A stretch of 64,000 bases of DNA from NCBI GenBank assembly GCA_030144725.1, contig JASKMD010000024.1:5167345-5231344 (forward strand), given 5' to 3'. The notes below the pieces were generated by a model. That model was given only the letters and a program-made list of their open reading frames with translations. It was not told the origin of the DNA and searched no databases. Shown here one piece after another: positions 1-64,000 of the stretch (position 1 is its first letter; the number at the start of each line of letters is the position of its first letter). Source of the stretch: Haematococcus lacustris. Its lineage: Eukaryota > Chlorophyta > Chlorophyceae > Chlamydomonadales > Haematococcaceae. The translations under genes were made by a program, and so were the position numbers.

Positions 1-57
1 ACAGTAGCTCGCCATGGCTCTTGCCGCCCTGCAATGCACCTGCGCCTGCCTCTGCAG

Positions 58-3000
58 ACAAGGCCAGCAGGGGGCTCGGACTGGTTCAGCAACCTGTTTA
101 GACGGGACCGCCCAGTGCTGGACAGCGCCAGGCCAGACAATACGCACCTCACACGCAACGATCAAGCGACCTCCAGCAAACTCAGCCAGCCAGAGGGTTA
201 CTACCGGTGAGGCCCTGCCTGCATGCACCCCTGCATACACTCCCTGGGGTTTGCGTTTGGTAAGCCACAGCACCTCCCCCATCAGCCCCTTGGGTAACCA
301 GTACCATGATGGGCCCCTCACTAGCGGTGGTGTTTTATTGTTTTGGGTTTACCTGGCACGCACATGGCATGGCCACCTTCCACCTTCCCTGTTGCCTGAC
401 CCCTGTGACAGTGCTGCAGCCTAGAATTGGAACGACACACATGCTCTGTTGTCAGCTCTTGTATGCTGTCGTATGCTCTGCAAGCTCTGTATGCTCTTGT
501 ATGCTGTAGCATGCTGTTGATGTCTGTAGCTCTGTATGCTCTGTATGCTCTTGTATTCTGTTGTATGCTCTGTTGATGACAGCTGGGTGGGGGGTCCCTG
601 GCATACACTGCTGTTAAAACATGCTGTTGCTGCTGTGCCTTTGGTGAGCGGTCTCGCAGCCTCTTGTAGCCCAGCTCAGGGTGTTCCTTGCCCTTGGCTG
701 GCAGTTCACCCCAGCTGGAGCCATCCGCTCTCCCCCATGTGCTGCATGTGTCCCTGGTGTCCCTGTCCAGCCACCCACCCACCGGCCTGGCGGCAGTGCT
801 GCCTGCCACATGCGACCAAGCCTTGGTCAGTTTGTCCAGGGACCAGCCTAGTGTGGGCCTGCAGCCCCTGTGCAAGCTGTGTAGCTCCTGTACCTGTGTA
901 GCTCGTGTGTGTCTTGTGTGCCTCCTCTCAGACGTTTCCTGCTCCTGTCGTCTCCTGCTTGTAACGTTTGCATTCAAGCAGGTATGTTTATGACCCTGTG
1001 GATGTAGCCGCTGAAATGGAGGTGACAGCTCGGGTGCGCAAGGCAGCTGCAGAGGCCCTGATGGAGGCCCAGGAGCGCATCAAGGCAGCAGAGGAAGCCC
1101 AGGCAGCCATGCAGCAGCAGCTGGTGCAGGCTGAGCAGCTAAAGCAGGTGGGCCGTGCAGGTGATAGCTGGGGGTCATGACAGCCAGGCTGTGGGCCTGA
1201 TGACCTCCTCCTGGCTACGCTGCAGGAGATAGCGAAGCTCAAGGCAGAGAATGAAGCCACGCTGTTGCAGCGGCGGGCCCAGCAGGATGCTGTCATAGCA
1301 GTCAATACGGAGCTGGAGAGCATGCAGGCAGCGCAGCAGAGCCTGCAGCAGGAGCTGGAGACAATGCGCACCCAGGTGCGAGCTGCCACTGACGCCATGC
1401 GGTGTCATGGTGGCCGGCACAGCATGGGATGCATGCACAGGTGGCCTGGCTTGCAAACCTCTTTCTAAGACTAAGCTGGTAGTGCAGTGTATTGCAAACG
1501 CCTGTGCATTCTGCAGACCAGCATCTGGCAGAATGCAAGCAGCGGGGAGAGCGAGAAGCTGAAGCAAGAGAACGCCCTGCTGCGCAACCAGATGCAGAGC
1601 AGGTCAGCACCTCCCGTCTGGCTCCCCCTCGGTAGTTGCACCCTCAGTATGATTGCACCCTGGGTGGCCCTGCCGCCCTGCCTCCCCTGCCAAGCTGCCC
1701 CTCCCCACGTGCCACTGCTGAGCCAACCTACTGGCCTGCTGGGACGGCCATGCCGACCACTTTGGCACCCTCCTCAGCCTTGCCTTGTCACCAGTCCCAG
1801 CTCTCTGGGTTGTCACCCAGCTTGTCGACTCCAACCCCCGACCCTGATGTAGTCGCCGTTTGGCAGCAGTGGATGTCGGCAGCAGTGGGCAACAGTCGGG
1901 CTGACAACCACACAAGTGAAATGGCACTAGGGTCATACTTGAGCCTGCAGCACTACGGAATCCGTCATGTTGGGGGTAAATGCACTGGTGTGGTAACCTC
2001 GACCCTTCACAGGCAGGCGCTGTCATCCTCATCACATCCCACATCTCATCCTTGTCTTATCCTTATCTGTCCACTCCCTGTCTTTGGTGCCCTAGTCCAA
2101 GCTCCACTGGTCACAACGCACGCACAGAAGCATGACTGACCTTGAAGGCAGTCTTGCTGCTGGAAGGCAAGAGGTTCCAGGCAAACCTGTCATTAACATC
2201 TGTCTCTAGAGCTTCCCAGGCTAACTGTGTGTCACAACCTAGCTGCAAATGCCCAGTGCCCACAGGGCCATGCGTTTCTGTGTGGCACCTGTGCAGGTTG
2301 AGTGACCTGCAGATAACTAAGAACAAGCTGGCAGAGGCCGAGGCGGAGAAGCAGCGGTTGCAAAGGGACGCTGAGGAGCGCAACAGTCGGCTGCAATGGT
2401 TGCAGCGCATCAACACACAGGTCGGCACCATGCCTGGTCAGGGACCGTTTCTTTCACTGCACAGGAAAGTGAGCATGGCCCTTCCTGTCTGCAGTGTGAC
2501 ACAGCACTGGTGTGTTACATTTGACACAGTGCACATAGTGCTGCATGCTGGCATCATAGTACATCCCTCCTCCAAATGTGTGATGTGCATCCTTGCCGAC
2601 CATAACCAGCTCAGCAACTCCCTCATTGACCCAACTCTTTTGCACAGTTGTCCCCCTTTTGTCCACATGCCTGATTTGTAGCTGAACGTGACATGGCCCA
2701 GGTTTAGATCCTGAAGTACAAAGCTTGGCCGTGCTTGGGCCCATACTTGGGCTCAGGTCAAGAAGTCGATGAAAACTAGGCAGTAGCTTAGGTCACATGT
2801 CACACTTTATAGTGCAAGGCGCGGTAGCGCAGCCTACAAAGCGACTATTTACAGCGCAAGGTGACCTTTGACTCATGACAAATTCATAGCGAACGTTGTT
2901 GACAGCGCTAGAACAACAACGCAAAGGCAGAGAAACAGACTCCCCACTAAAGGGGGTGTTTTGTTGGCACACCGCTGGTATTTTGGGGGTGACATTAACA

Positions 3001-6000
3001 GGCGCGTACAGCTCATGCCACCTTCCTACTGCATGGCAGCAACTGGTCCTAACCTTGTTGAACGAGATTCAAACCTCCTCTCACTCTTGTTCCCTTCTGA
3101 GCTGTGTGTGGCAACTCCATGCTTGCATGGCCGCAGCTGGAGAGCAGTGTGCAACAGCTGGAGCTGTTCAGGAAGCAGGCCGCTGAGTTCCAGGAGCGCT
3201 TCCACAGGGAGCGGCAGTGCCGGCGCCGCCTGCACGAGCAGCTGCAGCAGCAGCGGGGAAACATACGCGTCATGTGCAGGTGCGTTGGTATGGACCCAGC
3301 TCTAACCACCACCATTAGCACCACTGCACCACAACCACCACCACCATCACCACCATCACCACCACCTTGTCACCACGCTCTCGCAGCGTACTCTTTGTGC
3401 TCATGGGGCACTGGACCATCTCTGTTGGCCTTGGGGCTCAGGCCTGGCATGTCTGCAGCTGTAGCCACTGAGGGTGTGTTGCGGTGTGTGTTGTATGTTG
3501 AGTCAGGGTCTGTGGCTGCAACTGGGAGTGCAGCCGGCCTGCACCGCTCTACATGGCAATGTTTTGATACCATCATCATCATCATCAGCAGCAGCAGCAG
3601 CATTACATGGCATTTGCCTGCGTGTGGTGTGACCTAGCCAGCACAGCCGATGCTCTTTTACCACCTATGCTGCACATTGCAGATGGCCATGTGGTGATTT
3701 AACGATGAGGGTGGTGGTGGTGATGAGGGTGATGAGGATGATGCGTTGACGAGGGTGATGGTGATGATGGCACCACACAGCCTTCTGACCCTAACTCCAC
3801 CAGTGCTGCGTGCTGCAGAGTCAGGCCAGTCCAGGATGGCCACACGAGCATCGTGAGCTGCCCCCTGGAAGGGCTCATTATCGTCTCTCCACCAGACAGG
3901 CGGCCACAGCAGTTTGAGTATGACTGCGTCTTTGCGGATGCCACACAAGAAGTAGGCGGCATGTGCCACCACGCATCACACACCGCCTGTCACATGAGCA
4001 CTATGCAACATTGGCTATGGAGCTCTGGCCTGAGCAGCTGCATCCATCGCACAAACTGTTCACACTCATCCTGGTACTTGAAGCTGCGACTGTGCACAGC
4101 ATGTTGCCGTGTGAGGTTGCATAGCTACTGCTACTGACCACCCACTCGCTGCTATGAGGGCAGCGGTGTGGGGTCCAGCATAAGGTGTAGCATAAGGTTG
4201 AGCGTAAGGTCTAGCAAAAGGCCCATCACAAGGTTCAGCATAAGGTCTACCTGGCTAGTAAGGATGGATGGAGCTAGTTGGTGCCTGATGCTTCTAGTTG
4301 CGCACGCCATCTTGCCCTCTGCAGCTGCATGGCTGTAGTGCCACTGTGGCTGGTGTTGGTGGCGCAGGTGGTGTACGCAGAGGTGTCCCCTCTGGTCAGA
4401 TCCTGTGCTGATGGCCACAATGTCTGTATCTTCGCTTACGGCCAAACGGGGAGCGGCAAAACACACACCATGCAGGGCACAGCTGAGCAACCAGGTAGGG
4501 TGCTGCTGCTGCATCGCCCACTTCATCACCTGCCTGGCAGCCTGCCTGCATTCTTGCTTTTGTGTCTGGCTGTGTTCTTGCTTCACTGCCTGCCTGTCTG
4601 GCTTCCTGGCTGCATTCTTGCTTTCTTCAAGAACACGCCTGACTGGCCATCGCCGCTGGCCGTTTGCTGGCTAGCCCTTGCTTGCCCATGCTCTCAGTGG
4701 AATGATCTCTGGTGTGATGCGCCTCACAGGCCTGAACCTTCGCTCACTCCAAGACCTGTTTGCCATTGCGGACGAGGAGTCTCGTGACTGCACCTGGCAG
4801 TTGAAAGTCAGCATGGCAGAGATCTACAATGATGCAGGTGGGTGCTGTCTGCACCCCTACAACCAGCCCTCCCTAACACTCCTCCACCCCTGGGTGGCAC
4901 TGCCGCCCCCTAGACACTGTCCATGTACAAGCTGGGTCCCTAGTGGGACACCAGCGCCACATGTCCTGGCCAGGTTCACAGTCCCACAGCCACAAGCTGC
5001 GGATGGCAAGGGAGGGTACAGCTGCGTAGTCCGGTGCCAGTGGGTTTTGGTCCACTTGCAGGTTAAGCGCTACCTCACTGAGGGAGAAGTAACTCATACA
5101 GTGATGGTCTTCTGCCTAGCTCGCCCATGCTCATCTTACTTGGACACCATCAGGGCATCCAAAGCAGCAGCATAACACGCCAGGCGCATCAGTTGGCCCT
5201 TTGCCTGTATGTCAAATGGCATGGGCTTAGTGACAGGCTTTGTGGTATGTGATTGTGTGATATTCTACAGTCAGCATGCGGGTGTGTGTGCGTGGTCTTG
5301 CATGTCATGCGTCACCTCCATTGGCCTGCTGGCTGACTAGGCTGGGGAGAGGCCAGTGAGTCACCCACGCCAGCCATGCTTGTATGTTGTGCCTGGGTAC
5401 CGCAGCGCCTACTGACCAGGCTCGTCCTCCTCCAGTCCAGGCTAGCGGCACAGCACAGGGGCCGCTGCATGCTCTCCTGCAGGACCATCCTCGCCATGTA
5501 GTCCTTACCCGGGGTCCTGGCTCCACCTGCTGTTGTCTGTGCATGCTTGAGTGAGAGGCTAGTCAGGCGGAGGTGAGGTCTGGGTCGCGGTGGGCTCACT
5601 GTGAGTCTATTGCCGGCTGGTCACGTGTAAAAGGAATAGGCGTGTGTAGGCTGAATGTCTGCGCTGCTGAACCATGCAGTCTATGACCTGCTGTGCCCGC
5701 CTGGCATCCTGGCCTCCGCGCCGCTGGAGGTCTCTGGCCTGGGCCCTGGCGAGCTCCCACCGACAGCAGAGCGTGTGCTCGGTCTCAACTGGCGCACAGT
5801 CAGCAGCCTTGAGCAGGTCAAACAGGTGGGCAGCCCCTAGTGGGCAGCACTGGCTCAGGGCCAACACACCCCCATGTTGAAGGGAAGGCCTGTGCAGGTG
5901 CCACAGCCGCACAGGTGCAGGTACAGGTCCCGCACCAACTCATGTCCCACAGCCGCAGTGCTTCACACCGTCCCATGCTGCAAATGTGTTGGGCCTTTAC

Positions 6001-7432
6001 ACAGCCTTGGTAAGGTCTGGTTCCAGCTCTGCCCAACTGCTGGCCTTCCTTTCTCTGACACCTGCCTCAGGTGTTGGTTGAAGGCTCAGCCAACCGCACA
6101 ACCGCCTCAACCGCCCTGAACGCCTCCAGCTCCCGCAGCCACGCGCTGCTGTCCGTGCGCATCACCGCCACCGCTGTTGACGGCCGCACCACCACCAGCA
6201 CCCTCCACCTGGTGGACCTGGCAGGCAGCGAGCGCGTGCATAAGAGCGAGGTGGTAGGGCAGCAGCTGAAAGAATCGCAGAGCATCAACAAGAGCCTGAG
6301 TGCTCTTGGAGACGTCGTCAGCGCTTTGCAGCGCCGCACCCCGCACGTGCCTTTTCGCAACAGCAAGCTCACCCAGGTCAGTCCGGTGCCGCTCTGTAGG
6401 CGCAGAGGATGAGGGTACGGGGAATCTCTATGCTAAGGTAGATAAGATACCCCTGTGCTAGGATACAAGTTTTCTTATTAAGATAACATACGCTGTGCTG
6501 AGGTAAGTAAGACAAGATACCCCTGTGCTGAGCTGGAGCTGGTCGCACTCAGCTGCAGCAGCTGCAGTGGCTGCAACCATAGGGAAGCCCACCGTTGATA
6601 AGCAACATAGTGAGGGGCGTAAAAGATCGGGGGCTCGGAGATTGCAAGTTGATGGGCTTGACTGGCCTTGCCAATGGATGTGTGGGGAAGGGACGCCACG
6701 TGCGAGTGCGTGTGTGAGGGTGCATGCCAGTAGTCCCTAGTCTGGGTGTTCTGGCCTGCACAGGTGCTGCAGGACGCCCTCAGTGGCAGCTCCAAGGTGC
6801 TGCTGGTGTGTAACGTAGCCCCTGAAGCTGCCAGCGCCTCAGAAACGTTGTCGTCACTCAACTTTGCGGCCCGAGCAGCCCAGGTCAGTGCCTGGGCTAC
6901 GCAGGGATGAGGTGGTGCTGCACACATGCAACTGGCACTCATCCGCCAGTGAGTACAAAGCAGGGATCACCAAGGTGGTGTCTATTCTCCAACAAAGGGA
7001 GATGGGCACACAAGGACTACATTATATGCTTGAACAGAGGTCGTGCATGCCAACAAGCCAAGCAGTGGACTGTGCAAGGGATCTGCACGTTGGCAGGTCT
7101 GCAGCAGTGCCAGCTTGAGAGTTTCAGGCTCTGCTGGTGTTCCTCACACGCGACTGCGTTGCCACGGACCTGTGTCTGCTGCTGGCACGGTGCAGGTGGA
7201 GTTGAGCAACAGGAAGGCTAGTGAGCGAGCCAACCCACCAGCATTGCCGCCAGTGGCTCCCATTGGACTCATGCCTGAGCGCTCCAGCATCGCGTCATGT
7301 TCGGTGGCAGCGAGTGCGCCCGCTGCAGCAAGTGCGAGCAATGGTGGTGGCGGCGGAGCACCGCCAGGCGCAGCAAAGCAAAACGGGCTCAAGTTGGTGC
7401 GGTCATCACAAAACATGCAGCGGCTGCATTGA
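58..7432 (+). CDS. Kinesin-14 family minus-end-directed motor, C-terminal motor domain (5' end outside window)
   Basis: Microtubule motor ATPase. Spliced exons read as 58-206, 982-1147, 1226-1375, 1517-1602, 2297-2420, 3137-3279, 3819-3951, 4368-4494, about 4700-4837, 5680-5825, 6071-6376, 6764-6883 and 7196-7432; nearly all introns are GT-AG and phases agree. Exons 2-6 encode a coiled-coil stalk. The neck [11 protein letters not shown] directly precedes the motor, which is diagnostic of C-terminal-motor kinesin-14. In the motor, the P-loop is [11 protein letters not shown], switch I is NASSSRSH and switch II is LVDLAGSER. The frame ends with a short Ser/Ala/Gly-rich tail after VELSNRKAS. The start lies upstream of the window. 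One junction is odd: joining 4494 to the next AG acceptor (4696-4697) breaks frame, while starting at 4700 restores the expected PGMI motif. The family call is firm; the subfamily (Ncd/KatA versus KCBP) is not resolved. Confidence 0.93.
440..590. repeat. Minisatellite of about 10-bp TGTATGCTCT-like units in a kinesin intron
   Basis: Degenerate head-to-tail copies of TGTATGCTCT/TGTATGCTGT fill the middle of the 775-bp first visible intron. No coding potential is seen. Other kinesin introns carry short repeats: CCACCA at 3309-3363, ATC/AGC at 3571-3601 and AGCATAAGGT-like units at 4178-4250. Confidence 0.75.
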
Positions 7433-8529
7433 ACGGGGGGTGCCCCCTGATGCCCCGGGGATGCAGTGATCAGGGCCAGGAGGGGCAGTGATCAGGTGCC
7501 CCCTGATGCCCCGGGGATACACCATCCAATAAGGTACATCAACTACGGACCCCTATGTACCCCTGGCCATTGGCTCCCCTTGCACCCGCCACCATGGCTG
7601 CAGCTAGGGGAGCTATGGTGCCCAGCGGCCTGGGCCAAGCTGCAGCTAGGGGAGGCCTGGCTGCAGCCCCGCCTGCTCATGTCGTTGCGGTGCAGTGCCG
7701 TCCTGGCAACCAGCAGGAGGGCACCTTGTAGAACACGGCTATGTTGAGGAACCCCGGCAGCAGGGAGATGCTGCTGGTCCTGCTGCTGCTACAGCTGCTC
7801 CTGGTCCTGCTGCTGCTGCTGCTGCTGCCTAAGTCCACAAGCTAAAGCCGTCAGCAATGAGGCTGCTTGGCTGCCCTCGCTCTATAAGGTCCCCAGCGGC
7901 ATGATGCAGGCAGCTAGTGATCAAACAAGCATGAGGCGATCAAACCTGCATTGCATCGTGATCTCTCCGTACAAGCCTATGCCTATGCCTACGCATCTGT
8001 GCATGTGCTGCTGCCCACTGTCAATTGGACGGGCAGACGGTTCAAGGGTCTTGGTCACATGGCTGTTGTGCCGTGTTGCCACTTCAACGTTTCGTTGCAT
8101 GCCGCTGATGCACCACTTGACCAGAGCAGGTGGCTGCCGGTGGTACTCATTGGAGTCATCTCTTGTGCTGCAACAACCCTGTCTATTGTATTCTCTCTTC
8201 TCCCTTACATGGGAAGCTTCGTTTAACAAGCTCACATCTTTGCGTGTGGAGGTGTGTGGGATTGAGAAGCGAACCGGGTGACGGCAATGCTATACCAAGA
8301 TACCAGCCAAGCAGCCTGACAGCTGACGGTAAGCCACCAGCACCAGTAGCAGCAGCGGCAGCAATACCACCCTTAAACTCCCACGCCTCATGTGATCTAG
8401 AGGGGCTTGTCGAGCATGGGGAGCTGTGGGCCTAGCATTGTAAGTAAATCTTGCAAGAATGGAAAAGCCATTTCACTGTTTCGGCAACAAATAGTCTGGC
8501 ACGTTAACATTGACTTGGTGAGCACAACA
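7433..8529. other. Kinesin 3' flank without a recognisable gene
   Basis: No convincing open frame. It holds a short direct duplication (7441-7463 and 7497-7519, around TGCCCCCTGATGCCCCGGGGAT) and a CTG-rich tract at 7770-7828. The whole stretch recurs almost unchanged at 35,441-36,537, so it is part of the large duplicated block. Confidence 0.7.
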
Positions 8530-9438
8530 GGTCACCCCGGCCGTTGGTCCCGCCAATCCGTGCCAGGCCTGCCGCTCACACCACGCGCTAGTGAAGGGTA
8601 GCTGAGGCTATCGCGGTAAGTCACGCGCGCTGAAACTCGCGTTTTGCACTGAAGCCTCCCAGATCACTCCGCCCGCCACTCCCGCGGACTGTGAACATGG
8701 TCGCTCGCTGCAGCCTGGGGCTCAATGGGGTGCGACCGTTCGTGGGTCGCAGGTCGTGGCGCAAGATTCCCTGGGTTGGGTCGGCACCCCTCATGGCCTG
8801 TGTTGTGAAATTTTCAGATTTTCATTCAGATTTTCAATGAAAATTTTCATCTGAAAATCTGAACGTCTTCACTGAAAATCTAAAAGTGCCGGGTGCTGCC
8901 CCCGGTCAGATCGCAGATCGGGTGTTGCAGAGTGATTGGCTGTGCTGTGATTAACTTGGTTGGCGCCAGCGCGCTACATCCACAGCGGAAGAAGCGCAAG
9001 CCAGAAAACGCCACAGATGGCGGATCCACGGACAGCATGGATGGCTTGCATCTTTTAAAATGGCTTGCATGTCTGACCTTTGGCAACCTAAGTATTTCTG
9101 CATTTCAAACAGTGCAGGCCTACAAACAAGTCGCGTTTGAAAGGATAGGCTGAGAACCAGCGGCATCCGCTCAGTTTCACTGACGATGAAACTCTTTCAG
9201 TTTTTCAATGAAACACTTCCATTTTCATTGAAAATTTGAAAATTGAAAATCTGAAAATCTGAAGATTCACAACACTGCTCATGGCCCGGCCCCTTCCTGA
9301 CACCTGGCCCGGGCCTATCTGACACCTGAGCCGGGACCTGCCTGACCCTGCCTCTAAGCATGCACAGCATCTCATTGAGGTGTCAGCAGCACCGTGCGTG
9401 GACTTTGTTTCGCTACCGTGCACTCTGCCAACGCCTTG
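8530..9438 (+). mobile_element. DNA transposon T1, 5' portion (copy A), interrupted by L1
   Basis: Begins with the terminal inverted repeat GGTCACCCCGGCC, preceded by AACA, exactly as the complete copy does at 36,538. It contains the hAT-like MITE and is cut off at 9,438, where L1 sequence starts. The right terminus is absent at this locus. Confidence 0.85.
8798..9277. mobile_element. hAT-like MITE, copy A (480 bp)
   Basis: The ends are imperfect inverted repeats, CTGTGTTGTGAA on the left and CAGTGTTGTGAA as the reverse complement of the right. Sub-terminal stretches of CAGATTTTCA/TTTTCAATGAAAAT are also inverted. It is flanked by the 8-bp direct repeat CTCATGGC (8,790-8,797 and 9,278-9,285). 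An 8-bp duplication with CAGTG-type ends fits the hAT superfamily. No transposase is encoded. The unoccupied target is visible in T2 at 37,713-37,720. Confidence 0.85.
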
Positions 9439-9583
9439 CCCAGCCCCCAGGTCAGCCCAGCCCAGCCCCCGGGTCAATGGGGGACAGCTGAGCTAAGTCC
9501 CCTCCTTGTGAGCTCGCTGCCTTCCTTGTGCCTTGCTCACGCTGTTTCTCGTCCTGAGCCCCAGGTCCAGTCACCCCCTGACC

Positions 9584-10390
9584 ATGGACAGCAGCCTTAC
9601 AGCAGCGATTGCCCAGGTTGCCTCTACCCGTAGCGCGGGCTGGCTCACTCGCCGGCTGACCAAGGAGCCTTTCACCATGGAGGTGGTGTGGGCCATGCAG
9701 GTTGGGGCCACAGCCCGGCACTTGGTGCAGAGCCAGCTCCTGCATGCCGCGGCAGCCGACTTCGTGACAGGGTTTGCCGAAGCCTGTGCCACAGAGGTCC
9801 GGCTTTATGCCTTGCAGCATGGCTCAGCTTTGGTCTCGTTAGAGTCCCACCTGCAGCCTGACCAGCCCCACCATGCCCTACACATCCTCCATGATCATGC
9901 CTCAGCACAGGGCAGGCTTCTCCACTCCTCCCTCCTGGCTCAGTCTGTCTGGGAGGTGCAGTACCTGGGGCGGGTCGTCAGTGTGCCTATGACACCCCTG
10001 CCCAGCCTCCCCCCTCCAGGTGCAGTGAAGGTGGTGCTGAGCCTGCACTACCAGCAGGCAGCGCGGCGAGGCATCACGGCAGCGGTGCTTGCTGCCGCTG
10101 GGTACTCTGCCAGCGAGTACAGCGGGGAGGGGCTGCCTGCTGTCTTACACCCCACCTCCACTTTCGTGTTCAACGAGCGCCTGGGTGACCACCCCCGGTA
10201 CAGCTACCTGGCAGGCACACAGTGCGGGAATGGTGGGGTGGTGGAGGCCTGGGTGTTCCCACCAGCGGGTGACTCTCCATGTGTCAGCCCACCCTCCTTC
10301 CAGTCCTCCCCTCCAAGGAGTATGCAGACGACCTCACCATCGCGGTGCTGGACAGGGTCAGGGACGGGGCGGTGGTGTTGGAGGCCCTGA
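9584..10390 (+). pseudogene. L1 copy 1 ORF1, N-terminal fragment
   Basis: The ATG in GACCATGG opens the same N-terminal domain as ORF1 of copy 2 (MDSSLTAAIAQV...), with only a few substitutions. After 10,273 the frame runs out of register into ORF2-derived sequence and stops at 10,390. About 230 ORF1 residues survive of roughly 1,300. It cannot make a complete ORF1 protein. Confidence 0.8.
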
Positions 10391-13300
10391 GCCTGTTCCG
10401 AGCTGCAGGGGGGCCAGCCCTCAGCGTAGCCAAGAGCTCAGCGCTCTCTTGTGGTCAGCCGGTAGAGGTCTCGGCAGCGGGGCAGGAGGGGGGCAAAGCA
10501 GGAGCGGGCAGCCAAAGGGGGGAGGGCAACGCAGGGGCGGCCAGCACAGGGGAAGGCAGGGTCACAGGTTGGGTGGGGGGCAGGGGGGAGGGTGGGACGG
10601 GGGCGGGCAGGGCTCAGAGGGACAAGAGCGGGACGGTGAGCCTAGAGAGGGGCAGAGGCACAGGAGCGGGCCATGGCAGAGGGGCTGGCAGCAGCAAGGA
10701 CGGAGGAGGAGAGAGGCTGGGCGAGGGAGGCGGTGGTCAGGAGCATCAGCAGCACAGGTCTCTCAGGCAGGTGCCCCCTTCCTCAACAGTTGCTGCCAAC
10801 CCTACCCAGCTTGCCTCAGCTGGGGGTGGTAGGACTGAGGTGGAGGGGGGAGGTGGCGGGGCAGGGGGAGAGGGGGTGGCTAGGAGCAGAGGGCGGGGCC
10901 GGGGCAAGGGCGGGGCGGAGCGGGGGTGCCAGGGCTGGGAGGGCCAGGGGGCGGGTGAGGGTGAAGGTGGTGCAGGGCCAGGGACCGGGGCTGGAGCCGT
11001 GACCATCCCCCCTTCGCCACAGGGCGTACCCGTCCGGCACCTGGGGGTGCCTCTCGGGGCAGCTAGCTACTCCGCCATGAGCGAGGCTGCCTTTGGAGGG
11101 GCAGCAACAGTCATGGTGGCCGCCTCCCTTCCCTGGCGACCGCAAAGTCTCAACCTGCTGGGTCGGGTGCAAGTGGCGCAGCAATGCCTAGCGTCAAAGG
11201 CCATTTACCAGATGGCGTTCGTGCAGCCCCTGGCTGCAGCCGGAGTGGCGATGGGCAAGGCGGTCAAGCGCTTTGTGGCAGCTTCGGACCTACCCCAGGA
11301 GCGTAGCCCCAACATGGCCTGCCTCTACCCCAACGACGCTACTTGTGTGATGCCCCGACGGGAGGGTGGGCTGGGGCTGCCAGACCTGGAGATCACCAGC
11401 ACCGCCATGCTAGCCAAAACTGTGGCCCAGCTCTTCTCGCCCAGAGTCCGGGAGTGGCAGCCCCTGTTGCACAGCCTGCTCGCCGACCCCCTACACAGCC
11501 TTAGCACCTGGGTAGTCACGGACCCCACAGCCTCCCCCGTGCCCAACCTGAGCCCCCGCCTACAGGCCCACGTCACAGCCATTGCACAGCTCAAGCTCCA
11601 CCGCGTGGTGGCCCCGGCCGCCCAATCTCACTTCTCGGTGCTGGCGGAGCCTCTGCGCTTCAACGCTTTAGTCAGACTGCGGGGCAGGCCAGACAGTGAC
11701 CCCCTGGCAGATGAGGCCCTGCGCTGGACCCACGTTCGGCACGTGCGCGATGCCCTCCATCGACCCCGCTCCGCCTTCGTCTCAGCTGAGCAGCAGGCAG
11801 CCGTGAGGTGGGAGGCTGACATGGCGCGGGCCACCCTGCCGGAGCCGTGGCAACAGGTGGTGGATGTTCGGCAGCTCCCAGCACCGGAGTGGGAGTGTGC
11901 GTGGGGTGGGACGGGCTTCCTGGTGCGGCGCGTTCCCTCTCAGCGGCCGACCCACTGGGTGTCACCTAGCGGTAGGCTGGTGGCCCTGGACGCTCAAGGG
12001 CAGGGTCCCTTGGGGGTTGTAGGGGTTCTCCCCGGGGAGGAGTGGCAGGCTGCAGCAGTGGTGCTCCTGGACAAGCCCCACTATCGGCTGTCCCTTGAAG
12101 AGCGTGCCGCCCACATGCGGCCGCTCCCGGAGCAGCGGGGGGGGGCAGCTGCCCCTGCAGCGTTGGAGCCTAGGGGGGGGCAGGTGGGGGACGAGGGTGT
12201 GGGTAGGGACAACGGGCAGACAGCGGAGGGGGGAAGGGCACAGGGTATTGGGCGCAGTAGGGGTAGGGGTCGGGGCAGGGGTCGTGGGAGGGATGGGGAT
12301 CGCAGCGGGGAGCGGGGGGCAGGCTCAGCGGGCAGGGAGGCCCCCCCCTCCTGGCCTAGGGAGGAGTGGCTGCTCGGACCCTGGTCCCAAGTGCAGCTAG
12401 ACCCTCAGGTTTGGGGCATGGGCAACACCTCCCTCCTGGTGCTCACCGTCAAGGCAGCACGGTTGCGCCTCACGCAGCTGCAGCGGGCCCGCTTCGACCC
12501 CACCTATCCTGCTAGTGGGGGCCTATGGCCAGCCCTTTGGGGGCTGCGCCCGCCGCCAGGGGCTGAGCCAGCTCAGGGGCTAGCCGTCACGGGAGCTGGC
12601 CTTCGGACCCTGGAGCAGCGCTGGCTAGATAGCGCCACCCTCCTGGTAGCGCAACGGGCAGCGGGGGAGCGGGAGCAGCAGGGCAGGGATGTAGAGGAGC
12701 TGCTCCCGGAGGAAGTGCAGGGCAGCCAGACACCGCGTTGGCGTGCCACCAACGCTAGACCTCCTCCGCGGCCCACCCCGGAGCTTAGGGCGGTGCAGCG
12801 GGCACAGCGGAAGCTAGACGCCCAGATCCGACCGGGAAGGGGGGGCAGGCACAGCGGCAACAGGCGGGCAGGCGCGCTGCCCGCCGCCGGGCATGGAGCT
12901 CTGGATGGCATGGTGGACGAACTAGCCCGCTCAGCCCAAGCCGGCCAGCCTTGCCTAGAGGTGTGGCAGGAGCTGCTGGACCCCACCCTCCGCCGGGAGC
13001 ATGTCATTGTGGCGTGGCGGGTGCTGCACGGGAGCCTCATGGTGGGGGCCATGTGGGGCCACATCCTGAAAGAAGCTGCGGCCCCTGCTTCATCAGTCTG
13101 TCGCCTCTGCCAGCTGGGACCCCTGGAGACGCTCACCCATGCCTTCCTTACCTGTCCCTCCGTGGCTCCCGCTTGGGAGTGGGTGCTGGACGTGTACGAA
13201 CGCCTCACAGGCACCCGCCCTCCCTCAAGCGACGCTCTCCTGCTCCTCAGCGGGCGCCCTACGCACAGCGAGGATGGCCCCTTTCACCCCCCCGATGCCC

Positions 13301-13677
13301 ACCTGTGGCTGCGCCTTCGCGTTGCCTACTTGGGGTCGGTGTGGCGCATCCGGTGTTTGGGCCCAGCCGCAGCGCTTCAAACGCAGTCGCTCGCCCATCG
13401 GGTGGCGCAGGGAGTCATCTTCACCCTGTCATCGGCGGTGCAGCGGGACTGGTACCGGGTGGGTAGGGACATTCGGGTGGGGCTGGGCGGCGCCGTCCCG
13501 TCCACGTGGTTCAAGGGGAGAGACCCGCGGCTGGATGAGAGGAAGTTCGCGAGCCTGTGGCCTGCAGCGTCGGGAGGGTGGTTTCAGCGGCAGCAGGGGG
13601 AGCTGGTTGTGCGTCTGTCCTTGCAGTGGCCTGTGCCCGCCCCCCCCATCCTAGGTGCCGCAGCGGAGCCCGGCTAG
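10279..13677 (+). pseudogene. L1 copy 1 ORF2, C-terminal half of reverse transcriptase plus zinc-knuckle region
   Basis: Uninterrupted frame of 1,132 codons. It starts within the palm just before the YADD catalytic box (EYADDLTIAVLD), then has a Gly/Arg-rich low-complexity segment, the RT motif-E-like HLGVPLG (about 11,036-11,056), a long connection region with a second GRGRGRG tract, and a C-terminal CRLCQLGPLETLTHAFLTC zinc-binding (zf-RVT type) motif. The endonuclease and RT motifs upstream of YADD are missing, so no active protein is expected. It is less frame-damaged than copy 2 over the shared region. Confidence 0.88.
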
Positions 13678-14069
13678 GGGGTTGTTGCCTGTACGGGAGG
13701 CCAGGGTATGGGAGTGGGAGTAGTGCCTGTTTGTTGGTTAGGCTGGGTAGTTTAGAGCGGGGGGGTGGTAAGGCTGGGGTTGGGAGGGAGGGGGAAGAGG
13801 GGCGCTGTCTTTTTGTCCCCTGGGTAGCTAGGGGGAGCTCTCGCGGGCGGGGGGGATCTCGCGGGTGGGGGATCTTCTGGGGCTGGGTCGGGAGGGTGAG
13901 TCGTTTCCTCGTTAGCGTGTAGTAGGAGGGCCTGTGTCTTTTGGGGGCCTTCAAGGCTTCGACTCCTGTTTTGTGTGGTCTTGTCGCTTGGTTTGCCCGC
14001 TTTGCTCTCCTTTGACGGTTTTCTCTCCTGACCTCTCACCTAGTGCTGTTTTGGTCCCTTACCTTCCTC

Positions 14070-14097
14070 TGTAACTCTCCTCCACAAAAAAAAAAAA
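14070..14097 (+). promoter_or_regulatory. L1 copy 1 polyadenylation signal and poly(A) tail
   Basis: TGTAA, the usual chlorophyte polyadenylation signal, lies 11 bases before a run of 12 A. This marks the 3' end of the reverse-transcribed mRNA and defines the element's sense strand. Confidence 0.85.
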
Positions 14098-14742
14098 TGG
14101 CCTGTGTTGTGAAATTTTCAGATTTTCATTCAGATTTTCAATGAAAATTGTCATCTGAAAATCTGAACGTCTTCACTGAAAATCTAAAAGTGCCGGGTGC
14201 TGCCCCCGGTCAGATCGCAGATCGGGTGTTGCAGAGTGATTGGCTGTGCTGTGATTAACTTGGTTGGCGCCAGCGCGCTACATCCACAGCGGAAGAAGCG
14301 CAAGCCAGAAAACGCCACAGATGGCGGATCCACGGACAGCATGGATGGCTTGCATCTTTTAAAATGGCTTGCATGTCTGACCTTTGGCAACCTAAGTATT
14401 TCTGCATTTCAAACAGTGCAGGCCTACAAACAAGTCGCGTTTGAAAGGATAGGCTGAGAACCAGCGGCATCCGCTCAGTTTCACTGACGATGAAACTCTT
14501 TCAGTTTTTCAATGAAACACTTCCATTTTCATTGAAAATTTGAAAATTGAAAATCTGAAAATCTGAAGATTCACAACACTGCTCATGGCCCGGCCCCTTC
14601 CTGACACCTGGCCCGGGCCTATCTGACACCTGAGCCGGGACCTGCCTGACCCTGCCTCTAAGCATGCACAGCATCTCATTGAGGTGTCAGCAGCACCGTG
14701 CGTGGACTTTGTTTCGCTACCGTGCACTCTGCCAACGCCTTG
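14098..14742 (+). repeat. Third copy of the T1 internal segment with MITE (copy B)
   Basis: Matches 8,794-9,438 at a constant offset of 5,304 bp. It starts directly after the L1 copy 1 poly(A) tail and ends where L1 copy 2 begins, at the same base of T1 that borders L1 copy 1. Confidence 0.92.
14102..14581. mobile_element. hAT-like MITE, copy B (480 bp)
   Basis: Same length and termini as copy A, with very few substitutions (for example one in the AAAATTTTC tract near 14,149). Its left 8-bp target duplication is truncated to TGGC by the L1 copy 1 junction; the right one (CTCATGGC) is intact. It was therefore copied along with its T1 flank rather than inserted separately. Confidence 0.85.
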
Positions 14743-14887
14743 CCCAGCCCCCAGGTCAGCCCAGCCCAGCCCCCGGGTCAATGGGGGACAGCTGAGCTAA
14801 GTCCCCTCCTTGTGAGCTCGCTGCCTTCCTTGTGCCTTGCTCACGCTGTTTCTCGTCCTGAGCCCCAGGTCCAGTCACCCCCTGACC

Positions 14888-17800
14888 ATGGACAGCAGCC
14901 TTACAGCAGCGATTGCCCAGGTTGCCTCTACCCGTAGCGGGGGCTGGCTCACTCGCCGGCTGACCAAGGAGCCTTTCACCATGGAGGTGGTGTGGGCCAT
15001 GCAGGTTGGGGCCACAGCCCGGCACTTGGTGCAGAGCCAGCTCCTGCATGCCGCGGCAGCCGACTTCGTGGCAGGGTTTGCCGAAGCCTGTGCCACAGAG
15101 GTCCGGCTTTATGCCTTGCAGCATGGCTCAGCTTTGGTCTCGTTAGAGTCCCACCTGCAGCCTGACCAGCCCCACCATGCCCTACACATCCTCCATGATC
15201 ATGCCTCAGCACAGGGCAGGCTTCTCCACTCCTCCCTCCTGGCTCAGTCTGTCTGGGAGGTGCAGTACCTGGGGCGGGTCGTCAGTGTGCCTATGACACC
15301 CCTGCCCAGCCTCCCCCCTCCAGGTGCAGTGAAGGTGGTGCTGAGCCTGCACTACCAGCAGGCAGCGCGGCGAGGCATCACGGCAGCGGTGCTTGCTGCC
15401 GCTGGGTACTCTGCCAGCGAGTACAGCGGGGAGGGGCTGCCTGCTGTCTTACACCCCACCTCCACTTTCGTGTTCAACGAGCGCCTGGGTGACCACCCCC
15501 GGTACAGCTACCTGGCAGGCACACAGTGCGGGAATGGTGGGGTGGTGGAGGCCTGGGTGTTCCCACCAGCGGGTGACCCCTCCTTAGCCTTTCTGCCTAG
15601 GAGTGTGCAGAACCCCATGGGGCGGTGGGGGCGTATCCAGGTCTTTAGGGAGGACGGGGCCCCTCTCCAGCAAGGCGCCGAGGGACCTGCAGGTCCCCAA
15701 CCTCCTCCTCCACCTCCTCCTGATCCCCCCTCAGCCCCCCCCCCTTCACCTCTACCACCCTGCTCACCTTCCCCACCTGCCCAGCCCACCCTTCAGCATG
15801 CTCCAGCCGATGGGCCTATGGCGGACGCCTCAGGAGCCACGAGCGCTTCTTTGCTTGCCGGAGAGGCCGCGGCTCCTACCCTGCTCACCCAGGCGAGTGT
15901 TGAGGGGTTACCTGGCTGGACCTGCTTTGTCCCTTCCACCACCTCCCAGCCCCCTCCTGGCACCGGCGCTGCTGCTGGCCTCCTAGCACGAAAGGAAACA
16001 GAGGGCTTGGGGGCATCTGCTCCACAGCTGCCAGGGCGGCGGCAGCAACAGCAGGTACACCCTCTTCCCCCTGACACTACAGTTGTTGCTACCCCCACCC
16101 AGCACGCCCCAGTAGGGGGTAGCACTGCTGTGGTGCTCGAGGGAATGCAGCCAAAGCCAAGCCTGCTGTTGCCGTTTGGGTCCGTTGAGGGCGTGGCGGC
16201 TCCCCGGCCTGCCACACCTGCTGCCCCCCCCACCCAGCTCACCCTAGCAGTGGGTGGCCCTGCAGTGAGTGTTGCAGGCACCCAGCCTGAGTGTGCCCAG
16301 CTGCTGCAGCCTCTGCCCGACAAGGGCGTCATGGGCCCCGCGCCAGCCACACCTGCTGCCCCCCCCACCCAGCTCACCCTAGCAGTGGGTGGCCCTGCAG
16401 TGAGTGTTGCAGGCACCCAGCCTGAGTGTGCCCAGCTGCTGCAGCCTCTGCCCGACAAGGGCGTCATGGGCCCCGCGCCAGCCACACCTGCTGCCCCCCC
16501 CACCCAGCTCACCCTAGCAGTGGGTGGCCCTGCAGTGAGTGTTGCAGGCACCCAGCCTGAGTGTGCCCAGCTGCTGCAGCCTCTGCCCGACAAGGGCGTC
16601 ATGGGCCCCGCGCCAGCCACACCTGCTGCCCCTCCCACCCAGCTCACCCTAGCAGTGGGTGGCCCTGCAGTGAGTGTTGCAGGCACCCAGCCTGAGTGTG
16701 CCCAGCTGCTGCAGCCTCTGCCCGACAAGGGCGTCATGGGCCCCGCGCCAGCCACACCTGCTGCCCCCCCCACCCAGCTCACCCTAGCAGTGGGTGGCCC
16801 TGCAGTGAGTGTTGCAGGCACCCAGCCTGAGTGTGCCCAGCTGCTGCAGCCTCTGCCCGACAAGGGCGTCATGGGCCCCGCGCCAGCCACACCTGCTGCC
16901 CCTCCCACCCAGCTCACCCCAGCAGGGAGTGGCACTGCAGGGTTTGCTGCAGCTATGCTGCTACCTCTGCCCGATGCGACATCAGAGGATGACTCACCGG
17001 CAGTTTCCCTACGCCCTCGGTATACCCGCCTTGCCAAGGGTGGTACCAAGGTGATTCACCCAGCCACAGCTTCCGCCAAGCCTCAGCAGCTTCAAGCCCT
17101 GGCTCCAGGCCCTATCTTCAAGCCCTCCCGCTTTGACTCTTCGTGGGGTCCGTCTCGCTCGTTGACCACGCAACGTACACCCAACACCGACCTCTGCACC
17201 GACCATCCGCCAGTAAGTAGGAGGGGGGGAGCGGCGGGTCCTTTTCTGGCAGGGTCCAGTCAGTCGCCGCTGGGCCCCCCCGCCCTGCCGATCATGACCA
17301 CCCCCACCCAGCTTGCCCCAGCAGGGGGTGGCATGGCGGGTTACGAGCGGGGGAAGGGGGGTCAGGGTAGCCAGGCTCGGGAGCAGCTGGGTGGCCAGGC
17401 AGGCCAGGACTCCCCCTCAGCGCCGGTCATGGCCACCCCCACCCAGCTCGCCCCAGCAGGGGGTGGCATGGCGGGGTACGAGGGAGGAAAGGAGTTCAAG
17501 GGTGCCCTTGCGCAGCAGCAACAGCGGGCCAACCTTTTTGGGCACCCAAGAGTTCATGCACCGCTGGCCTTCGTTCCTAGGACAGTTGGCAAGGAGACCT
17601 GCGCTTTTACTAGGTTGGGCAGGAGGGCTAGTCAGTGGGTAGAGGAAAGGGCTGGTGCAGCCTCAGGCACAGCAGCGCGGGTGTTGGCGGGGACAGGACA
17701 GCTGGCGATGGTTCCTGCAGTTGGGTTCTCTGTGGTTGCGGGCACTGCTACCCCAGTTGACATGGATGTGGCTCGTCTCCCTCCCTCACCTTCCAACGTG

Positions 17801-18799
17801 CTCAGCTCCCCCACCCTGCGACCCTTGGGCGGGCCCCCCACTCAACGCCCCATCGTCAAGGGCACAGCCGTCCTGCGGATGGAGAGGTTTGTCCGGGGTG
17901 CAGCTAGGACGCTCCAGGACCTAGTTGACCGGGCTCGCCGGCCCAGGGATCCGTGCCAGCTAGCCCACGGAGCTGGTATAACGCAGCCCACCCCAGCCCC
18001 GCTACCTGCTCATCTCTGCCCTCCCCTTATGGCCATCAGTCCACCCACGGAGGCACCACAGATGGTCAGGTACGGGGTCATGGACTGTGACAGCTCAGAG
18101 GACAGTGACCTACCTATCTCCCCTCCTCGCGTCCGCTATGGGGTGCTCTCAGATTTGGAGTCCGAGGATGGTAGCTTGGGGCCTGAGCAGCACGCCGGGC
18201 AGGCCGGGCAGCGCCGTTATCCCTCCCCTCTCATGCCAGGGGCGTGCTCCTCCGCAGGCCAGGGGGCAGCTGGGTACAGTGCGAGGAAGAGGTCTCGGCC
18301 AGCGCGTCAAGGGGCTAGGGTGCCAGAGGTTTTAGGGGGGGATGGTCAGGGGGGAGGCCAAGGTGCCCAGCAGGGAGGCCTACAGGGGGGCCAGCATGGG
18401 CGCCAGCGGGGGAGTAGGGAAGGGGGAGGTCAGGGGGGTCTACAGGGGTGGCCTGGGTTGGGAGCAGGTTGGATGGTGGGTCCAGGAGTAGGTAGGAGGG
18501 TTAGGGAGGCTCGCTCGGCCGAAGGAGCGCCAGCGGGGCCAGTGGCGGTGTCAGCTGTAGGCTTGGGCCAAGAGGCCGGCGTGGGGCACGAGTTAGGGCG
18601 GGAGCGGAGGTTGGACCTCTACCTTCCCCTACCACCTCGCCCGCCTTTAGCTCTTCCGGGCACAGCCCGTCACGCCGTCCCCTCTCCCTGCCGTAAGAAA
18701 GCGGTTTGCGTCGAGACGCCACTCCCACCCCCTCCCCCTCAGGGCTCGCACGCTCTGTTCAGTTCACGCGTAGCCCGCGCGGGGGCCCACCAAGTCTAG
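14888..18799 (+). CDS. L1 copy 2 ORF1 protein (Pro/Ala-rich, with 45-residue tandem repeats)
   Basis: An uninterrupted frame of about 1,303 codons from the ATG in GACCATGG; the frame is open further upstream but has no better start. The first ~240 residues form a compact, non-repetitive domain shared with L1 copy 1. Then come Pro-rich segments and five perfect-period 135-bp repeats plus a partial sixth (about 16,207-16,930; core TQLTLAVGGPAVSVAGTQPE). Two acidic segments with YGVMDCDSSEDSD and YGVLSDLESEDG, and Gly/Gln-rich and basic tails follow. ORF1 proteins of L1-type elements normally bind the element RNA. No RRM or CCHC motif was recognised, so the role is inferred from position only. 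The stop lies 2 bp before the ORF2 ATG. Confidence 0.75.
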   Translation: MDSSLTAAIAQVASTRSGGWLTRRLTKEPFTMEVVWAMQVGATARHLVQSQLLHAAAADFVAGFAEACATEVRLYALQHGSALVSLESHLQPDQPHHALHILHDHASAQGRLLHSSLLAQSVWEVQYLGRVVSVPMTPLPSLPPPGAVKVVLSLHYQQAARRGITAAVLAAAGYSASEYSGEGLPAVLHPTSTFVFNERLGDHPRYSYLAGTQCGNGGVVEAWVFPPAGDPSLAFLPRSVQNPMGRWGRIQVFREDGAPLQQGAEGPAGPQPPPPPPPDPPSAPPPSPLPPCSPSPPAQPTLQHAPADGPMADASGATSASLLAGEAAAPTLLTQASVEGLPGWTCFVPSTTSQPPPGTGAAAGLLARKETEGLGASAPQLPGRRQQQQVHPLPPDTTVVATPTQHAPVGGSTAVVLEGMQPKPSLLLPFGSVEGVAAPRPATPAAPPTQLTLAVGGPAVSVAGTQPECAQLLQPLPDKGVMGPAPATPAAPPTQLTLAVGGPAVSVAGTQPECAQLLQPLPDKGVMGPAPATPAAPPTQLTLAVGGPAVSVAGTQPECAQLLQPLPDKGVMGPAPATPAAPPTQLTLAVGGPAVSVAGTQPECAQLLQPLPDKGVMGPAPATPAAPPTQLTLAVGGPAVSVAGTQPECAQLLQPLPDKGVMGPAPATPAAPPTQLTPAGSGTAGFAAAMLLPLPDATSEDDSPAVSLRPRYTRLAKGGTKVIHPATASAKPQQLQALAPGPIFKPSRFDSSWGPSRSLTTQRTPNTDLCTDHPPVSRRGGAAGPFLAGSSQSPLGPPALPIMTTPTQLAPAGGGMAGYERGKGGQGSQAREQLGGQAGQDSPSAPVMATPTQLAPAGGGMAGYEGGKEFKGALAQQQQRANLFGHPRVHAPLAFVPRTVGKETCAFTRLGRRASQWVEERAGAASGTAARVLAGTGQLAMVPAVGFSVVAGTATPVDMDVARLPPSPSNVLSSPTLRPLGGPPTQRPIVKGTAVLRMERFVRGAARTLQDLVDRARRPRDPCQLAHGAGITQPTPAPLPAHLCPPLMAISPPTEAPQMVRYGVMDCDSSEDSDLPISPPRVRYGVLSDLESEDGSLGPEQHAGQAGQRRYPSPLMPGACSSAGQGAAGYSARKRSRPARQGARVPEVLGGDGQGGGQGAQQGGLQGGQHGRQRGSREGGGQGGLQGWPGLGAGWMVGPGVGRRVREARSAEGAPAGPVAVSAVGLGQEAGVGHELGRERRLDLYLPLPPRPPLALPGTARHAVPSPCRKKAVCVETPLPPPPPQGSHALFSSRVARAGAHQV
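16207..16930 (+). repeat. 135-bp coding tandem repeat in L1 ORF1
   Basis: Spacing measured at ACCCTAGCAG/ACCC: 16,241, 16,376, 16,511, 16,646 and 16,781, with a diverged sixth copy at 16,916. The period is exactly 135 bp (45 codons), so the frame is preserved. The copies are nearly identical, indicating recent expansion or homogenisation. Confidence 0.95.
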
Positions 18800-18801
18800 C
18801 C

Positions 18802-19622
18802 ATGCAGCGTCCGGGTGTGGCTGCCAGTTTCCAGGCAGTCACCCTCAACGTCAGGGGCCTAGCTCAGCCCCGCAAGCTCCAGGCCCTGCTGGATTGGGCT
18901 GCCAGCAGCACCGCTCAGTTATTCTTTTTCCAAGAGTGCCACCAGGCGGAGTGCCTGTGGCAGTGGGCAGAGGCAGCCACAGGTGCCAAGCCGGGGTGGC
19001 GGGGCCAATGGTTCTACAGCCCAGGCACCGGCCACTCCCAGGGCTGCCTGGTCCTAGTCAAGCCCTCCACCATCCTGCAGGGCTGCACACAGGTGCAGTT
19101 GCAGGTAGACGGGGCACAGGGGAGGGTGGTGAGGGTAGATGCAGAGTTAGCGGGCAGGCCAGCATCGCTGGTGTGTGTGTACGCCCCAGCCCAGCCAGCA
19201 CAGCGGGCTGCTTTCTTCGGGGCCAGCCTGCCTGCTTGCCTCCCTCACGCCACAGAGCGCCGCATGCTCTTCTTGGGAGGGGATTTCAACTGCATCCTCT
19301 CCCCGGACGACAAGGTGGGCACACCCGTGGGGGCGACCAGCCAGCACGCGGAGGACTGGGTGGGTAGCAGGGGAGTGGGGGCGGAGCAGCTGGAGCGGTT
19401 GGTGGAGGAGAGGGGCTTAGTGGATGCCTGGCGTCGTTTGCGCCCCACCTCCCGCGACCTCACGCACCTCAGCAACCGCTGGCAGACAGGGGCCCGCCTT
19501 GACCGCTGGTACGTCTCAACCTCCGTGGCGGAGTGGCAGTTGGACAGCTCCATCCAGGGCCTCAAGCCGGTCTCCACCGATCACTTCCCAGTGTCCGTGG
19601 TCATGTACCCTCCAGACCTGCC
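18802..19622 (+). pseudogene. L1 copy 2 ORF2, 5' part: APE-type endonuclease
   Basis: The frame starts with MQRPGVAASFQAVTLNVRG. Apurinic-endonuclease motifs appear in order: N in TLNVRG, E in FQECHQ, GGDFN, and TDHFP near the C-terminus. In a L1-type element this domain nicks the target for target-primed reverse transcription. The Dualen-type element inserted directly after the PPDLP codons, and the frame would terminate inside it at 19,647. The ORF1 stop and this ATG are arranged as TAGCCATG. Confidence 0.87.
19610..19622 (+). repeat. Target-site duplication, left copy (13 bp)
   Basis: CTCCAGACCTGCC, repeated exactly at 30,364-30,376. The bases on either side differ, so the duplication is 13 bp. 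It marks the insertion point of the Dualen-type element in L1 ORF2. Confidence 0.95.
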
Positions 19623-19667
19623 CTGTCCTGTTGGTAGGACGTGCTAGAGCAAGCGTAGAGCTTTGGA

Positions 19668-22600
19668 ATGAGCTTCGAATCACCTAAGTTGACCTCGTTG
19701 ACTGCCGTCGTTGGAGCCAGAGCGATGGAGCTAGATGGCAGGCGTAAGCTAGCTCTAGTTCTGCTACTCCTACTGACTTGCGCTGGGCGGTGCTGGGGCG
19801 GTGCGAGCATCGGTGGCAACAGCCACCCTTGCCGCCGCTTGTCAGACCGCCCAGGCACCGTGCGAGGGAAACCTCACGGTAGCTACGCAATCAGGGTCAC
19901 GACCAGGCCACTGGCCCAATACAACGCTAATCTTCAAGCCCTTACGGGCACTACCTTATCCCTCGCGGACATTTTTACACCACCTGCAGGCACACCGCTG
20001 CCAAAATACACCCTCAAGATAGCCAACGACAGTTCGGCCTTCAGCATGGGCGCCTGTGTGGCCCAGGATGCCCACTTTGAGCACCCTGAGCTACCAGCCC
20101 CGGCTGCTACAAACACAACTGCTATCCACAATGACCTGCCAGCCAGGCACAACCAACTGTTTGACACAGGGATGCAAGCCATCTATGTTAACATGCAGGG
20201 TGAAAAGAGACATGTAGCTCAGCTTTACTACCACCTGCCAGCCCTGGCTGTTGCAGGCTGGTACGACCAGCTAGCTGTAACTAAGATGCAAGCTTCTGAT
20301 GCTGATATGGAGGCTGATATGGAGGGCAATGCTGCAAAGCCTTACCACCACCTGCCAGCCCTGACTGTCATGCCCAATACCCTCTGTCACATCACCAACA
20401 ACCACAACCCACATCACCACAACCACAACCCACATCACCAAGAACCACAACCCTCTGTTCACCAACAACTACAACCCACACACATTGGGACAACCATTAA
20501 ACAACATAACAGGCTAATGAACATGCTCATGCTCTTTGTTATATGCGCGCACGTGCTAAACACACTATACCAACGCATAAGCCACCCCTTGCAGCCCACA
20601 ATCAAGGATTCCAAACGTTGCTTTAGGAAACACAAGAAACTAATCGCCCGTATCAGAGCGACGGTTAGGACCACTTGCTACAATCTCATGGCAGGGATAG
20701 ACGGCACCCAAGCATCCTCTTGTGCCCTCTGCAAGCTTGCCAACAAGTTTCACCTCTCTACGCATGGAGCCAACAGCAGCCATCCTTACACAGTCAACCA
20801 GTTTAACAGCACACTGCATGTCTACTGCACCTACCAGATAGCAGCAAATAGGAATGGAAAAGAAAATACCCCATGCACCATGGACCCCTTCTCTGCAGCC
20901 CGGGCTGTCTACGTGGCCTGGCTACTGCTAGCCGCTGGGGATGTTGAAGCTAACCCCGGCCCAGCCCACTGTGAGGAGCATCACTCAGGAGCCAACCCTA
21001 ACCCCCTTTATTTCGAAGTACAAATAGGTCGCAATTGCCAAGCCCACTCCCTTAACAATGCAGCTGGCAAGCATTGGGTGGAACCTAATGACCTTCACAC
21101 TTTCTGGAAAGCCTGGCGAGACAGACTTTACGACGAAGGCGACAGGAATGCGTGGACGATTGCACGTGGCGACGGAGGTGCACTTAGCGACGAGGTCATC
21201 CACCTCTATCTTCAGACACACTTCGGCCTCACTCTTACAAGCGTCGCCCAACTACACACCGCAGAGGACTGGAGCGACGACAAGTTTGACGCATTGGCGA
21301 TAATGTACGCCACCCTTAACTTCTTATGTAAAACGAACGGTCACAGCATGGCAATTAGAAAACTTGGCGGCCATTGGAAGCTCCTAGACTCCGACAGCCC
21401 CAGTAAAGCAGCTATACCAATTCACGAGCTGTCGCCTCTCCACAAAACAACCTTCCACGAGATATTCGTCATTTCACCAGACCCAGCAGCCACACCGACA
21501 CAAACCATAGCCCTAAGACGAGAAGGTGTATGCCACATCATAAGTCATAAGGAAGACAACATACCCAGGTACACATTGCCAAACCGACCCCAACCCCCAT
21601 ACATGGAGTGTCAACATGATAACTGCTGCCTTGTACATGCCTTCAACATGGCCATGGGAGTCAAGCTGATAGACCATCAAGCAGTCATTAGACATTGTAA
21701 GAACCTGGCGGACCACATGCAACAACTAGCACAACAAGCCCGAGGCATGGGGCTTGCAGTGAGAGCATTGCACACAAGCCATATCTACGACAAAGAAGGC
21801 AAGTTCTCATTAGACACACTGAACCACTACCTCCACCGCACACATCATAATACCTATCTACACCCCGCCACCCAACCCCTCCCCCGAGGCAGCATCACAC
21901 CCAGTAGGATCCTTGGTGCAATAACAGACACAGGTGCAACATGCACAAGCGCAATTATCCTCCTCTCATGCAGCGATGGCAAAGGCATCGGCCATGCGAC
22001 TGCCATTAGGCACACCTCACAAGGATGGCTCTGGCTAGACTCACTACGCCACGCACCACAACCACTAAGCACGCCCCTTGACTGGCAACGCCTTCAGGGC
22101 AGCCTGCTGACCATCACTGCAGGCAACGTAGAGCACACAACATTTGTCCGTAAAGAGATATGGATAGCAGACCCCCAGGCAGGCTACACACCTCAAGACC
22201 TAGCCGCACACCTTGCAGACCACACGACCCCCATAGACCTCACTACAGAAGCACATCAGACCAGAGCGATGCCCACTTTAAATACCACCCTGAACCCTAG
22301 ATCCAAGAAAACCAACCCCATAAACCCTACAACCAAACATACCAAACGCAGACAGGCAGCCCCAGCCCCAGCCCCAGCCCCAGCCCCAGCCCCAGCCCCA
22401 GCCCCAGCCCCAGCCCCAGCCCCAGCCCCAGCCCCAGCCCCAGCCCCAGCCCCAGCCCTAGCCCCAGCCCCAGCCCCAGCCCCAACCCCAGCCCCAGCCC
22501 CTCACCCCAACCCATCCCCACCCCAGGCAGCAGAGCCACCCCCCCTCAGCAAGCCCATGCAACAAGTGCCCCCCATGACAAAGAAGCGGCGCCCAGTCAG

Positions 22601-25600
22601 AGTTACCACCCACGACAACAACACCAAGCGCCAAATTCGCATCACCAACTTCTTCTCCTCGAAGACTCCCTCTGAACCATGTGCCACGCCCAGCACCAAC
22701 AACAACACTCGTACAGGCCAGCCCGCCATCACAACGGTACCAACAACCACGCCTAACCCCAAACCCATACCCATCCTCAGCAACCTCACAATCAGCACAC
22801 TCAACACACAAGGCCTCTACACAAAGAGACAAGACGTTACAGAGCTGATTCTGGAAGACAACCCAGACATTCTAGTACTCACAGAGACCAAGATAGGCAG
22901 GAAGAGCAAGATGACGCCAAGATGGCTGCAAACAATGCTACGTGACTACACCTGGTGGCACAGCCACCACCACACCGCAGGTACCATCCTAGCTGTCAAG
23001 CGCTCTATAGCTGTGGCAACCACAGCCAAAGCAAACACCGCTGACACTGCTGGGAGACTGGTCACAGCCACCCTGCAGCCCACAAACTCCACGCCAGTCA
23101 TCCTGATAGGTACCTACTGGCCATCAGGACACAGCGCAGCAGCGTCCTCAGCCCGCCTCGCCATGCAAGACACCATAACAACACTCCTAAATGCACACAG
23201 ATCACACCTCCCCCTAATGATAGGAGACATGAATGCCACCTGGCGGCCCAATGACAGGAGCAGCAACACCACCTACCCGCATGACATGGAGTACAGGGCC
23301 TTCTTGCACTCCCAGAACCTGCAGCCAGTGCAACAAGAAGATAGAAAAGCCACACACAGGCAATGGAAGGAGGCAGACGAAACAGGCCAGCCACAAAGTA
23401 CTGACAGCCGCATTGATGACATCCTCACACGCAACAGCCCCGGAAAACTACGGCTGCTAGCCTGCGCAAGCAAATGGGGAGGCGGGCTCAGCGACCACCT
23501 ACCCCTTACTATGGCCCTAGATATCACGTCCACTGGCCTCAACATACCTGCCATACCCACATTGCCGACCTTAAGACAGACCTGCAAAAAAGCGCTCACA
23601 ACTCCAGTCAGCAAAGAAGACCAGGAGAAGTTCAAGCAAGCCTGCCAAGACACGAACAACAACATTCCACAACTCCTAGCACGCCTGCAATTGACCCTGA
23701 GACCTGCTAAAACAGCGGCACAAGCACACTATGCAGCCATCACCAACAGTTGCGCCAAATCTATCCAGCAACTAACCCACATCGATGGAACCAGTGCACC
23801 AATAGTTGTGAATGAGCTGGCCACCCATATGCACAATCTCCTGGACAAATGCCTCAAGGTGGCAATAGAAAACTGCCAAACCAAAACCCATAATGCCACA
23901 GGTCAACACTACCGGCTGCGAGGCTGCAACAAACTCAGAAGCCACAAGCGGCACACCCACCTATGGATCAAGCATGCACAACACCACCTGAGCGACTACA
24001 AGGGAAGCACCATCACCGACGCACTAACACATGTGCCTCCCCTCCCCTCCTGCAAAATACCTACGGCGGCCAAGCAGACAGCACTAGACATCATACGGAT
24101 GTATCACAAAGACGGCACTCCTGTCCACACTGCCCTAAAACTAGCCTACAAACACACAAAAACAGACCTACAATCCTATGACAAAGAGCAGTCAGCTATC
24201 CATGCTGACAGACACCGAGCAGCTGCCCAGAAGCTCATTCACACCAAACCACGGCTAGCAAACAAGGCCATCTTCCAACCATCGAGCAAACGCCACACCA
24301 TCACAGCCCTACACGATGACAGAACTGGTGCGCTGGCAACAGACCCCACACAACTTGTCCAGGTAGCTGACCGCTACTTTACGCGAACGTGGGCCGCCAC
24401 AGGTAGCAAATCAGGGATATACCTACCAGAACACTGCCCTAGAAAGGCACCTTGGGAGCAGCCCAATGCCATTGACCGCTTCACACTTAAGACGGGCGCC
24501 ACCCAGCGAGAAGAGCCAGACCTGGAAGGCAACAAAGCAAAGAGGGCGTGGCTTAACTCCACGATCCAGGACACCGCAACCTTCCACACATGCCTAAAAC
24601 AGCTGAGCAGCGGCAAAGCACCAGGACCAGATGACATACCTAACGAACTACTGAAAATGCTACCGGATGAAATCACGACCGCCATACACGACATGTTCAC
24701 AGTCCTATGGGCGACAGGCCTCACCCCCACCGGATGGAAGACTAGCAACACTGTGCTCATCTACAAAAACAAGGGGTCCGAGACTGACCTAGCCAACTAC
24801 AGACCCATCGGCCTTGCCAACACCCTCTACAAACTATGGACACGTATGATCACAGTGGCACTATACGAGTATGCTGAACAACACAACGTCCTTAGTAGCT
24901 GCCAGGCAGGCTTCCGCAGGCACCAAGACACTATGACCCAGCTGCAAAGCCTAGTCATGGCCCTTGAAGACGCCAAGATAGGCCAACAAGACATCTACGC
25001 ACTCATCGTAGACTTTACCTCTGCCTTTAACACCACCGATCAGGATAAAGCACTCTGGATCATGTATGACCTGGGCTTTCCCACAGACGCCATCGAGGCA
25101 GTAAAAGATCTCTACACCGGAGCGAGCAGCACAGTACAGCTCACACCACAACTGAAAGGCCAACCTGTTCCTATCACACGAGGCACTATCCAAGGAGACT
25201 CTCTCTCCCCCCTACTATTCCTAATCTACATGGAGCCGCTCTTGCGATGGCTGCACGTTGGAGGCAGAGGGTATGAGCACAGCTGCCTCGATGCAACCCA
25301 GCACCAGGACAACACTCTACGACACCAAAACAAACTGAGCAGCCTAGCCTTTGCAGACGACCTCATCATTCTCACCTCGTGCCTCTCCGACCTTAAGATC
25401 CAGGCGCATAAGCTCACAGAGTTCTCCACTTGGGGAAGCCTGCAAGTGTCAGGCAGCAAAACCAAAGTAACAGGCATACTACACCAAAAGGCCAAGACAA
25501 AAGTCTATGGCACAAATGACCCCACAGCCCAGGTGGCAGCCCAGCTCCATGGCCAGATTGAGGTGCAAGGGCAGACCACTCAGTACCTCCCCCCCACCCA

Positions 25601-28600
25601 GCCCTTCCTGTACCTAGGTGTCAACATCACCATGACCCTCGACTGGAAGCACCAGCATAGGCGCATGACTGACACCCTCCGCTCCAGGCTTGAATGCCTC
25701 CGCACATCATACGCCTCACCTCGTCAGACCCTCCACATCGTGAAGACGGCAGTGGCCACCTGCTTGGCCTATGCCTTTCCAGTGACACCCTGCTCACCCA
25801 CTGACCTAGAAGCATGGGACAGCATGATAACCACAATGATGAAGCGCAGGTTTGGCCTGTGGGTCAGCGCACCTAGCGCCATGATCCGTGAAGATACAGA
25901 CACCTTTGGCCTAGGATGCACCTCACTGGCAGTGGAATACAACAGCCGCTGCGTGAAGACACTATTGGAAGGACTCCAAGCGGAGGGCCGCTACGGCAAG
26001 GTCACCAGGTCCATGCTTGCCATGCAGATCACGTACCTCTCGCAGCTGCTAGCCCAAAAGCCATCCAGACATCAGACTCAGAAGGAGCTGCAGAAATGCT
26101 CTCGCACTCGCCAGCTGCTCTGCGCCCACAACAGCTCCCTGCAAGTGGCACTCCAAGGCACCACCATTGACCCCCCTCTGCTGGCACAGCTACATGCTAT
26201 ACACACAGCATCGGTGGCCCAACCCCTAGACAAACACCACACTAGAGTGATGCGTGCCATAGTGGGCCCCCTCATTGCACTTGGCTTCTCTGGTCCCCAC
26301 CAGCTGCTAGAAATGAAAGGCACCAACATCATATCAGGCAGAGAGTTGAGGGCCCTCGCCAAACAAAGGGGCAGGAGGGCAACACACAAACACATTGGAG
26401 CCCTAAACCGCCTGCGCCTGCTGCTTCAGCTAGGGGAGGAACCCACCTCAGACCAACTGCAAGCCATCATGAACCACCGGGACATCAACCTGGACCTGGA
26501 CCTCAAACACAGGCAGACGCACCAGAGCATGGGAGGCCTCACAGCCTGCCAGTGGACTGACAAAAGCACATACGCACTACCGGGGTGGAACTGGCAGGCC
26601 TCCATCGCCTCCAACCAAGTCATTCGCATCACCGACCTCTTCAATAAGCCTCCCGAACAACCCACTGCTGCCCCACCACCCCACACAAACACACAACACA
26701 CCGGTGCAACCACAACCGACCCACAGAACATCAACAACAAGAGGCCTGCGCCGAAACCACCCACCGGCAACAAGAGCATGGGCAGAGTAGCCCTACCTGA
26801 TGCCACTGACCTCCCATTGCCACACCTGAACCCGACCCAGCTATACACCTGGAAGGAGGACCAAGCCACAAGTGGCACAGTTAGCCACAGCCAAATGATG
26901 TTGAATCAGATGTTCAGGCACAGGGAAAAGATCAAGAAGGTCTTTGGCTGGCAGATTACTAACACCACATTTGGCCTAGACCGACGCCCCAAAGCAGCAA
27001 GAAGGACACACCAAAAGCAACAATCTAAAGAGGAGGTTGATGGCACCATGCAACAGCAATACTGGGTAACATGGCACCCGTCAAGAGTTGAGAAATGGGC
27101 CCTACCCCTCTACGCCAAGAACGGCTACCACCCGCAGAGCGTAAAGCCCTACCTACGCAGCCAACTCAGGGACGACGACTGCGACTGTGAGCTATGCTGG
27201 TCACCCAACAGCAGGGAGAATGATGCAGATGCTGCAGACATGTATGTCTGTGACACATGCCAACGCACGTACCACTGGCAGTGCCTTCTTGACTGCAAAT
27301 GCGCCAAGCCAAGTGAAAGACCTGGCTCTGATGACAACGCAGAATGGGAATGCCCCTCTTGCGCACCGCTAGCTCCACACGAGAAGGAGGCACGCAGAGC
27401 CGCTGCTGACGAGGAGATAGTAGAGGTCCACTGGGAACCCAGCGCGGAGGCATTCACCATGCTAAATCACCATACAGACTTCTGCGAGCACATGGAGGAG
27501 TACAAAACAGAGACGGAGGCTAGGCAATACGCACTCACAAGCACGCGCAAGGACGGCGACATTAACGACGATCTGATGCGACAAAGCATGAGCGACACTG
27601 CACGTGGACAATGGCAGTCCACCCACGGCGACCCGCTACGCTCCAAAATTAGATTTGATATCCTCCCCACTAACCCGCAACTTGACATATGCCCAACTGG
27701 AAGGTGCGAAGTGTGGCTCCGACATGCAGACTTCTACCCCTGCCAACCAACCCCAGCCCCCACACAAGCCCTACCCCAACCAATCACACAGCAGGTCGTA
27801 GCCGTCTACAACACAGATGGTAAATGCGTGGGAGTCATTGCACCCGCCCGAGCAGCAAACCTGCTATCTAGATACAACGCAACACAGAAGAACGCCCCGA
27901 CACCCCTAAACACCAGCTTTGCCGCAGAGCTTGCCAGCCTCTTGGCAAGGCATGGCCAAGCAACCGCTGATGCCACACACACAACCCCCACACCAATCGT
28001 CCACATCCTGAGACAACACCTGGAGATCACCAAGGAACGCTACACCACCCCTCTCCACTGCAGCCCACTCTTTGAAGAGTACTACAGCCCATGCGAAAAA
28101 GACAAACTGTTTGGCTCACTGGGCCCCCCCTTACTCTGCCAGCACCAAGGCATGTCATGGGCCCAACCCACCAAAGCAGACATCATTATGGCTGTGCGAC
28201 ACGCCCTACACGCAGCACAAGCCCCAACACACACACCAACCCTCACTGCCATGCTCCTGCCCAACAAAGGACGCACAAACTCTGCAACATACATGCGGTG
28301 GATTTCTGAGCACCCCCACCTGTGCACCAAAATTGGCACCTTCGCACCCCATGCGCTGCAGCCAGACCCGCCGCAAGCATGGGCTGGGAGCATACCGTAC
28401 ACCTGCAGCAACAAACACCACTCACTGCTCGTACTTATTCACAACTCGAGCGCAATACATCATCTGCAAGCACGGAACCCACTATGGCTCGACAGCTTGC
28501 GCGGCGCTTTGAGTCAGCTCGCTGGTAGGAAGTTCCTACCCCCCTTAAACACACGCCAACCCCCCCCACCGCCGGCCCACACAAGCTTGATAGGGGCTGG

Positions 28601-30182
28601 CACCTACAGGAAACTACCCCAAGATACACCAACACCCCCCACAGCCCTCCCCCCCACCTCTCACACCCCCGATACCCACTGGAGCGGCACCCACCTCCAA
28701 TCAAAGGTTGGGGACTGGAAATCATGGACATACACCGATGGCAGCTGCACCACAGCACCAGGAGCAGCCCAACGCATTGGAGCAGGCATCTACCACCCCC
28801 AGGGCACACAACAACACCAAACCATCAACCCCAGTGGAGAGGGGGCTACCAACACGATCACAAGAGCCGAGCTCGCAGCCATCAAGGCAGCACTAGACCA
28901 AGGGCACACACACATCGCCACCGACAGCCTCACCGCCATGTTTCAAATAAGGATGGCTGCCCTCCAACCCATGCGTCTCCACCTGCACAAGCACAAGGAT
29001 ATCCTTACCACCATAGTACAAACAATCAAAGCTAGCCCTACCACGATACACCTCTTCAAGGTGAGAGCACACAATGGCATCATTGGCAACGAATACGCCG
29101 ACCACACAGCCAAACTGGCAGCACAACATGATAACCATGACATCACCATCCCAGGTTGCAAGGATCCCTACCACGACATCCATTGGCTGCAAACTCCTGG
29201 GAAGGAGGACCACCCCCCCCGGCCACTAGGAGACCTGACGGGCAGCCTGAAAACACACATGCACACCAGACATAGACTTGGACTGGCCAACCAAGACTCC
29301 ATCTACTACGAGGCATGGCAGTCCATCACCCTCATAGCACACAAGATGAGCAACTTCCTTTGGCGCGATGGGGCCATCACCACGCCACAACAACGGTGCA
29401 TAATGCGCTATAGAACTGGCACTCTCTACAATCAGAAGCACGCAGTCCGTTTTGGGCTCAGCGACAGCACAAACTGCCCACTATGCGGCCAGCCGGACAG
29501 CGCCCTACACATCCTGTCAGGCTGCACTGCTACGAACAAGCTAGTCACGCACCGCCACAATGCGGCCGGCCGCGCCATCCTCCGAGCCGTGCAGGATGGA
29601 GCCCTCGGCGCCGGCCTGGTCTTCACCGATGTCGGCGACCTGTACGAGGACAGCGACACAGCTTCTCCGATCAAAAGCAAGCTCAAACGCAGAAACCTGA
29701 GACGCGCGCTCGACATAGACCCCACCACTACAGGACGAATCACCTACCCGGACGCCGTGATTATCTCCCCAAACGGGCCCTACGAAGGACCGGCGACGAA
29801 GATCCCGCTGAGGCATAGACATGTGACCCTGATAGAAATAAAATATTGCATGGACACCGACCCAACGGAACAACTACACAAAGCGACCGCGCAGCACGCC
29901 AACTTGCTTCAAGCACTCCAACCAGGCATCAACTGTGCCTCCGCAAAACAAATCAACATCATGCTAGGAGTGGGTGGCACAATATACAAGGACCACACCC
30001 ATAAGCGACTTCTAGAGCTAGGAGTAAATGACACAAACGACAACCTGCTGAAGTGGCTACACCGACATGCGATACAAACTGCACATGCACTCGTTGTAGC
30101 GAGACGGCAAGCTGAACCGCCGAAACAGCAAAGAAAGCAAACCAAACAATGGACACGAACGGCAAGGGCACCGGCTGGATGA
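19668..30182 (+). CDS. Dualen-type polyprotein: leader, 2A, 2x Josephin-like protease, APE, RT, PHD, RNase H, RLE
   Basis: 3,504 residues, no internal stop. From M1: signal-peptide-like MELDGRRKLALVLLLLLTCAG (from residue 20, an alternative start at 19,725); His-rich stretch ~241-262; hydrophobic segment ~283-303; 2A motif ending at G431/P432; Josephin-like domain 1 (Q452, C457, H559, D574); Josephin-like domain 2 (Q649, C654, H776, D791); (AP)n linker ~897-945; APE endonuclease (N1046, E1073, GDMN with D1187/N1189, SDH 1275-1277); RT ~1640-2030 (D1782, FADD with D1897/D1898); PHD finger ~2506-2570; a protease-like remnant ~2917-2945; RNase H ~3018-3155 (YTDGS, RAE, TDS, EYAD); zinc knuckle CPLCGQPDSALHILSGC at ~3270; restriction-like endonuclease with YPDAV (D3362) and IEIKY (E3390, K3392). 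It drives target-primed retrotransposition; the protease targets are unknown. Confidence 0.92.
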   Translation: MSFESPKLTSLTAVVGARAMELDGRRKLALVLLLLLTCAGRCWGGASIGGNSHPCRRLSDRPGTVRGKPHGSYAIRVTTRPLAQYNANLQALTGTTLSLADIFTPPAGTPLPKYTLKIANDSSAFSMGACVAQDAHFEHPELPAPAATNTTAIHNDLPARHNQLFDTGMQAIYVNMQGEKRHVAQLYYHLPALAVAGWYDQLAVTKMQASDADMEADMEGNAAKPYHHLPALTVMPNTLCHITNNHNPHHHNHNPHHQEPQPSVHQQLQPTHIGTTIKQHNRLMNMLMLFVICAHVLNTLYQRISHPLQPTIKDSKRCFRKHKKLIARIRATVRTTCYNLMAGIDGTQASSCALCKLANKFHLSTHGANSSHPYTVNQFNSTLHVYCTYQIAANRNGKENTPCTMDPFSAARAVYVAWLLLAAGDVEANPGPAHCEEHHSGANPNPLYFEVQIGRNCQAHSLNNAAGKHWVEPNDLHTFWKAWRDRLYDEGDRNAWTIARGDGGALSDEVIHLYLQTHFGLTLTSVAQLHTAEDWSDDKFDALAIMYATLNFLCKTNGHSMAIRKLGGHWKLLDSDSPSKAAIPIHELSPLHKTTFHEIFVISPDPAATPTQTIALRREGVCHIISHKEDNIPRYTLPNRPQPPYMECQHDNCCLVHAFNMAMGVKLIDHQAVIRHCKNLADHMQQLAQQARGMGLAVRALHTSHIYDKEGKFSLDTLNHYLHRTHHNTYLHPATQPLPRGSITPSRILGAITDTGATCTSAIILLSCSDGKGIGHATAIRHTSQGWLWLDSLRHAPQPLSTPLDWQRLQGSLLTITAGNVEHTTFVRKEIWIADPQAGYTPQDLAAHLADHTTPIDLTTEAHQTRAMPTLNTTLNPRSKKTNPINPTTKHTKRRQAAPAPAPAPAPAPAPAPAPAPAPAPAPAPAPAPALAPAPAPAPTPAPAPHPNPSPPQAAEPPPLSKPMQQVPPMTKKRRPVRVTTHDNNTKRQIRITNFFSSKTPSEPCATPSTNNNTRTGQPAITTVPTTTPNPKPIPILSNLTISTLNTQGLYTKRQDVTELILEDNPDILVLTETKIGRKSKMTPRWLQTMLRDYTWWHSHHHTAGTILAVKRSIAVATTAKANTADTAGRLVTATLQPTNSTPVILIGTYWPSGHSAAASSARLAMQDTITTLLNAHRSHLPLMIGDMNATWRPNDRSSNTTYPHDMEYRAFLHSQNLQPVQQEDRKATHRQWKEADETGQPQSTDSRIDDILTRNSPGKLRLLACASKWGGGLSDHLPLTMALDITSTGLNIPAIPTLPTLRQTCKKALTTPVSKEDQEKFKQACQDTNNNIPQLLARLQLTLRPAKTAAQAHYAAITNSCAKSIQQLTHIDGTSAPIVVNELATHMHNLLDKCLKVAIENCQTKTHNATGQHYRLRGCNKLRSHKRHTHLWIKHAQHHLSDYKGSTITDALTHVPPLPSCKIPTAAKQTALDIIRMYHKDGTPVHTALKLAYKHTKTDLQSYDKEQSAIHADRHRAAAQKLIHTKPRLANKAIFQPSSKRHTITALHDDRTGALATDPTQLVQVADRYFTRTWAATGSKSGIYLPEHCPRKAPWEQPNAIDRFTLKTGATQREEPDLEGNKAKRAWLNSTIQDTATFHTCLKQLSSGKAPGPDDIPNELLKMLPDEITTAIHDMFTVLWATGLTPTGWKTSNTVLIYKNKGSETDLANYRPIGLANTLYKLWTRMITVALYEYAEQHNVLSSCQAGFRRHQDTMTQLQSLVMALEDAKIGQQDIYALIVDFTSAFNTTDQDKALWIMYDLGFPTDAIEAVKDLYTGASSTVQLTPQLKGQPVPITRGTIQGDSLSPLLFLIYMEPLLRWLHVGGRGYEHSCLDATQHQDNTLRHQNKLSSLAFADDLIILTSCLSDLKIQAHKLTEFSTWGSLQVSGSKTKVTGILHQKAKTKVYGTNDPTAQVAAQLHGQIEVQGQTTQYLPPTQPFLYLGVNITMTLDWKHQHRRMTDTLRSRLECLRTSYASPRQTLHIVKTAVATCLAYAFPVTPCSPTDLEAWDSMITTMMKRRFGLWVSAPSAMIREDTDTFGLGCTSLAVEYNSRCVKTLLEGLQAEGRYGKVTRSMLAMQITYLSQLLAQKPSRHQTQKELQKCSRTRQLLCAHNSSLQVALQGTTIDPPLLAQLHAIHTASVAQPLDKHHTRVMRAIVGPLIALGFSGPHQLLEMKGTNIISGRELRALAKQRGRRATHKHIGALNRLRLLLQLGEEPTSDQLQAIMNHRDINLDLDLKHRQTHQSMGGLTACQWTDKSTYALPGWNWQASIASNQVIRITDLFNKPPEQPTAAPPPHTNTQHTGATTTDPQNINNKRPAPKPPTGNKSMGRVALPDATDLPLPHLNPTQLYTWKEDQATSGTVSHSQMMLNQMFRHREKIKKVFGWQITNTTFGLDRRPKAARRTHQKQQSKEEVDGTMQQQYWVTWHPSRVEKWALPLYAKNGYHPQSVKPYLRSQLRDDDCDCELCWSPNSRENDADAADMYVCDTCQRTYHWQCLLDCKCAKPSERPGSDDNAEWECPSCAPLAPHEKEARRAAADEEIVEVHWEPSAEAFTMLNHHTDFCEHMEEYKTETEARQYALTSTRKDGDINDDLMRQSMSDTARGQWQSTHGDPLRSKIRFDILPTNPQLDICPTGRCEVWLRHADFYPCQPTPAPTQALPQPITQQVVAVYNTDGKCVGVIAPARAANLLSRYNATQKNAPTPLNTSFAAELASLLARHGQATADATHTTPTPIVHILRQHLEITKERYTTPLHCSPLFEEYYSPCEKDKLFGSLGPPLLCQHQGMSWAQPTKADIIMAVRHALHAAQAPTHTPTLTAMLLPNKGRTNSATYMRWISEHPHLCTKIGTFAPHALQPDPPQAWAGSIPYTCSNKHHSLLVLIHNSSAIHHLQARNPLWLDSLRGALSQLAGRKFLPPLNTRQPPPPPAHTSLIGAGTYRKLPQDTPTPPTALPPTSHTPDTHWSGTHLQSKVGDWKSWTYTDGSCTTAPGAAQRIGAGIYHPQGTQQHQTINPSGEGATNTITRAELAAIKAALDQGHTHIATDSLTAMFQIRMAALQPMRLHLHKHKDILTTIVQTIKASPTTIHLFKVRAHNGIIGNEYADHTAKLAAQHDNHDITIPGCKDPYHDIHWLQTPGKEDHPPRPLGDLTGSLKTHMHTRHRLGLANQDSIYYEAWQSITLIAHKMSNFLWRDGAITTPQQRCIMRYRTGTLYNQKHAVRFGLSDSTNCPLCGQPDSALHILSGCTATNKLVTHRHNAAGRAILRAVQDGALGAGLVFTDVGDLYEDSDTASPIKSKLKRRNLRRALDIDPTTTGRITYPDAVIISPNGPYEGPATKIPLRHRHVTLIEIKYCMDTDPTEQLHKATAQHANLLQALQPGINCASAKQINIMLGVGGTIYKDHTHKRLLELGVNDTNDNLLKWLHRHAIQTAHALVVARRQAEPPKQQRKQTKQWTRTARAPAG
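20904..20963 (+). other. 2A ribosome-skipping (StopGo) motif
   Basis: Encodes a hydrophobic stretch followed by LLLAAGDVEANPGP, a full match to the 2A consensus D-V/I-E-x-N-P-G-P. In known 2A sequences the ribosome fails to form the Gly-Pro bond, releasing the upstream product and continuing from Pro. Here that would separate a 431-residue leader protein from the enzymatic part starting at Pro432. Confidence 0.9.
22357..22503 (+). repeat. (CCAGCC)n tract encoding an Ala-Pro linker
   Basis: About 24 hexamer units, with rare variants, encode alternating Ala-Pro between the protease domains and the APE endonuclease. Such repeats form stiff extended linkers. Copy number is likely unstable but always stays in frame. 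Confidence 0.93.
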
Positions 30183-30363
30183 GCTATGCGGGGGAGGGAG
30201 GATGTTGACATGGCCCCTGGGTGCGCCCGGTAGCCTGGCAACCCTCCCTCCCCACCCCCCCCCACCTGTCTCCGGTGGGAGGGTAGCAAGGGCACGCCCC
30301 GAGGCTACTCTCCCCCCTTAATGCACGCCCGACGGCGAGGGCGTAGTCTTTCTTTCTTTCTTT
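30183..30363 (+). other. Dualen-type 3' UTR with terminal hairpin and (CTTT)n tail
   Basis: After the stop come C/G-rich sequence and ACGCCCGACGGCGAGGGCGT (a short stem closed by ACGCCC/GGGCGT), then AGT and a CTTT tandem ending at the target duplication. There is no poly(A). A related arrangement ends the truncated copy at 39,090. The hairpin is a candidate recognition site for the element's own RT. Confidence 0.75.
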
Positions 30364-30376
30364 CTCCAGACCTGCC
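30364..30376 (+). repeat. Target-site duplication, right copy (13 bp)
   Basis: Second copy of CTCCAGACCTGCC. Reading across one copy joins the ORF2 codons ...YPPDLP to LTARAPW... in the same frame, so the pre-insertion ORF2 was continuous here. Confidence 0.95.
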
Positions 30377-33300
30377 TCTCACAGCCCGCGCCCCGTGGCA
30401 GCTACACCCCGCCCACCTCGATAACCCAGCCCTTCTCGACGGCCTGGCGGGCTTCCTAAGTCTGGAAGCCGCTCACCACGCAGCCCAGCTTGCCAGCTCC
30501 CAGGGGCCGCAGCGGCGTGACGTCCATCGGGCTAGGTGGGCGCATGTGAAGCAAGGCCTCGCTCTCTATGCCCAGCGCTCCATCAGAGCGCAACGCAGGG
30601 AGCAGCGGGATCTGCAACACCGTAGGGAGAAGGCAGCCACCGCAGCGAGGGCTCATGTGGTGTCACAACTTCGCCGTGCGGGTCAGCCCGGAGACGCAGA
30701 CCTGCGTGCGGCGGTGCAGCTGGGGGAGGTAGCAGCGCTGGCGGGGGTGCAGGACAGGGAGCAGGGGGCGCTGCGCTCCATGCAAGCCAGTGCAGTTCTG
30801 GACCAGTGCTATGGAGATCGCTCCTCTTTCTACTTCTACCACCGCGATCAGCCGGCGCACACCCCTACTCTCATCTCCTCCCTGCAGCTCCCCACCCAGC
30901 CGGGCCAGGTAGCAGACCTCTCCAGCCCTGCAGGCGTCCTGGCAGCCTGCCGTGTCTTTGAGGAGCACTTCTCGGCTTCCTCTCCCACAGGGGTGTACGC
31001 CGCCAAGCCGGTCGACCCAGCAGCTCGGGCCACCCTCCTCGCCAGCCTCACGTCCCGCCTAACCCCCGCCCAGGCGAACAGCTGCGAGGGCCCCGGAACA
31101 GACCCCATGCTGTCAGCGGAAGAGTTGGGCCACGCGTTGCAGGGGTGCGCCCACAGCAAGGCCCCTGGTAAGGACGGCCTCCCTATGGAGGTGTACGACC
31201 GGTTGTGGCCCCAGCTGGTGGGCCCGTTGCGGGCCATGTTAAGGGAGGCTCTGGCAGATACGACAGACCCCGCCCCTCTGGCAGAGTTCCTCACCGGCGT
31301 CATCACGTTGGTGCCCAAGGCTGGCAAGCCGAGGGACCAGGTGGCCGGTTACCGCCCCATCACGCTTCTCAACTGCGATGTGCGGTTGGTGGCCAGGGCG
31401 CTGGAGGACCGGCTGCAACAACCTCTGGACCTGCTAGTGTCCCTCTCCCAGTCGGCCTTCATCCTTGGGAGGGACATCAGCGATAACGTGCAGTTCCACC
31501 TCAGCCTCCTAGAGTACCTGCAGCAGCGTGGGAGCCCAGCCTGGCTCCTGTTGCTGGACCTGGCAGGGGCCTACGACAACGTGTCTTGGGGTTTGCTCCA
31601 AGACACCATGGAGGCCATGGGCTTCCGCCGGGACGGGCATGTGCGTTGGGCCCAGCTGTTGCACCGAGGGGCGAGCAGTCAGGTGTTGGTTAACGGCCGT
31701 CTCACCGACAGCTTCCCCCTAGCCTCAGGGCTACTCCAGGGCAGCGGGGCTTCCCCGCTGTACTGGTGCATCGCGCTCCAGCCCCTAGTCAGCTACCTCA
31801 GCTCCCTGCAGTTGGCAGGCCGCATCAACACGCCCACCATCCCCCACAGCCCTCTCTCCATGTGTCAGCCCACCCTCCTTCCAGTCCTCCCCTCCAAGGA
31901 GTATGCAGACGACCTCACCATCGCGGTGCTGGACAGGGTCAGGGACGGGGCGGTGGTGTTGGAGGCCCTTGGCCTGTTCCGAGCTGCAGGGGGGCTGGCC
32001 CTCAGCGTAGCCAAGAGCTCAGCGCTCTCTTGCGGTCAGCCGGTAGAGGTCTCGGCAGCGGGGCAGGAGGGGGGCAGAGCAGGGGCGGGCAGCCAAAGGG
32101 GGGAGGGCAACGCAGGGGCGGCCAGCACAGGGGAGGGCAGGGTAACAGGTTGGGTGGGGGGCAGCGGGGAGGGTGGGACGGGGGCGGACAGGGCTCAGAG
32201 GGACAAGAGCGGGACGGTGAGCCTAGAGAGGGGCAGAGGCACAGGAGCGGGCCATGGCAGAGGGGCTGGCAGCAGCAAGGACGGAGGAGGAGAGAGGCTG
32301 GACGAGGGAGGTGGTGGTCAGGAGCATCAGCAGCACAGGTCTCTCAGGGCGTACCCGTCCGGCACCTGGGGGTGCCCCTCGGGGCACCTAGCTACTCCGC
32401 CATGAGCGAGGCTGCCTTTGGAAGGGCAGCAACAGTCATGGTGGCCGCCTCCCTTCCCTGGCGACCGCAAGGTCTCAACCTGCTTGGTCGGGTGCAAGTG
32501 GCGCAGCAATGCCTAGCGTCAAAGGCCATTTACCAGATGGCGTTCGTGCAGCCCCTGGCTGCAGCCGGAGTGGCGATGGGCAAGGCGGTCAAGCACTTTG
32601 TGGCAGCCTCGGACCTACCCCAGGAGCGTAGCCCCAACATGGCCTGCCTCTACCCCAACGACGCTACTTGTGTGATGCCCCGACGGGAGGGTGGGCTGGG
32701 GCTGCCAGACCTGGAGATCACCAGCACCGCCATGCTAGCCAAAACTGTGGCCCAGCTCTTCTCGCCCAGAGTCCGGGAGTGGCAGCCCCTGTTGCACAGC
32801 CTGCTCGCCGATCCCCAACACAGCCTTAGCACCTGGGTAGTCACGGACCCCACAGCCTCCCCCGTGCCCAACCTGAGCCCCCGCCTACAGGCCCACGTCA
32901 CAGCCATTGCACAGCTCAAGCTCCACCGCGTGGTGGCCCCGGCCGCCCAATCTCACTTTTCGGTGCTCGCGGAGCCGCTGCGCTTCAACGCTCTGGTCAG
33001 ACTGCGGGGCAGGCCAGACAGTGACCCCCTGGCAGTTGAGTCCCTGCGCTGGACCCACGTCCGGCACGTGCGCGAGGCCCTCCATCGACCCCGCTCCGCC
33101 TTCGTCTCAGCTGAGCAGCAGGCAGCCGTGAGGTGGGAGGCTGACATGGCGCGGGCCACCCTGCCGGAGCCGTGGCAACAGGTGGTGGATGTTCGGCAGC
33201 TCCCAGCACCGGAGTGGGAGTGTGCGTGGGGCGGGACGGGCTTCCTGGTGCGTCGCGTTCCCTCTCAGCGGCCGACCCACTGGGTGTTACCTAGCGGTAG

Positions 33301-35002
33301 GCTGGTGGCCCTGGACGCTCAAGGGCAGGGTCCCTTGGGGGTTGTAGGGGTTCTCCCCGGGGAGGAGTGGCAGGCTGCAGCAGTGGTGCTCCTGGACAAG
33401 CCCCACTATCGGCTGTCCCCTGAGGAGCGTGCCGCCCACATGCGGCCGCTCCCGAAGCAGCGGGGGGGGGCAGCTGCCCCTACAGCGTTGGAGCCTAGGG
33501 GGGGGCAGGTGGGGGACGAGGGTGTGGGTAGGGACAGCGGGCAGACAGCGGAGGGGGGAAGGGCACAGGGTATTGGGCGCAGTAGGGGTAGGGGTGGGGG
33601 CAGGGGTCGTGGGAGGGATGGGGATCGCAGCGGGGAGCGGGGGGCAGGCTCAGCGGGCAGGGAGGCCCCCCCCTCCTGGCCTAGGGAGGAGTGGCTGCTC
33701 GGACCCTGGTCCCAAGTGCAGCTAGACCCTCAGGTTTGGGGCATGGGCAACACCTCCCTCCTGGTGCTCACCGTCAAGGCAGCACGATTGCGCCTCACGC
33801 AGCTGCAGCGGGCCCGCTTCGACCCCACCTATCCTGCTAGTGGGGGCCTATGGCCAGCCCTGTGGGGGCCGCGCCCGCCGCCAGGGGCTGAGCCACCTCA
33901 GGGGCTAGCCGTCACGGGAGCTGGCCTTCGGACCCTGGAGCAGCGCTGGCTAGATAGCGCCACCCTCCTGGCAGCGCAACGGGCAGCGGGGAGCGGGAGC
34001 AGCAGGGCAGGGATGTAGAGGAGCTGCTCCCGGAGGAAGTGCAGGGCAGCCAGACACCGCGTTGGCGTGCCACCAACGCTAGACCTCCTCCGCGGCCCAC
34101 CCCGGAGCTTAGGGCGGTGCAGCGGGCACAGCGGCAGCTAGACGCCCAGATCCGACCGGGAAGGGGGGGCAGGCACAGCGGCAACAGGCAAGCAGGCGCG
34201 CTGCCCGCTGCCGGGCATGGAGCTCTGGATGGCATGGTGGACGAACTAGCCCGCTCAGCCCAAGCCGGCCAGCCTTGCCTAGAGGTGTGGCAGGAGCTGC
34301 TGGACCCCACCCTCCGCCGGGAGCATGTCATTGTGGCGTGGCGGGTGCTGCACGGGAGCCTCATGGTGGGGGCCATGTGGGGCCACATCCTGAAAGAAGC
34401 TGCGGCCCCTGCTTCATCAGTCTGTCGCCTCTGCCAGCTGGGACCCCTGGAGACGCTCACCCATGCCTTCCTTACCTGTCCCTCCGTGGCTCCCGCTTGG
34501 GAGTGGGTGCTGGACGTGTACGAACGCCTCACAGGCACCCGCCCTCCCTCAAGCGACGCTCTCCTGCTCCTCAGCGGGCGCCCTACGCACAGCGAGGATG
34601 GCCCCTTTCACCCCCCCGATGCCCACCTGTGGCTGCGCCTTCGCGTTGCCTACTTGGGGTCGGTGTGGCGCATCCGGTGTTTGGGCCCAGCTGCAGCGCT
34701 TCAAACGCAGTCGCTCGCCCATCGGGTGGCGCAGGGAGTCATCTTCACCCTGTCATCGGCGGTGCAGCGGGACTGGTACCGGGTGGGTAGGGATATTCGA
34801 GGGCGGGCTGGGCGGCGCCGTCCCGTCCACGTGGTTCAAGGGGAGAGACCCGCGGCTGGATGAGAGGAAGTTCGCGAGCCTGTGGCCTGCAGCGTCGGGA
34901 GGGTGGTTTCAGCGGCAGCAGGGGGAGCTGGTTGTGCGTTTGTCCTTGCAGTGGCCTGTGCCCGCCCCCCCCATCCTAGGTGCCGCAGCGGAGCCCGGCT
35001 AG
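30364..35002 (+). pseudogene. L1 copy 2 ORF2, 3' part: reverse transcriptase and zinc-knuckle region, frameshifted
   Basis: RT motifs are clear: SKAPGKDGLPMEVYD, ITLVPKAG, YRPITLL, QSAFILGR, LLLDLAGAYDNVSW, GLLQGSGASPLYW and EYADDLTIAVLD. The C-terminal zinc motif is CRLCQLGPLETLTHAFLTC (34,424-34,480). Compared with copy 1, a 266-bp segment is missing at about 32,347 (deletion between CAGG repeats, shifting frame), one G is missing near 33,990, and there is a one-base difference near 34,797. An ATG at 30,321 belongs to the inserted element and is not the start. No intact RT can be made from this copy. Confidence 0.9.
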
Positions 35003-35394
35003 GGGGTTGTTGCCTGTACGGGAGGCCAGGGTATGGGAGTGGGAGTAGTGCCTGTCTGTTGGTTAGGCTGGGTAGTTTAGAGCGGGGGGGTGGTAAGGCT
35101 GGGGTTGGGAGGGAGGGGGAAGAGGGGCATTGTCTTTTTGTCCCCTGGGTAGCTAGGGGGAGCTCTTGCGGGCGGGGGGGCTCTCACGGGTGGGGGATTT
35201 TCTGGGGATGGGTCGGGAGGGTGAGTCGTTTCCTCGTTAACGTGTAGTAGGAGGGCTTGTGTCTTTTGGAGGCCTTCCAGTCTTCGACTCCTGTCTTGTG
35301 TGGTCTTGTCGCTTGGTTTGCCTGCTTTGCTCTCCTTTGACGGTTTTCTCTCCTGACCTCTCACCTAGTGCTGTTTTGGTTCCTTATCTTCCTC

Positions 35395-35414
35395 TGTAAC
35401 TCTCCTTCAAAAAA
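35395..35414 (+). promoter_or_regulatory. L1 copy 2 polyadenylation signal and short A tail
   Basis: TGTAA at 35,395-35,399 followed by six A at 35,409-35,414, the same arrangement as at the end of L1 copy 1. The next bases are kinesin last-exon sequence (duplicated block copy C). Confidence 0.8.
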
Positions 35415-37446
35415 CACAAAACATGCAGCGGCTGCATTGAACGGGGGGTGCCCCCTGATGCCCCGGGGATGCAGTGATCAGGGCCAGGAGGGGCAGTGAT
35501 CAGGTGCCCCCTGATGCCCCGGGGATACACCATCCAATAAGGTACATCAACTACGGACCCCTATGTACCCCTGGCCATTGGCTCCCCTTGCACCCGCCAC
35601 CATGGCTGCAGCTAGGGGAGCTATGGTGCCCAGCGGCCTGGGCCAAGCTGCAGCTAGGGGAGGCCTGGCTGCAGCCCCGCCTGCTCATGTCGTTGCGGTG
35701 CAGTGCCGTCCTGGCAACCAGCAGGAGGGCACCTTGTAGAACACGGCTATGTTGAGGAACCCCGGCAGCAGGGAGATGCTGCTGGTCCTGCTGCTGCTAC
35801 AGCTGCTCCTGGTCCTGCTGCTGCTGCTGCTGCTGCCTAAGTCCACAAGCTAAAGCCGTCAGCAATGAGGCTGCTTGGCTGCCCTCGCTCTATAAGGTCC
35901 CCAGCGGCATGATGCAGGCAGCTAGTGATCAAACAAGCATGAGGCGATCAAACCTGCATTGCATCGTGATCTCTCCGTACAAGCCTATGCCTATGCCTAC
36001 GCATCTGTGCATGTGCTGCTGCCCACTGTCAATTGGACGGGCAGACGGTTCAAGGGTCTTGGTCACATGGCTGTTGTGCCGTGTTGCCACTTCAACGTTT
36101 CGTTGCATGCCGCTGATGCACCACTTGACCAGAGCAGGTGGCTGCCGGTGGTACTCATTGGAGTCATCTCTTGTGCTGCAACAACCCTGTCTATTGTATT
36201 CTCTCTTCTCCCTTACATGGGAAGCTTCGTTTAACAAGCTCATATCTTTGCGTGTGGAGGTGTGTGGGATTGAGAAGCGAACCGGGTGACGGCAATGCTA
36301 TACCAAGATACCAGCCAAGCAGCCTGACAGCTGACGGTAAGCCACCAGCACCAGTAGCAGCAGCGGCAGCAATACCACCCTTAAACCCCCACGCCTCATG
36401 TGATTTAGAGGGGCTTGTCGAGCATGGGGAGCTGTGGGCCTAGCATTGTAAGTAAATCTTGCAAGAATGGAAAAGCCATTTCACTGTTTCGGCAACAAAT
36501 AGTCTGGCACGTTAACATTGACTTGGTGAGCACAACAGGTCACCACGGCCGTTGGTCCCGCCAATCCGTGCCAGGCCTGCCGCTCACACCACGCGCTAGT
36601 GAAGGGTAGCTGAGGCTATCGCGGTAAGTCACGCGCGCTGAAACTCGCGTTTTGCACTGAAGCCTCCCAGATCACTCCGCCCGCCACTCCCGCGGACTGT
36701 GAACATGGTCGCTCGCTGCAGCCTGGGGCTCAATGGGGTGCGACCGTTCGTGGGTCGCAGGTCGTGGCGCAAGATTCCCTGGGTTGGGTCGGGACCCCTC
36801 ATGGCCTGTGTTGTGAAATTTTCAGATTTTCATTCAGATTTTCAATGAAAATTTTCATCTGAAAATCTGAACGTCTTCACTGAAAATCTAAAAGTGCCGG
36901 GTGCTGCCCCCGGTCAGATCGCAGATCGGGTGTTGCAGAGTGATTGGCTGTGCTGTGATTAACTTGGTTGGCGCCAGCGCGCTACATCCACAGCGGAAGA
37001 AGCGCAAGCCAGAAAACGCCACAGATGGCGGATCCACGGACAGCATGGATGGCTTGCATCTTTTAAAATGGCTTGCATGTCTGACCTTTGGCAACCTAAG
37101 TATTTCTGCATTTCAAACAGTGCAGGCCTACAAACAAGTCGCGTTTGAAAGGATAGGCTGAGAACCAGCGGCATCCGCTCAGTTTCACTGACGATGAAAC
37201 TCTTTCAGTTTTTCAATGAAACACTTCCATTTTCATTGAAAATTTGAAAATTGAAAATCTGAAAATCTGAAGATTCACAACACTGCTCATGGCCCGGCCC
37301 CTTCCTGACACCTGGCCCGGGCCTATCTGACACCTGAGCCGGGACCTGCCTGACCCTGCCTCTAAGCATGCACAGCATCTCATTGAGGTGTCAGCAACAC
37401 CGTGCGTGGACTTTGTTTCGCTACCGTGCACTCTGCCAACGCCTTG
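35415..37446 (+). repeat. Duplicated block, copy C
   Basis: Second copy of 7,407-9,438. It contains the final 26 bp of the kinesin coding sequence out of context, the 3' flank, and the left part of T1 with its MITE. Unlike copy A, T1 continues past the block here. Confidence 0.93.
36806..37285. mobile_element. hAT-like MITE, copy C (480 bp)
   Basis: Same termini and CTCATGGC target duplications (36,798-36,805 and 37,286-37,293) as copy A. It lies inside T1. The related element T2 lacks it at the equivalent position. Confidence 0.86.
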
Positions 37447-37986
37447 ACCCCGGTCACCCCGGCCATTGGCCATGCCAATCCGTGCCAGGCCTGCGCATCG
37501 CACCACGCCCTAGTGGAGGATAGCGAAGGCTATCGCGGTAACTCGCGCGCGCTAAAACTCGCGTTTTAGGCTGAAGCCTTGTCCCAGTACACCGCCCGCC
37601 ATTCCCGCGGACTGTGAACATGGTCGCTCGCTGCAGCCTGGGGCTCAACGGGGTGCCACCGTACGTGGGTCGCAGGTCGAAGCGCAAGATTCCCTGGGTT
37701 GGGTCGGGACCCCTCATGGCCCGGGCCCTTCCTGACACCTGGCGCGAGACCTGCCTAACCTTCCCTCCTAGCAAGCAGAGCATATCATTAAGGTGTCAGC
37801 AGCACCGTGCGTGGACTTTAATTCGCTACCGTGCACTCTGCTAAAGCCTAGACCCCATCATTTCGGGGCTTCGTTCAAGTCCTTGAACTTTTCGGTCAGT
37901 GGTCCTTTCCGCGTACTTCCACCACTGTCTGATAGCTAAGCGAGTCTATATTCCGGGATGTAGCCCAGGAAAGCTCTATCATCTTG

Positions 37987-38147
37987 TGTGGTACAATCTA
38001 TGACAAAATGTGGCCGAGGGTGAATGTGGCATGGAGCGATCTCATCACAGGGGCCGATTGGCGGCGTTCTGGGTTCATCCCCGACGGGGTGGACCCTGTG
38101 CTACTGTTGGGCGCCCTCATCGCTGGGTTTTTCGCATCTGCATCATA
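37987..38147 (+). pseudogene. T2-encoded conserved fragment (DKMWxRVNVAWxDLITGA)
   Basis: The frame reads CGTIYDKMWPRVNVAWSDL, then LGALIAGFFASAS, and stops at 38,145-38,147. The same protein pattern occurs in T1 (39,951-40,289), so it was selected as protein at some time. It lacks a clear start. The function is not recognised. Confidence 0.45.
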
Positions 38148-38340
38148 AAGCATCCTTCCAATGAGCTTGCAACGTCATGCATCCTTCCATTATGAGCTTG
38201 CAAAAGCATCCTGCAGCTCATGCGCATCATAAAGCGATACGTGCCAAGCTGGTAAGTAGTGGCAATGGCAGTGGCGGATACCTCCATTGTGGCGGAATCC
38301 ACCATTGTGGCGGGAACCCATACCTTAACATCCTCCTCCT

Positions 38341-39090
38341 CCATCCTACACCCTGCAGAGCCCTACCGAGCTGCCAGCCCTTGAAACAGCCCTTGCAACA
38401 CCACAACAGTCAAGCAGGGGTGCCAGCACATGGGGCCATAAGCGTCCACGCACCTGCCTTGGCCGGGGCGCCCAGCAGCAGCTGAGCATGGACCAGCAGC
38501 AGCTGCAGGGTGCCCAGCACCAGCTGGCTCAGGACCAGCAGCAGCTGCAGGATGCCCAACACCAGCTGAGCCTGAATCAGCAGGAGCTGCAGGGTGCCCA
38601 GCACCAGCTGGCTCAGGACCAGCAGCAGCTGCAGGATGCCCAACGCCAGGTGGCTCTGGACCAGCAGCAGCTGCAGGGTGCCCAGCTGCAGGGTGCCCAG
38701 CTGCAGGGTGCCCAGCTAGACAACGCTACCACACAACACGCTGCCATGGCAGAAGCCATCATCGCAGCAGGACACACGGTCTCAGTTAGACCCATTCTAC
38801 TGGGAACAGGCGGCATCACTTACAACACACATACCAAGCTGCATATGGAAGCCATAGGCATCACGCAAACCACCACCACTAAACTGCTAAATAAGCTGAC
38901 TAGACATTCGGTCATAAGCTCACATAGCATAGCCAGAACCAGCTACAGACTCAGGGCAGGTGTCAAGGATGGGGGTTAAAGGGGTTCTTCACATCCAGGT
39001 TAGGTGGTGGGAGCAAGCCGCGCCCCAGGCGGAAGCTCCTCCCTTAATACACGCCGGCTCTGCCGGAGTAGTCTTCTTCTTCTTCTTCTT
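38341..39090 (+). mobile_element. 5'-truncated Dualen-type element (C-terminal end plus 3' tail)
   Basis: The open frame (ATG 38,488; in-frame sequence from at least 38,341; stop 38,977-38,979) ends with RPILLGTGGITYNTHTKLH, which aligns with INIMLGVGGTIYKDHTHKR at the C-terminus of the complete element. The 3' end CTTAATACACGCCGGCTCTG...AGTCTTCTT repeats the complete element's CTTAATGCACGCC...AGTCTTTCTTT arrangement with a (CTT)n tail (39,072-39,090). The segment between is a Gln-rich expansion of 14-residue units (LQGAQHQLAQDQQQ). It is a remnant of a different, diverged family member. Confidence 0.75.
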
Positions 39091-39370
39091 CATGTTTGGA
39101 CGTGTGACACTGGCAAGTGACAAGAAGGAAGATGCTGAGTGCTTGAGGCTGCTGCATGCACGGGCACCACACATTGCAAGCGCCCACATGACCTTGAATG
39201 TGCATCTGTTGAAGGAGTATGCACGGGAGTGCTTGGGCTGGAAGGGCAAGAGGTTGACGCAGAAGAAGCCATTGCTTAGGGCTGACATCCTAGAACATCT
39301 GAGGTGGGAGCAAGAGATGGAGGAGGATCAGTTGGCTGAAGTGGGGGTTGACGAGGCAGATGAAATGTAA
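39091..39370 (+). CDS. Small frame in T2, basic helical segment ending DEADEM
   Basis: From MFGRVTLASDKKEDAECL to ...GVDEADEM, 92 codons from an ATG directly after the (CTT)n tail. The central region (NVHLLKEYARECLGWKGKRL...KKPLLRADILEHL) looks like a helix-rich, possibly DNA-binding unit, by inspection only. The T1 frame ends with the similar NEADDM, and the sequence after both stops is homologous, so this is probably the last exon of a gene carried by an autonomous relative. The ATG may be accidental. Confidence 0.4.
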
Positions 39371-39950
39371 GGCCAAGCACTTTCGATTGAAACCAGCAGC
39401 ACCAACTGAGCCAGAATAGCACGAACTGAGCCGATAAAGCCGATCAAGCCAATGGCCAAAAATTGACAGTGCCATGCGCCCAACTTGCACAGTTTCAGCT
39501 AAGCGTGGCGTGACTCAGTCTCGTGGTGTAATGACATGGCTCGGTAGCATGGCGCACTGCGATGGCCTACTCCGCAGTACTGCGAGGCTGCCTCCATGGT
39601 GCGAACTTTGCTACGGATGCCACGGAGAGCCTCGCCACCCTGCTCTTGTAGGTGGGTCGCTGCTTGTTTGCGCTATCTCAAGTTTCGACCTGGTGGCGGG
39701 CGGTGTACTGGGACAAGGATTCAGCCTAAAACGCGAGTTTTAGCGCGCGCGAGTTACCGCGATAGCCTTAGCTATCCTCCACTAGGGCGTGGTGCGATGC
39801 GCAGGCCTGGCACGGATTGGCATGGCCAATGGCCGGGGTGACCCCCCATCATTTTGAGGCTTTTGTCAAGAGCTTAAACCCTTTGGCCTTTGGTCCTTTC
39901 CACGTGCTCCCACCTTTGTCGGATAGCTGGGCGGGTCTGTATACCGGGTT

Positions 39951-40289
39951 GTGCTCCTGGCATACTCCATCACCTTGTGTGGTACACACAATGACAAAAT
40001 GTGGCAGCGGGTGAATGTGGCATGGGCCGATCTCATCACAGGGGCAATTGGCGGCGTCCTTGAGCACAACTCGGATGGGTTGGACTCTGTGCTGCCGCTG
40101 GGCGCCCTCATCGCTGCATTTCTCGCACTGTGCGCGAAGTTGATACCGAAAAGTGTGATGAGCCCTCCTGGACCCCGACGCCGCGCTGCCCTGGCACGCG
40201 AAAATGCGATAAGTGCCAAGCTGGTAAGCAGTGGCAGTGGCCGTGGCGGAAGCCTAAAATGTGGCGGGAACGAGGCAGATGACATGTAA
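39951..40289 (+). CDS. Small T1-encoded frame with conserved DKMWQRVNVAW motif
   Basis: 112 codons open by a non-ATG start (TTG at 39,951; the motif region starts near 39,990). It contains NDKMWQRVNVAWADLITGA and ends GGNEADDM. Its first part is conserved in T2 (37,987-38,147), where it is truncated. The end resembles the DEADEM end of the T2 frame. No known domain was recognised. It is likely a non-autonomous remnant of the transposon's own gene; expression is doubtful. Confidence 0.35.
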   Translation: MLLAYSITLCGTHNDKMWQRVNVAWADLITGAIGGVLEHNSDGLDSVLPLGALIAAFLALCAKLIPKSVMSPPGPRRRAALARENAISAKLVSSGSGRGGSLKCGGNEADDM

Positions 40290-40960
40290 GGCAAAGCACC
40301 TTTAGACAAAACCAGTAGCAGCAACTGAGCCAGAATAGCACAACTGAGCCGATAGAGAAACTGAGCTAATAGAGGAAGTGAGCCAATAGAGCCGAAAAAG
40401 TTAACAGTGCCATGCCCCCGACTTGCACCGACTTCAGCGAAGCGTGGCGTGACTCAGTCTCGTGGTGTAGTGACATAGCGTGGTGGCATAGCGCACTGCG
40501 ATGGCCTGCGGCGCACTACGAGGGCTGCCTCTTTAGTGCGAAGTTAGCTACGGACGCCACGGAGCGCCTCGCCACCCTGCTCTTGTGAGTGGGTCGTAAC
40601 TTGTTTGCGCTATCTCAATTTTCAACCTGGTGGCGGGCGGTGATCTGGGACAAGGCTTCAGTTTAAAACGCGAGTTTCAGCGCGCGTGACTTACCGCGAT
40701 AGCCTCAGCTACCCTTCGCTAGCACGTGGTGCGAGCGTCAGGCCTGGCACGGATTGGCGGGACAAACGGCCGGGGTGACCAACAGCTAGGGTGACCTCAA
40801 CGACATTCGGACACGCTCGTGGCCTTGCTCCCTATTTAGTGCTAAACGACACTTTCATTGAACAGGGAGCAGCAGCGACATTCCCCAGTGATAGATGACA
40901 CAGTCTAGCATGGACTCTAGCGTCAAAGTGTGACCTATCTGGCTAGGTCCATATTAGCAC

Positions 40961-41068
40961 AGGCGTTTAGCCCCGCAGTTCGACCAGGGCCAGTCTGGCC
41001 CTTCACACTGATAGCAGCAGAGCTCAGCTGCTGCTCCAGGACTCACTAGCCGCCAGGACCCGCAGCAA
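40961..41068 (-). pseudogene. Degenerate copy of the RRM gene's last exon
   Basis: Minus-strand sequence GTCCTGGCGGCTAGTGAG... to ...GCGGGGCTAAACGCCTG aligns with the last exon of the neighbouring RRM gene (42,647 downward, ending GCGGGGCCAAACGCCTG). Small indels put a stop soon after the start. It lies 1.5 kb downstream of the parent exon in the same orientation, pointing to a partial tandem duplication. Confidence 0.7.
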
Positions 41069-41766
41069 TGACAGCCGACGTGTAGGATATGCATGCATAT
41101 TGTTAAATAGCGGCGTAAGTGGCGGCGATAGCCAGCTACAACAGCGGAGCTAGTAATGAACGGGCACACACAAGGTGGGCGGAGCTGAAATGGTCAGTGC
41201 GGCAATGCGTATGATTACAAGATGACAAGATTCAGGAGTTATTCGCAGTGGTTACAGCCATGAGCTCGCAGCCTGCATATGGTTACAACTCTTGCTCTAT
41301 ACTGAAGCAGGAAGAATGTTGTGGAGTTCAAAAGCTAAATAGGGCACACATGCACCATACAGGTTGTCCAAGCGCCCAGTGCATGCTTCTCTGCTAACAC
41401 CCCTGACGGCCAAGCATCACCGCAGGCAGACCTCCTCACCTCCCTGCATGACCTGTCCTGCCCTGGTTGTGCCTTCACTGCGCCTCAACACGTTTACTTG
41501 CTTGCAATGGGCAACCTCTGCTATCCCTCACAAGCACAGCACACAGGGCAGCTGACTCACTGGAGCCTGACGAGCCCTGCACTGCAATGTACACCCCAGC
41601 CAACCACACGTGATAATCCAGACAGTAGCGCAAGCTCATACCCTCACCCCATCAGCAAAGCATGGCCAGAAATGACAAGAGACACCAAGCACAGCACAGC
41701 ACACGCGTCGCACAGACACAATGGGAGGCAGGCAGCCTGCAATCATGCTACTACATTGAACTAGAC

Positions 41767-42126
41767 TTACTTTGCAGCGGAGGTGGTGGTGCGCGGTGCG
41801 AGCCTGAATGTCAGGGTCAATGATCCGTATGGCAGCGGTGATGGGAGTTGCCCACAATCATCAAGATATGGCTGATTACCCATGTTGTACTTTTGACATT
41901 GTTTCACTACCCAATGATGCCATGCATAACCACAACCAGCATCCTCCAAGCAATAGCTGCACCTTGCTTGGCAGGCTGCAGCATACCTGTCTGGCTGAGC
42001 CCAGCTGCACTCATGCGCTGCAGGAGCCACCTCCTCCAATTGTGCCACCAACATCGGCAGGGGCGTGTGGGCATGTGCATGTGCCAGCAGCACAAGAATG
42101 CAAGCGGCGATGTGGCCATGCACCAT
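41767..42126 (-). CDS. Possible small secreted Cys-rich protein (exon)
   Basis: 119 codons beginning MVHGHIAACILVLLAHAHAH, a signal-peptide-like start. It is followed by a region with seven Cys residues (ECSW, ACQARCSYCLEDAGC, QCQ, DDCG) and Trp/Tyr. A strong splice-donor match (AAAGTAAGT) overlaps the stop, so the coding sequence may continue into another exon. It is not recognised as any family. It sits in the spacer between the RRM gene and T1, on the same strand as the RRM gene. Chance cannot be excluded. Confidence 0.35.
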   Translation of the reverse strand: MVHGHIAACILVLLAHAHAHTPLPMLVAQLEEVAPAAHECSWAQPDRYAAACQARCSYCLEDAGCGYAWHHWVVKQCQKYNMGNQPYLDDCGQLPSPLPYGSLTLTFRLAPRTTTSAAK

Positions 42127-42530
42127 CAGAGCAGCCAGGGCTCAGCATCCTGGGCGAGCCTGCCGGCACTGCCAGCGCAGAGATCTACATGCACGACCTG
42201 GGTGCTGTTGAAGCCGCAGCCGTTGTCCCACCTGCTGGCATCTGACCCCGCCCCATGGCAGTGTCATGTCAAGTACCCCAGGAGACAGTCACAATGTGAA
42301 CAGACAATTAAGTCAAGGTCCAGGAAGTTTCCTGCTGCTGCCACCTCAGCCACTGGTGGCAGCATGTGCACATGGCAGGCAGCCTGCATCGCTATCAGCA
42401 CCATTTGCAGTATTACTGACAGCAGCACTAGCAGCACTCTAGCAGCGCATTGACAGCAACAGCAGCAGCAGCAGCGGGGTCGCCCACTTCCTCGTCAGCG
42501 AGGGATGAGCAGAGGGGCACAGCGTCAGCA

Positions 42531-45500
42531 CTAGAAGAAGGGCTCGCAGGCGTTTGGCCCCGCAGTGTGACCAGGGCCTGCCTGGCCCATCATACCAATG
42601 CCAGTAGAGCTCAGCTGCTGCTGCAGCACTGCACTGGCAGCCAGGACCTGCAACAACGGCAGCCGACATGCAGGTCATGCAAGGAACATGCAGGTCGTGT
42701 CAGCAAACTTCCAAGGGCGTACAGCAGAGGAAGTGACATGCCCCGCACAACTGTCACACCTGGCAGGGTGGTGTGCTTAGGGTGCTGGCAGTGAGAGTGC
42801 TCCAGTGTTGAGGAGTGTGGCTGCACTGCCCGGCCAGGGACAAAGCTGCAGCAAACCAGGGCTGGCGGCGCCTTGTTGTCCTTGGCCTGGCCACATCTCA
42901 CCTGGGACTGCGCCGCAGACAGCTGCGCAAGAGTGTCATTGTACCGCTGCTGGGCAGTGTTGAGGTGGTGGGCGGACAGCACTGCCTGCAGCTGCTGACT
43001 GGACATTTGGCCCGGCTGGGAGATGGCCAACGCCTCTGGCATGGTAGACCCCTTCAGCCCTGCACTCGCAACCCGCTGCATGGGGCCAGACTTGCTCCCT
43101 GCTTGCATGAAGCCCGCCATGGCCATGTCGGGTACGGAGGTGGCTAGTGAGCCCAGTGCCTGGCGCCCTAGACCTGGCACCCGGGCTGAGCTGTGTGGCT
43201 GGAGCATGGGCATCATGGGGGGCATGGTCACGGCCCCCATGAGGGCGCTGATGCTGTTCACCTGCCCGTGCACTGGCCTCTTGCTGGAGTTGGTGAAAGG
43301 GGGCATGCTGGAGCCACCATGCACGTTGCCGCGGGGCATGCGCAAGTTGTGCAGCATGGGGTTGGACAGCTGCCCAGACGCTGCGCCGAGCATTGAGGTG
43401 TGACCAGCCATGGTGGTGGGCCCCAGCATGTGCTGGCTGTGCATGGGCAACCGAGACATTGGCCGGGGAACTGCACGCAGCATGGCTGAGCTGCTGGTAC
43501 CCGCAATGCTGCCCATGCCTGATGCAGTGACACCAGAGTTTGCCTGCTGCTGCTGCTGCTGCTGGTGGTGGTGCTGGTGCTGGTGGATGTAAGGTCCGCC
43601 TCCTCCCTGCACGTTGGTGTTTTGCAACTGTTGAGCCAAGAGCTTTTGGGCCTGCTGTAAAGGAAGGTCCAGGGCGGTGAAGGTGTTGCTGGAGCTGGCC
43701 ATCAGACTGGCTGCTGAGGCCTGCTGGCCGCTGAGTGGTGGTGGGCCAAGCAGCCCAGTGCTCTGCACCTCCGCCAGGCCGGGGAAGCCTGTGGCTGAAT
43801 GCCTGGCAAAGGTGTCAGGGGCTGTGGCCTGGGCATTGGGCCCCTGGCCCCCCTGAGCCTGCTCCTCAACCTGCAGCGGTGGCTGTGAGAGGGAGAGGCT
43901 GTGGCTGAATGGCTGTGGGGACAGGGTGGCAGTGGCAGCAGTGGAGGCGCAACCTGCACTGTTAGCTCCACTGTTGGCCATGCTGCTGGCATGTGGCTGT
44001 GGGAGGGAGAGGCTGTGGAGACCGCTGAATGGCTGTGATACAGCTGTGCCGCTGCGGGGGGACATGGTGGCAGTGGCAGCAGTGCAGGCACCAGCTGCAC
44101 TGTTAGCTCCGCTGTCGGCCATGCTGCTGGCATGGCCTGCGGCACTGAGCAGTGTGCTGCCTGGGGAAGCGCTGTCTGTGGTGCCAGCAGGACTGCTGCT
44201 AGGTCCTGGGGCTGCTGATGCGATGGCTGCGTCGGTGGTGCTCAGGGCATGGCCCAGTGGCTGTAGGTGACCTTGTAGCAGACAGGCTGCCTGCGCCTGC
44301 AGGCCAGGGTCTGACACCCCAGACAGACCCGGCAGGGTGCGCGAGTGACCTGCTGCACTGCTCTCCTCACCGCTGCTGCTGTAGGTGGTTGGGTTGACGT
44401 TGCCATTGCCATTGCGCTGGGCTTGCATCTCTTGCTGCACTACACACGCCCTCTGCTGTGACTGTGACTGCTGCTGCAACCGCAGCTGCAGCTGAGCCAA
44501 CTGCTCCTCTGCGCGAGGCCAGTCATGCTCATTCGTATGCCTGTTGCTGAGAGGGTCAAGTGGGCCTTCCTGCTGCATGCAACAGGGAGCAGACACACAT
44601 CCATGTGCAAGCTCTATAGCCTCCAGCCATGTCTGAGCAGCAACTGGCGACACTAGTTGTCAGCGGGAGTGAGAGGATGTGGCTGGCAAAGCTGCATACC
44701 CAAACAGACCCCACGTCTCCTCGCACCTCCGAGTAGCAGCTGCCCATCTCCATGAATGGCAGGCTGGCCAGGTGCAGGCCATCGGCAGTGAGGCCACCTG
44801 AATGCCATTGGGCCACACTGCCCACCACAGCTCCTGGCTGGTCTTCTTTGAAGCAATGCGTATGTCCAGGCAGGAAGTTGGAGGAGGAGGGCTCCTAAAG
44901 AAGCACAACAGCCAGTTTAGCTAGTGGGCATGTCTAGGGACGAGAACACAAAGGTGCATGACAGCCCACACATAGCATCCAATCATGGCTTATATGTACT
45001 ACTACACCGCTGGGGGTGCCATGCGCAACATGAAGGTGCAGAAATGTATACAGTGTGCCAAACGCCCACCTGGCTTCCGCCCCAATAAGAGCCCGTAGGG
45101 CCTGAAGGCAACTGGTCGGACGACAGCTGCGATGGTGTCATCATCAATTGTTGCAGAAGAAACGACGGGTTCAGCTGGTCTTCAAAGGCGGGCCCTAACA
45201 CGTTGCCATGTTGCGTGTCGCTGCTATACCAGCGTATGTTCAGCCTTCTGCCCAAGAAAACAACACCGTCCGCGGCATGCAAAGCCAGCGCTGCCTCTTC
45301 TCTTTTATTGTAGCTGACGATTGCAAAGCCAGCGCTGCGGCCGGACCTGTGCCGAGCGATCTGTGTGGCAAAGCAAGGAGGAACATGCCAACATCATCTT
45401 CCTGGTAGCACACACGTGGCGCAGCTCGTACACGAAGGCATGATCAGGCAGACGGATTGCTCAGAGTAGCTACGCGCCTGACATTCCATGACCGCGCCAA

Positions 45501-45636
45501 ACTGCGAAAACACGGCGTGTAGATGACGCTCCGTTGCACCCTTCGCAAGCCCCTTAACAAAGAGGCTAGCCGTTAGGTTGGAGCTTGGGCTGGGAACCAG
45601 GGTGATGCCACCCATCATCATCCCGCTCTGCTGCAT
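42531..45636 (-). CDS. RRM-containing, Gln/Ser/Met-rich RNA-binding protein
   Basis: Five exons, all joined in phase 0: 45,636-45,478, 45,360-45,070, 44,894-44,727, 44,572-42,902 and 42,647-42,531, giving about 801 residues. One RRM near the N-terminus is split by the first intron: RNP2-like LFVKGL with FSQFGAVMECQ in exon 1, RNP1-like GFAIVSY with FLGRRLNIRW in exon 2. The rest is low-complexity, including [14 protein letters not shown] near 43,550 and Met/Pro/Ser-rich segments, typical of post-transcriptional regulators. The last exon ends GPNACEPFF. Intron 1 would need a GC donor (CAG|GCGCGT); the other introns are GT-AG. The N-terminus may extend upstream to an acceptor at 45,703 (in-frame GVFRDGRADSAATSF). 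The target RNA is unknown. Confidence 0.85.
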
Positions 45637-45844
45637 TCCTAACGCAGCAGTGGCAAAGGATGTGGCGGCGGAATCGGCCCTTCCGTCACGGAAAACCCCC
45701 GCCTAGAAAGGGTGTGAATTGTATACTACGCCCAGCACCCTCATGACAGTCGGTACGGCGCGCCAGGGATGACGAATGGCCATGATAGGATTCCGAACGC
45801 CCTACGAACGGCTCATGCACAAAGACTGGCGACACTTCAGGATG

Positions 45845-45950
45845 TCCCAACATGGGGTTGGTAATCTTCATGCCAGTACTCTCTCAATACTGCACCGTTT
45901 TCATTAGCGTTTATCGCATTGGCAGCTGCGAATTACTGCGCGTCTCCTGG
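45845..45950 (+). repeat. Dispersed ~105-bp repeat, copy 1
   Basis: TCCCAACATGGGGTTGG followed by TCTCTCAATACTGCACCGTT and a CATTGGCAGC end; the same series occurs at 53,927-54,012. Substitutions and a few indels separate the copies. An open frame (MKITNPMLGHPEV) on the other strand starts inside it and is not trusted. Confidence 0.75.
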
Positions 45951-46079
45951 CAAGCGGCGCGTTACCTCTTGCGAGTAATGCCATGCCGGCGCAAGCGATC
46001 GCGGACACACCTCAGCTGCTCACAATCGATTGTTCTAGTGGTGAGTAGCGGCACCAATGACTGAGCTGCGCCTGCTATC

Positions 46080-46273
46080 GAGCAGGAAGTACAATCAATG
46101 TTCAGCCCGCCAGGCTTGCTCCACGAGCCTTTCATTGGTGCAGGCGGCGTCGGAAGACCGTCGTGGGGCAAGTTACTGAGCGACATTGCAACAAACGCGG
46201 AGAATGTGCGTTCCTCTCTAGCCAGTCACGCAGAAAAGCGACCCCCTTCCACAAACTGGCATGTTGTGAGCTG
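46080..46273 (+). other. Short open frame of unknown meaning
   Basis: Reads AIEQEVQSMFSPPGLLHEPF, continues through GKLLSDIATNAENVRSSL and stops at 46,271-46,273. The composition looks protein-like and the HEPFIG string recalls HEPFVG read on the opposite strand near 45,810. It could be a last exon of a small gene or part of an inverted repeat relic. Confidence 0.25.
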
Positions 46274-46433
46274 ACCACACTGAATATCTAGATTGTGGCT
46301 CTGTAACTTTGTTCCTAACTCAACAACACAGCTGTTGGAGAAGAAAGCACGTCATTTCATTGAGTAAGCTTGTGGGAACATACATTGGCGTAACCTAACT
46401 TTGCCTTGCAGTGCTGACTAGCCCAACCGGACC

Positions 46434-46865
46434 ACCCCCTGGCAACCCCACCCCCTTCCAGCCCCAGCCCCACCCCCTCCCACCCCCTCTCCCAGCCCCA
46501 GCCCCGCCCTCACACCCCCTCCCTCCCCCAGCCCCGCCCTCCCACCCCCTCCCACCCCCTTCCAGCCCCAGCCCCGCCCTCCCACCCCCTCCCACCCCCA
46601 GCCCCACCCCTCCCACCCCCTCCCAGCCCCTCCCACCCCCTCCCACCCCCTCCCACCCCCTCCCACCTCCCACCTCCCACTCCCACCTCCCACCTCCCAC
46701 CTCCACCCCCTCCCACCCCCTCCCAGCCCCAGCCCCACCCCCTCCCACCCCCTCCCACCCCCACCCACCCCCAGCCCCGCCCTCCCACCCACTCTCAACC
46801 CCAGCCGGCCCTCCCACCCCATACAACACCCTCCCAGCCCCAAGCCCACCCTCCCACCCCTTGTA
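46434..46865. repeat. C-rich minisatellite (CCCACCCCCTC / CCAGCCCCAGCC units)
   Basis: Over 400 bp of mixed CCCACCCCCT and CAGCCCCAGCC units, with a CCCACCT sub-array at 46,662-46,702. It is open in several frames on both strands only because it lacks stops. It lies directly before the first visible exon of the coiled-coil gene. Confidence 0.9.
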
Positions 46866-46877
46866 CATCCTAGACCA

Positions 46878-48439
46878 ATGGTCCAGGGACGGCGGCGTGC
46901 TCAGCTCCAAGCCTTGTTCAACTCACCAAGGGCTGGCTATCTGCACTGCCCTAGCGGCCTGAAAGCCATTGCAAGGAGGGCTGAGGCTATTGCCCAGCAG
47001 GTGCGGGCCGAGAATGAGATGTTAATGACCAAGGCCCAGTTACAACAGGCTTGTGAGGAGGTCTTGGAGGCTGCCTTGCTCGACCTTGAGGAGAAGCACA
47101 AGCACCTGCAGGCATCACACAGGCAGCAGCGGCTGGACAACGAGTCTCTTGAGGCTGTGGTCAAGCAACAGGAACTGGCTATGACTACTGCCAAGCGTGC
47201 TCAGCACCGCCTCAAGGCCCAGCTGCGCAAGTATCAGCGCCGGCCCCAATTAACCCGCAAGCAGAGGCAGCAACTACACATCTTGAAGCAAACATGTGTT
47301 TCTATTGAGGTCCTGCGGCGGTGGGCTGACAGCAACTGCAGCCGGCTTGACACCCATGGCAGACCTGGTGGCACAACAGTGCAGCCCACACCGGGGCCGA
47401 GCCCACCTGAGCCCTGTGACCTGTTCATCCCCACCCAAGAGGCCTCACCTGGACAGCCAGCAGCAAGGACAACAGCATACACAGCTCAACAATACCTCAG
47501 CACAGCCAGGTTGATGTTGAAGAAACAAGTCAGCCGTTGCCGGCTTGCCACATGCCGGCGGCTGTTCATCACCGAGCAGTGTGTGGTGGCCAACACTCAC
47601 CGGCCTGGCCAGCACACAACTGTGGGTCGGCAGCTGCGTGTGGTATGCAAGTACCTGCGGCAACGAACCCTAGGGCTGGGCTGGGCTGGGCTGGGCTGGG
47701 CTGGGCTGGGCTGGGCTGGGCTGGGCTGGGCTGGGCTGGGCTGGGCTGGGCTGGGCTGGGCTGGGCTGGGCTGGGCTGGGCTGGGCTGGGCTGGGCTGGG
47801 CTGGGCTGGGCTGGGCTGGGCTGGGCTGGGCTGGGCTGGGCTGGGCTGGGCTGGGCTGGGCTGGGCTGGGCTGGGCTGGGCTGGGCTGGGCTGGGCTGGG
47901 CTGGGCTGGGCTGGGCTGGGCTGGGCTGGGCTGGGCTGGGCTGGGCTGGGCTGGGCTGGGCTGGGCTGGGCTGGGCTGGGCTGGGCTGGGCTGGGCTGGG
48001 CTGGGCTGGGCTGGGCTGGGCTGGGCTGGGCTGGGCTGGGCTGGGCGGGGCTGGGCTGGGCTGGGCGGGGCGGGGCGGGGCGGGGCGGGGCTGGGAGGGA
48101 AGGGGGGGAAAGGATTGGAAGGTGGTGGTGGTAAGCACATGGTGGAGGACACGGTTCAGCAATGTTGCTCATGCATTGTGCATGCAGATGAGCTACGACA
48201 AGCCAAAGCGATCCACGTGCAATTTGATGGCCCCTTGGCATGAGCTGGCAGCTGGTGCTGGTGCCGCCCCTGGGCTGCCCACCCCTCCTGCTGCCCCCCC
48301 CTGGCAGCAGGTGGCAGCTGGTGCTAGTGCCTCCCTATCCCCTCCATCTGAGCAGCAGGGGGCCAAAGCGGAGCTGGACACGAGCTCGACACGCAAGCGG
48401 CGGGCAGGCGGGAGGGATCCAACATGTCGAGCAAGGTAA
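46878..48439 (+). CDS. Coiled-coil protein of unknown function, intron holds a (GGGCT)n array
   Basis: The model joins 46,878-47,642 and 48,188-48,439 (donor GTG|GTATGC, acceptor GCATGCAG), both phase 0, giving about 338 residues. Residues ~25-130 are strongly helical with heptad-like spacing ([33 protein letters not shown]), followed by a basic, Arg/Gln-rich stretch, a Pro-rich loop and a second basic segment. The C-terminal exon is Ala/Pro-rich and ends [15 protein letters not shown], resembling a nuclear localisation signal. The frame also reads straight through the pentanucleotide array (LGWAG repeats), so the repeat could in principle be translated. The start ATG (CCAATGG) is plausible but upstream exons cannot be excluded. 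No homologous family was recognised. Confidence 0.55.
47673..48092 (+). repeat. (GGGCT)n pentanucleotide array, ~420 bp
   Basis: About 75 perfect GGGCT units followed by a few GGGCG variants at 48,044-48,092. A five-base unit closes on itself every 15 bp, so all six frames stay open and produce spurious long frames (LGWAG on the plus strand, SPAQP on the minus). Confidence 0.97.
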
Positions 48440-49740
48440 CATAGCAATGGCTACACACCTTGTGATGCATTACAGAGTGGCCAGGCCAACAGTACTGCTC
48501 ACGAAGGGGTCAAGCATCGCAGCAGCCTTGCATGTTTCCGATCATGGGTGGAGGGGCGTCTTTACATCGGTTTGGCGTGCCATGTGAATCATTTTGACTG
48601 CGGCGATTGTTCCTCACTGTGTGCAGGTGCTCCTGGGCCACGTCGGTTGCGGCGGTCTCTCGCGACGAGGCCCGCATGAGCAAAACTGGCATGAGTTTGA
48701 ATGTCAAGATTTGAGCCGCCATAGCACTCAGCACAGTGCACAGTATTTAATGATACAAGCTGCACCGCATAGCTGGCGGAGTCCTCTATCCAGTGATGAG
48801 CCATTTTCTGTTAGTTGGGATCGGCTGAATAACAGAGCTTTCCTTTGTATACGCTTTCATAAGTTTTGCAGCCACACAGTCTTGCAGCTGGAGTGACGCA
48901 CATATTATGTTGCAGCTGTTGAAATGCAACGTCCTGCGTCGTCCTTGTGACGAGTTTCAGTCCGGCACCCGGCAACGTTGCTCCAAATCTTGGCAGCTGT
49001 GCCTTGGTAAGAGTGTGAGGTGGTTGCCTGTGTGAAGAGCGTCAAAAAATATCAGCATTGCTCCTCACACTTCACTTTCCTCAATAGCGAAAGTTCCTAA
49101 GGGCACTCCCCTTGGGGGGAGTTGGTCTTTTCTTTTCCCTTTCTTTTTTTCGTTCTAGTACTATCCACCACCCTGTCCAGTGATCACTCGCCAATGGATG
49201 TCATGCATCGCCGCCAGACGCACGCGCTGCCTGCCCAATTGTACAACGCTCGCTATTTGTTTTTGACCTTGCCACTTTGCACCGCGGTGCTGCACCGGGC
49301 ATTGCGGGGCTCGCCTCCACCTTTGCCCCGCACAGCAAGCCGGCGATCGCGCGCTTGCTTGGCGGCCGGTTGACGCCCCTCTGTACCCTGCTGACTCCAT
49401 ACCGCCTTGCCGGGCCGCTCGACCAGCTCCGCCTCGCACCTAACAACGCCAGGGACCAATACATTGCCCCATGGCCACCGTATGCTGGTCAGGCTAGCAT
49501 TACCCATCGCCCTCCTAGGCCGCCCAAGGTCTCTTCTACTCTAGGTCTGTCCCCAGCTTGCGTGCCAACTGAAACCCCATGTGATGCTTGCCATAGATCT
49601 GCCAGAACTGATGATCCCTGAGGCCAAAAGAGCTTGATGTTGCACCATAGAGTGAGCCATGTTGAGGCTGAGTTAAAAAACTTACACTAGTGCATGTGTA
49701 GTAGCCCAACCTGACTAGTCGCCCCTGTGGGGTTCAAGCT
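48440..49740. other. Intergenic stretch with a possible retroelement 3' end
   Basis: No supportable gene. At 49,103-49,151 a hairpin ACTCCCC/GGGGGAGT is followed by GGTCTTTTCTTTTCCC and a T-rich tract. This resembles the hairpin-plus-pyrimidine-repeat 3' ends of the Dualen-type elements at 30,363 and 39,090, but no coding sequence supports it. Confidence 0.35.
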
Positions 49741-49896
49741 CAGGGACACTGTTGTGCGCAAAGTGGACCTTGAGCCAGGGACACCCTAACCCAGTCTGCA
49801 GGGTCCGATTGGGAAACGCGATGGCCACAATGGCTTCGTACGTCTTGTTGATGCCGTGTTGACGCCCTGCCCTTCGGCCCCGCCCACCTTGCCCAC

Positions 49897-52800
49897 CTGA
49901 CACAATCGCAGTCAAAGGAGTAGAGTTTGCGCAATAGGGCGCGCCGAGCGCTCCTAGGCTGCTCCAGATCGATGTAGGTGATGCTGAGCGCGGTGCCGCT
50001 GGGGATGTGGCCAGTGGCGGTGACCCAGCCGTGACCACCATCCATGTCCACCTCACAGTTGGGACTGGTGCTCATCAGAGGCCGCACACAGGCAGAGAGG
50101 CAGAGAGGTCAGGGTTGAGGTTCAGATGGAGGCAGGCAACAAGATGGGAAGAAACCCCACCATGCCTGCACCCTCACCCTCACCGTCCACATCTAAACGA
50201 TCACACACCAGTGTTTTCCTTTCGCGCTATACACAGCGTTCGCTATGAAATGCCATGTTTTAGAGCTCGCCTTGCGCTGTAAAATGATCGCTTCGTCAGC
50301 TGCACTACCGCGCATCGCGCTGTAAACAAATGACTTATAAGCTGCGGGTTTGCGTATATTAGCGTGAAGTGCTGGCGTTATCATCGCTGCGACTTGTCTT
50401 AGGTAAGGTCGAGGTATTAATTCTAGGGTATGAATCTGTGCCATGACAGTTTGAACTATAAATCATGCATAAGGGCGAAAAGAATGAACAAAACACTGCT
50501 ACACACATCCTCCTCATACCATCCCCATCCCACGCCCGCCCCCCCCCTGGGTCCCACTCCCACTGCCGTCCCCGCCCCACCCAGCACCCCCCCCTGCCCA
50601 CCTGCAGGAGTGGTTGATGAGGGAGAGGGGCAGGAAGACCTGGCGTCCAATCATCTCATCCCCTCCGCGCCGGGTACCTCGCCTCCCCCCGCCACTGCTG
50701 CTGCTGCTGCCCACGCCCGCTGCTGGGGGTGTTGGTGTTGGGGTGTGAGGAGCTGAGGCCGGGCTGTTGCAGCTGCAGGGCCACACCCCCCCTGGCAGTG
50801 ATCCCGGCTGTGGGCTTGGCGGCGTCAGGGGTGGGGGTGGGCATGGGGTTGGGAGGGGTGGTGACTGGTGCAAGGGGAGTGGGGTGAAGGGGGAGGGGTG
50901 GAGGGGGGACGAGTGGGGGGAGAATGGGGGTGCCAGCAGCCAGGAGGGGATGCAGTCCTGGAGGTATGAGGGGGGGGGGCTCAGCCCCCTCCCTGATGCC
51001 ATTGGAGACACTGGCATTAGGGCATGGCCGGTGTGCAACTGCTGCTGCTGCTGCTGCTGCCCCTGCTTCCTTTGCTGCTGCTGCTGCTGCTGCTGCCTCT
51101 GCTTCCTTTGCTGCTGCTGTTGCTGCTGCTGCCGCTGCGTCAGCTTGCGTCAAGAGTAGTGGGGTGGTTGCTGGTGCCGGTGCTGCTGCTGCTGCTGCTG
51201 CTGCTGTGTGAGTGGCAGGGTCACACAGTTGTTGGGGCAGCAGGCGGCAGTGCGGTGCGGCCCACACCCCAAAGCTGTTGGCCAGCACCCTGCCCACCAG
51301 GCCCAGCACCAGCTCCTCACTAGGCAAGGGGCCGGCCCAGCCTGCAGGGGAAGCAGCGGAGCATGGAGCTACACAGCTGGCTTCAACACGGTGAGGGGCA
51401 GGGGCAGGGGCAGGGGCAGGGGCAGGGGCAGGGGCAGGGCAGGGGCAGGGGCAGGGGCAGGGGCAGGGGCAGGGGCAGGGGCAGGGGCAGGGGCAGGGGC
51501 AGGGGCAGGGGCAGGGGCAGGGGCAGGGGCAGGGGCAGGGGCAGGGGCAGGGTGGGGGAGGGGGCAGGGGAGGGGAGAGGGCAGCAGGCGAGTCATAAGG
51601 AGTCAGCCGCTTGCCTGCCTTAGCCATGGCAGCCACCAGGAACCGCGCTCCACGCCGCCACTCCACCACCTCCCAGTCAGGAAGTTGGTGAAAGTGTGAC
51701 ACCAGGGCCAAGAAGTGTGACATCTGGCCTCCGGCCCCCTGCCCCCCCCCTGCCTGCCCTCCCTCCAGCCCTAGCACCTGCTCCAGGAGGGGGCCCGGGG
51801 CCTGGCCCAAGGCCTTCCCGGGGTGCTCATCAGTGCCGCCCCGCCCCCCCCTAGCCCCTTCACTGATGACCTGCTCCGGCTGCTCCCCCTCAGCTGGCGC
51901 TGCCGAGCTGTGGGCTGGGCTGGGGGGTGGGCTGGGGGGTGGGGGCATGGGGGCCGCTGGGGCGGCTGAGTGAGACAGGCGGCAGGGGGGGGTGGGGGGA
52001 GGCGCCGGGGCGGGGGGGGGTGGGGGGAGGCGCCGGTGCGGCTGCCTGCCCAGGGTCACCAGCGCTGACAGCGGCCTGCTGTGGGGCTGGCATCAAGGCA
52101 GTTTGCTGTGGCTGGGTGGCAAGCTGCCGCATGAGGGGGAAGGTGCAGGCTGGGGGGCAGGGGGGCGCTGGGGGGGCCAGAGGGGCCAGAGGGGGGAGGG
52201 GGGGCCCCTCCGCCCCCAGGGCAGTGCTGTAGGCCACTGCTTCCAGCACCATCATCAGGATAGCCTGCATGTCCCCGTCCAACTTGAAGGATGCAAACTG
52301 GCGGTACACGTTACACAAAAGGGAGTGAGGTACGGTGTGGACACATGCAGGGGGCATGGCATCTGCTGCCGCCACCCTACAGCTGGACCCTGCGGCTGCT
52401 GCTGCTGCTGTTGCTGCTGCGTGTGGCACCTGCAGGGGCTGGCTGGAGGAGGGCAGCAGCTGCTGAGCAGCTTCCCAGGCCTCCCTGTCCCCCTGCCCCT
52501 GCCCCTGGCCTAGGTGGCAGTCATGCTCCCATAGAGGGGCCTCACTCCCTGGCTCCCCACACTGCCCCCCTGGGGCCTCCTCCCTGAGGGTAGCCACCAC
52601 GGGAGGCAGGGGGCCAGGCAGGGGGTCAGCCAGACCCTGTCGCCCCCTTTCCCCCTGCCAGTGGGCTGCCTGACATGAGGCTGAGCAGTAGTAGCAGGCG
52701 GAGCATCCACCTACAGGCACAACAGGGGAGGAGCCGGGGCAACAGGAGCAGCAGGAGCAGCACAGGGGCAGTGACAGCAGAGCAGTGTGCCCCGGGGAGC

Positions 52801-53298
52801 CTGATCAACGGCCGCAACAGCGGGCCCCACTAATCAATTTTATGGGGGAGGGGGGAGGGGGAGGGGGAGAGGGGGAGGGGGGAGGGGGAGGGGGAGGGGG
52901 GAGGGGGGAGGGGGAGGGGGAGGGGGAGGGGGAGGGGGAGGGGGGGAGGGGGAGGGGGAGGGGGAGGGGGAGGGGGAGGGGGAGGGGGGAGGGGGAGGGG
53001 GAGGGGGAGGGGGAGGGGGAGGGGGGAGGGGGAGGGGGAGGGGGAGGGGGGAGGGGGAGGGGGAGGGGAGGGGGAGGGGGGAGGGGGAGGGGGAGGGGGA
53101 GGGGCTTATCCCATGATGCTGTCTGCTGCCTGCTGCCTTGCTCACTGCAGTGCAGGCTCAGGCCGCTGGCGCACGTCCCTTAGGCAAGCGCTGCACACGC
53201 GCTTGCGGTGGCTTGGCAGCACTGCTGTCAAGAATGAGGGGGACAGCAGCAGCTGGTCCCCCGCCTGCAGGTCTACTGCTGCCACCAGGTAGTTTCCT
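49897..53298 (-). CDS. SET and MYND domain (SMYD-like) protein lysine methyltransferase
   Basis: Exon pieces in gene order: 53,298-53,146 (GNYLVAAVDLQAGDQL, VCSACLRD); from 52,711 (MYND zinc finger CSACYYCSASCQAAHW); ending at 51,615 (LPDWEVVEWRRGARFLVA); from 51,341 (LVGRVLANSFGVW); ending 50,602 (FLPLSLINHSC); and 50,064-49,897 (SPNCEVDMDGGHGWV, ALSITYIDL, YSFDCDC). NHSC|SPNC is the SET catalytic pocket and FDCDC the post-SET zinc site, so the SET domain is split around MYND as in SMYD proteins, which methylate histone or other lysines using S-adenosylmethionine. Long Ala/Pro/Gln-rich insertions enlarge it. Intron 51,614-51,342 uses a GC donor (CAG|GCAAGC). Exact joins around 53,146/52,711, 52,050 and 50,690 are unresolved, and neither terminus is certain. 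Confidence 0.8.
51394..51556. repeat. (GGGGCA)n array in a SMYD intron
   Basis: About 26 GGGGCA units with one GGGCA variant, then a G-rich tail. It lies inside the inferred GC-AG intron, so it is probably not translated despite being open on the minus strand (CPCPCP/APAPAP). Confidence 0.93.
52849..53104. repeat. (GGGGGA)n array in a SMYD intron
   Basis: About 255 bp of GGGGGA and GGGGGGA units between the two MYND-region exons. It is almost pure purine on the plus strand, capable of triplex or quadruplex formation. Confidence 0.95.
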
Positions 53299-53926
53299 CT
53301 GGCAAGTGGACAGCACAGAGGCAAGGACAGGAAGGTCAGGCAAGGCACAACTCTGTCGCTGGCAGGGTCCAGGGCACAGGGGCAGAGGTGGGTGGCACAA
53401 TAGGCAGATGAGGAAGTTGCCAGGCGCATACAGCAGTAAATCAGCGACAAATTACGGCAGGGTTGTTGCATCTGCGTGGCATTGTATCCGTGCCGGCAGG
53501 ATCCCATTCGCTCAATCAGCAGCAGCTCACGGTCATTGCACATCGGCCCCCTCTTCAGTCAGCCGGCTCGCCTCTTTGGGTCGTGCGCCAGGGCCACGCA
53601 AGGCCAGCCTGACAGCTGTGTTGAGCTGTTAAGCTGTGACATCGTCTGCAATGCTTGAACTCGTCCGCGCTGCAATCCTCGCTGCTATTGAAAAGAGACC
53701 AATCGCGACGCGGCATGTCACGAGCCTCCAAAACTTCGTGCAAAGACCATGCCGGCCTGAAGTCAGGTGTCCCCAACTAACAGGAAATGACAGGAAACTG
53801 ACCCCTGGTAATCAAATGTAACAGGGGAAACAGGGTGTCTCACCGGGCCAGGCACCGGACTTGCAAGTTTTAAATCCCTACAGCCCTCATGCAACACCAA
53901 AATAAAGCATGAGTTGTAGTCAGGTG

Positions 53927-54012
53927 TTCCCAACATGGGGGTTGGAAATGTGCATGCAGGTTCTCTCTCAATACTGCACCGTTTTCAATAGCATCTATCA
54001 CATTGGCAGCCG
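53927..54012 (+). repeat. Dispersed repeat, copy 2
   Basis: TTCCCAACATGGGGGTTGG, then TCTCTCAATACTGCACCGTT and CACATTGGCAGC, matching 45,845-45,935 in the same orientation. The flanks differ. Confidence 0.75.
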
Positions 54013-54034
54013 CGAGTTAGTCCGCGTAATCTGC

Positions 54035-54133
54035 ATGGCCTCGTAATCTGCATAGCCACCCCAGCAGCAGGGCCGTGGTCCGCGTAATCGTAGTCCGCGT
54101 AATCTGCATAGCCACCCCAGCAGCAGGGCCGGA
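54035..54133 (+). repeat. Short tandem duplication around AATCTGCATAGCCACCCCAG
   Basis: AATCTGCATAGCCACCCCAGCAGCAGGGCCG-type units occur twice about 50 bp apart (from 54,045 and 54,098), with extra GTCCGCGTAATC pieces between them. Confidence 0.8.
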
Positions 54134-55123
54134 GCTCGTGGGGCAGAGAGCCGGCCTGCATCACCTGATTTCGGCCACCATGTATCAGTTGGCGCTAGCT
54201 GCAATCGCCACCGAGGGGCAGGCTGCTATGGCTCAAGCGCCGGCTCCTGGCTGCACGCTCCGCAAGCGTACCACATCTGCTGGGTTGGGGCAGCCCCAGA
54301 CAGCTGCCAAGCGCAAGCGGTGACACACGAGACATAGTTACCGTGTGTTAGTGGCCACCTCTCCCAACCGCCACCTGCCAACTGCCTCCGTGCCACATTA
54401 GCGCACTCGTTTTCATATCCGACTGCTGCTGCCGACGCGCATGCTCATGTAGAGCAGCTTAAGCGACGCGGGCTTTCGCAGCGATGACTTGCATGGCCCA
54501 CAAAGGCTCAAATTTGAATTACAAACTTTGACGCTTTGCTGTGCACGGCCTACTCAGTATATCCCTTTCCATTACGAGAAAATCACAAATCGTTATATAC
54601 CCGTAAATATCATATTATACAGACGTCGGGACGTGAGAGGGCTATTACGGGGTTGATTATCACAATTACAGCTTTTACAGGAATGATAAAAAAACGCGCA
54701 CCACATTGAACTCTCAACCAATCAACAACCTAGAACTTAAAAACCACGCAATGCTCTAACCCTGCCACACGCAATCTTCTTACACAAATAACGACAGATT
54801 ACGTCCAGTTGAAGCAATCTGCACAATACGTGCGACTGGCGACAACATTGGCGACAGCAATACATTGGCGACAGCATTGGCGGGAGCAGTTGCTGCCCAG
54901 GGCAATTGAGCGTCGAGCAAATACAAAATAGGGAGCAGGTCGAGCAGCATGGTGAGGCATGGGCGGCAGCTAGAGCAACATGACGCGCCTAGCAGAAGCC
55001 ATATGCGCCTAGGCAATGAGGGGCTGTAGGCAGGGGTAACAACGTCCAGCAGTCGGCAGCAACTGGGGCGCGGCACCACGTCATGGGCGGCAGCTAGGGC
55101 AACATGACGCGTCCGGGTGGGCC

Positions 55124-55682
55124 TGGAGGGCAGCAGCAGTAGCAGCAGCAGGGCAGCAGCAGTAGCAGCAGCCAGGGCAGCAGGGGCAGCAGCAACAGGG
55201 CAGCAGCAGCAGCAGCAGGGCAGCAGCAGCAGCAGGGCAGCAGCAGCAGGGCAGCAGCAGTAAGGCAGCAGCAGGGCAGCAGCAGCAGCTGCAGGGCAGC
55301 AGCAGGGCAGCAGGGCAGCAGCAGCAAGGCAGCAGCAGCAGTAGCAGGGCAGCAGCAGGGCAGCAACAGCAGGGCGGCAGCAGCAGCAGGGCGGCAGCAG
55401 CAGCAGGGCAGCAGCAGCAGCAGGGCAGCAGCAGCAGGGCAGCAGCAGCAGCAGGGCCAGCAGCAGCAGGGCAGCAGCAGCAGCAGGGCAGCAGCAGCAG
55501 CAGGGCAGCAGCAGCAGGGCAGCAGCAGCAGCAGGGCAGCAGCAGCATCAGCAGCAGGGCAGCAGCAGCAGCAGCAAGGCAGCAGCAGGGCAGCAGCAGC
55601 AGCAGGGCAGCAGCAGGGCAGCAGCAACAGCAGCAGGGCAGCAGCAGCAGGGCAACAGCAGCAGGGCAGCAGTGGCAGGGCA
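55124..55682. repeat. (GCAGCAGCAGG)n-type minisatellite, ~560 bp
   Basis: Irregular units of GGGCAGCAGCAGCA with variable numbers of CAG. Open frames on the minus strand (LLLLPCCCCPAAAA) are an artefact of composition. Confidence 0.95.
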
Positions 55683-55689
55683 GCCGGGG

Positions 55690-56165
55690 TGAAGCATGTG
55701 ACCAGGGCAGCAGCTAGGTAAATTATGACAGGCAGGGGCAATATGCAAGGGTCTGCTAGGCAAGCTGAAAACTGGCAAAATTCAGGCTAAGCATCTGCGT
55801 GGCTTTGCAAGGCCCACCCGTTAAAGACTCCAAAACGCGGAGCCCAAGAGCTCCATTGTCGCATCAGCAAAGCTTTCTGCGACGACTGAATGTCGGTGTT
55901 TGGCTTGGATTGCGCGACTGAGCTGAAATGGATCCTGCTGCCACAATTGTGTGCAAGTCACAAGTCACTGGGATGCATTGTTAGGCTGGGCGATTGAGGA
56001 ACCTGCGGAGCAAGATGCAAAGTTAGGTCAATGCGGGTCAACGCGGTTACCATGGTCAACGCGGTTACCTCGGTCATCCACTTCTTCGTCCACATCATCG
56101 GTGCTGTTGACCGTGTATGTGCTATCGGGCTGAGACTACGATGAAGATTGGGGACAAGAGCTTGG
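55690..56165. other. Spacer before the assembly gap, no gene recognised
   Basis: A short GGTTACC repeat (GGTCAACGCGGTTACC, 56,036-56,069) is the only pattern seen. Confidence 0.5.
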
Positions 56166-56195
56166 GACTCGAACCAAACTCAGGCCGGAGTGAGA

Positions 56196-56315
56196 AATGA
56201 GAAAAAGTGCGCGCCTTGCAACAATTACGGGAAAAGTGCGAGCCTTGTCATAATTACTGAAAAAGTGCGAGCCTTGGTCAAAATTACGGGAAAAGTGCGA
56301 GCCTTGACCTCAATT
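56196..56315 (+). repeat. Tandem repeat of ~30-bp GAAAAAGTGCGAGCCTTG units running into the gap
   Basis: Four visible copies of GAAAAAGTGCGAGCCTTG plus a TCAAAATTAC-like spacer. The array ends at the N run, so the assembly probably broke in this satellite and the true array may be much longer. Confidence 0.9.
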
Positions 56316-56815
56316 NNNNNNNNNNNNNNNNNNNNNNNNNNNNNNNNNNNNNNNNNNNNNNNNNNNNNNNNNNNNNNNNNNNNNNNNNNNNNNNNNNNNN
56401 NNNNNNNNNNNNNNNNNNNNNNNNNNNNNNNNNNNNNNNNNNNNNNNNNNNNNNNNNNNNNNNNNNNNNNNNNNNNNNNNNNNNNNNNNNNNNNNNNNNN
56501 NNNNNNNNNNNNNNNNNNNNNNNNNNNNNNNNNNNNNNNNNNNNNNNNNNNNNNNNNNNNNNNNNNNNNNNNNNNNNNNNNNNNNNNNNNNNNNNNNNNN
56601 NNNNNNNNNNNNNNNNNNNNNNNNNNNNNNNNNNNNNNNNNNNNNNNNNNNNNNNNNNNNNNNNNNNNNNNNNNNNNNNNNNNNNNNNNNNNNNNNNNNN
56701 NNNNNNNNNNNNNNNNNNNNNNNNNNNNNNNNNNNNNNNNNNNNNNNNNNNNNNNNNNNNNNNNNNNNNNNNNNNNNNNNNNNNNNNNNNNNNNNNNNNN
56801 NNNNNNNNNNNNNNN
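56316..56815. other. Assembly gap (500 N)
   Basis: Exactly 500 N, a conventional placeholder for a gap of unknown size. The 5' exons of the SHMT gene may lie inside it. Confidence 0.99.
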
Positions 56816-57356
56816 ATCTTCTTCAGGCAAGACTGGCCGCCCCCCACCCCTTACCCCCTGGCCCCTGGCCCCGGCCACAAGCCCCCTCTGGCCCCCCCAG
56901 CAAGCAATGCTGGTGGCCCTGTTCTAGGCTTCCCTCACTGCGTGTCACCCAGCCAGCGGCCCCCACCAGCGCCTCAGTCTGCTAGTTGCCTAGGTGGCTG
57001 CCATCAGGCTGCACTGCCTTGCCAAGTCATCAACTGCCCTGCCATCAGCTGCCCTGCCATGCCCTGCCCTGCCATGCCCTGCCTTGCCCAGTTGCCTTGC
57101 CTAATAGGCTGCCATCATGCACCCCATGCAGCCATGGTCAGCTAGTCCAGGCGCCCTGTTCGGCACGGCAAGTGGTCACACCTGTATGGCAAGGCCAACA
57201 GGTCATCGTGTTTGCCCATCAAGGCTAGACAGCTGTTTCCTTTTTCAATTGCCTATTTGCATCATTTGTCACTACCTCCATGAACTGGCATGGCCCTGGG
57301 CAGGCCTAGCAGTGCGGCGGGCAGGGCGCCAGGCGGTGACCAGGGCGTGTGTGCAG
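56816..57356. other. Sequence between gap and first visible SHMT exon
   Basis: No coding exon recognised. CCCTGCCATG-type repeats occur at 57,045-57,085. It is probably SHMT intron sequence. Confidence 0.5.
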
Positions 57357-59741
57357 GAAGGGCGTGCGCAAGGAGGACCCCAAGACCAAGGCGCCCATCA
57401 TGTACGACATCGAGGACAAGATCAACTTTGCGGTGTTCCCAGGCCTGCAGGTGAGGGGAGGGCTGGGGTGGAGGCAGTGCAGCCACAGGGACGTCGAGGG
57501 AGCAAGTAGGTGATCAGGAGGCGGGGGAAGGCAGAGAGGGGTCCCACAGCCGAGCCGCTAGTGTCTGCAGCTGCTGGTGGATGGGGTGTGGAAGGCTGCC
57601 AGGTGGGCAAGCAGGTGAGCAGGGGGCGGGCAGCTGTGCAGGCATGACCCCTCAGTGGCATTGCCTACAGTGGCAGCTGCAGGCCCCCTCCACCTGCACC
57701 CAGGCTGCTGGTGTGCCTGCCACCCTCGCTCCAGGGGGGTCCTCACAACCACACCATCAGCGGGCTGGCCTGCGCCCTGCACCAGGCTCAGGGAGCTGAG
57801 TACAAGGCCTACCAGGAGCAGGTGCTGGCCAACAGCCAGGTGAGGCGCTGAGGGGGGTCCACCCAGTCACCTGCTGCCCTCGGGGCCCAATGCTGGCGGC
57901 AGGCAGCCTGGCCTGGGTGGGGCCACTGGGTGTGAGGGCAGGGCTGCAGGCTCCCTGCATGGCCCTGCACCGTGCTGTCTCGCCCCTGGCCGTCATGCTC
58001 AGCAGCCCTCGTCCATGCTAAGCATGCCTGTTTGTGCCAGACCTGTGGACGCCTTGCGTTGTTGGTTCAGCCATGCGAACAGTTAGACCAGTCATTTAAG
58101 TCAGACCAGTCATATCAGGCTGGTGGCTTGGCTCTGTAATCCAACGCACGCTGGGCCGCTTCTGCCCTGACCTGCCCTGACGAGGTGTGGCTGGGCCTGG
58201 TCTGCCCTGTTGCCCAGGCGCTGGCGAGTGCGCTGTCCAGCCACGGCTTCAAGCTGGTGTCAGGCGGCACTGACAACCACATCGTGCTGGCAGACCTTAG
58301 ACCCAAGGTGCACCACCCTCACCCCTCAAACTCTCATTCTCTCACTCCCTCATCTCTCGATACCCTCACCTCTACACCCTCAACCTCATCCCCTCACACC
58401 TCACACCCTCCATGGAGAGTGCAAAACACAGCCAGGAGCAGGCAGGCGATGAGGGCAGGAGCAGTGGGGTGGAGGAGGGACCCAGACCCTACCCTGACAT
58501 GCTGACAACGCTGAGTCTGTGGAGGCCATGAGCAGAAGGAGCCGCAGGGCAGGCGGAAGGGGCAGGGGCTAGCTTGCACGCTGCTGCCATTCACCCCTTC
58601 CCTCCACCCTTCCATGGCCTTACTGCCCCCCTTAGGGCCAGGGTCGCCAAGCTGTGGTGGGCCTGACCTTTGCCTTGCTGCCATTCACCTCTTCCCCTCC
58701 CTGGCCCTGCCGCTGCCCCCTGCTACTGCCCGGCTGCGCAGGGTGTAGACGGGTCGCGTGTGGAGCGTGTGCTGGAGCTTGCTCACATTGCTGCCAACAA
58801 GAACACTGTGCCCGGTGACACCAGCGCCCTGGTGCCGGGTGGGCTGCGCATGGGCTCCCCCGCTCTCACCTCCCGCGGTTTCGTGGAGAAGGACTTCGAG
58901 GTGGGGGGCGGGTGGGATGGTTGGCATGTGTGAGAAGATGTGTAATGTGTGGATGGGCGGCAGGGTGCAAAAGGGTCTGGGTGCGGGGCAGGGTATGCAT
59001 GGGGTGGGAGGTGGGTTGGGGTGGGCAGGGGAGAGGAGAGGGCGTGTGTCATTGCTGGTCGTGGTGCCAGGGTGTGTAGTGGTCAGCCATCTCTCAGTCA
59101 CCAGGCAGCCCCACATCCTCCCCCCTGCATCTATTGCTGCAGCCATCGCAGCCGTTCCTCGCAGTCACTGCTTGGTGGGTAAGGTGGTGGCTGTGTGTGG
59201 CTGCTCTGCCTCTTGCCCGGTGGCAGGTGGTGGCTGGGCTGGTCAGCCGGGCGGTGGACATTGCGGTAGAGCTGCGCAAGGCCAGCGGGCCCAAGCTGAA
59301 GGACTTCCGCGAGATGCTGGCTAAGGAGGTGTGCGGGACAGGGGTGGAGGGGAGGGAGGAGGCGGGGAGGAAGGAGAGTTGTCAGGGATGCCACCTTGTG
59401 GTCAGGGGAGTATGCGGGGGGCAGCAGTGGGAGGGGTGGGTGAAGAGGGAGGATCGAGGTCGAGGGGGTGGAAAGGATGGAAGGCAAGGCAAGAGATGAT
59501 GGTCCTGGGTGAGAGGGTATTGTGGGATGGGGAAAAGGGTGTGTAGGAGAGAAAGGGAACCACCTGGCGTGGCCAGGCACTTGCAACAGGCTAGTGCCAC
59601 ATACCCTTGGTCTTGCCCTCTGTGGAATGATAACGGCAGGTGCCTGCCGAGGTGCTGGCCCTGAAGCACGACGTGGAGAGCTTTGCTATGCGCTTCCCGA
59701 CGATCGGCTTCGAGAAGGCGTCGATGCGTTACAAGGATTGA
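57357..59741 (+). CDS. Serine hydroxymethyltransferase, 3' exons (5' part missing)
   Basis: PLP-dependent interconversion of serine and glycine with tetrahydrofolate, feeding one-carbon metabolism. Six exons: 57,357-57,450 ([15 protein letters not shown]), 57,735-57,839 ([12 protein letters not shown]), 58,218-58,307 ([19 protein letters not shown]), 58,742-58,900 ([40 protein letters not shown]), 59,227-59,328 and 59,640-59,741 ([19 protein letters not shown], stop). All introns are GT-AG. About 216 residues are visible of the usual ~480-530. The exons with the PLP-binding lysine are not visible and are presumably in or before the gap. The compartment (cytosol, mitochondrion or plastid) cannot be judged without the N-terminus. 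Confidence 0.95.
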
Positions 59742-60600
59742 TCGGCGGCTATGCCATTAGCTGTCCACCCTTGCGAGCTTGCGTGGAGATGTGTGTGGGT
59801 TAAAGTTGTAGACCGTCCGCCAGTTTTGGGTGTGGCAAGCTGTTGCAGCAGCGAGGATGAGATGGTGAAGGCGAGGGGTCGACATCGATGAACAACATGG
59901 TATTAAACGTGATGCGTCGTGCATATGCAACGGTTTCGTTGGTTTTAAATAGCATGCAAGTGGGCAGCGCCTGGATAAGAGTGACGCTAAATGGTCCTGT
60001 GTGATGTGAAGATGGTGCAGGGCCGCCCACAACTTGCCCAGCAGGGCATGACCAGGGACATTACTTCAACTGTCCAACTCAACCACCGCTATGCCATACT
60101 TCCGTGGTGGAATCAGTTAACCAGACGTTCATGATAAACTCATTAACTCGGCTCCTGCACATCAGGGTCCTGCGCACACCGTCAGCTGATAGCCGCAGGG
60201 AGGCGGCCACGATTTTCCTAGCCACGCATGGATATCCATAAGATCCTCTACGGATCACCTACATGTTGATTTGTGCCCTCGGCAGGTACCTGACCTGAAG
60301 GCTGTTAAGCAGCACCCCCTGCACCGGCTTTCCTGTACTCCTAGGTATGCCCTATCCTGGACGTGCAATCACTTCAGTTCTGCAATGTGTGTCAAAAAGT
60401 ATATGATAACGACAGGCATTGTGCAGGAAACATTGCAGGGGAGGTGCATGAAGGAAGCACATGGAGGCACAGTCAAACAAAACTCATTCATCATCATCAG
60501 CGTCCTCTGCTTCCAGGGCTTCCTGACCGCAACTGAGCAGCACAGCCCAGGCAGCATCCCCAATGTGCTAGGCAGCCGCTGCTGCTGCCACGCCATAGCC
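59742..60600. other. Convergent intergenic region (SHMT and HGPRT 3' ends)
   Basis: No gene recognised. Both flanking genes end here, so it holds their 3' UTRs. Confidence 0.6.
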
Positions 60601-62232
60601 TTACAGCTTGTGGGCGTAGCACTCAGGCTTCAAGACGCCGATGTAGGGCAGGGTTCGGTATTCCTGTGGTGGTCAACAGCAAGGGGGCAGGCGGAGGTAG
60701 AAGGAAGGTGAGGGCGGGGTAAGCAACAGGGTAGCGCCCAGTGAGGGAAGCACAGTAAGCTGCGTGACACGCTCCCACCAACCCAGCCAGCTAGCAAGCC
60801 TCACCCTACACCCTCAATGCCTGCAGCACAGCACTTAAGGCGAAGACACACACCGCGCAGGAACAGCTGCTCGCATCGCTGGCCAGTGGTAGCATAACAA
60901 GGTGGTGCTGGTGGTTTAGCATTGAGTGAAAGAGACATGGCGTAGCATAACATGGGGGGGAGTTCAGAATATAGGTTGCAATTAAGCCCTGCTGTGCTGC
61001 CCTGCAGTATCCTCCCAAACACCCTGAAGACAAGGGGGGCAGGGACCAGTGCAGGCAGGCATCCCTACCTCGTCGAAGTCCAGGCCGTAGCCCACAACGA
61101 ACTCATTGGGGCACTGGAAGCCAACATAGTCCGCCTCTAGCTCCACCTTGCGACGTTCACGCTTGTCTAGCAGGGCGACAATGGCCACACTGGCAGCCTC
61201 GCAATTCTGCAGCACCAGTCATACAGCTGAGTGTGAGGCTTGGGAGCATTACATGGGAGCAGGGAGCTGGATGCTGGAGGGCAGGCTTGCCCAGCGGCTG
61301 ATGCCACAAGGTGGCTTAGCTGGGGCATCACACCTCTGTAAGATGAGCTTTCAAGCGCGTCAATGTCATGCCAGTGTCCACAATGTCCTCCACCAGCACC
61401 ACATGGCGCCCCTTGATAAGTTTAGAGTCCATGTCCATTTTGATCGCGACCTACACCAGGGAGACGGCTGGCTGCACGCTTGAGCTGACCCTGCCATGTA
61501 CTCAAGGATGAGTGCTTGATGTGGTGCACCCAAGGCCTTACCCTGCCGAAAGCAAGCATGAGGCTGGTACTAGTCACAGTGGGGCTGCAAACCTTGGCTG
61601 CTGCACAACATCACACCTTGCCTGACGACTCTGTGCCGCTGCCATAACTGGAGGCCCTCACAAAGTTGACAGTGGTGCCTCTGGGACAGGGGTCCATGGA
61701 TCGTACAAGGTCTGCAAAGAGCACACCACGGTCATGTAGGGAGATTTAGCAAGCATGAACAGGGCACGCTTGAATTGCAAACTGACAGCAACCTGTTGCG
61801 TGCGGCTGCATACAGGTGCATCACTGACTCTGCTTCTGCATGGCTATGACATAGAATGCAGCACTCACCTCCGCAGACTTGGAAGGCTCCAGTCAACACC
61901 TGCAAGACAAAGTGCAGCGAATGCAAAGGTGAGATGTTGCTGCATGCTCACGTGCCAACTGAAATGCAAGCCTTGCTTACCCCAAGCACAAGGGGTGCTC
62001 TGTCTGCGTAGTCGTGTGCAAGCTGCCGCCCTAGTTGCTGGACCCTCGCGTGGATTTGCTGTTCTGGAAATAGAACATAGGCTATGTCGTCGCTTAAGTG
62101 GCGGACCGCCGTGGCAGCCCGAGTTGGCAGCTGAGTGCTGAGAGCTGCAGGAGTAGCAATGCAGGATGCCATTTGGAGACGGCGAGGGCTGTGCAGCCTG
62201 TGGCAAAGCGCGTTGGCCCCAGCAGGCAGCAT
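60601..62232 (-). CDS. Hypoxanthine-guanine phosphoribosyltransferase
   Basis: Purine salvage: transfers phosphoribosyl from PRPP to hypoxanthine or guanine. Six exons with GT-AG introns and agreeing phases: 62,232-61,981 ([19 protein letters not shown]), 61,899-61,869 ([10 protein letters not shown]), 61,711-61,617 ([19 protein letters not shown]), 61,450-61,334 ([19 protein letters not shown]), 61,206-61,069 ([15 protein letters not shown]) and 60,663-60,601 ([20 protein letters not shown], stop). [14 protein letters not shown] is the PRPP-binding loop of type I phosphoribosyltransferases; SYGSGT is the flexible loop. About 231 residues from the ATG at 62,232; a second ATG at 62,172 would give 211. 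The ~40 residues before SDDIAYVL could be a targeting peptide. It appears intact. Confidence 0.95.
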
Positions 62233-62480
62233 TCCAGCGCCGTCTACGAACTAAACTGCGCTACTGCCATTTTGGTGTAGCATGAGGGCTGTGGGGTTCA
62301 GGAGTTGCAAGTTTTTCAGTCGACGGTCACACTACCAACCAAAACCCAAGCACCCAAGCACCCAAGCACCCTTTAGAAACCTATTGTCCCCCCCCATCTC
62401 ATTACTTATTATACTCAATTCACGGCTGCATGTACATGTAATGGTCACAGTTTAGCTGCAATAGCTCCTACCCACTGTGA

Positions 62481-62849
62481 CTAATCCAGGTGGCTGCTCC
62501 CCGTGCGCAGCATGGCAATGCAGTCCCGAATCAGGGGATTGATGTACTCAACAAGCAACGGCATCAGGTTATACGTGTCAGCCGCGCTGAACATCCGCCA
62601 TGCCGGCGACGCAGCCGGGCCGGGGCCGCGCCCATGGGAGCTGGGCAGCTGGCCAAGCAGCGCCGCCGTTGTTCGACTTAGAGATCCTGCACAGGGACGG
62701 GCCTTGATTCCCAAAAGATGGCGCCTGTGGTCCCAGCTTGTGGAGGGACAGAGAACATGTCAGCGACCAACCTGCCAGCGTCCTGCTGCTCCCAAGCGAT
62801 GAAGGCTTGAAAGCTGCTCCCAATGAAGTTCGACAGTGAGTAGGACAAG
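62481..62849 (-). other. Possible minus-strand coding remnants between HGPRT and TatD genes
   Basis: Two protein-like segments: NFIGSSFQAFIAWEQQDAG (62,825-62,769) with a GT donor after it, and MFSAADTYNLMPLLVEYINP to SSHLD with a stop at 62,481. A GCAG acceptor lies between them at 62,690, but the phases do not agree, so no single gene model is offered. The 62,233-62,480 stretch holds only a CAAGCACC tandem (62,347-62,371). Confidence 0.3.
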
Positions 62850-62930
62850 TGAGAAGGTTGACTAGGTTTTGCGCCTGGGCACCTGGCGGAAAGCCCATCG
62901 CATTCACCGTTCTTACATGTCAAACCCGCT

Positions 62931-64000
62931 ATGCCAGCATCGTACAGGAAACATCTAAATGCGCTGCGGACTGCCTGCAGCATGCCCCAGGCTCTTATCA
63001 GTCCTGGCCCCGCCTGCCCGCCCTCGCAAAGCAGCCGCAGCGAGCTGCCTCTGCGCCTGCCTGACGCCCACTGCCATCCCCAGCAAGGCCCTGACAGCCA
63101 GGAGCGGCTGCAGAGGGTGCAAGCGCCAGCTGTGGCGGTGATGGGTGTGTCAGAGGGAGACTGGGAGCGGGTGCTGGAGCTGCAGCGGGCACTGCCACGC
63201 AAGGTGCGATTACGCAAGATGGGTAGGGAGGCCTTGTAGGCAGGAGGCCTGGCCGCTGGGACAGGAGGTGAGCAGAGCGGCAGCCTGGGTTTGGCGCAAG
63301 ACCTCGCATAAGCAGGGTGGCTGTTGGTCGCACTGCAGCTGGAGCCCAGGGCCAACCCAGCCCCACCCCTTCCCACCACCCTGCCCCCCTCCCACCAGAC
63401 AGCCTTAGCTCCTCCCCAGCCAGTCACAAAATGACTTGTCACCAGCCGAGCAGATCCGGACTGGCCCACTGCAGCCCCTTGCTGTACTATGTGTTTGCGC
63501 GACCTTGGCAATGCTACAGCAACACAGTATGGCAAACATTCCCTGCTCAGTCAGTCAGTTGCGCGTCCCCAGCCAGCGCCGCCCAACTGTTCAAGTGCTA
63601 GTGTTCAAGTCCGCTTCCCCACCCCTACCCCTGGCACTGCACACCCCTGGCCCTGCCCTGGCGCCAGCCATGTGTCGCCCCTGACCCACCCAGGTCATCC
63701 CCTGTCTAGGCATACACCCCTGGTACGCCCACCTGCACGCGCCGCTGCCCCTACCCCACCCGACTGTGCCGGCCCTGTTCCCACCTGCCTCCACACCCCC
63801 CACTGGCATGGAGCCTCACAGCGGCAAGGACCCTGACACCTCCCCCAGCACTCACCGCCCTCCCCCTTCAGCCTACCCACCCACACCCACCTCAACAGCC
63901 TCGCCCTCCTCCCCCCCGCTCCCCCTCCCCCCTCCCGCATCCCCCTCCCCCTCCCCCTTCAGCTATTCACAGAATGGCACAGGCCTCACATTGCAGCAGC
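62931..64000 (+). CDS. TatD-family metal-dependent hydrolase/deoxyribonuclease, 5' part
   Basis: Exon 1 62,931-63,203 starts MPASYRKHLNALRTACSMPQ and carries LRLPDAHCHPQQ, whose DAHCH is the first metal-binding motif of the TatD amidohydrolase fold, then AVMGVSEGDWERVLELQ. Exon 2 opens at 63,694 with VIPCLGIHPWYAHLHAPLPL, the conserved G-x-HPWY segment, and stays open to the window end through a long Pro/Ser/Thr-rich insertion. Splice sites are AAG|GTGCG and CCCAG|GTC, both phase 0. TatD proteins are metal-dependent nucleases or related hydrolases. The catalytic His, Glu and Asp of the C-terminal half lie beyond the window. Confidence 0.88.

Follow-up and report, generated by a model that had tools for sequence, protein, structure and literature searches.

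The first proteins of LINE retrotransposons are poorly understood and are usually presumed to be RNA packagers. L1Tc and the elements of Odon 2013 are reportedly 2A-bearing non-LTR elements of the APE type. The element described here shares with these LINEs a 2A inside a LINE protein (as cited in PMC4981915) and differs from them in its long predicted membrane-type upstream product, its RLE-like nuclease and its protease. In SpNLR2A, too, 2A recoding is joined with ER targeting, predicted in our case; there, however, an N-terminal 2A is itself the signal, whereas the signal-like segment reported here stands about 385 residues upstream of an internal 2A (PMC4981915). Reticulate ORF1 evolution has been described in CR1/L2 elements (PMC4120745), in which the first protein is likewise reshuffled between lineages and the enzyme part is more tree-like, but where ORF1 is a separate frame instead of one part of a single frame with a seam at the 2A. 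The membrane-binding ORF1 esterases (PMC3905857) also tie a LINE first protein to membranes; they bind phospholipids and liposomes, whereas the leader here is predicted to carry a signal peptide and to be an integral membrane protein. That LINEs can bear a 2A, and that ORF1 can be shuffled, was already known. The Dualen/RandI elements of green algae resemble our element in having an APE and a PD-(D/E)xK endonuclease, a reverse transcriptase, an RNase H and a non-poly(A) 3' repeat tail, and we assume that a cysteine protease is common to both as well. What appears to set our element apart, judged against the papers searched, is its signal-peptide/TM leader with a 2A. Dualen/RandI is defined by the presence of both endonucleases (PMC4640811, PMC3636483), and Dualen has been named in relatives of Chlamydomonas (PMC8226300). 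A published table lists non-poly(A) 3' repeats for the green-algal RandI families and a (CTTT)n end for SINEX-2_CR, which it pairs with RandI-2 (PMC3747384).

In this study we analysed a stretch of 64,000 nucleotides from Haematococcus lacustris ('the window'), in which a Dualen-type insert sits nested in another non-LTR element. Because the target-site duplication brackets both, leader and enzymes are one inserted unit, and the possibility that the leader is foreign flank is ruled out by this duplication together with the leaders common to other copies. The insert starts inside the 5' UTR, which is about 55-60 nt shorter than in three other copies (L032, L033 and L036, counted by eye); its reading frame is whole. 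The interrupted second element (14816-19609 and 30377-32405, halves on either side of the insert) has an ORF1-like frame with nearly identical ~45-aa tandem repeats at 15793-17055, where the opposite strand is likewise open, an APE at 18706-19647 and an RT frame that resumes after 30377. Elsewhere in the window, a long frame at 10273-13677, weakly matched by zf-RVT (E 1.4e-4, below cut-off), is probably another non-LTR remnant, and frames at 46422-48439 have a Lamprin-like low-complexity match (E ~1e-16).

The 3,504-aa frame of the insert reads, in order, leader, 2A, Josephin-like protease, APE, RT, RNase H and PD...E.K nuclease, with Pfam matches above cut-off for Josephin, APE, RT and RNase H (see table). 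The protease, which presumably has a deubiquitinase fold, shows the consensus C..HA.N and HA...W..LDS among relatives (alignment A2). Between RT and RNase H lies a PCIF1-like match that is below the Pfam cut-off in the window copy; PF12237 is precomputed on many relatives, and we take the PCIF1 family to be linked to m6Am methylation. In the C-terminal nuclease, C3270, C3273, H3281, C3286, P3361 and D3362 are invariant and E3390 is nearly invariant in 15 sequences; among those of 106 matches that cover each position, P and D are kept in at least 80% and E in at least 95%. A PDB sequence search with this nuclease gave no meaningful match. Kojima and Fujiwara 2005 reportedly included a cysteine protease in the definition of Dualen. 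With an APE upstream of the RT, a C-terminal CCHC and PD-(D/E)xK nuclease recognised by motif, an RNase H and a cysteine protease all found, the element appears to fit the Dualen/RandI architecture, because APE, PD-(D/E)xK nuclease and RNase H occur together; this is an assignment by domain content.

Table. Features of the nested insert and its borders in the window.
Feature	Residues	Position	Strand	Evidence
Target-site duplication, left copy, CTCCAGACCTGCC		19610..19622	+	13/13 match with 30364-30376
RandI/Dualen-type non-LTR insert, 10,741 bp		19623..30363	+	target-site duplication on both sides
5' UTR remnant		19623..19667	+	comparison of copies' upstream DNA
Single ORF, 3,504 aa		19668..30182	+	unbroken frame
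Signal-peptide-like segment	20-46	19725..19805	+	12-mer KD 3.02
Variable, repeat-bearing, His-rich predicted luminal part	47-280	19806..20507	+	tandem repeat; dN/dS
TM-like segment, then basic stretch	283-301	20514..20570	+	KD 1.71
Conserved leader C-terminal domain	306-404	20583..20879	+	dN/dS 0.18; invariant columns in alignment A1
Hydrophobic context and 2A core	405-432	20880..20963	+	core sequence; dN/dS 0.18
Josephin-like cysteine protease	649-802	21612..22073	+	PF02099 E 5.5e-11
APE-type endonuclease	1044-1257	22797..23438	+	PF03372 E 8.8e-10
Reverse transcriptase	1704-1987	24777..25628	+	PF00078 E 7.2e-23
PCIF1-like region	2748-2829	27909..28154	+	PF12237 E 1.2e-4, 22.1 bits (cut-off 31.1)
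RNase H	3021-3152	28728..29123	+	PF00075 E 3.6e-15
CCHC and PD...E.K nuclease (RLE-like)	3270-3392	29475..29843	+	motif conservation
3' UTR, ends in (TTTC)n		30183..30363	+	sequence
Target-site duplication, right copy		30364..30376	+	13/13 match with left copy

Could the leader be untranslated read-through in a T-poor region? Stop counts, substitution rates and codon-position composition exclude this. The window's leader has no in-frame stop, against 17-27 in each of the five other frames, and six leaders from four subfamilies, chosen as unbroken, likewise lack in-frame stops while each of their other frames has 17-106. Over residues 1-404 of seven subfamily-A copies dN/dS is 0.38 (0.40 when L035, with an unlike N-terminus, and L012, with a shorter leader of 405 codons, are counted), and the codon-position composition resembles that of the enzyme part. 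Judged by these ratios the leader is under purifying selection similar to that on the enzyme part, where dN/dS is 0.31 over the first 160 residues after the 2A (six copies); decay after insertion would raise all these values. Within subfamily A the ratio is 0.74 for residues 1-50, where changes are few and the signal-peptide region is weakly constrained, 0.63 for residues 51-160, 0.49 for residues 161-280 and 0.18 both for residues 306-404 and for residues 405-432. Pfam gave only FragX_IP for the window's leader (E 0.1, below cut-off) and no match for the leaders of subfamilies B and D2; the D1 leader (L047) matches DUF6993 above cut-off (E 1e-7), with weaker matches besides and no single stretch that passes, perhaps due to repeats. 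The AlphaFold model of the leader is unusable (pLDDT 29.9). Two proteins share the leader at 0.55-1.75x its length, both from H. lacustris and one of them with an RT domain. Leaders in L044, L046 and L050 range from about 430 to more than 2,000 aa, length differences that are mostly driven by repeats, either His-rich units or, at the D2 start, TQLGDNSEKH units.

The original prediction had placed three features upstream of a perfect 2A core, a signal-peptide-like start, a His-rich stretch and a hydrophobic segment, and all of them are present. The first begins at Met20 (MELDGRRKLALVLLLLLTCAGRCWGG; 12-residue KD 3.02), the second lies on a 22-bp tandem repeat at 20388-20480, and the third occupies residues 283-301. 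The core itself is DVEANPGP at residues 425-432 and ends at 20963, which puts the predicted skip site at Gly431/Pro432, as proposed. All evidence for targeting is hydropathy (KD). Of 60 internal methionines in the same polyprotein none has a hydropathy window of at least 2.3 inside 60 residues. When leaders were read from far upstream, a signal-peptide-like start was found in 19 of 21 (12-residue KD 2.43-3.55); of the two exceptions L043 leaves the fetched stretch and L045 has none, and L034 was counted despite a run of N. These starts stem from at least three unlike N-terminal modules: those of A and D1 are related (E 4e-5), and those of B and D2 have no match at E 0.1 to A/D1 or to one another.

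The TM-like segment of the window has a net charge of +7 in the next 25 residues and of +1 in the preceding 25. In all 20 locus leaders scored, the 19-mer of highest KD (sought from 260 to 60 residues upstream of the 2A end, no fixed cut-off being set) falls 150-160 residues before the 2A end; its KD is 1.16-2.02, and the 25 residues that follow carry a charge of +7 to +9, those that precede it -1 to +2. By this measure the segment is only moderately hydrophobic in the loci. Among H. lacustris gene models, 18 of the 30 scored have a segment at 146-175 residues, followed by a charge of +2 to +9. Twelve have no segment at that distance, possibly because they are mis-spliced, and four more were too short to score. 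According to the positive-inside rule, basic charge marks the cytosolic side of a membrane. The basic charge after the TM-like segment therefore predicts that the leader is a membrane protein with a cytosolic C-terminus, which would place 2A and enzymes on the cytosolic side as well. The conserved NxS/T sites near the 2A, which follow the TM-like segment, are unlikely glycan sites, since under this topology they lie on the predicted cytosolic side.

TM-like segments are also frequent in the leaders of proteins that carry no H. lacustris label. A search with the RT gave 246 matches, of which 120 were listed; among these were 60 new proteins without an H. lacustris label. We kept the 35 whose endonuclease match starts at residue 493 or later and dropped the other 25, and let the leader end where the match to the window's post-2A region starts or, failing that, 450 residues before the endonuclease. 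The 25,313 leader residues contain 34 TM-like 19-mers, compared with a single one in the 101,176 residues that follow (~136-fold denser in leaders), and at least one occurs in the leader of 19 of the 35 proteins. Shuffled leaders gave a mean of 7.5 and a maximum of 16 such segments against 35 real ones in a slightly different count. A signal-peptide-like start was seen at 6 of 35 N-termini and at 6 of 2,139 internal methionines; many of the contigs may be 5'-truncated. Seven of these relatives (P0071, P0102, P0082, P0095, P0108, P0109 and P0112) have a 2A or 2A-like core, some reading GIE or GVE without the canonical Asp, and none was found in the other 28. In P0071 and P0102 a single frame holds two such cores and would yield three products. 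The fixed-spacing hydrophobic segment was not seen in the seven 2A-bearing relatives; in P0102 and P0112 a hydrophobic segment lies 231-241 residues before the 2A end. The 2A is thus apparently not universal in the wider clade, which refines the original prediction, and the membrane-type leader looks more widespread than the 2A. In relatives without a 2A, one possibility is that the protease releases the enzyme. No relatives turned up in viral contigs when peptide patterns for the N-terminal part or the RT were tried.

It might be argued that the leader is a cytosolic RNA-binding protein of ORF1 type that never enters the ER, its hydrophobic stretches serving packing or belonging to the 2A context. 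The strongly basic stretch after the hydrophobic segment, the NxS/T sites on the predicted cytosolic side and the moderate TM hydropathy would agree with this, as would the general presumption that LINE ORF1 proteins package RNA (PMC3905857). We nevertheless think it rather unlikely, as a hydrophobic segment near the start is kept across unlike N-terminal modules and TM-like segments are so much denser in the leaders than in the enzyme part of the 35 wider relatives. More improbable still, to our mind, is an envelope-like or secreted glycoprotein with which the element leaves the cell in vesicles or passes from cell to cell. The signal-like start, the variable repeat-rich outer part and the conserved TM with its tail resemble those of surface proteins, but Pfam found no envelope domain of retroviral or other type in four leaders, and the window's leader has no significant PDB match (best E 1.5).

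The core at this locus conforms to D(V/I)ExNPGP, the definition of a 2A / StopGo sequence in PMC4981915, and FMDV 2A is functional in the green alga Chlamydomonas reinhardtii (PMC3427385). In the 307.9-Mb genome we counted, by pattern alone, 590 DNA matches to D[VIM]ExNPGP (268 and 322 per strand), whereas the reversed pattern occurs 3 times, so that the excess goes beyond chance; the 2A-core places listed have many synonymous spellings. A context of the type WLLLAAGD recurs before the 2A across many families. The hydrophobic segment directly before the core appears to be part of the 2A's own context, a refinement of the original prediction. This segment resembles the N-terminal 2A signals of PMC4981915, and Met405 lies within ACCATGG. 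One could therefore picture the 2A as a dual-function signal, as in sea-urchin NLR proteins, with translation starting at Met405 and the upstream frame mostly untranslated; in many other families, too, a Met lies 10-46 residues ahead of the 2A end. Such a start is, however, weakened by the absence of this Met in D1 and D2, and in P0007, P0009 and P0012 the last Met stands 81-102 residues before the 2A end. An N-terminal 2A serving as signal was not found here, as the 2A is internal and the upstream frame is coding by both dN/dS and stop counts. We consider this reading very improbable.

Related copies had been proposed as a check on leader and 2A. A leader query against the genome gave 235 matches (97 of 3,061 candidates were scored), with only two containing stops among those listed. 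All 30 of the best genomic matches carry the core, which the query itself included, and no copy examined lacked both core and leader. L009 no longer has an open frame that spans both core and leader. The core occurs in 17 of 26 gene models and in 16 of 38 further H. lacustris proteins; several core-less gene models start downstream of the core, and P0047 has a D1-type leader start yet no core.

The 2A also coincides with a break in homology between lineages. Identity of A and D1 per 20 codons is 0.70-0.87 between about 186 and 21 codons upstream of the 2A end, 0.74 across that end and 0.39-0.76, mostly below 0.64, after it; further up, a gap-rich interval has 0.50. At fourfold sites, scored in codons whose first two bases are shared, A and D1 have 46 same and 22 different upstream of the 2A and 22 and 47 downstream (p=3.7e-5). 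The contrast is found in other pairs as well (A vs D2, p=0.0036; B vs D1, p=3.2e-5; D1 vs D2, p=0.022), while A and B, which have both parts in common, gave p=0.2. The reverse combination exists too: P0005 and P0008 share 87% identity in the part that follows the 2A and 37% in the part that precedes it, and for P0016 and D2 the values are 77% and 38%. This drop of homology at the 2A end indicates that leader and enzyme modules have been exchanged there. A and B have the same conserved domain and enzyme with unlike N-terminal modules, which points to a second seam further up, probably located in the repeat region. The leader resembles an ORF1-equivalent module that can be swapped out, a point that refines the original prediction.

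Taken together, we give a probability of about two in three to the reading that a RandI/Dualen-type element obtains two proteins from a single frame, an ER-membrane leader being split by the 2A from a cytosolic enzyme. The leader, as ORF1-equivalent, would be taken to the ER, where its variable repeat part would enter the lumen until the TM-like segment stopped transfer and left the conserved C-terminal domain in the cytosol. The ribosome would skip the Gly431-Pro432 bond, so that the leader stayed in the membrane while a protease-APE-RT-RNase H-RLE enzyme able to enter the nucleus was freed in the cytosol; without skipping, the enzyme would stay tethered to the membrane. The leader might act at a membrane step, for instance when RNPs assemble or dock at the ER or nuclear envelope. 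Membrane roles have been suggested for LINE ORF1 proteins (PMC3905857), and ESCRT is reported to be critical for LINE retrotransposition (PMC5478143). The parallel to L1 is only partial, because glycosylation and the exocytic pathway are dispensable there according to a section heading of PMC5478143. This dispensability counts against our reading, as do the moderate TM hydropathy, the 12 gene models with no segment, their wider charge range, the NxS/T placement, the dN/dS of residues 1-50, the 28 relatives with no 2A found, P0047 and the low pLDDT. A bolder version, in which the whole Dualen-like LINE clade has an integral-membrane and possibly surface-exposed glycoprotein first, a LINE counterpart of env shuffled at the 2A seam, seems to us quite unlikely; if true, the element could use the secretory pathway or exit the cell.

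The original prediction that a leader with a 2A may be undescribed in a Dualen-type element agrees with the open-access literature searched, which showed no such description (the original Dualen paper and Odon 2013 lie outside it). For an exchange seam at the 2A, too, no description was found in the open-access literature searched; a 2026 StopGo paper (PMC12846837) has retrotransposons in a reference only, and no alga. In conclusion, the coincidence of the 2A with the exchange boundary suggests that first proteins can be replaced in one recombination step with the enzyme undisturbed. If an ER-targeted leader and skipping hold true, a retrotransposon would use one mRNA to supply two different compartments, each with its own product, and the predicted membrane leader would offer a direct test of the membrane steps that have been proposed in LINE replication.
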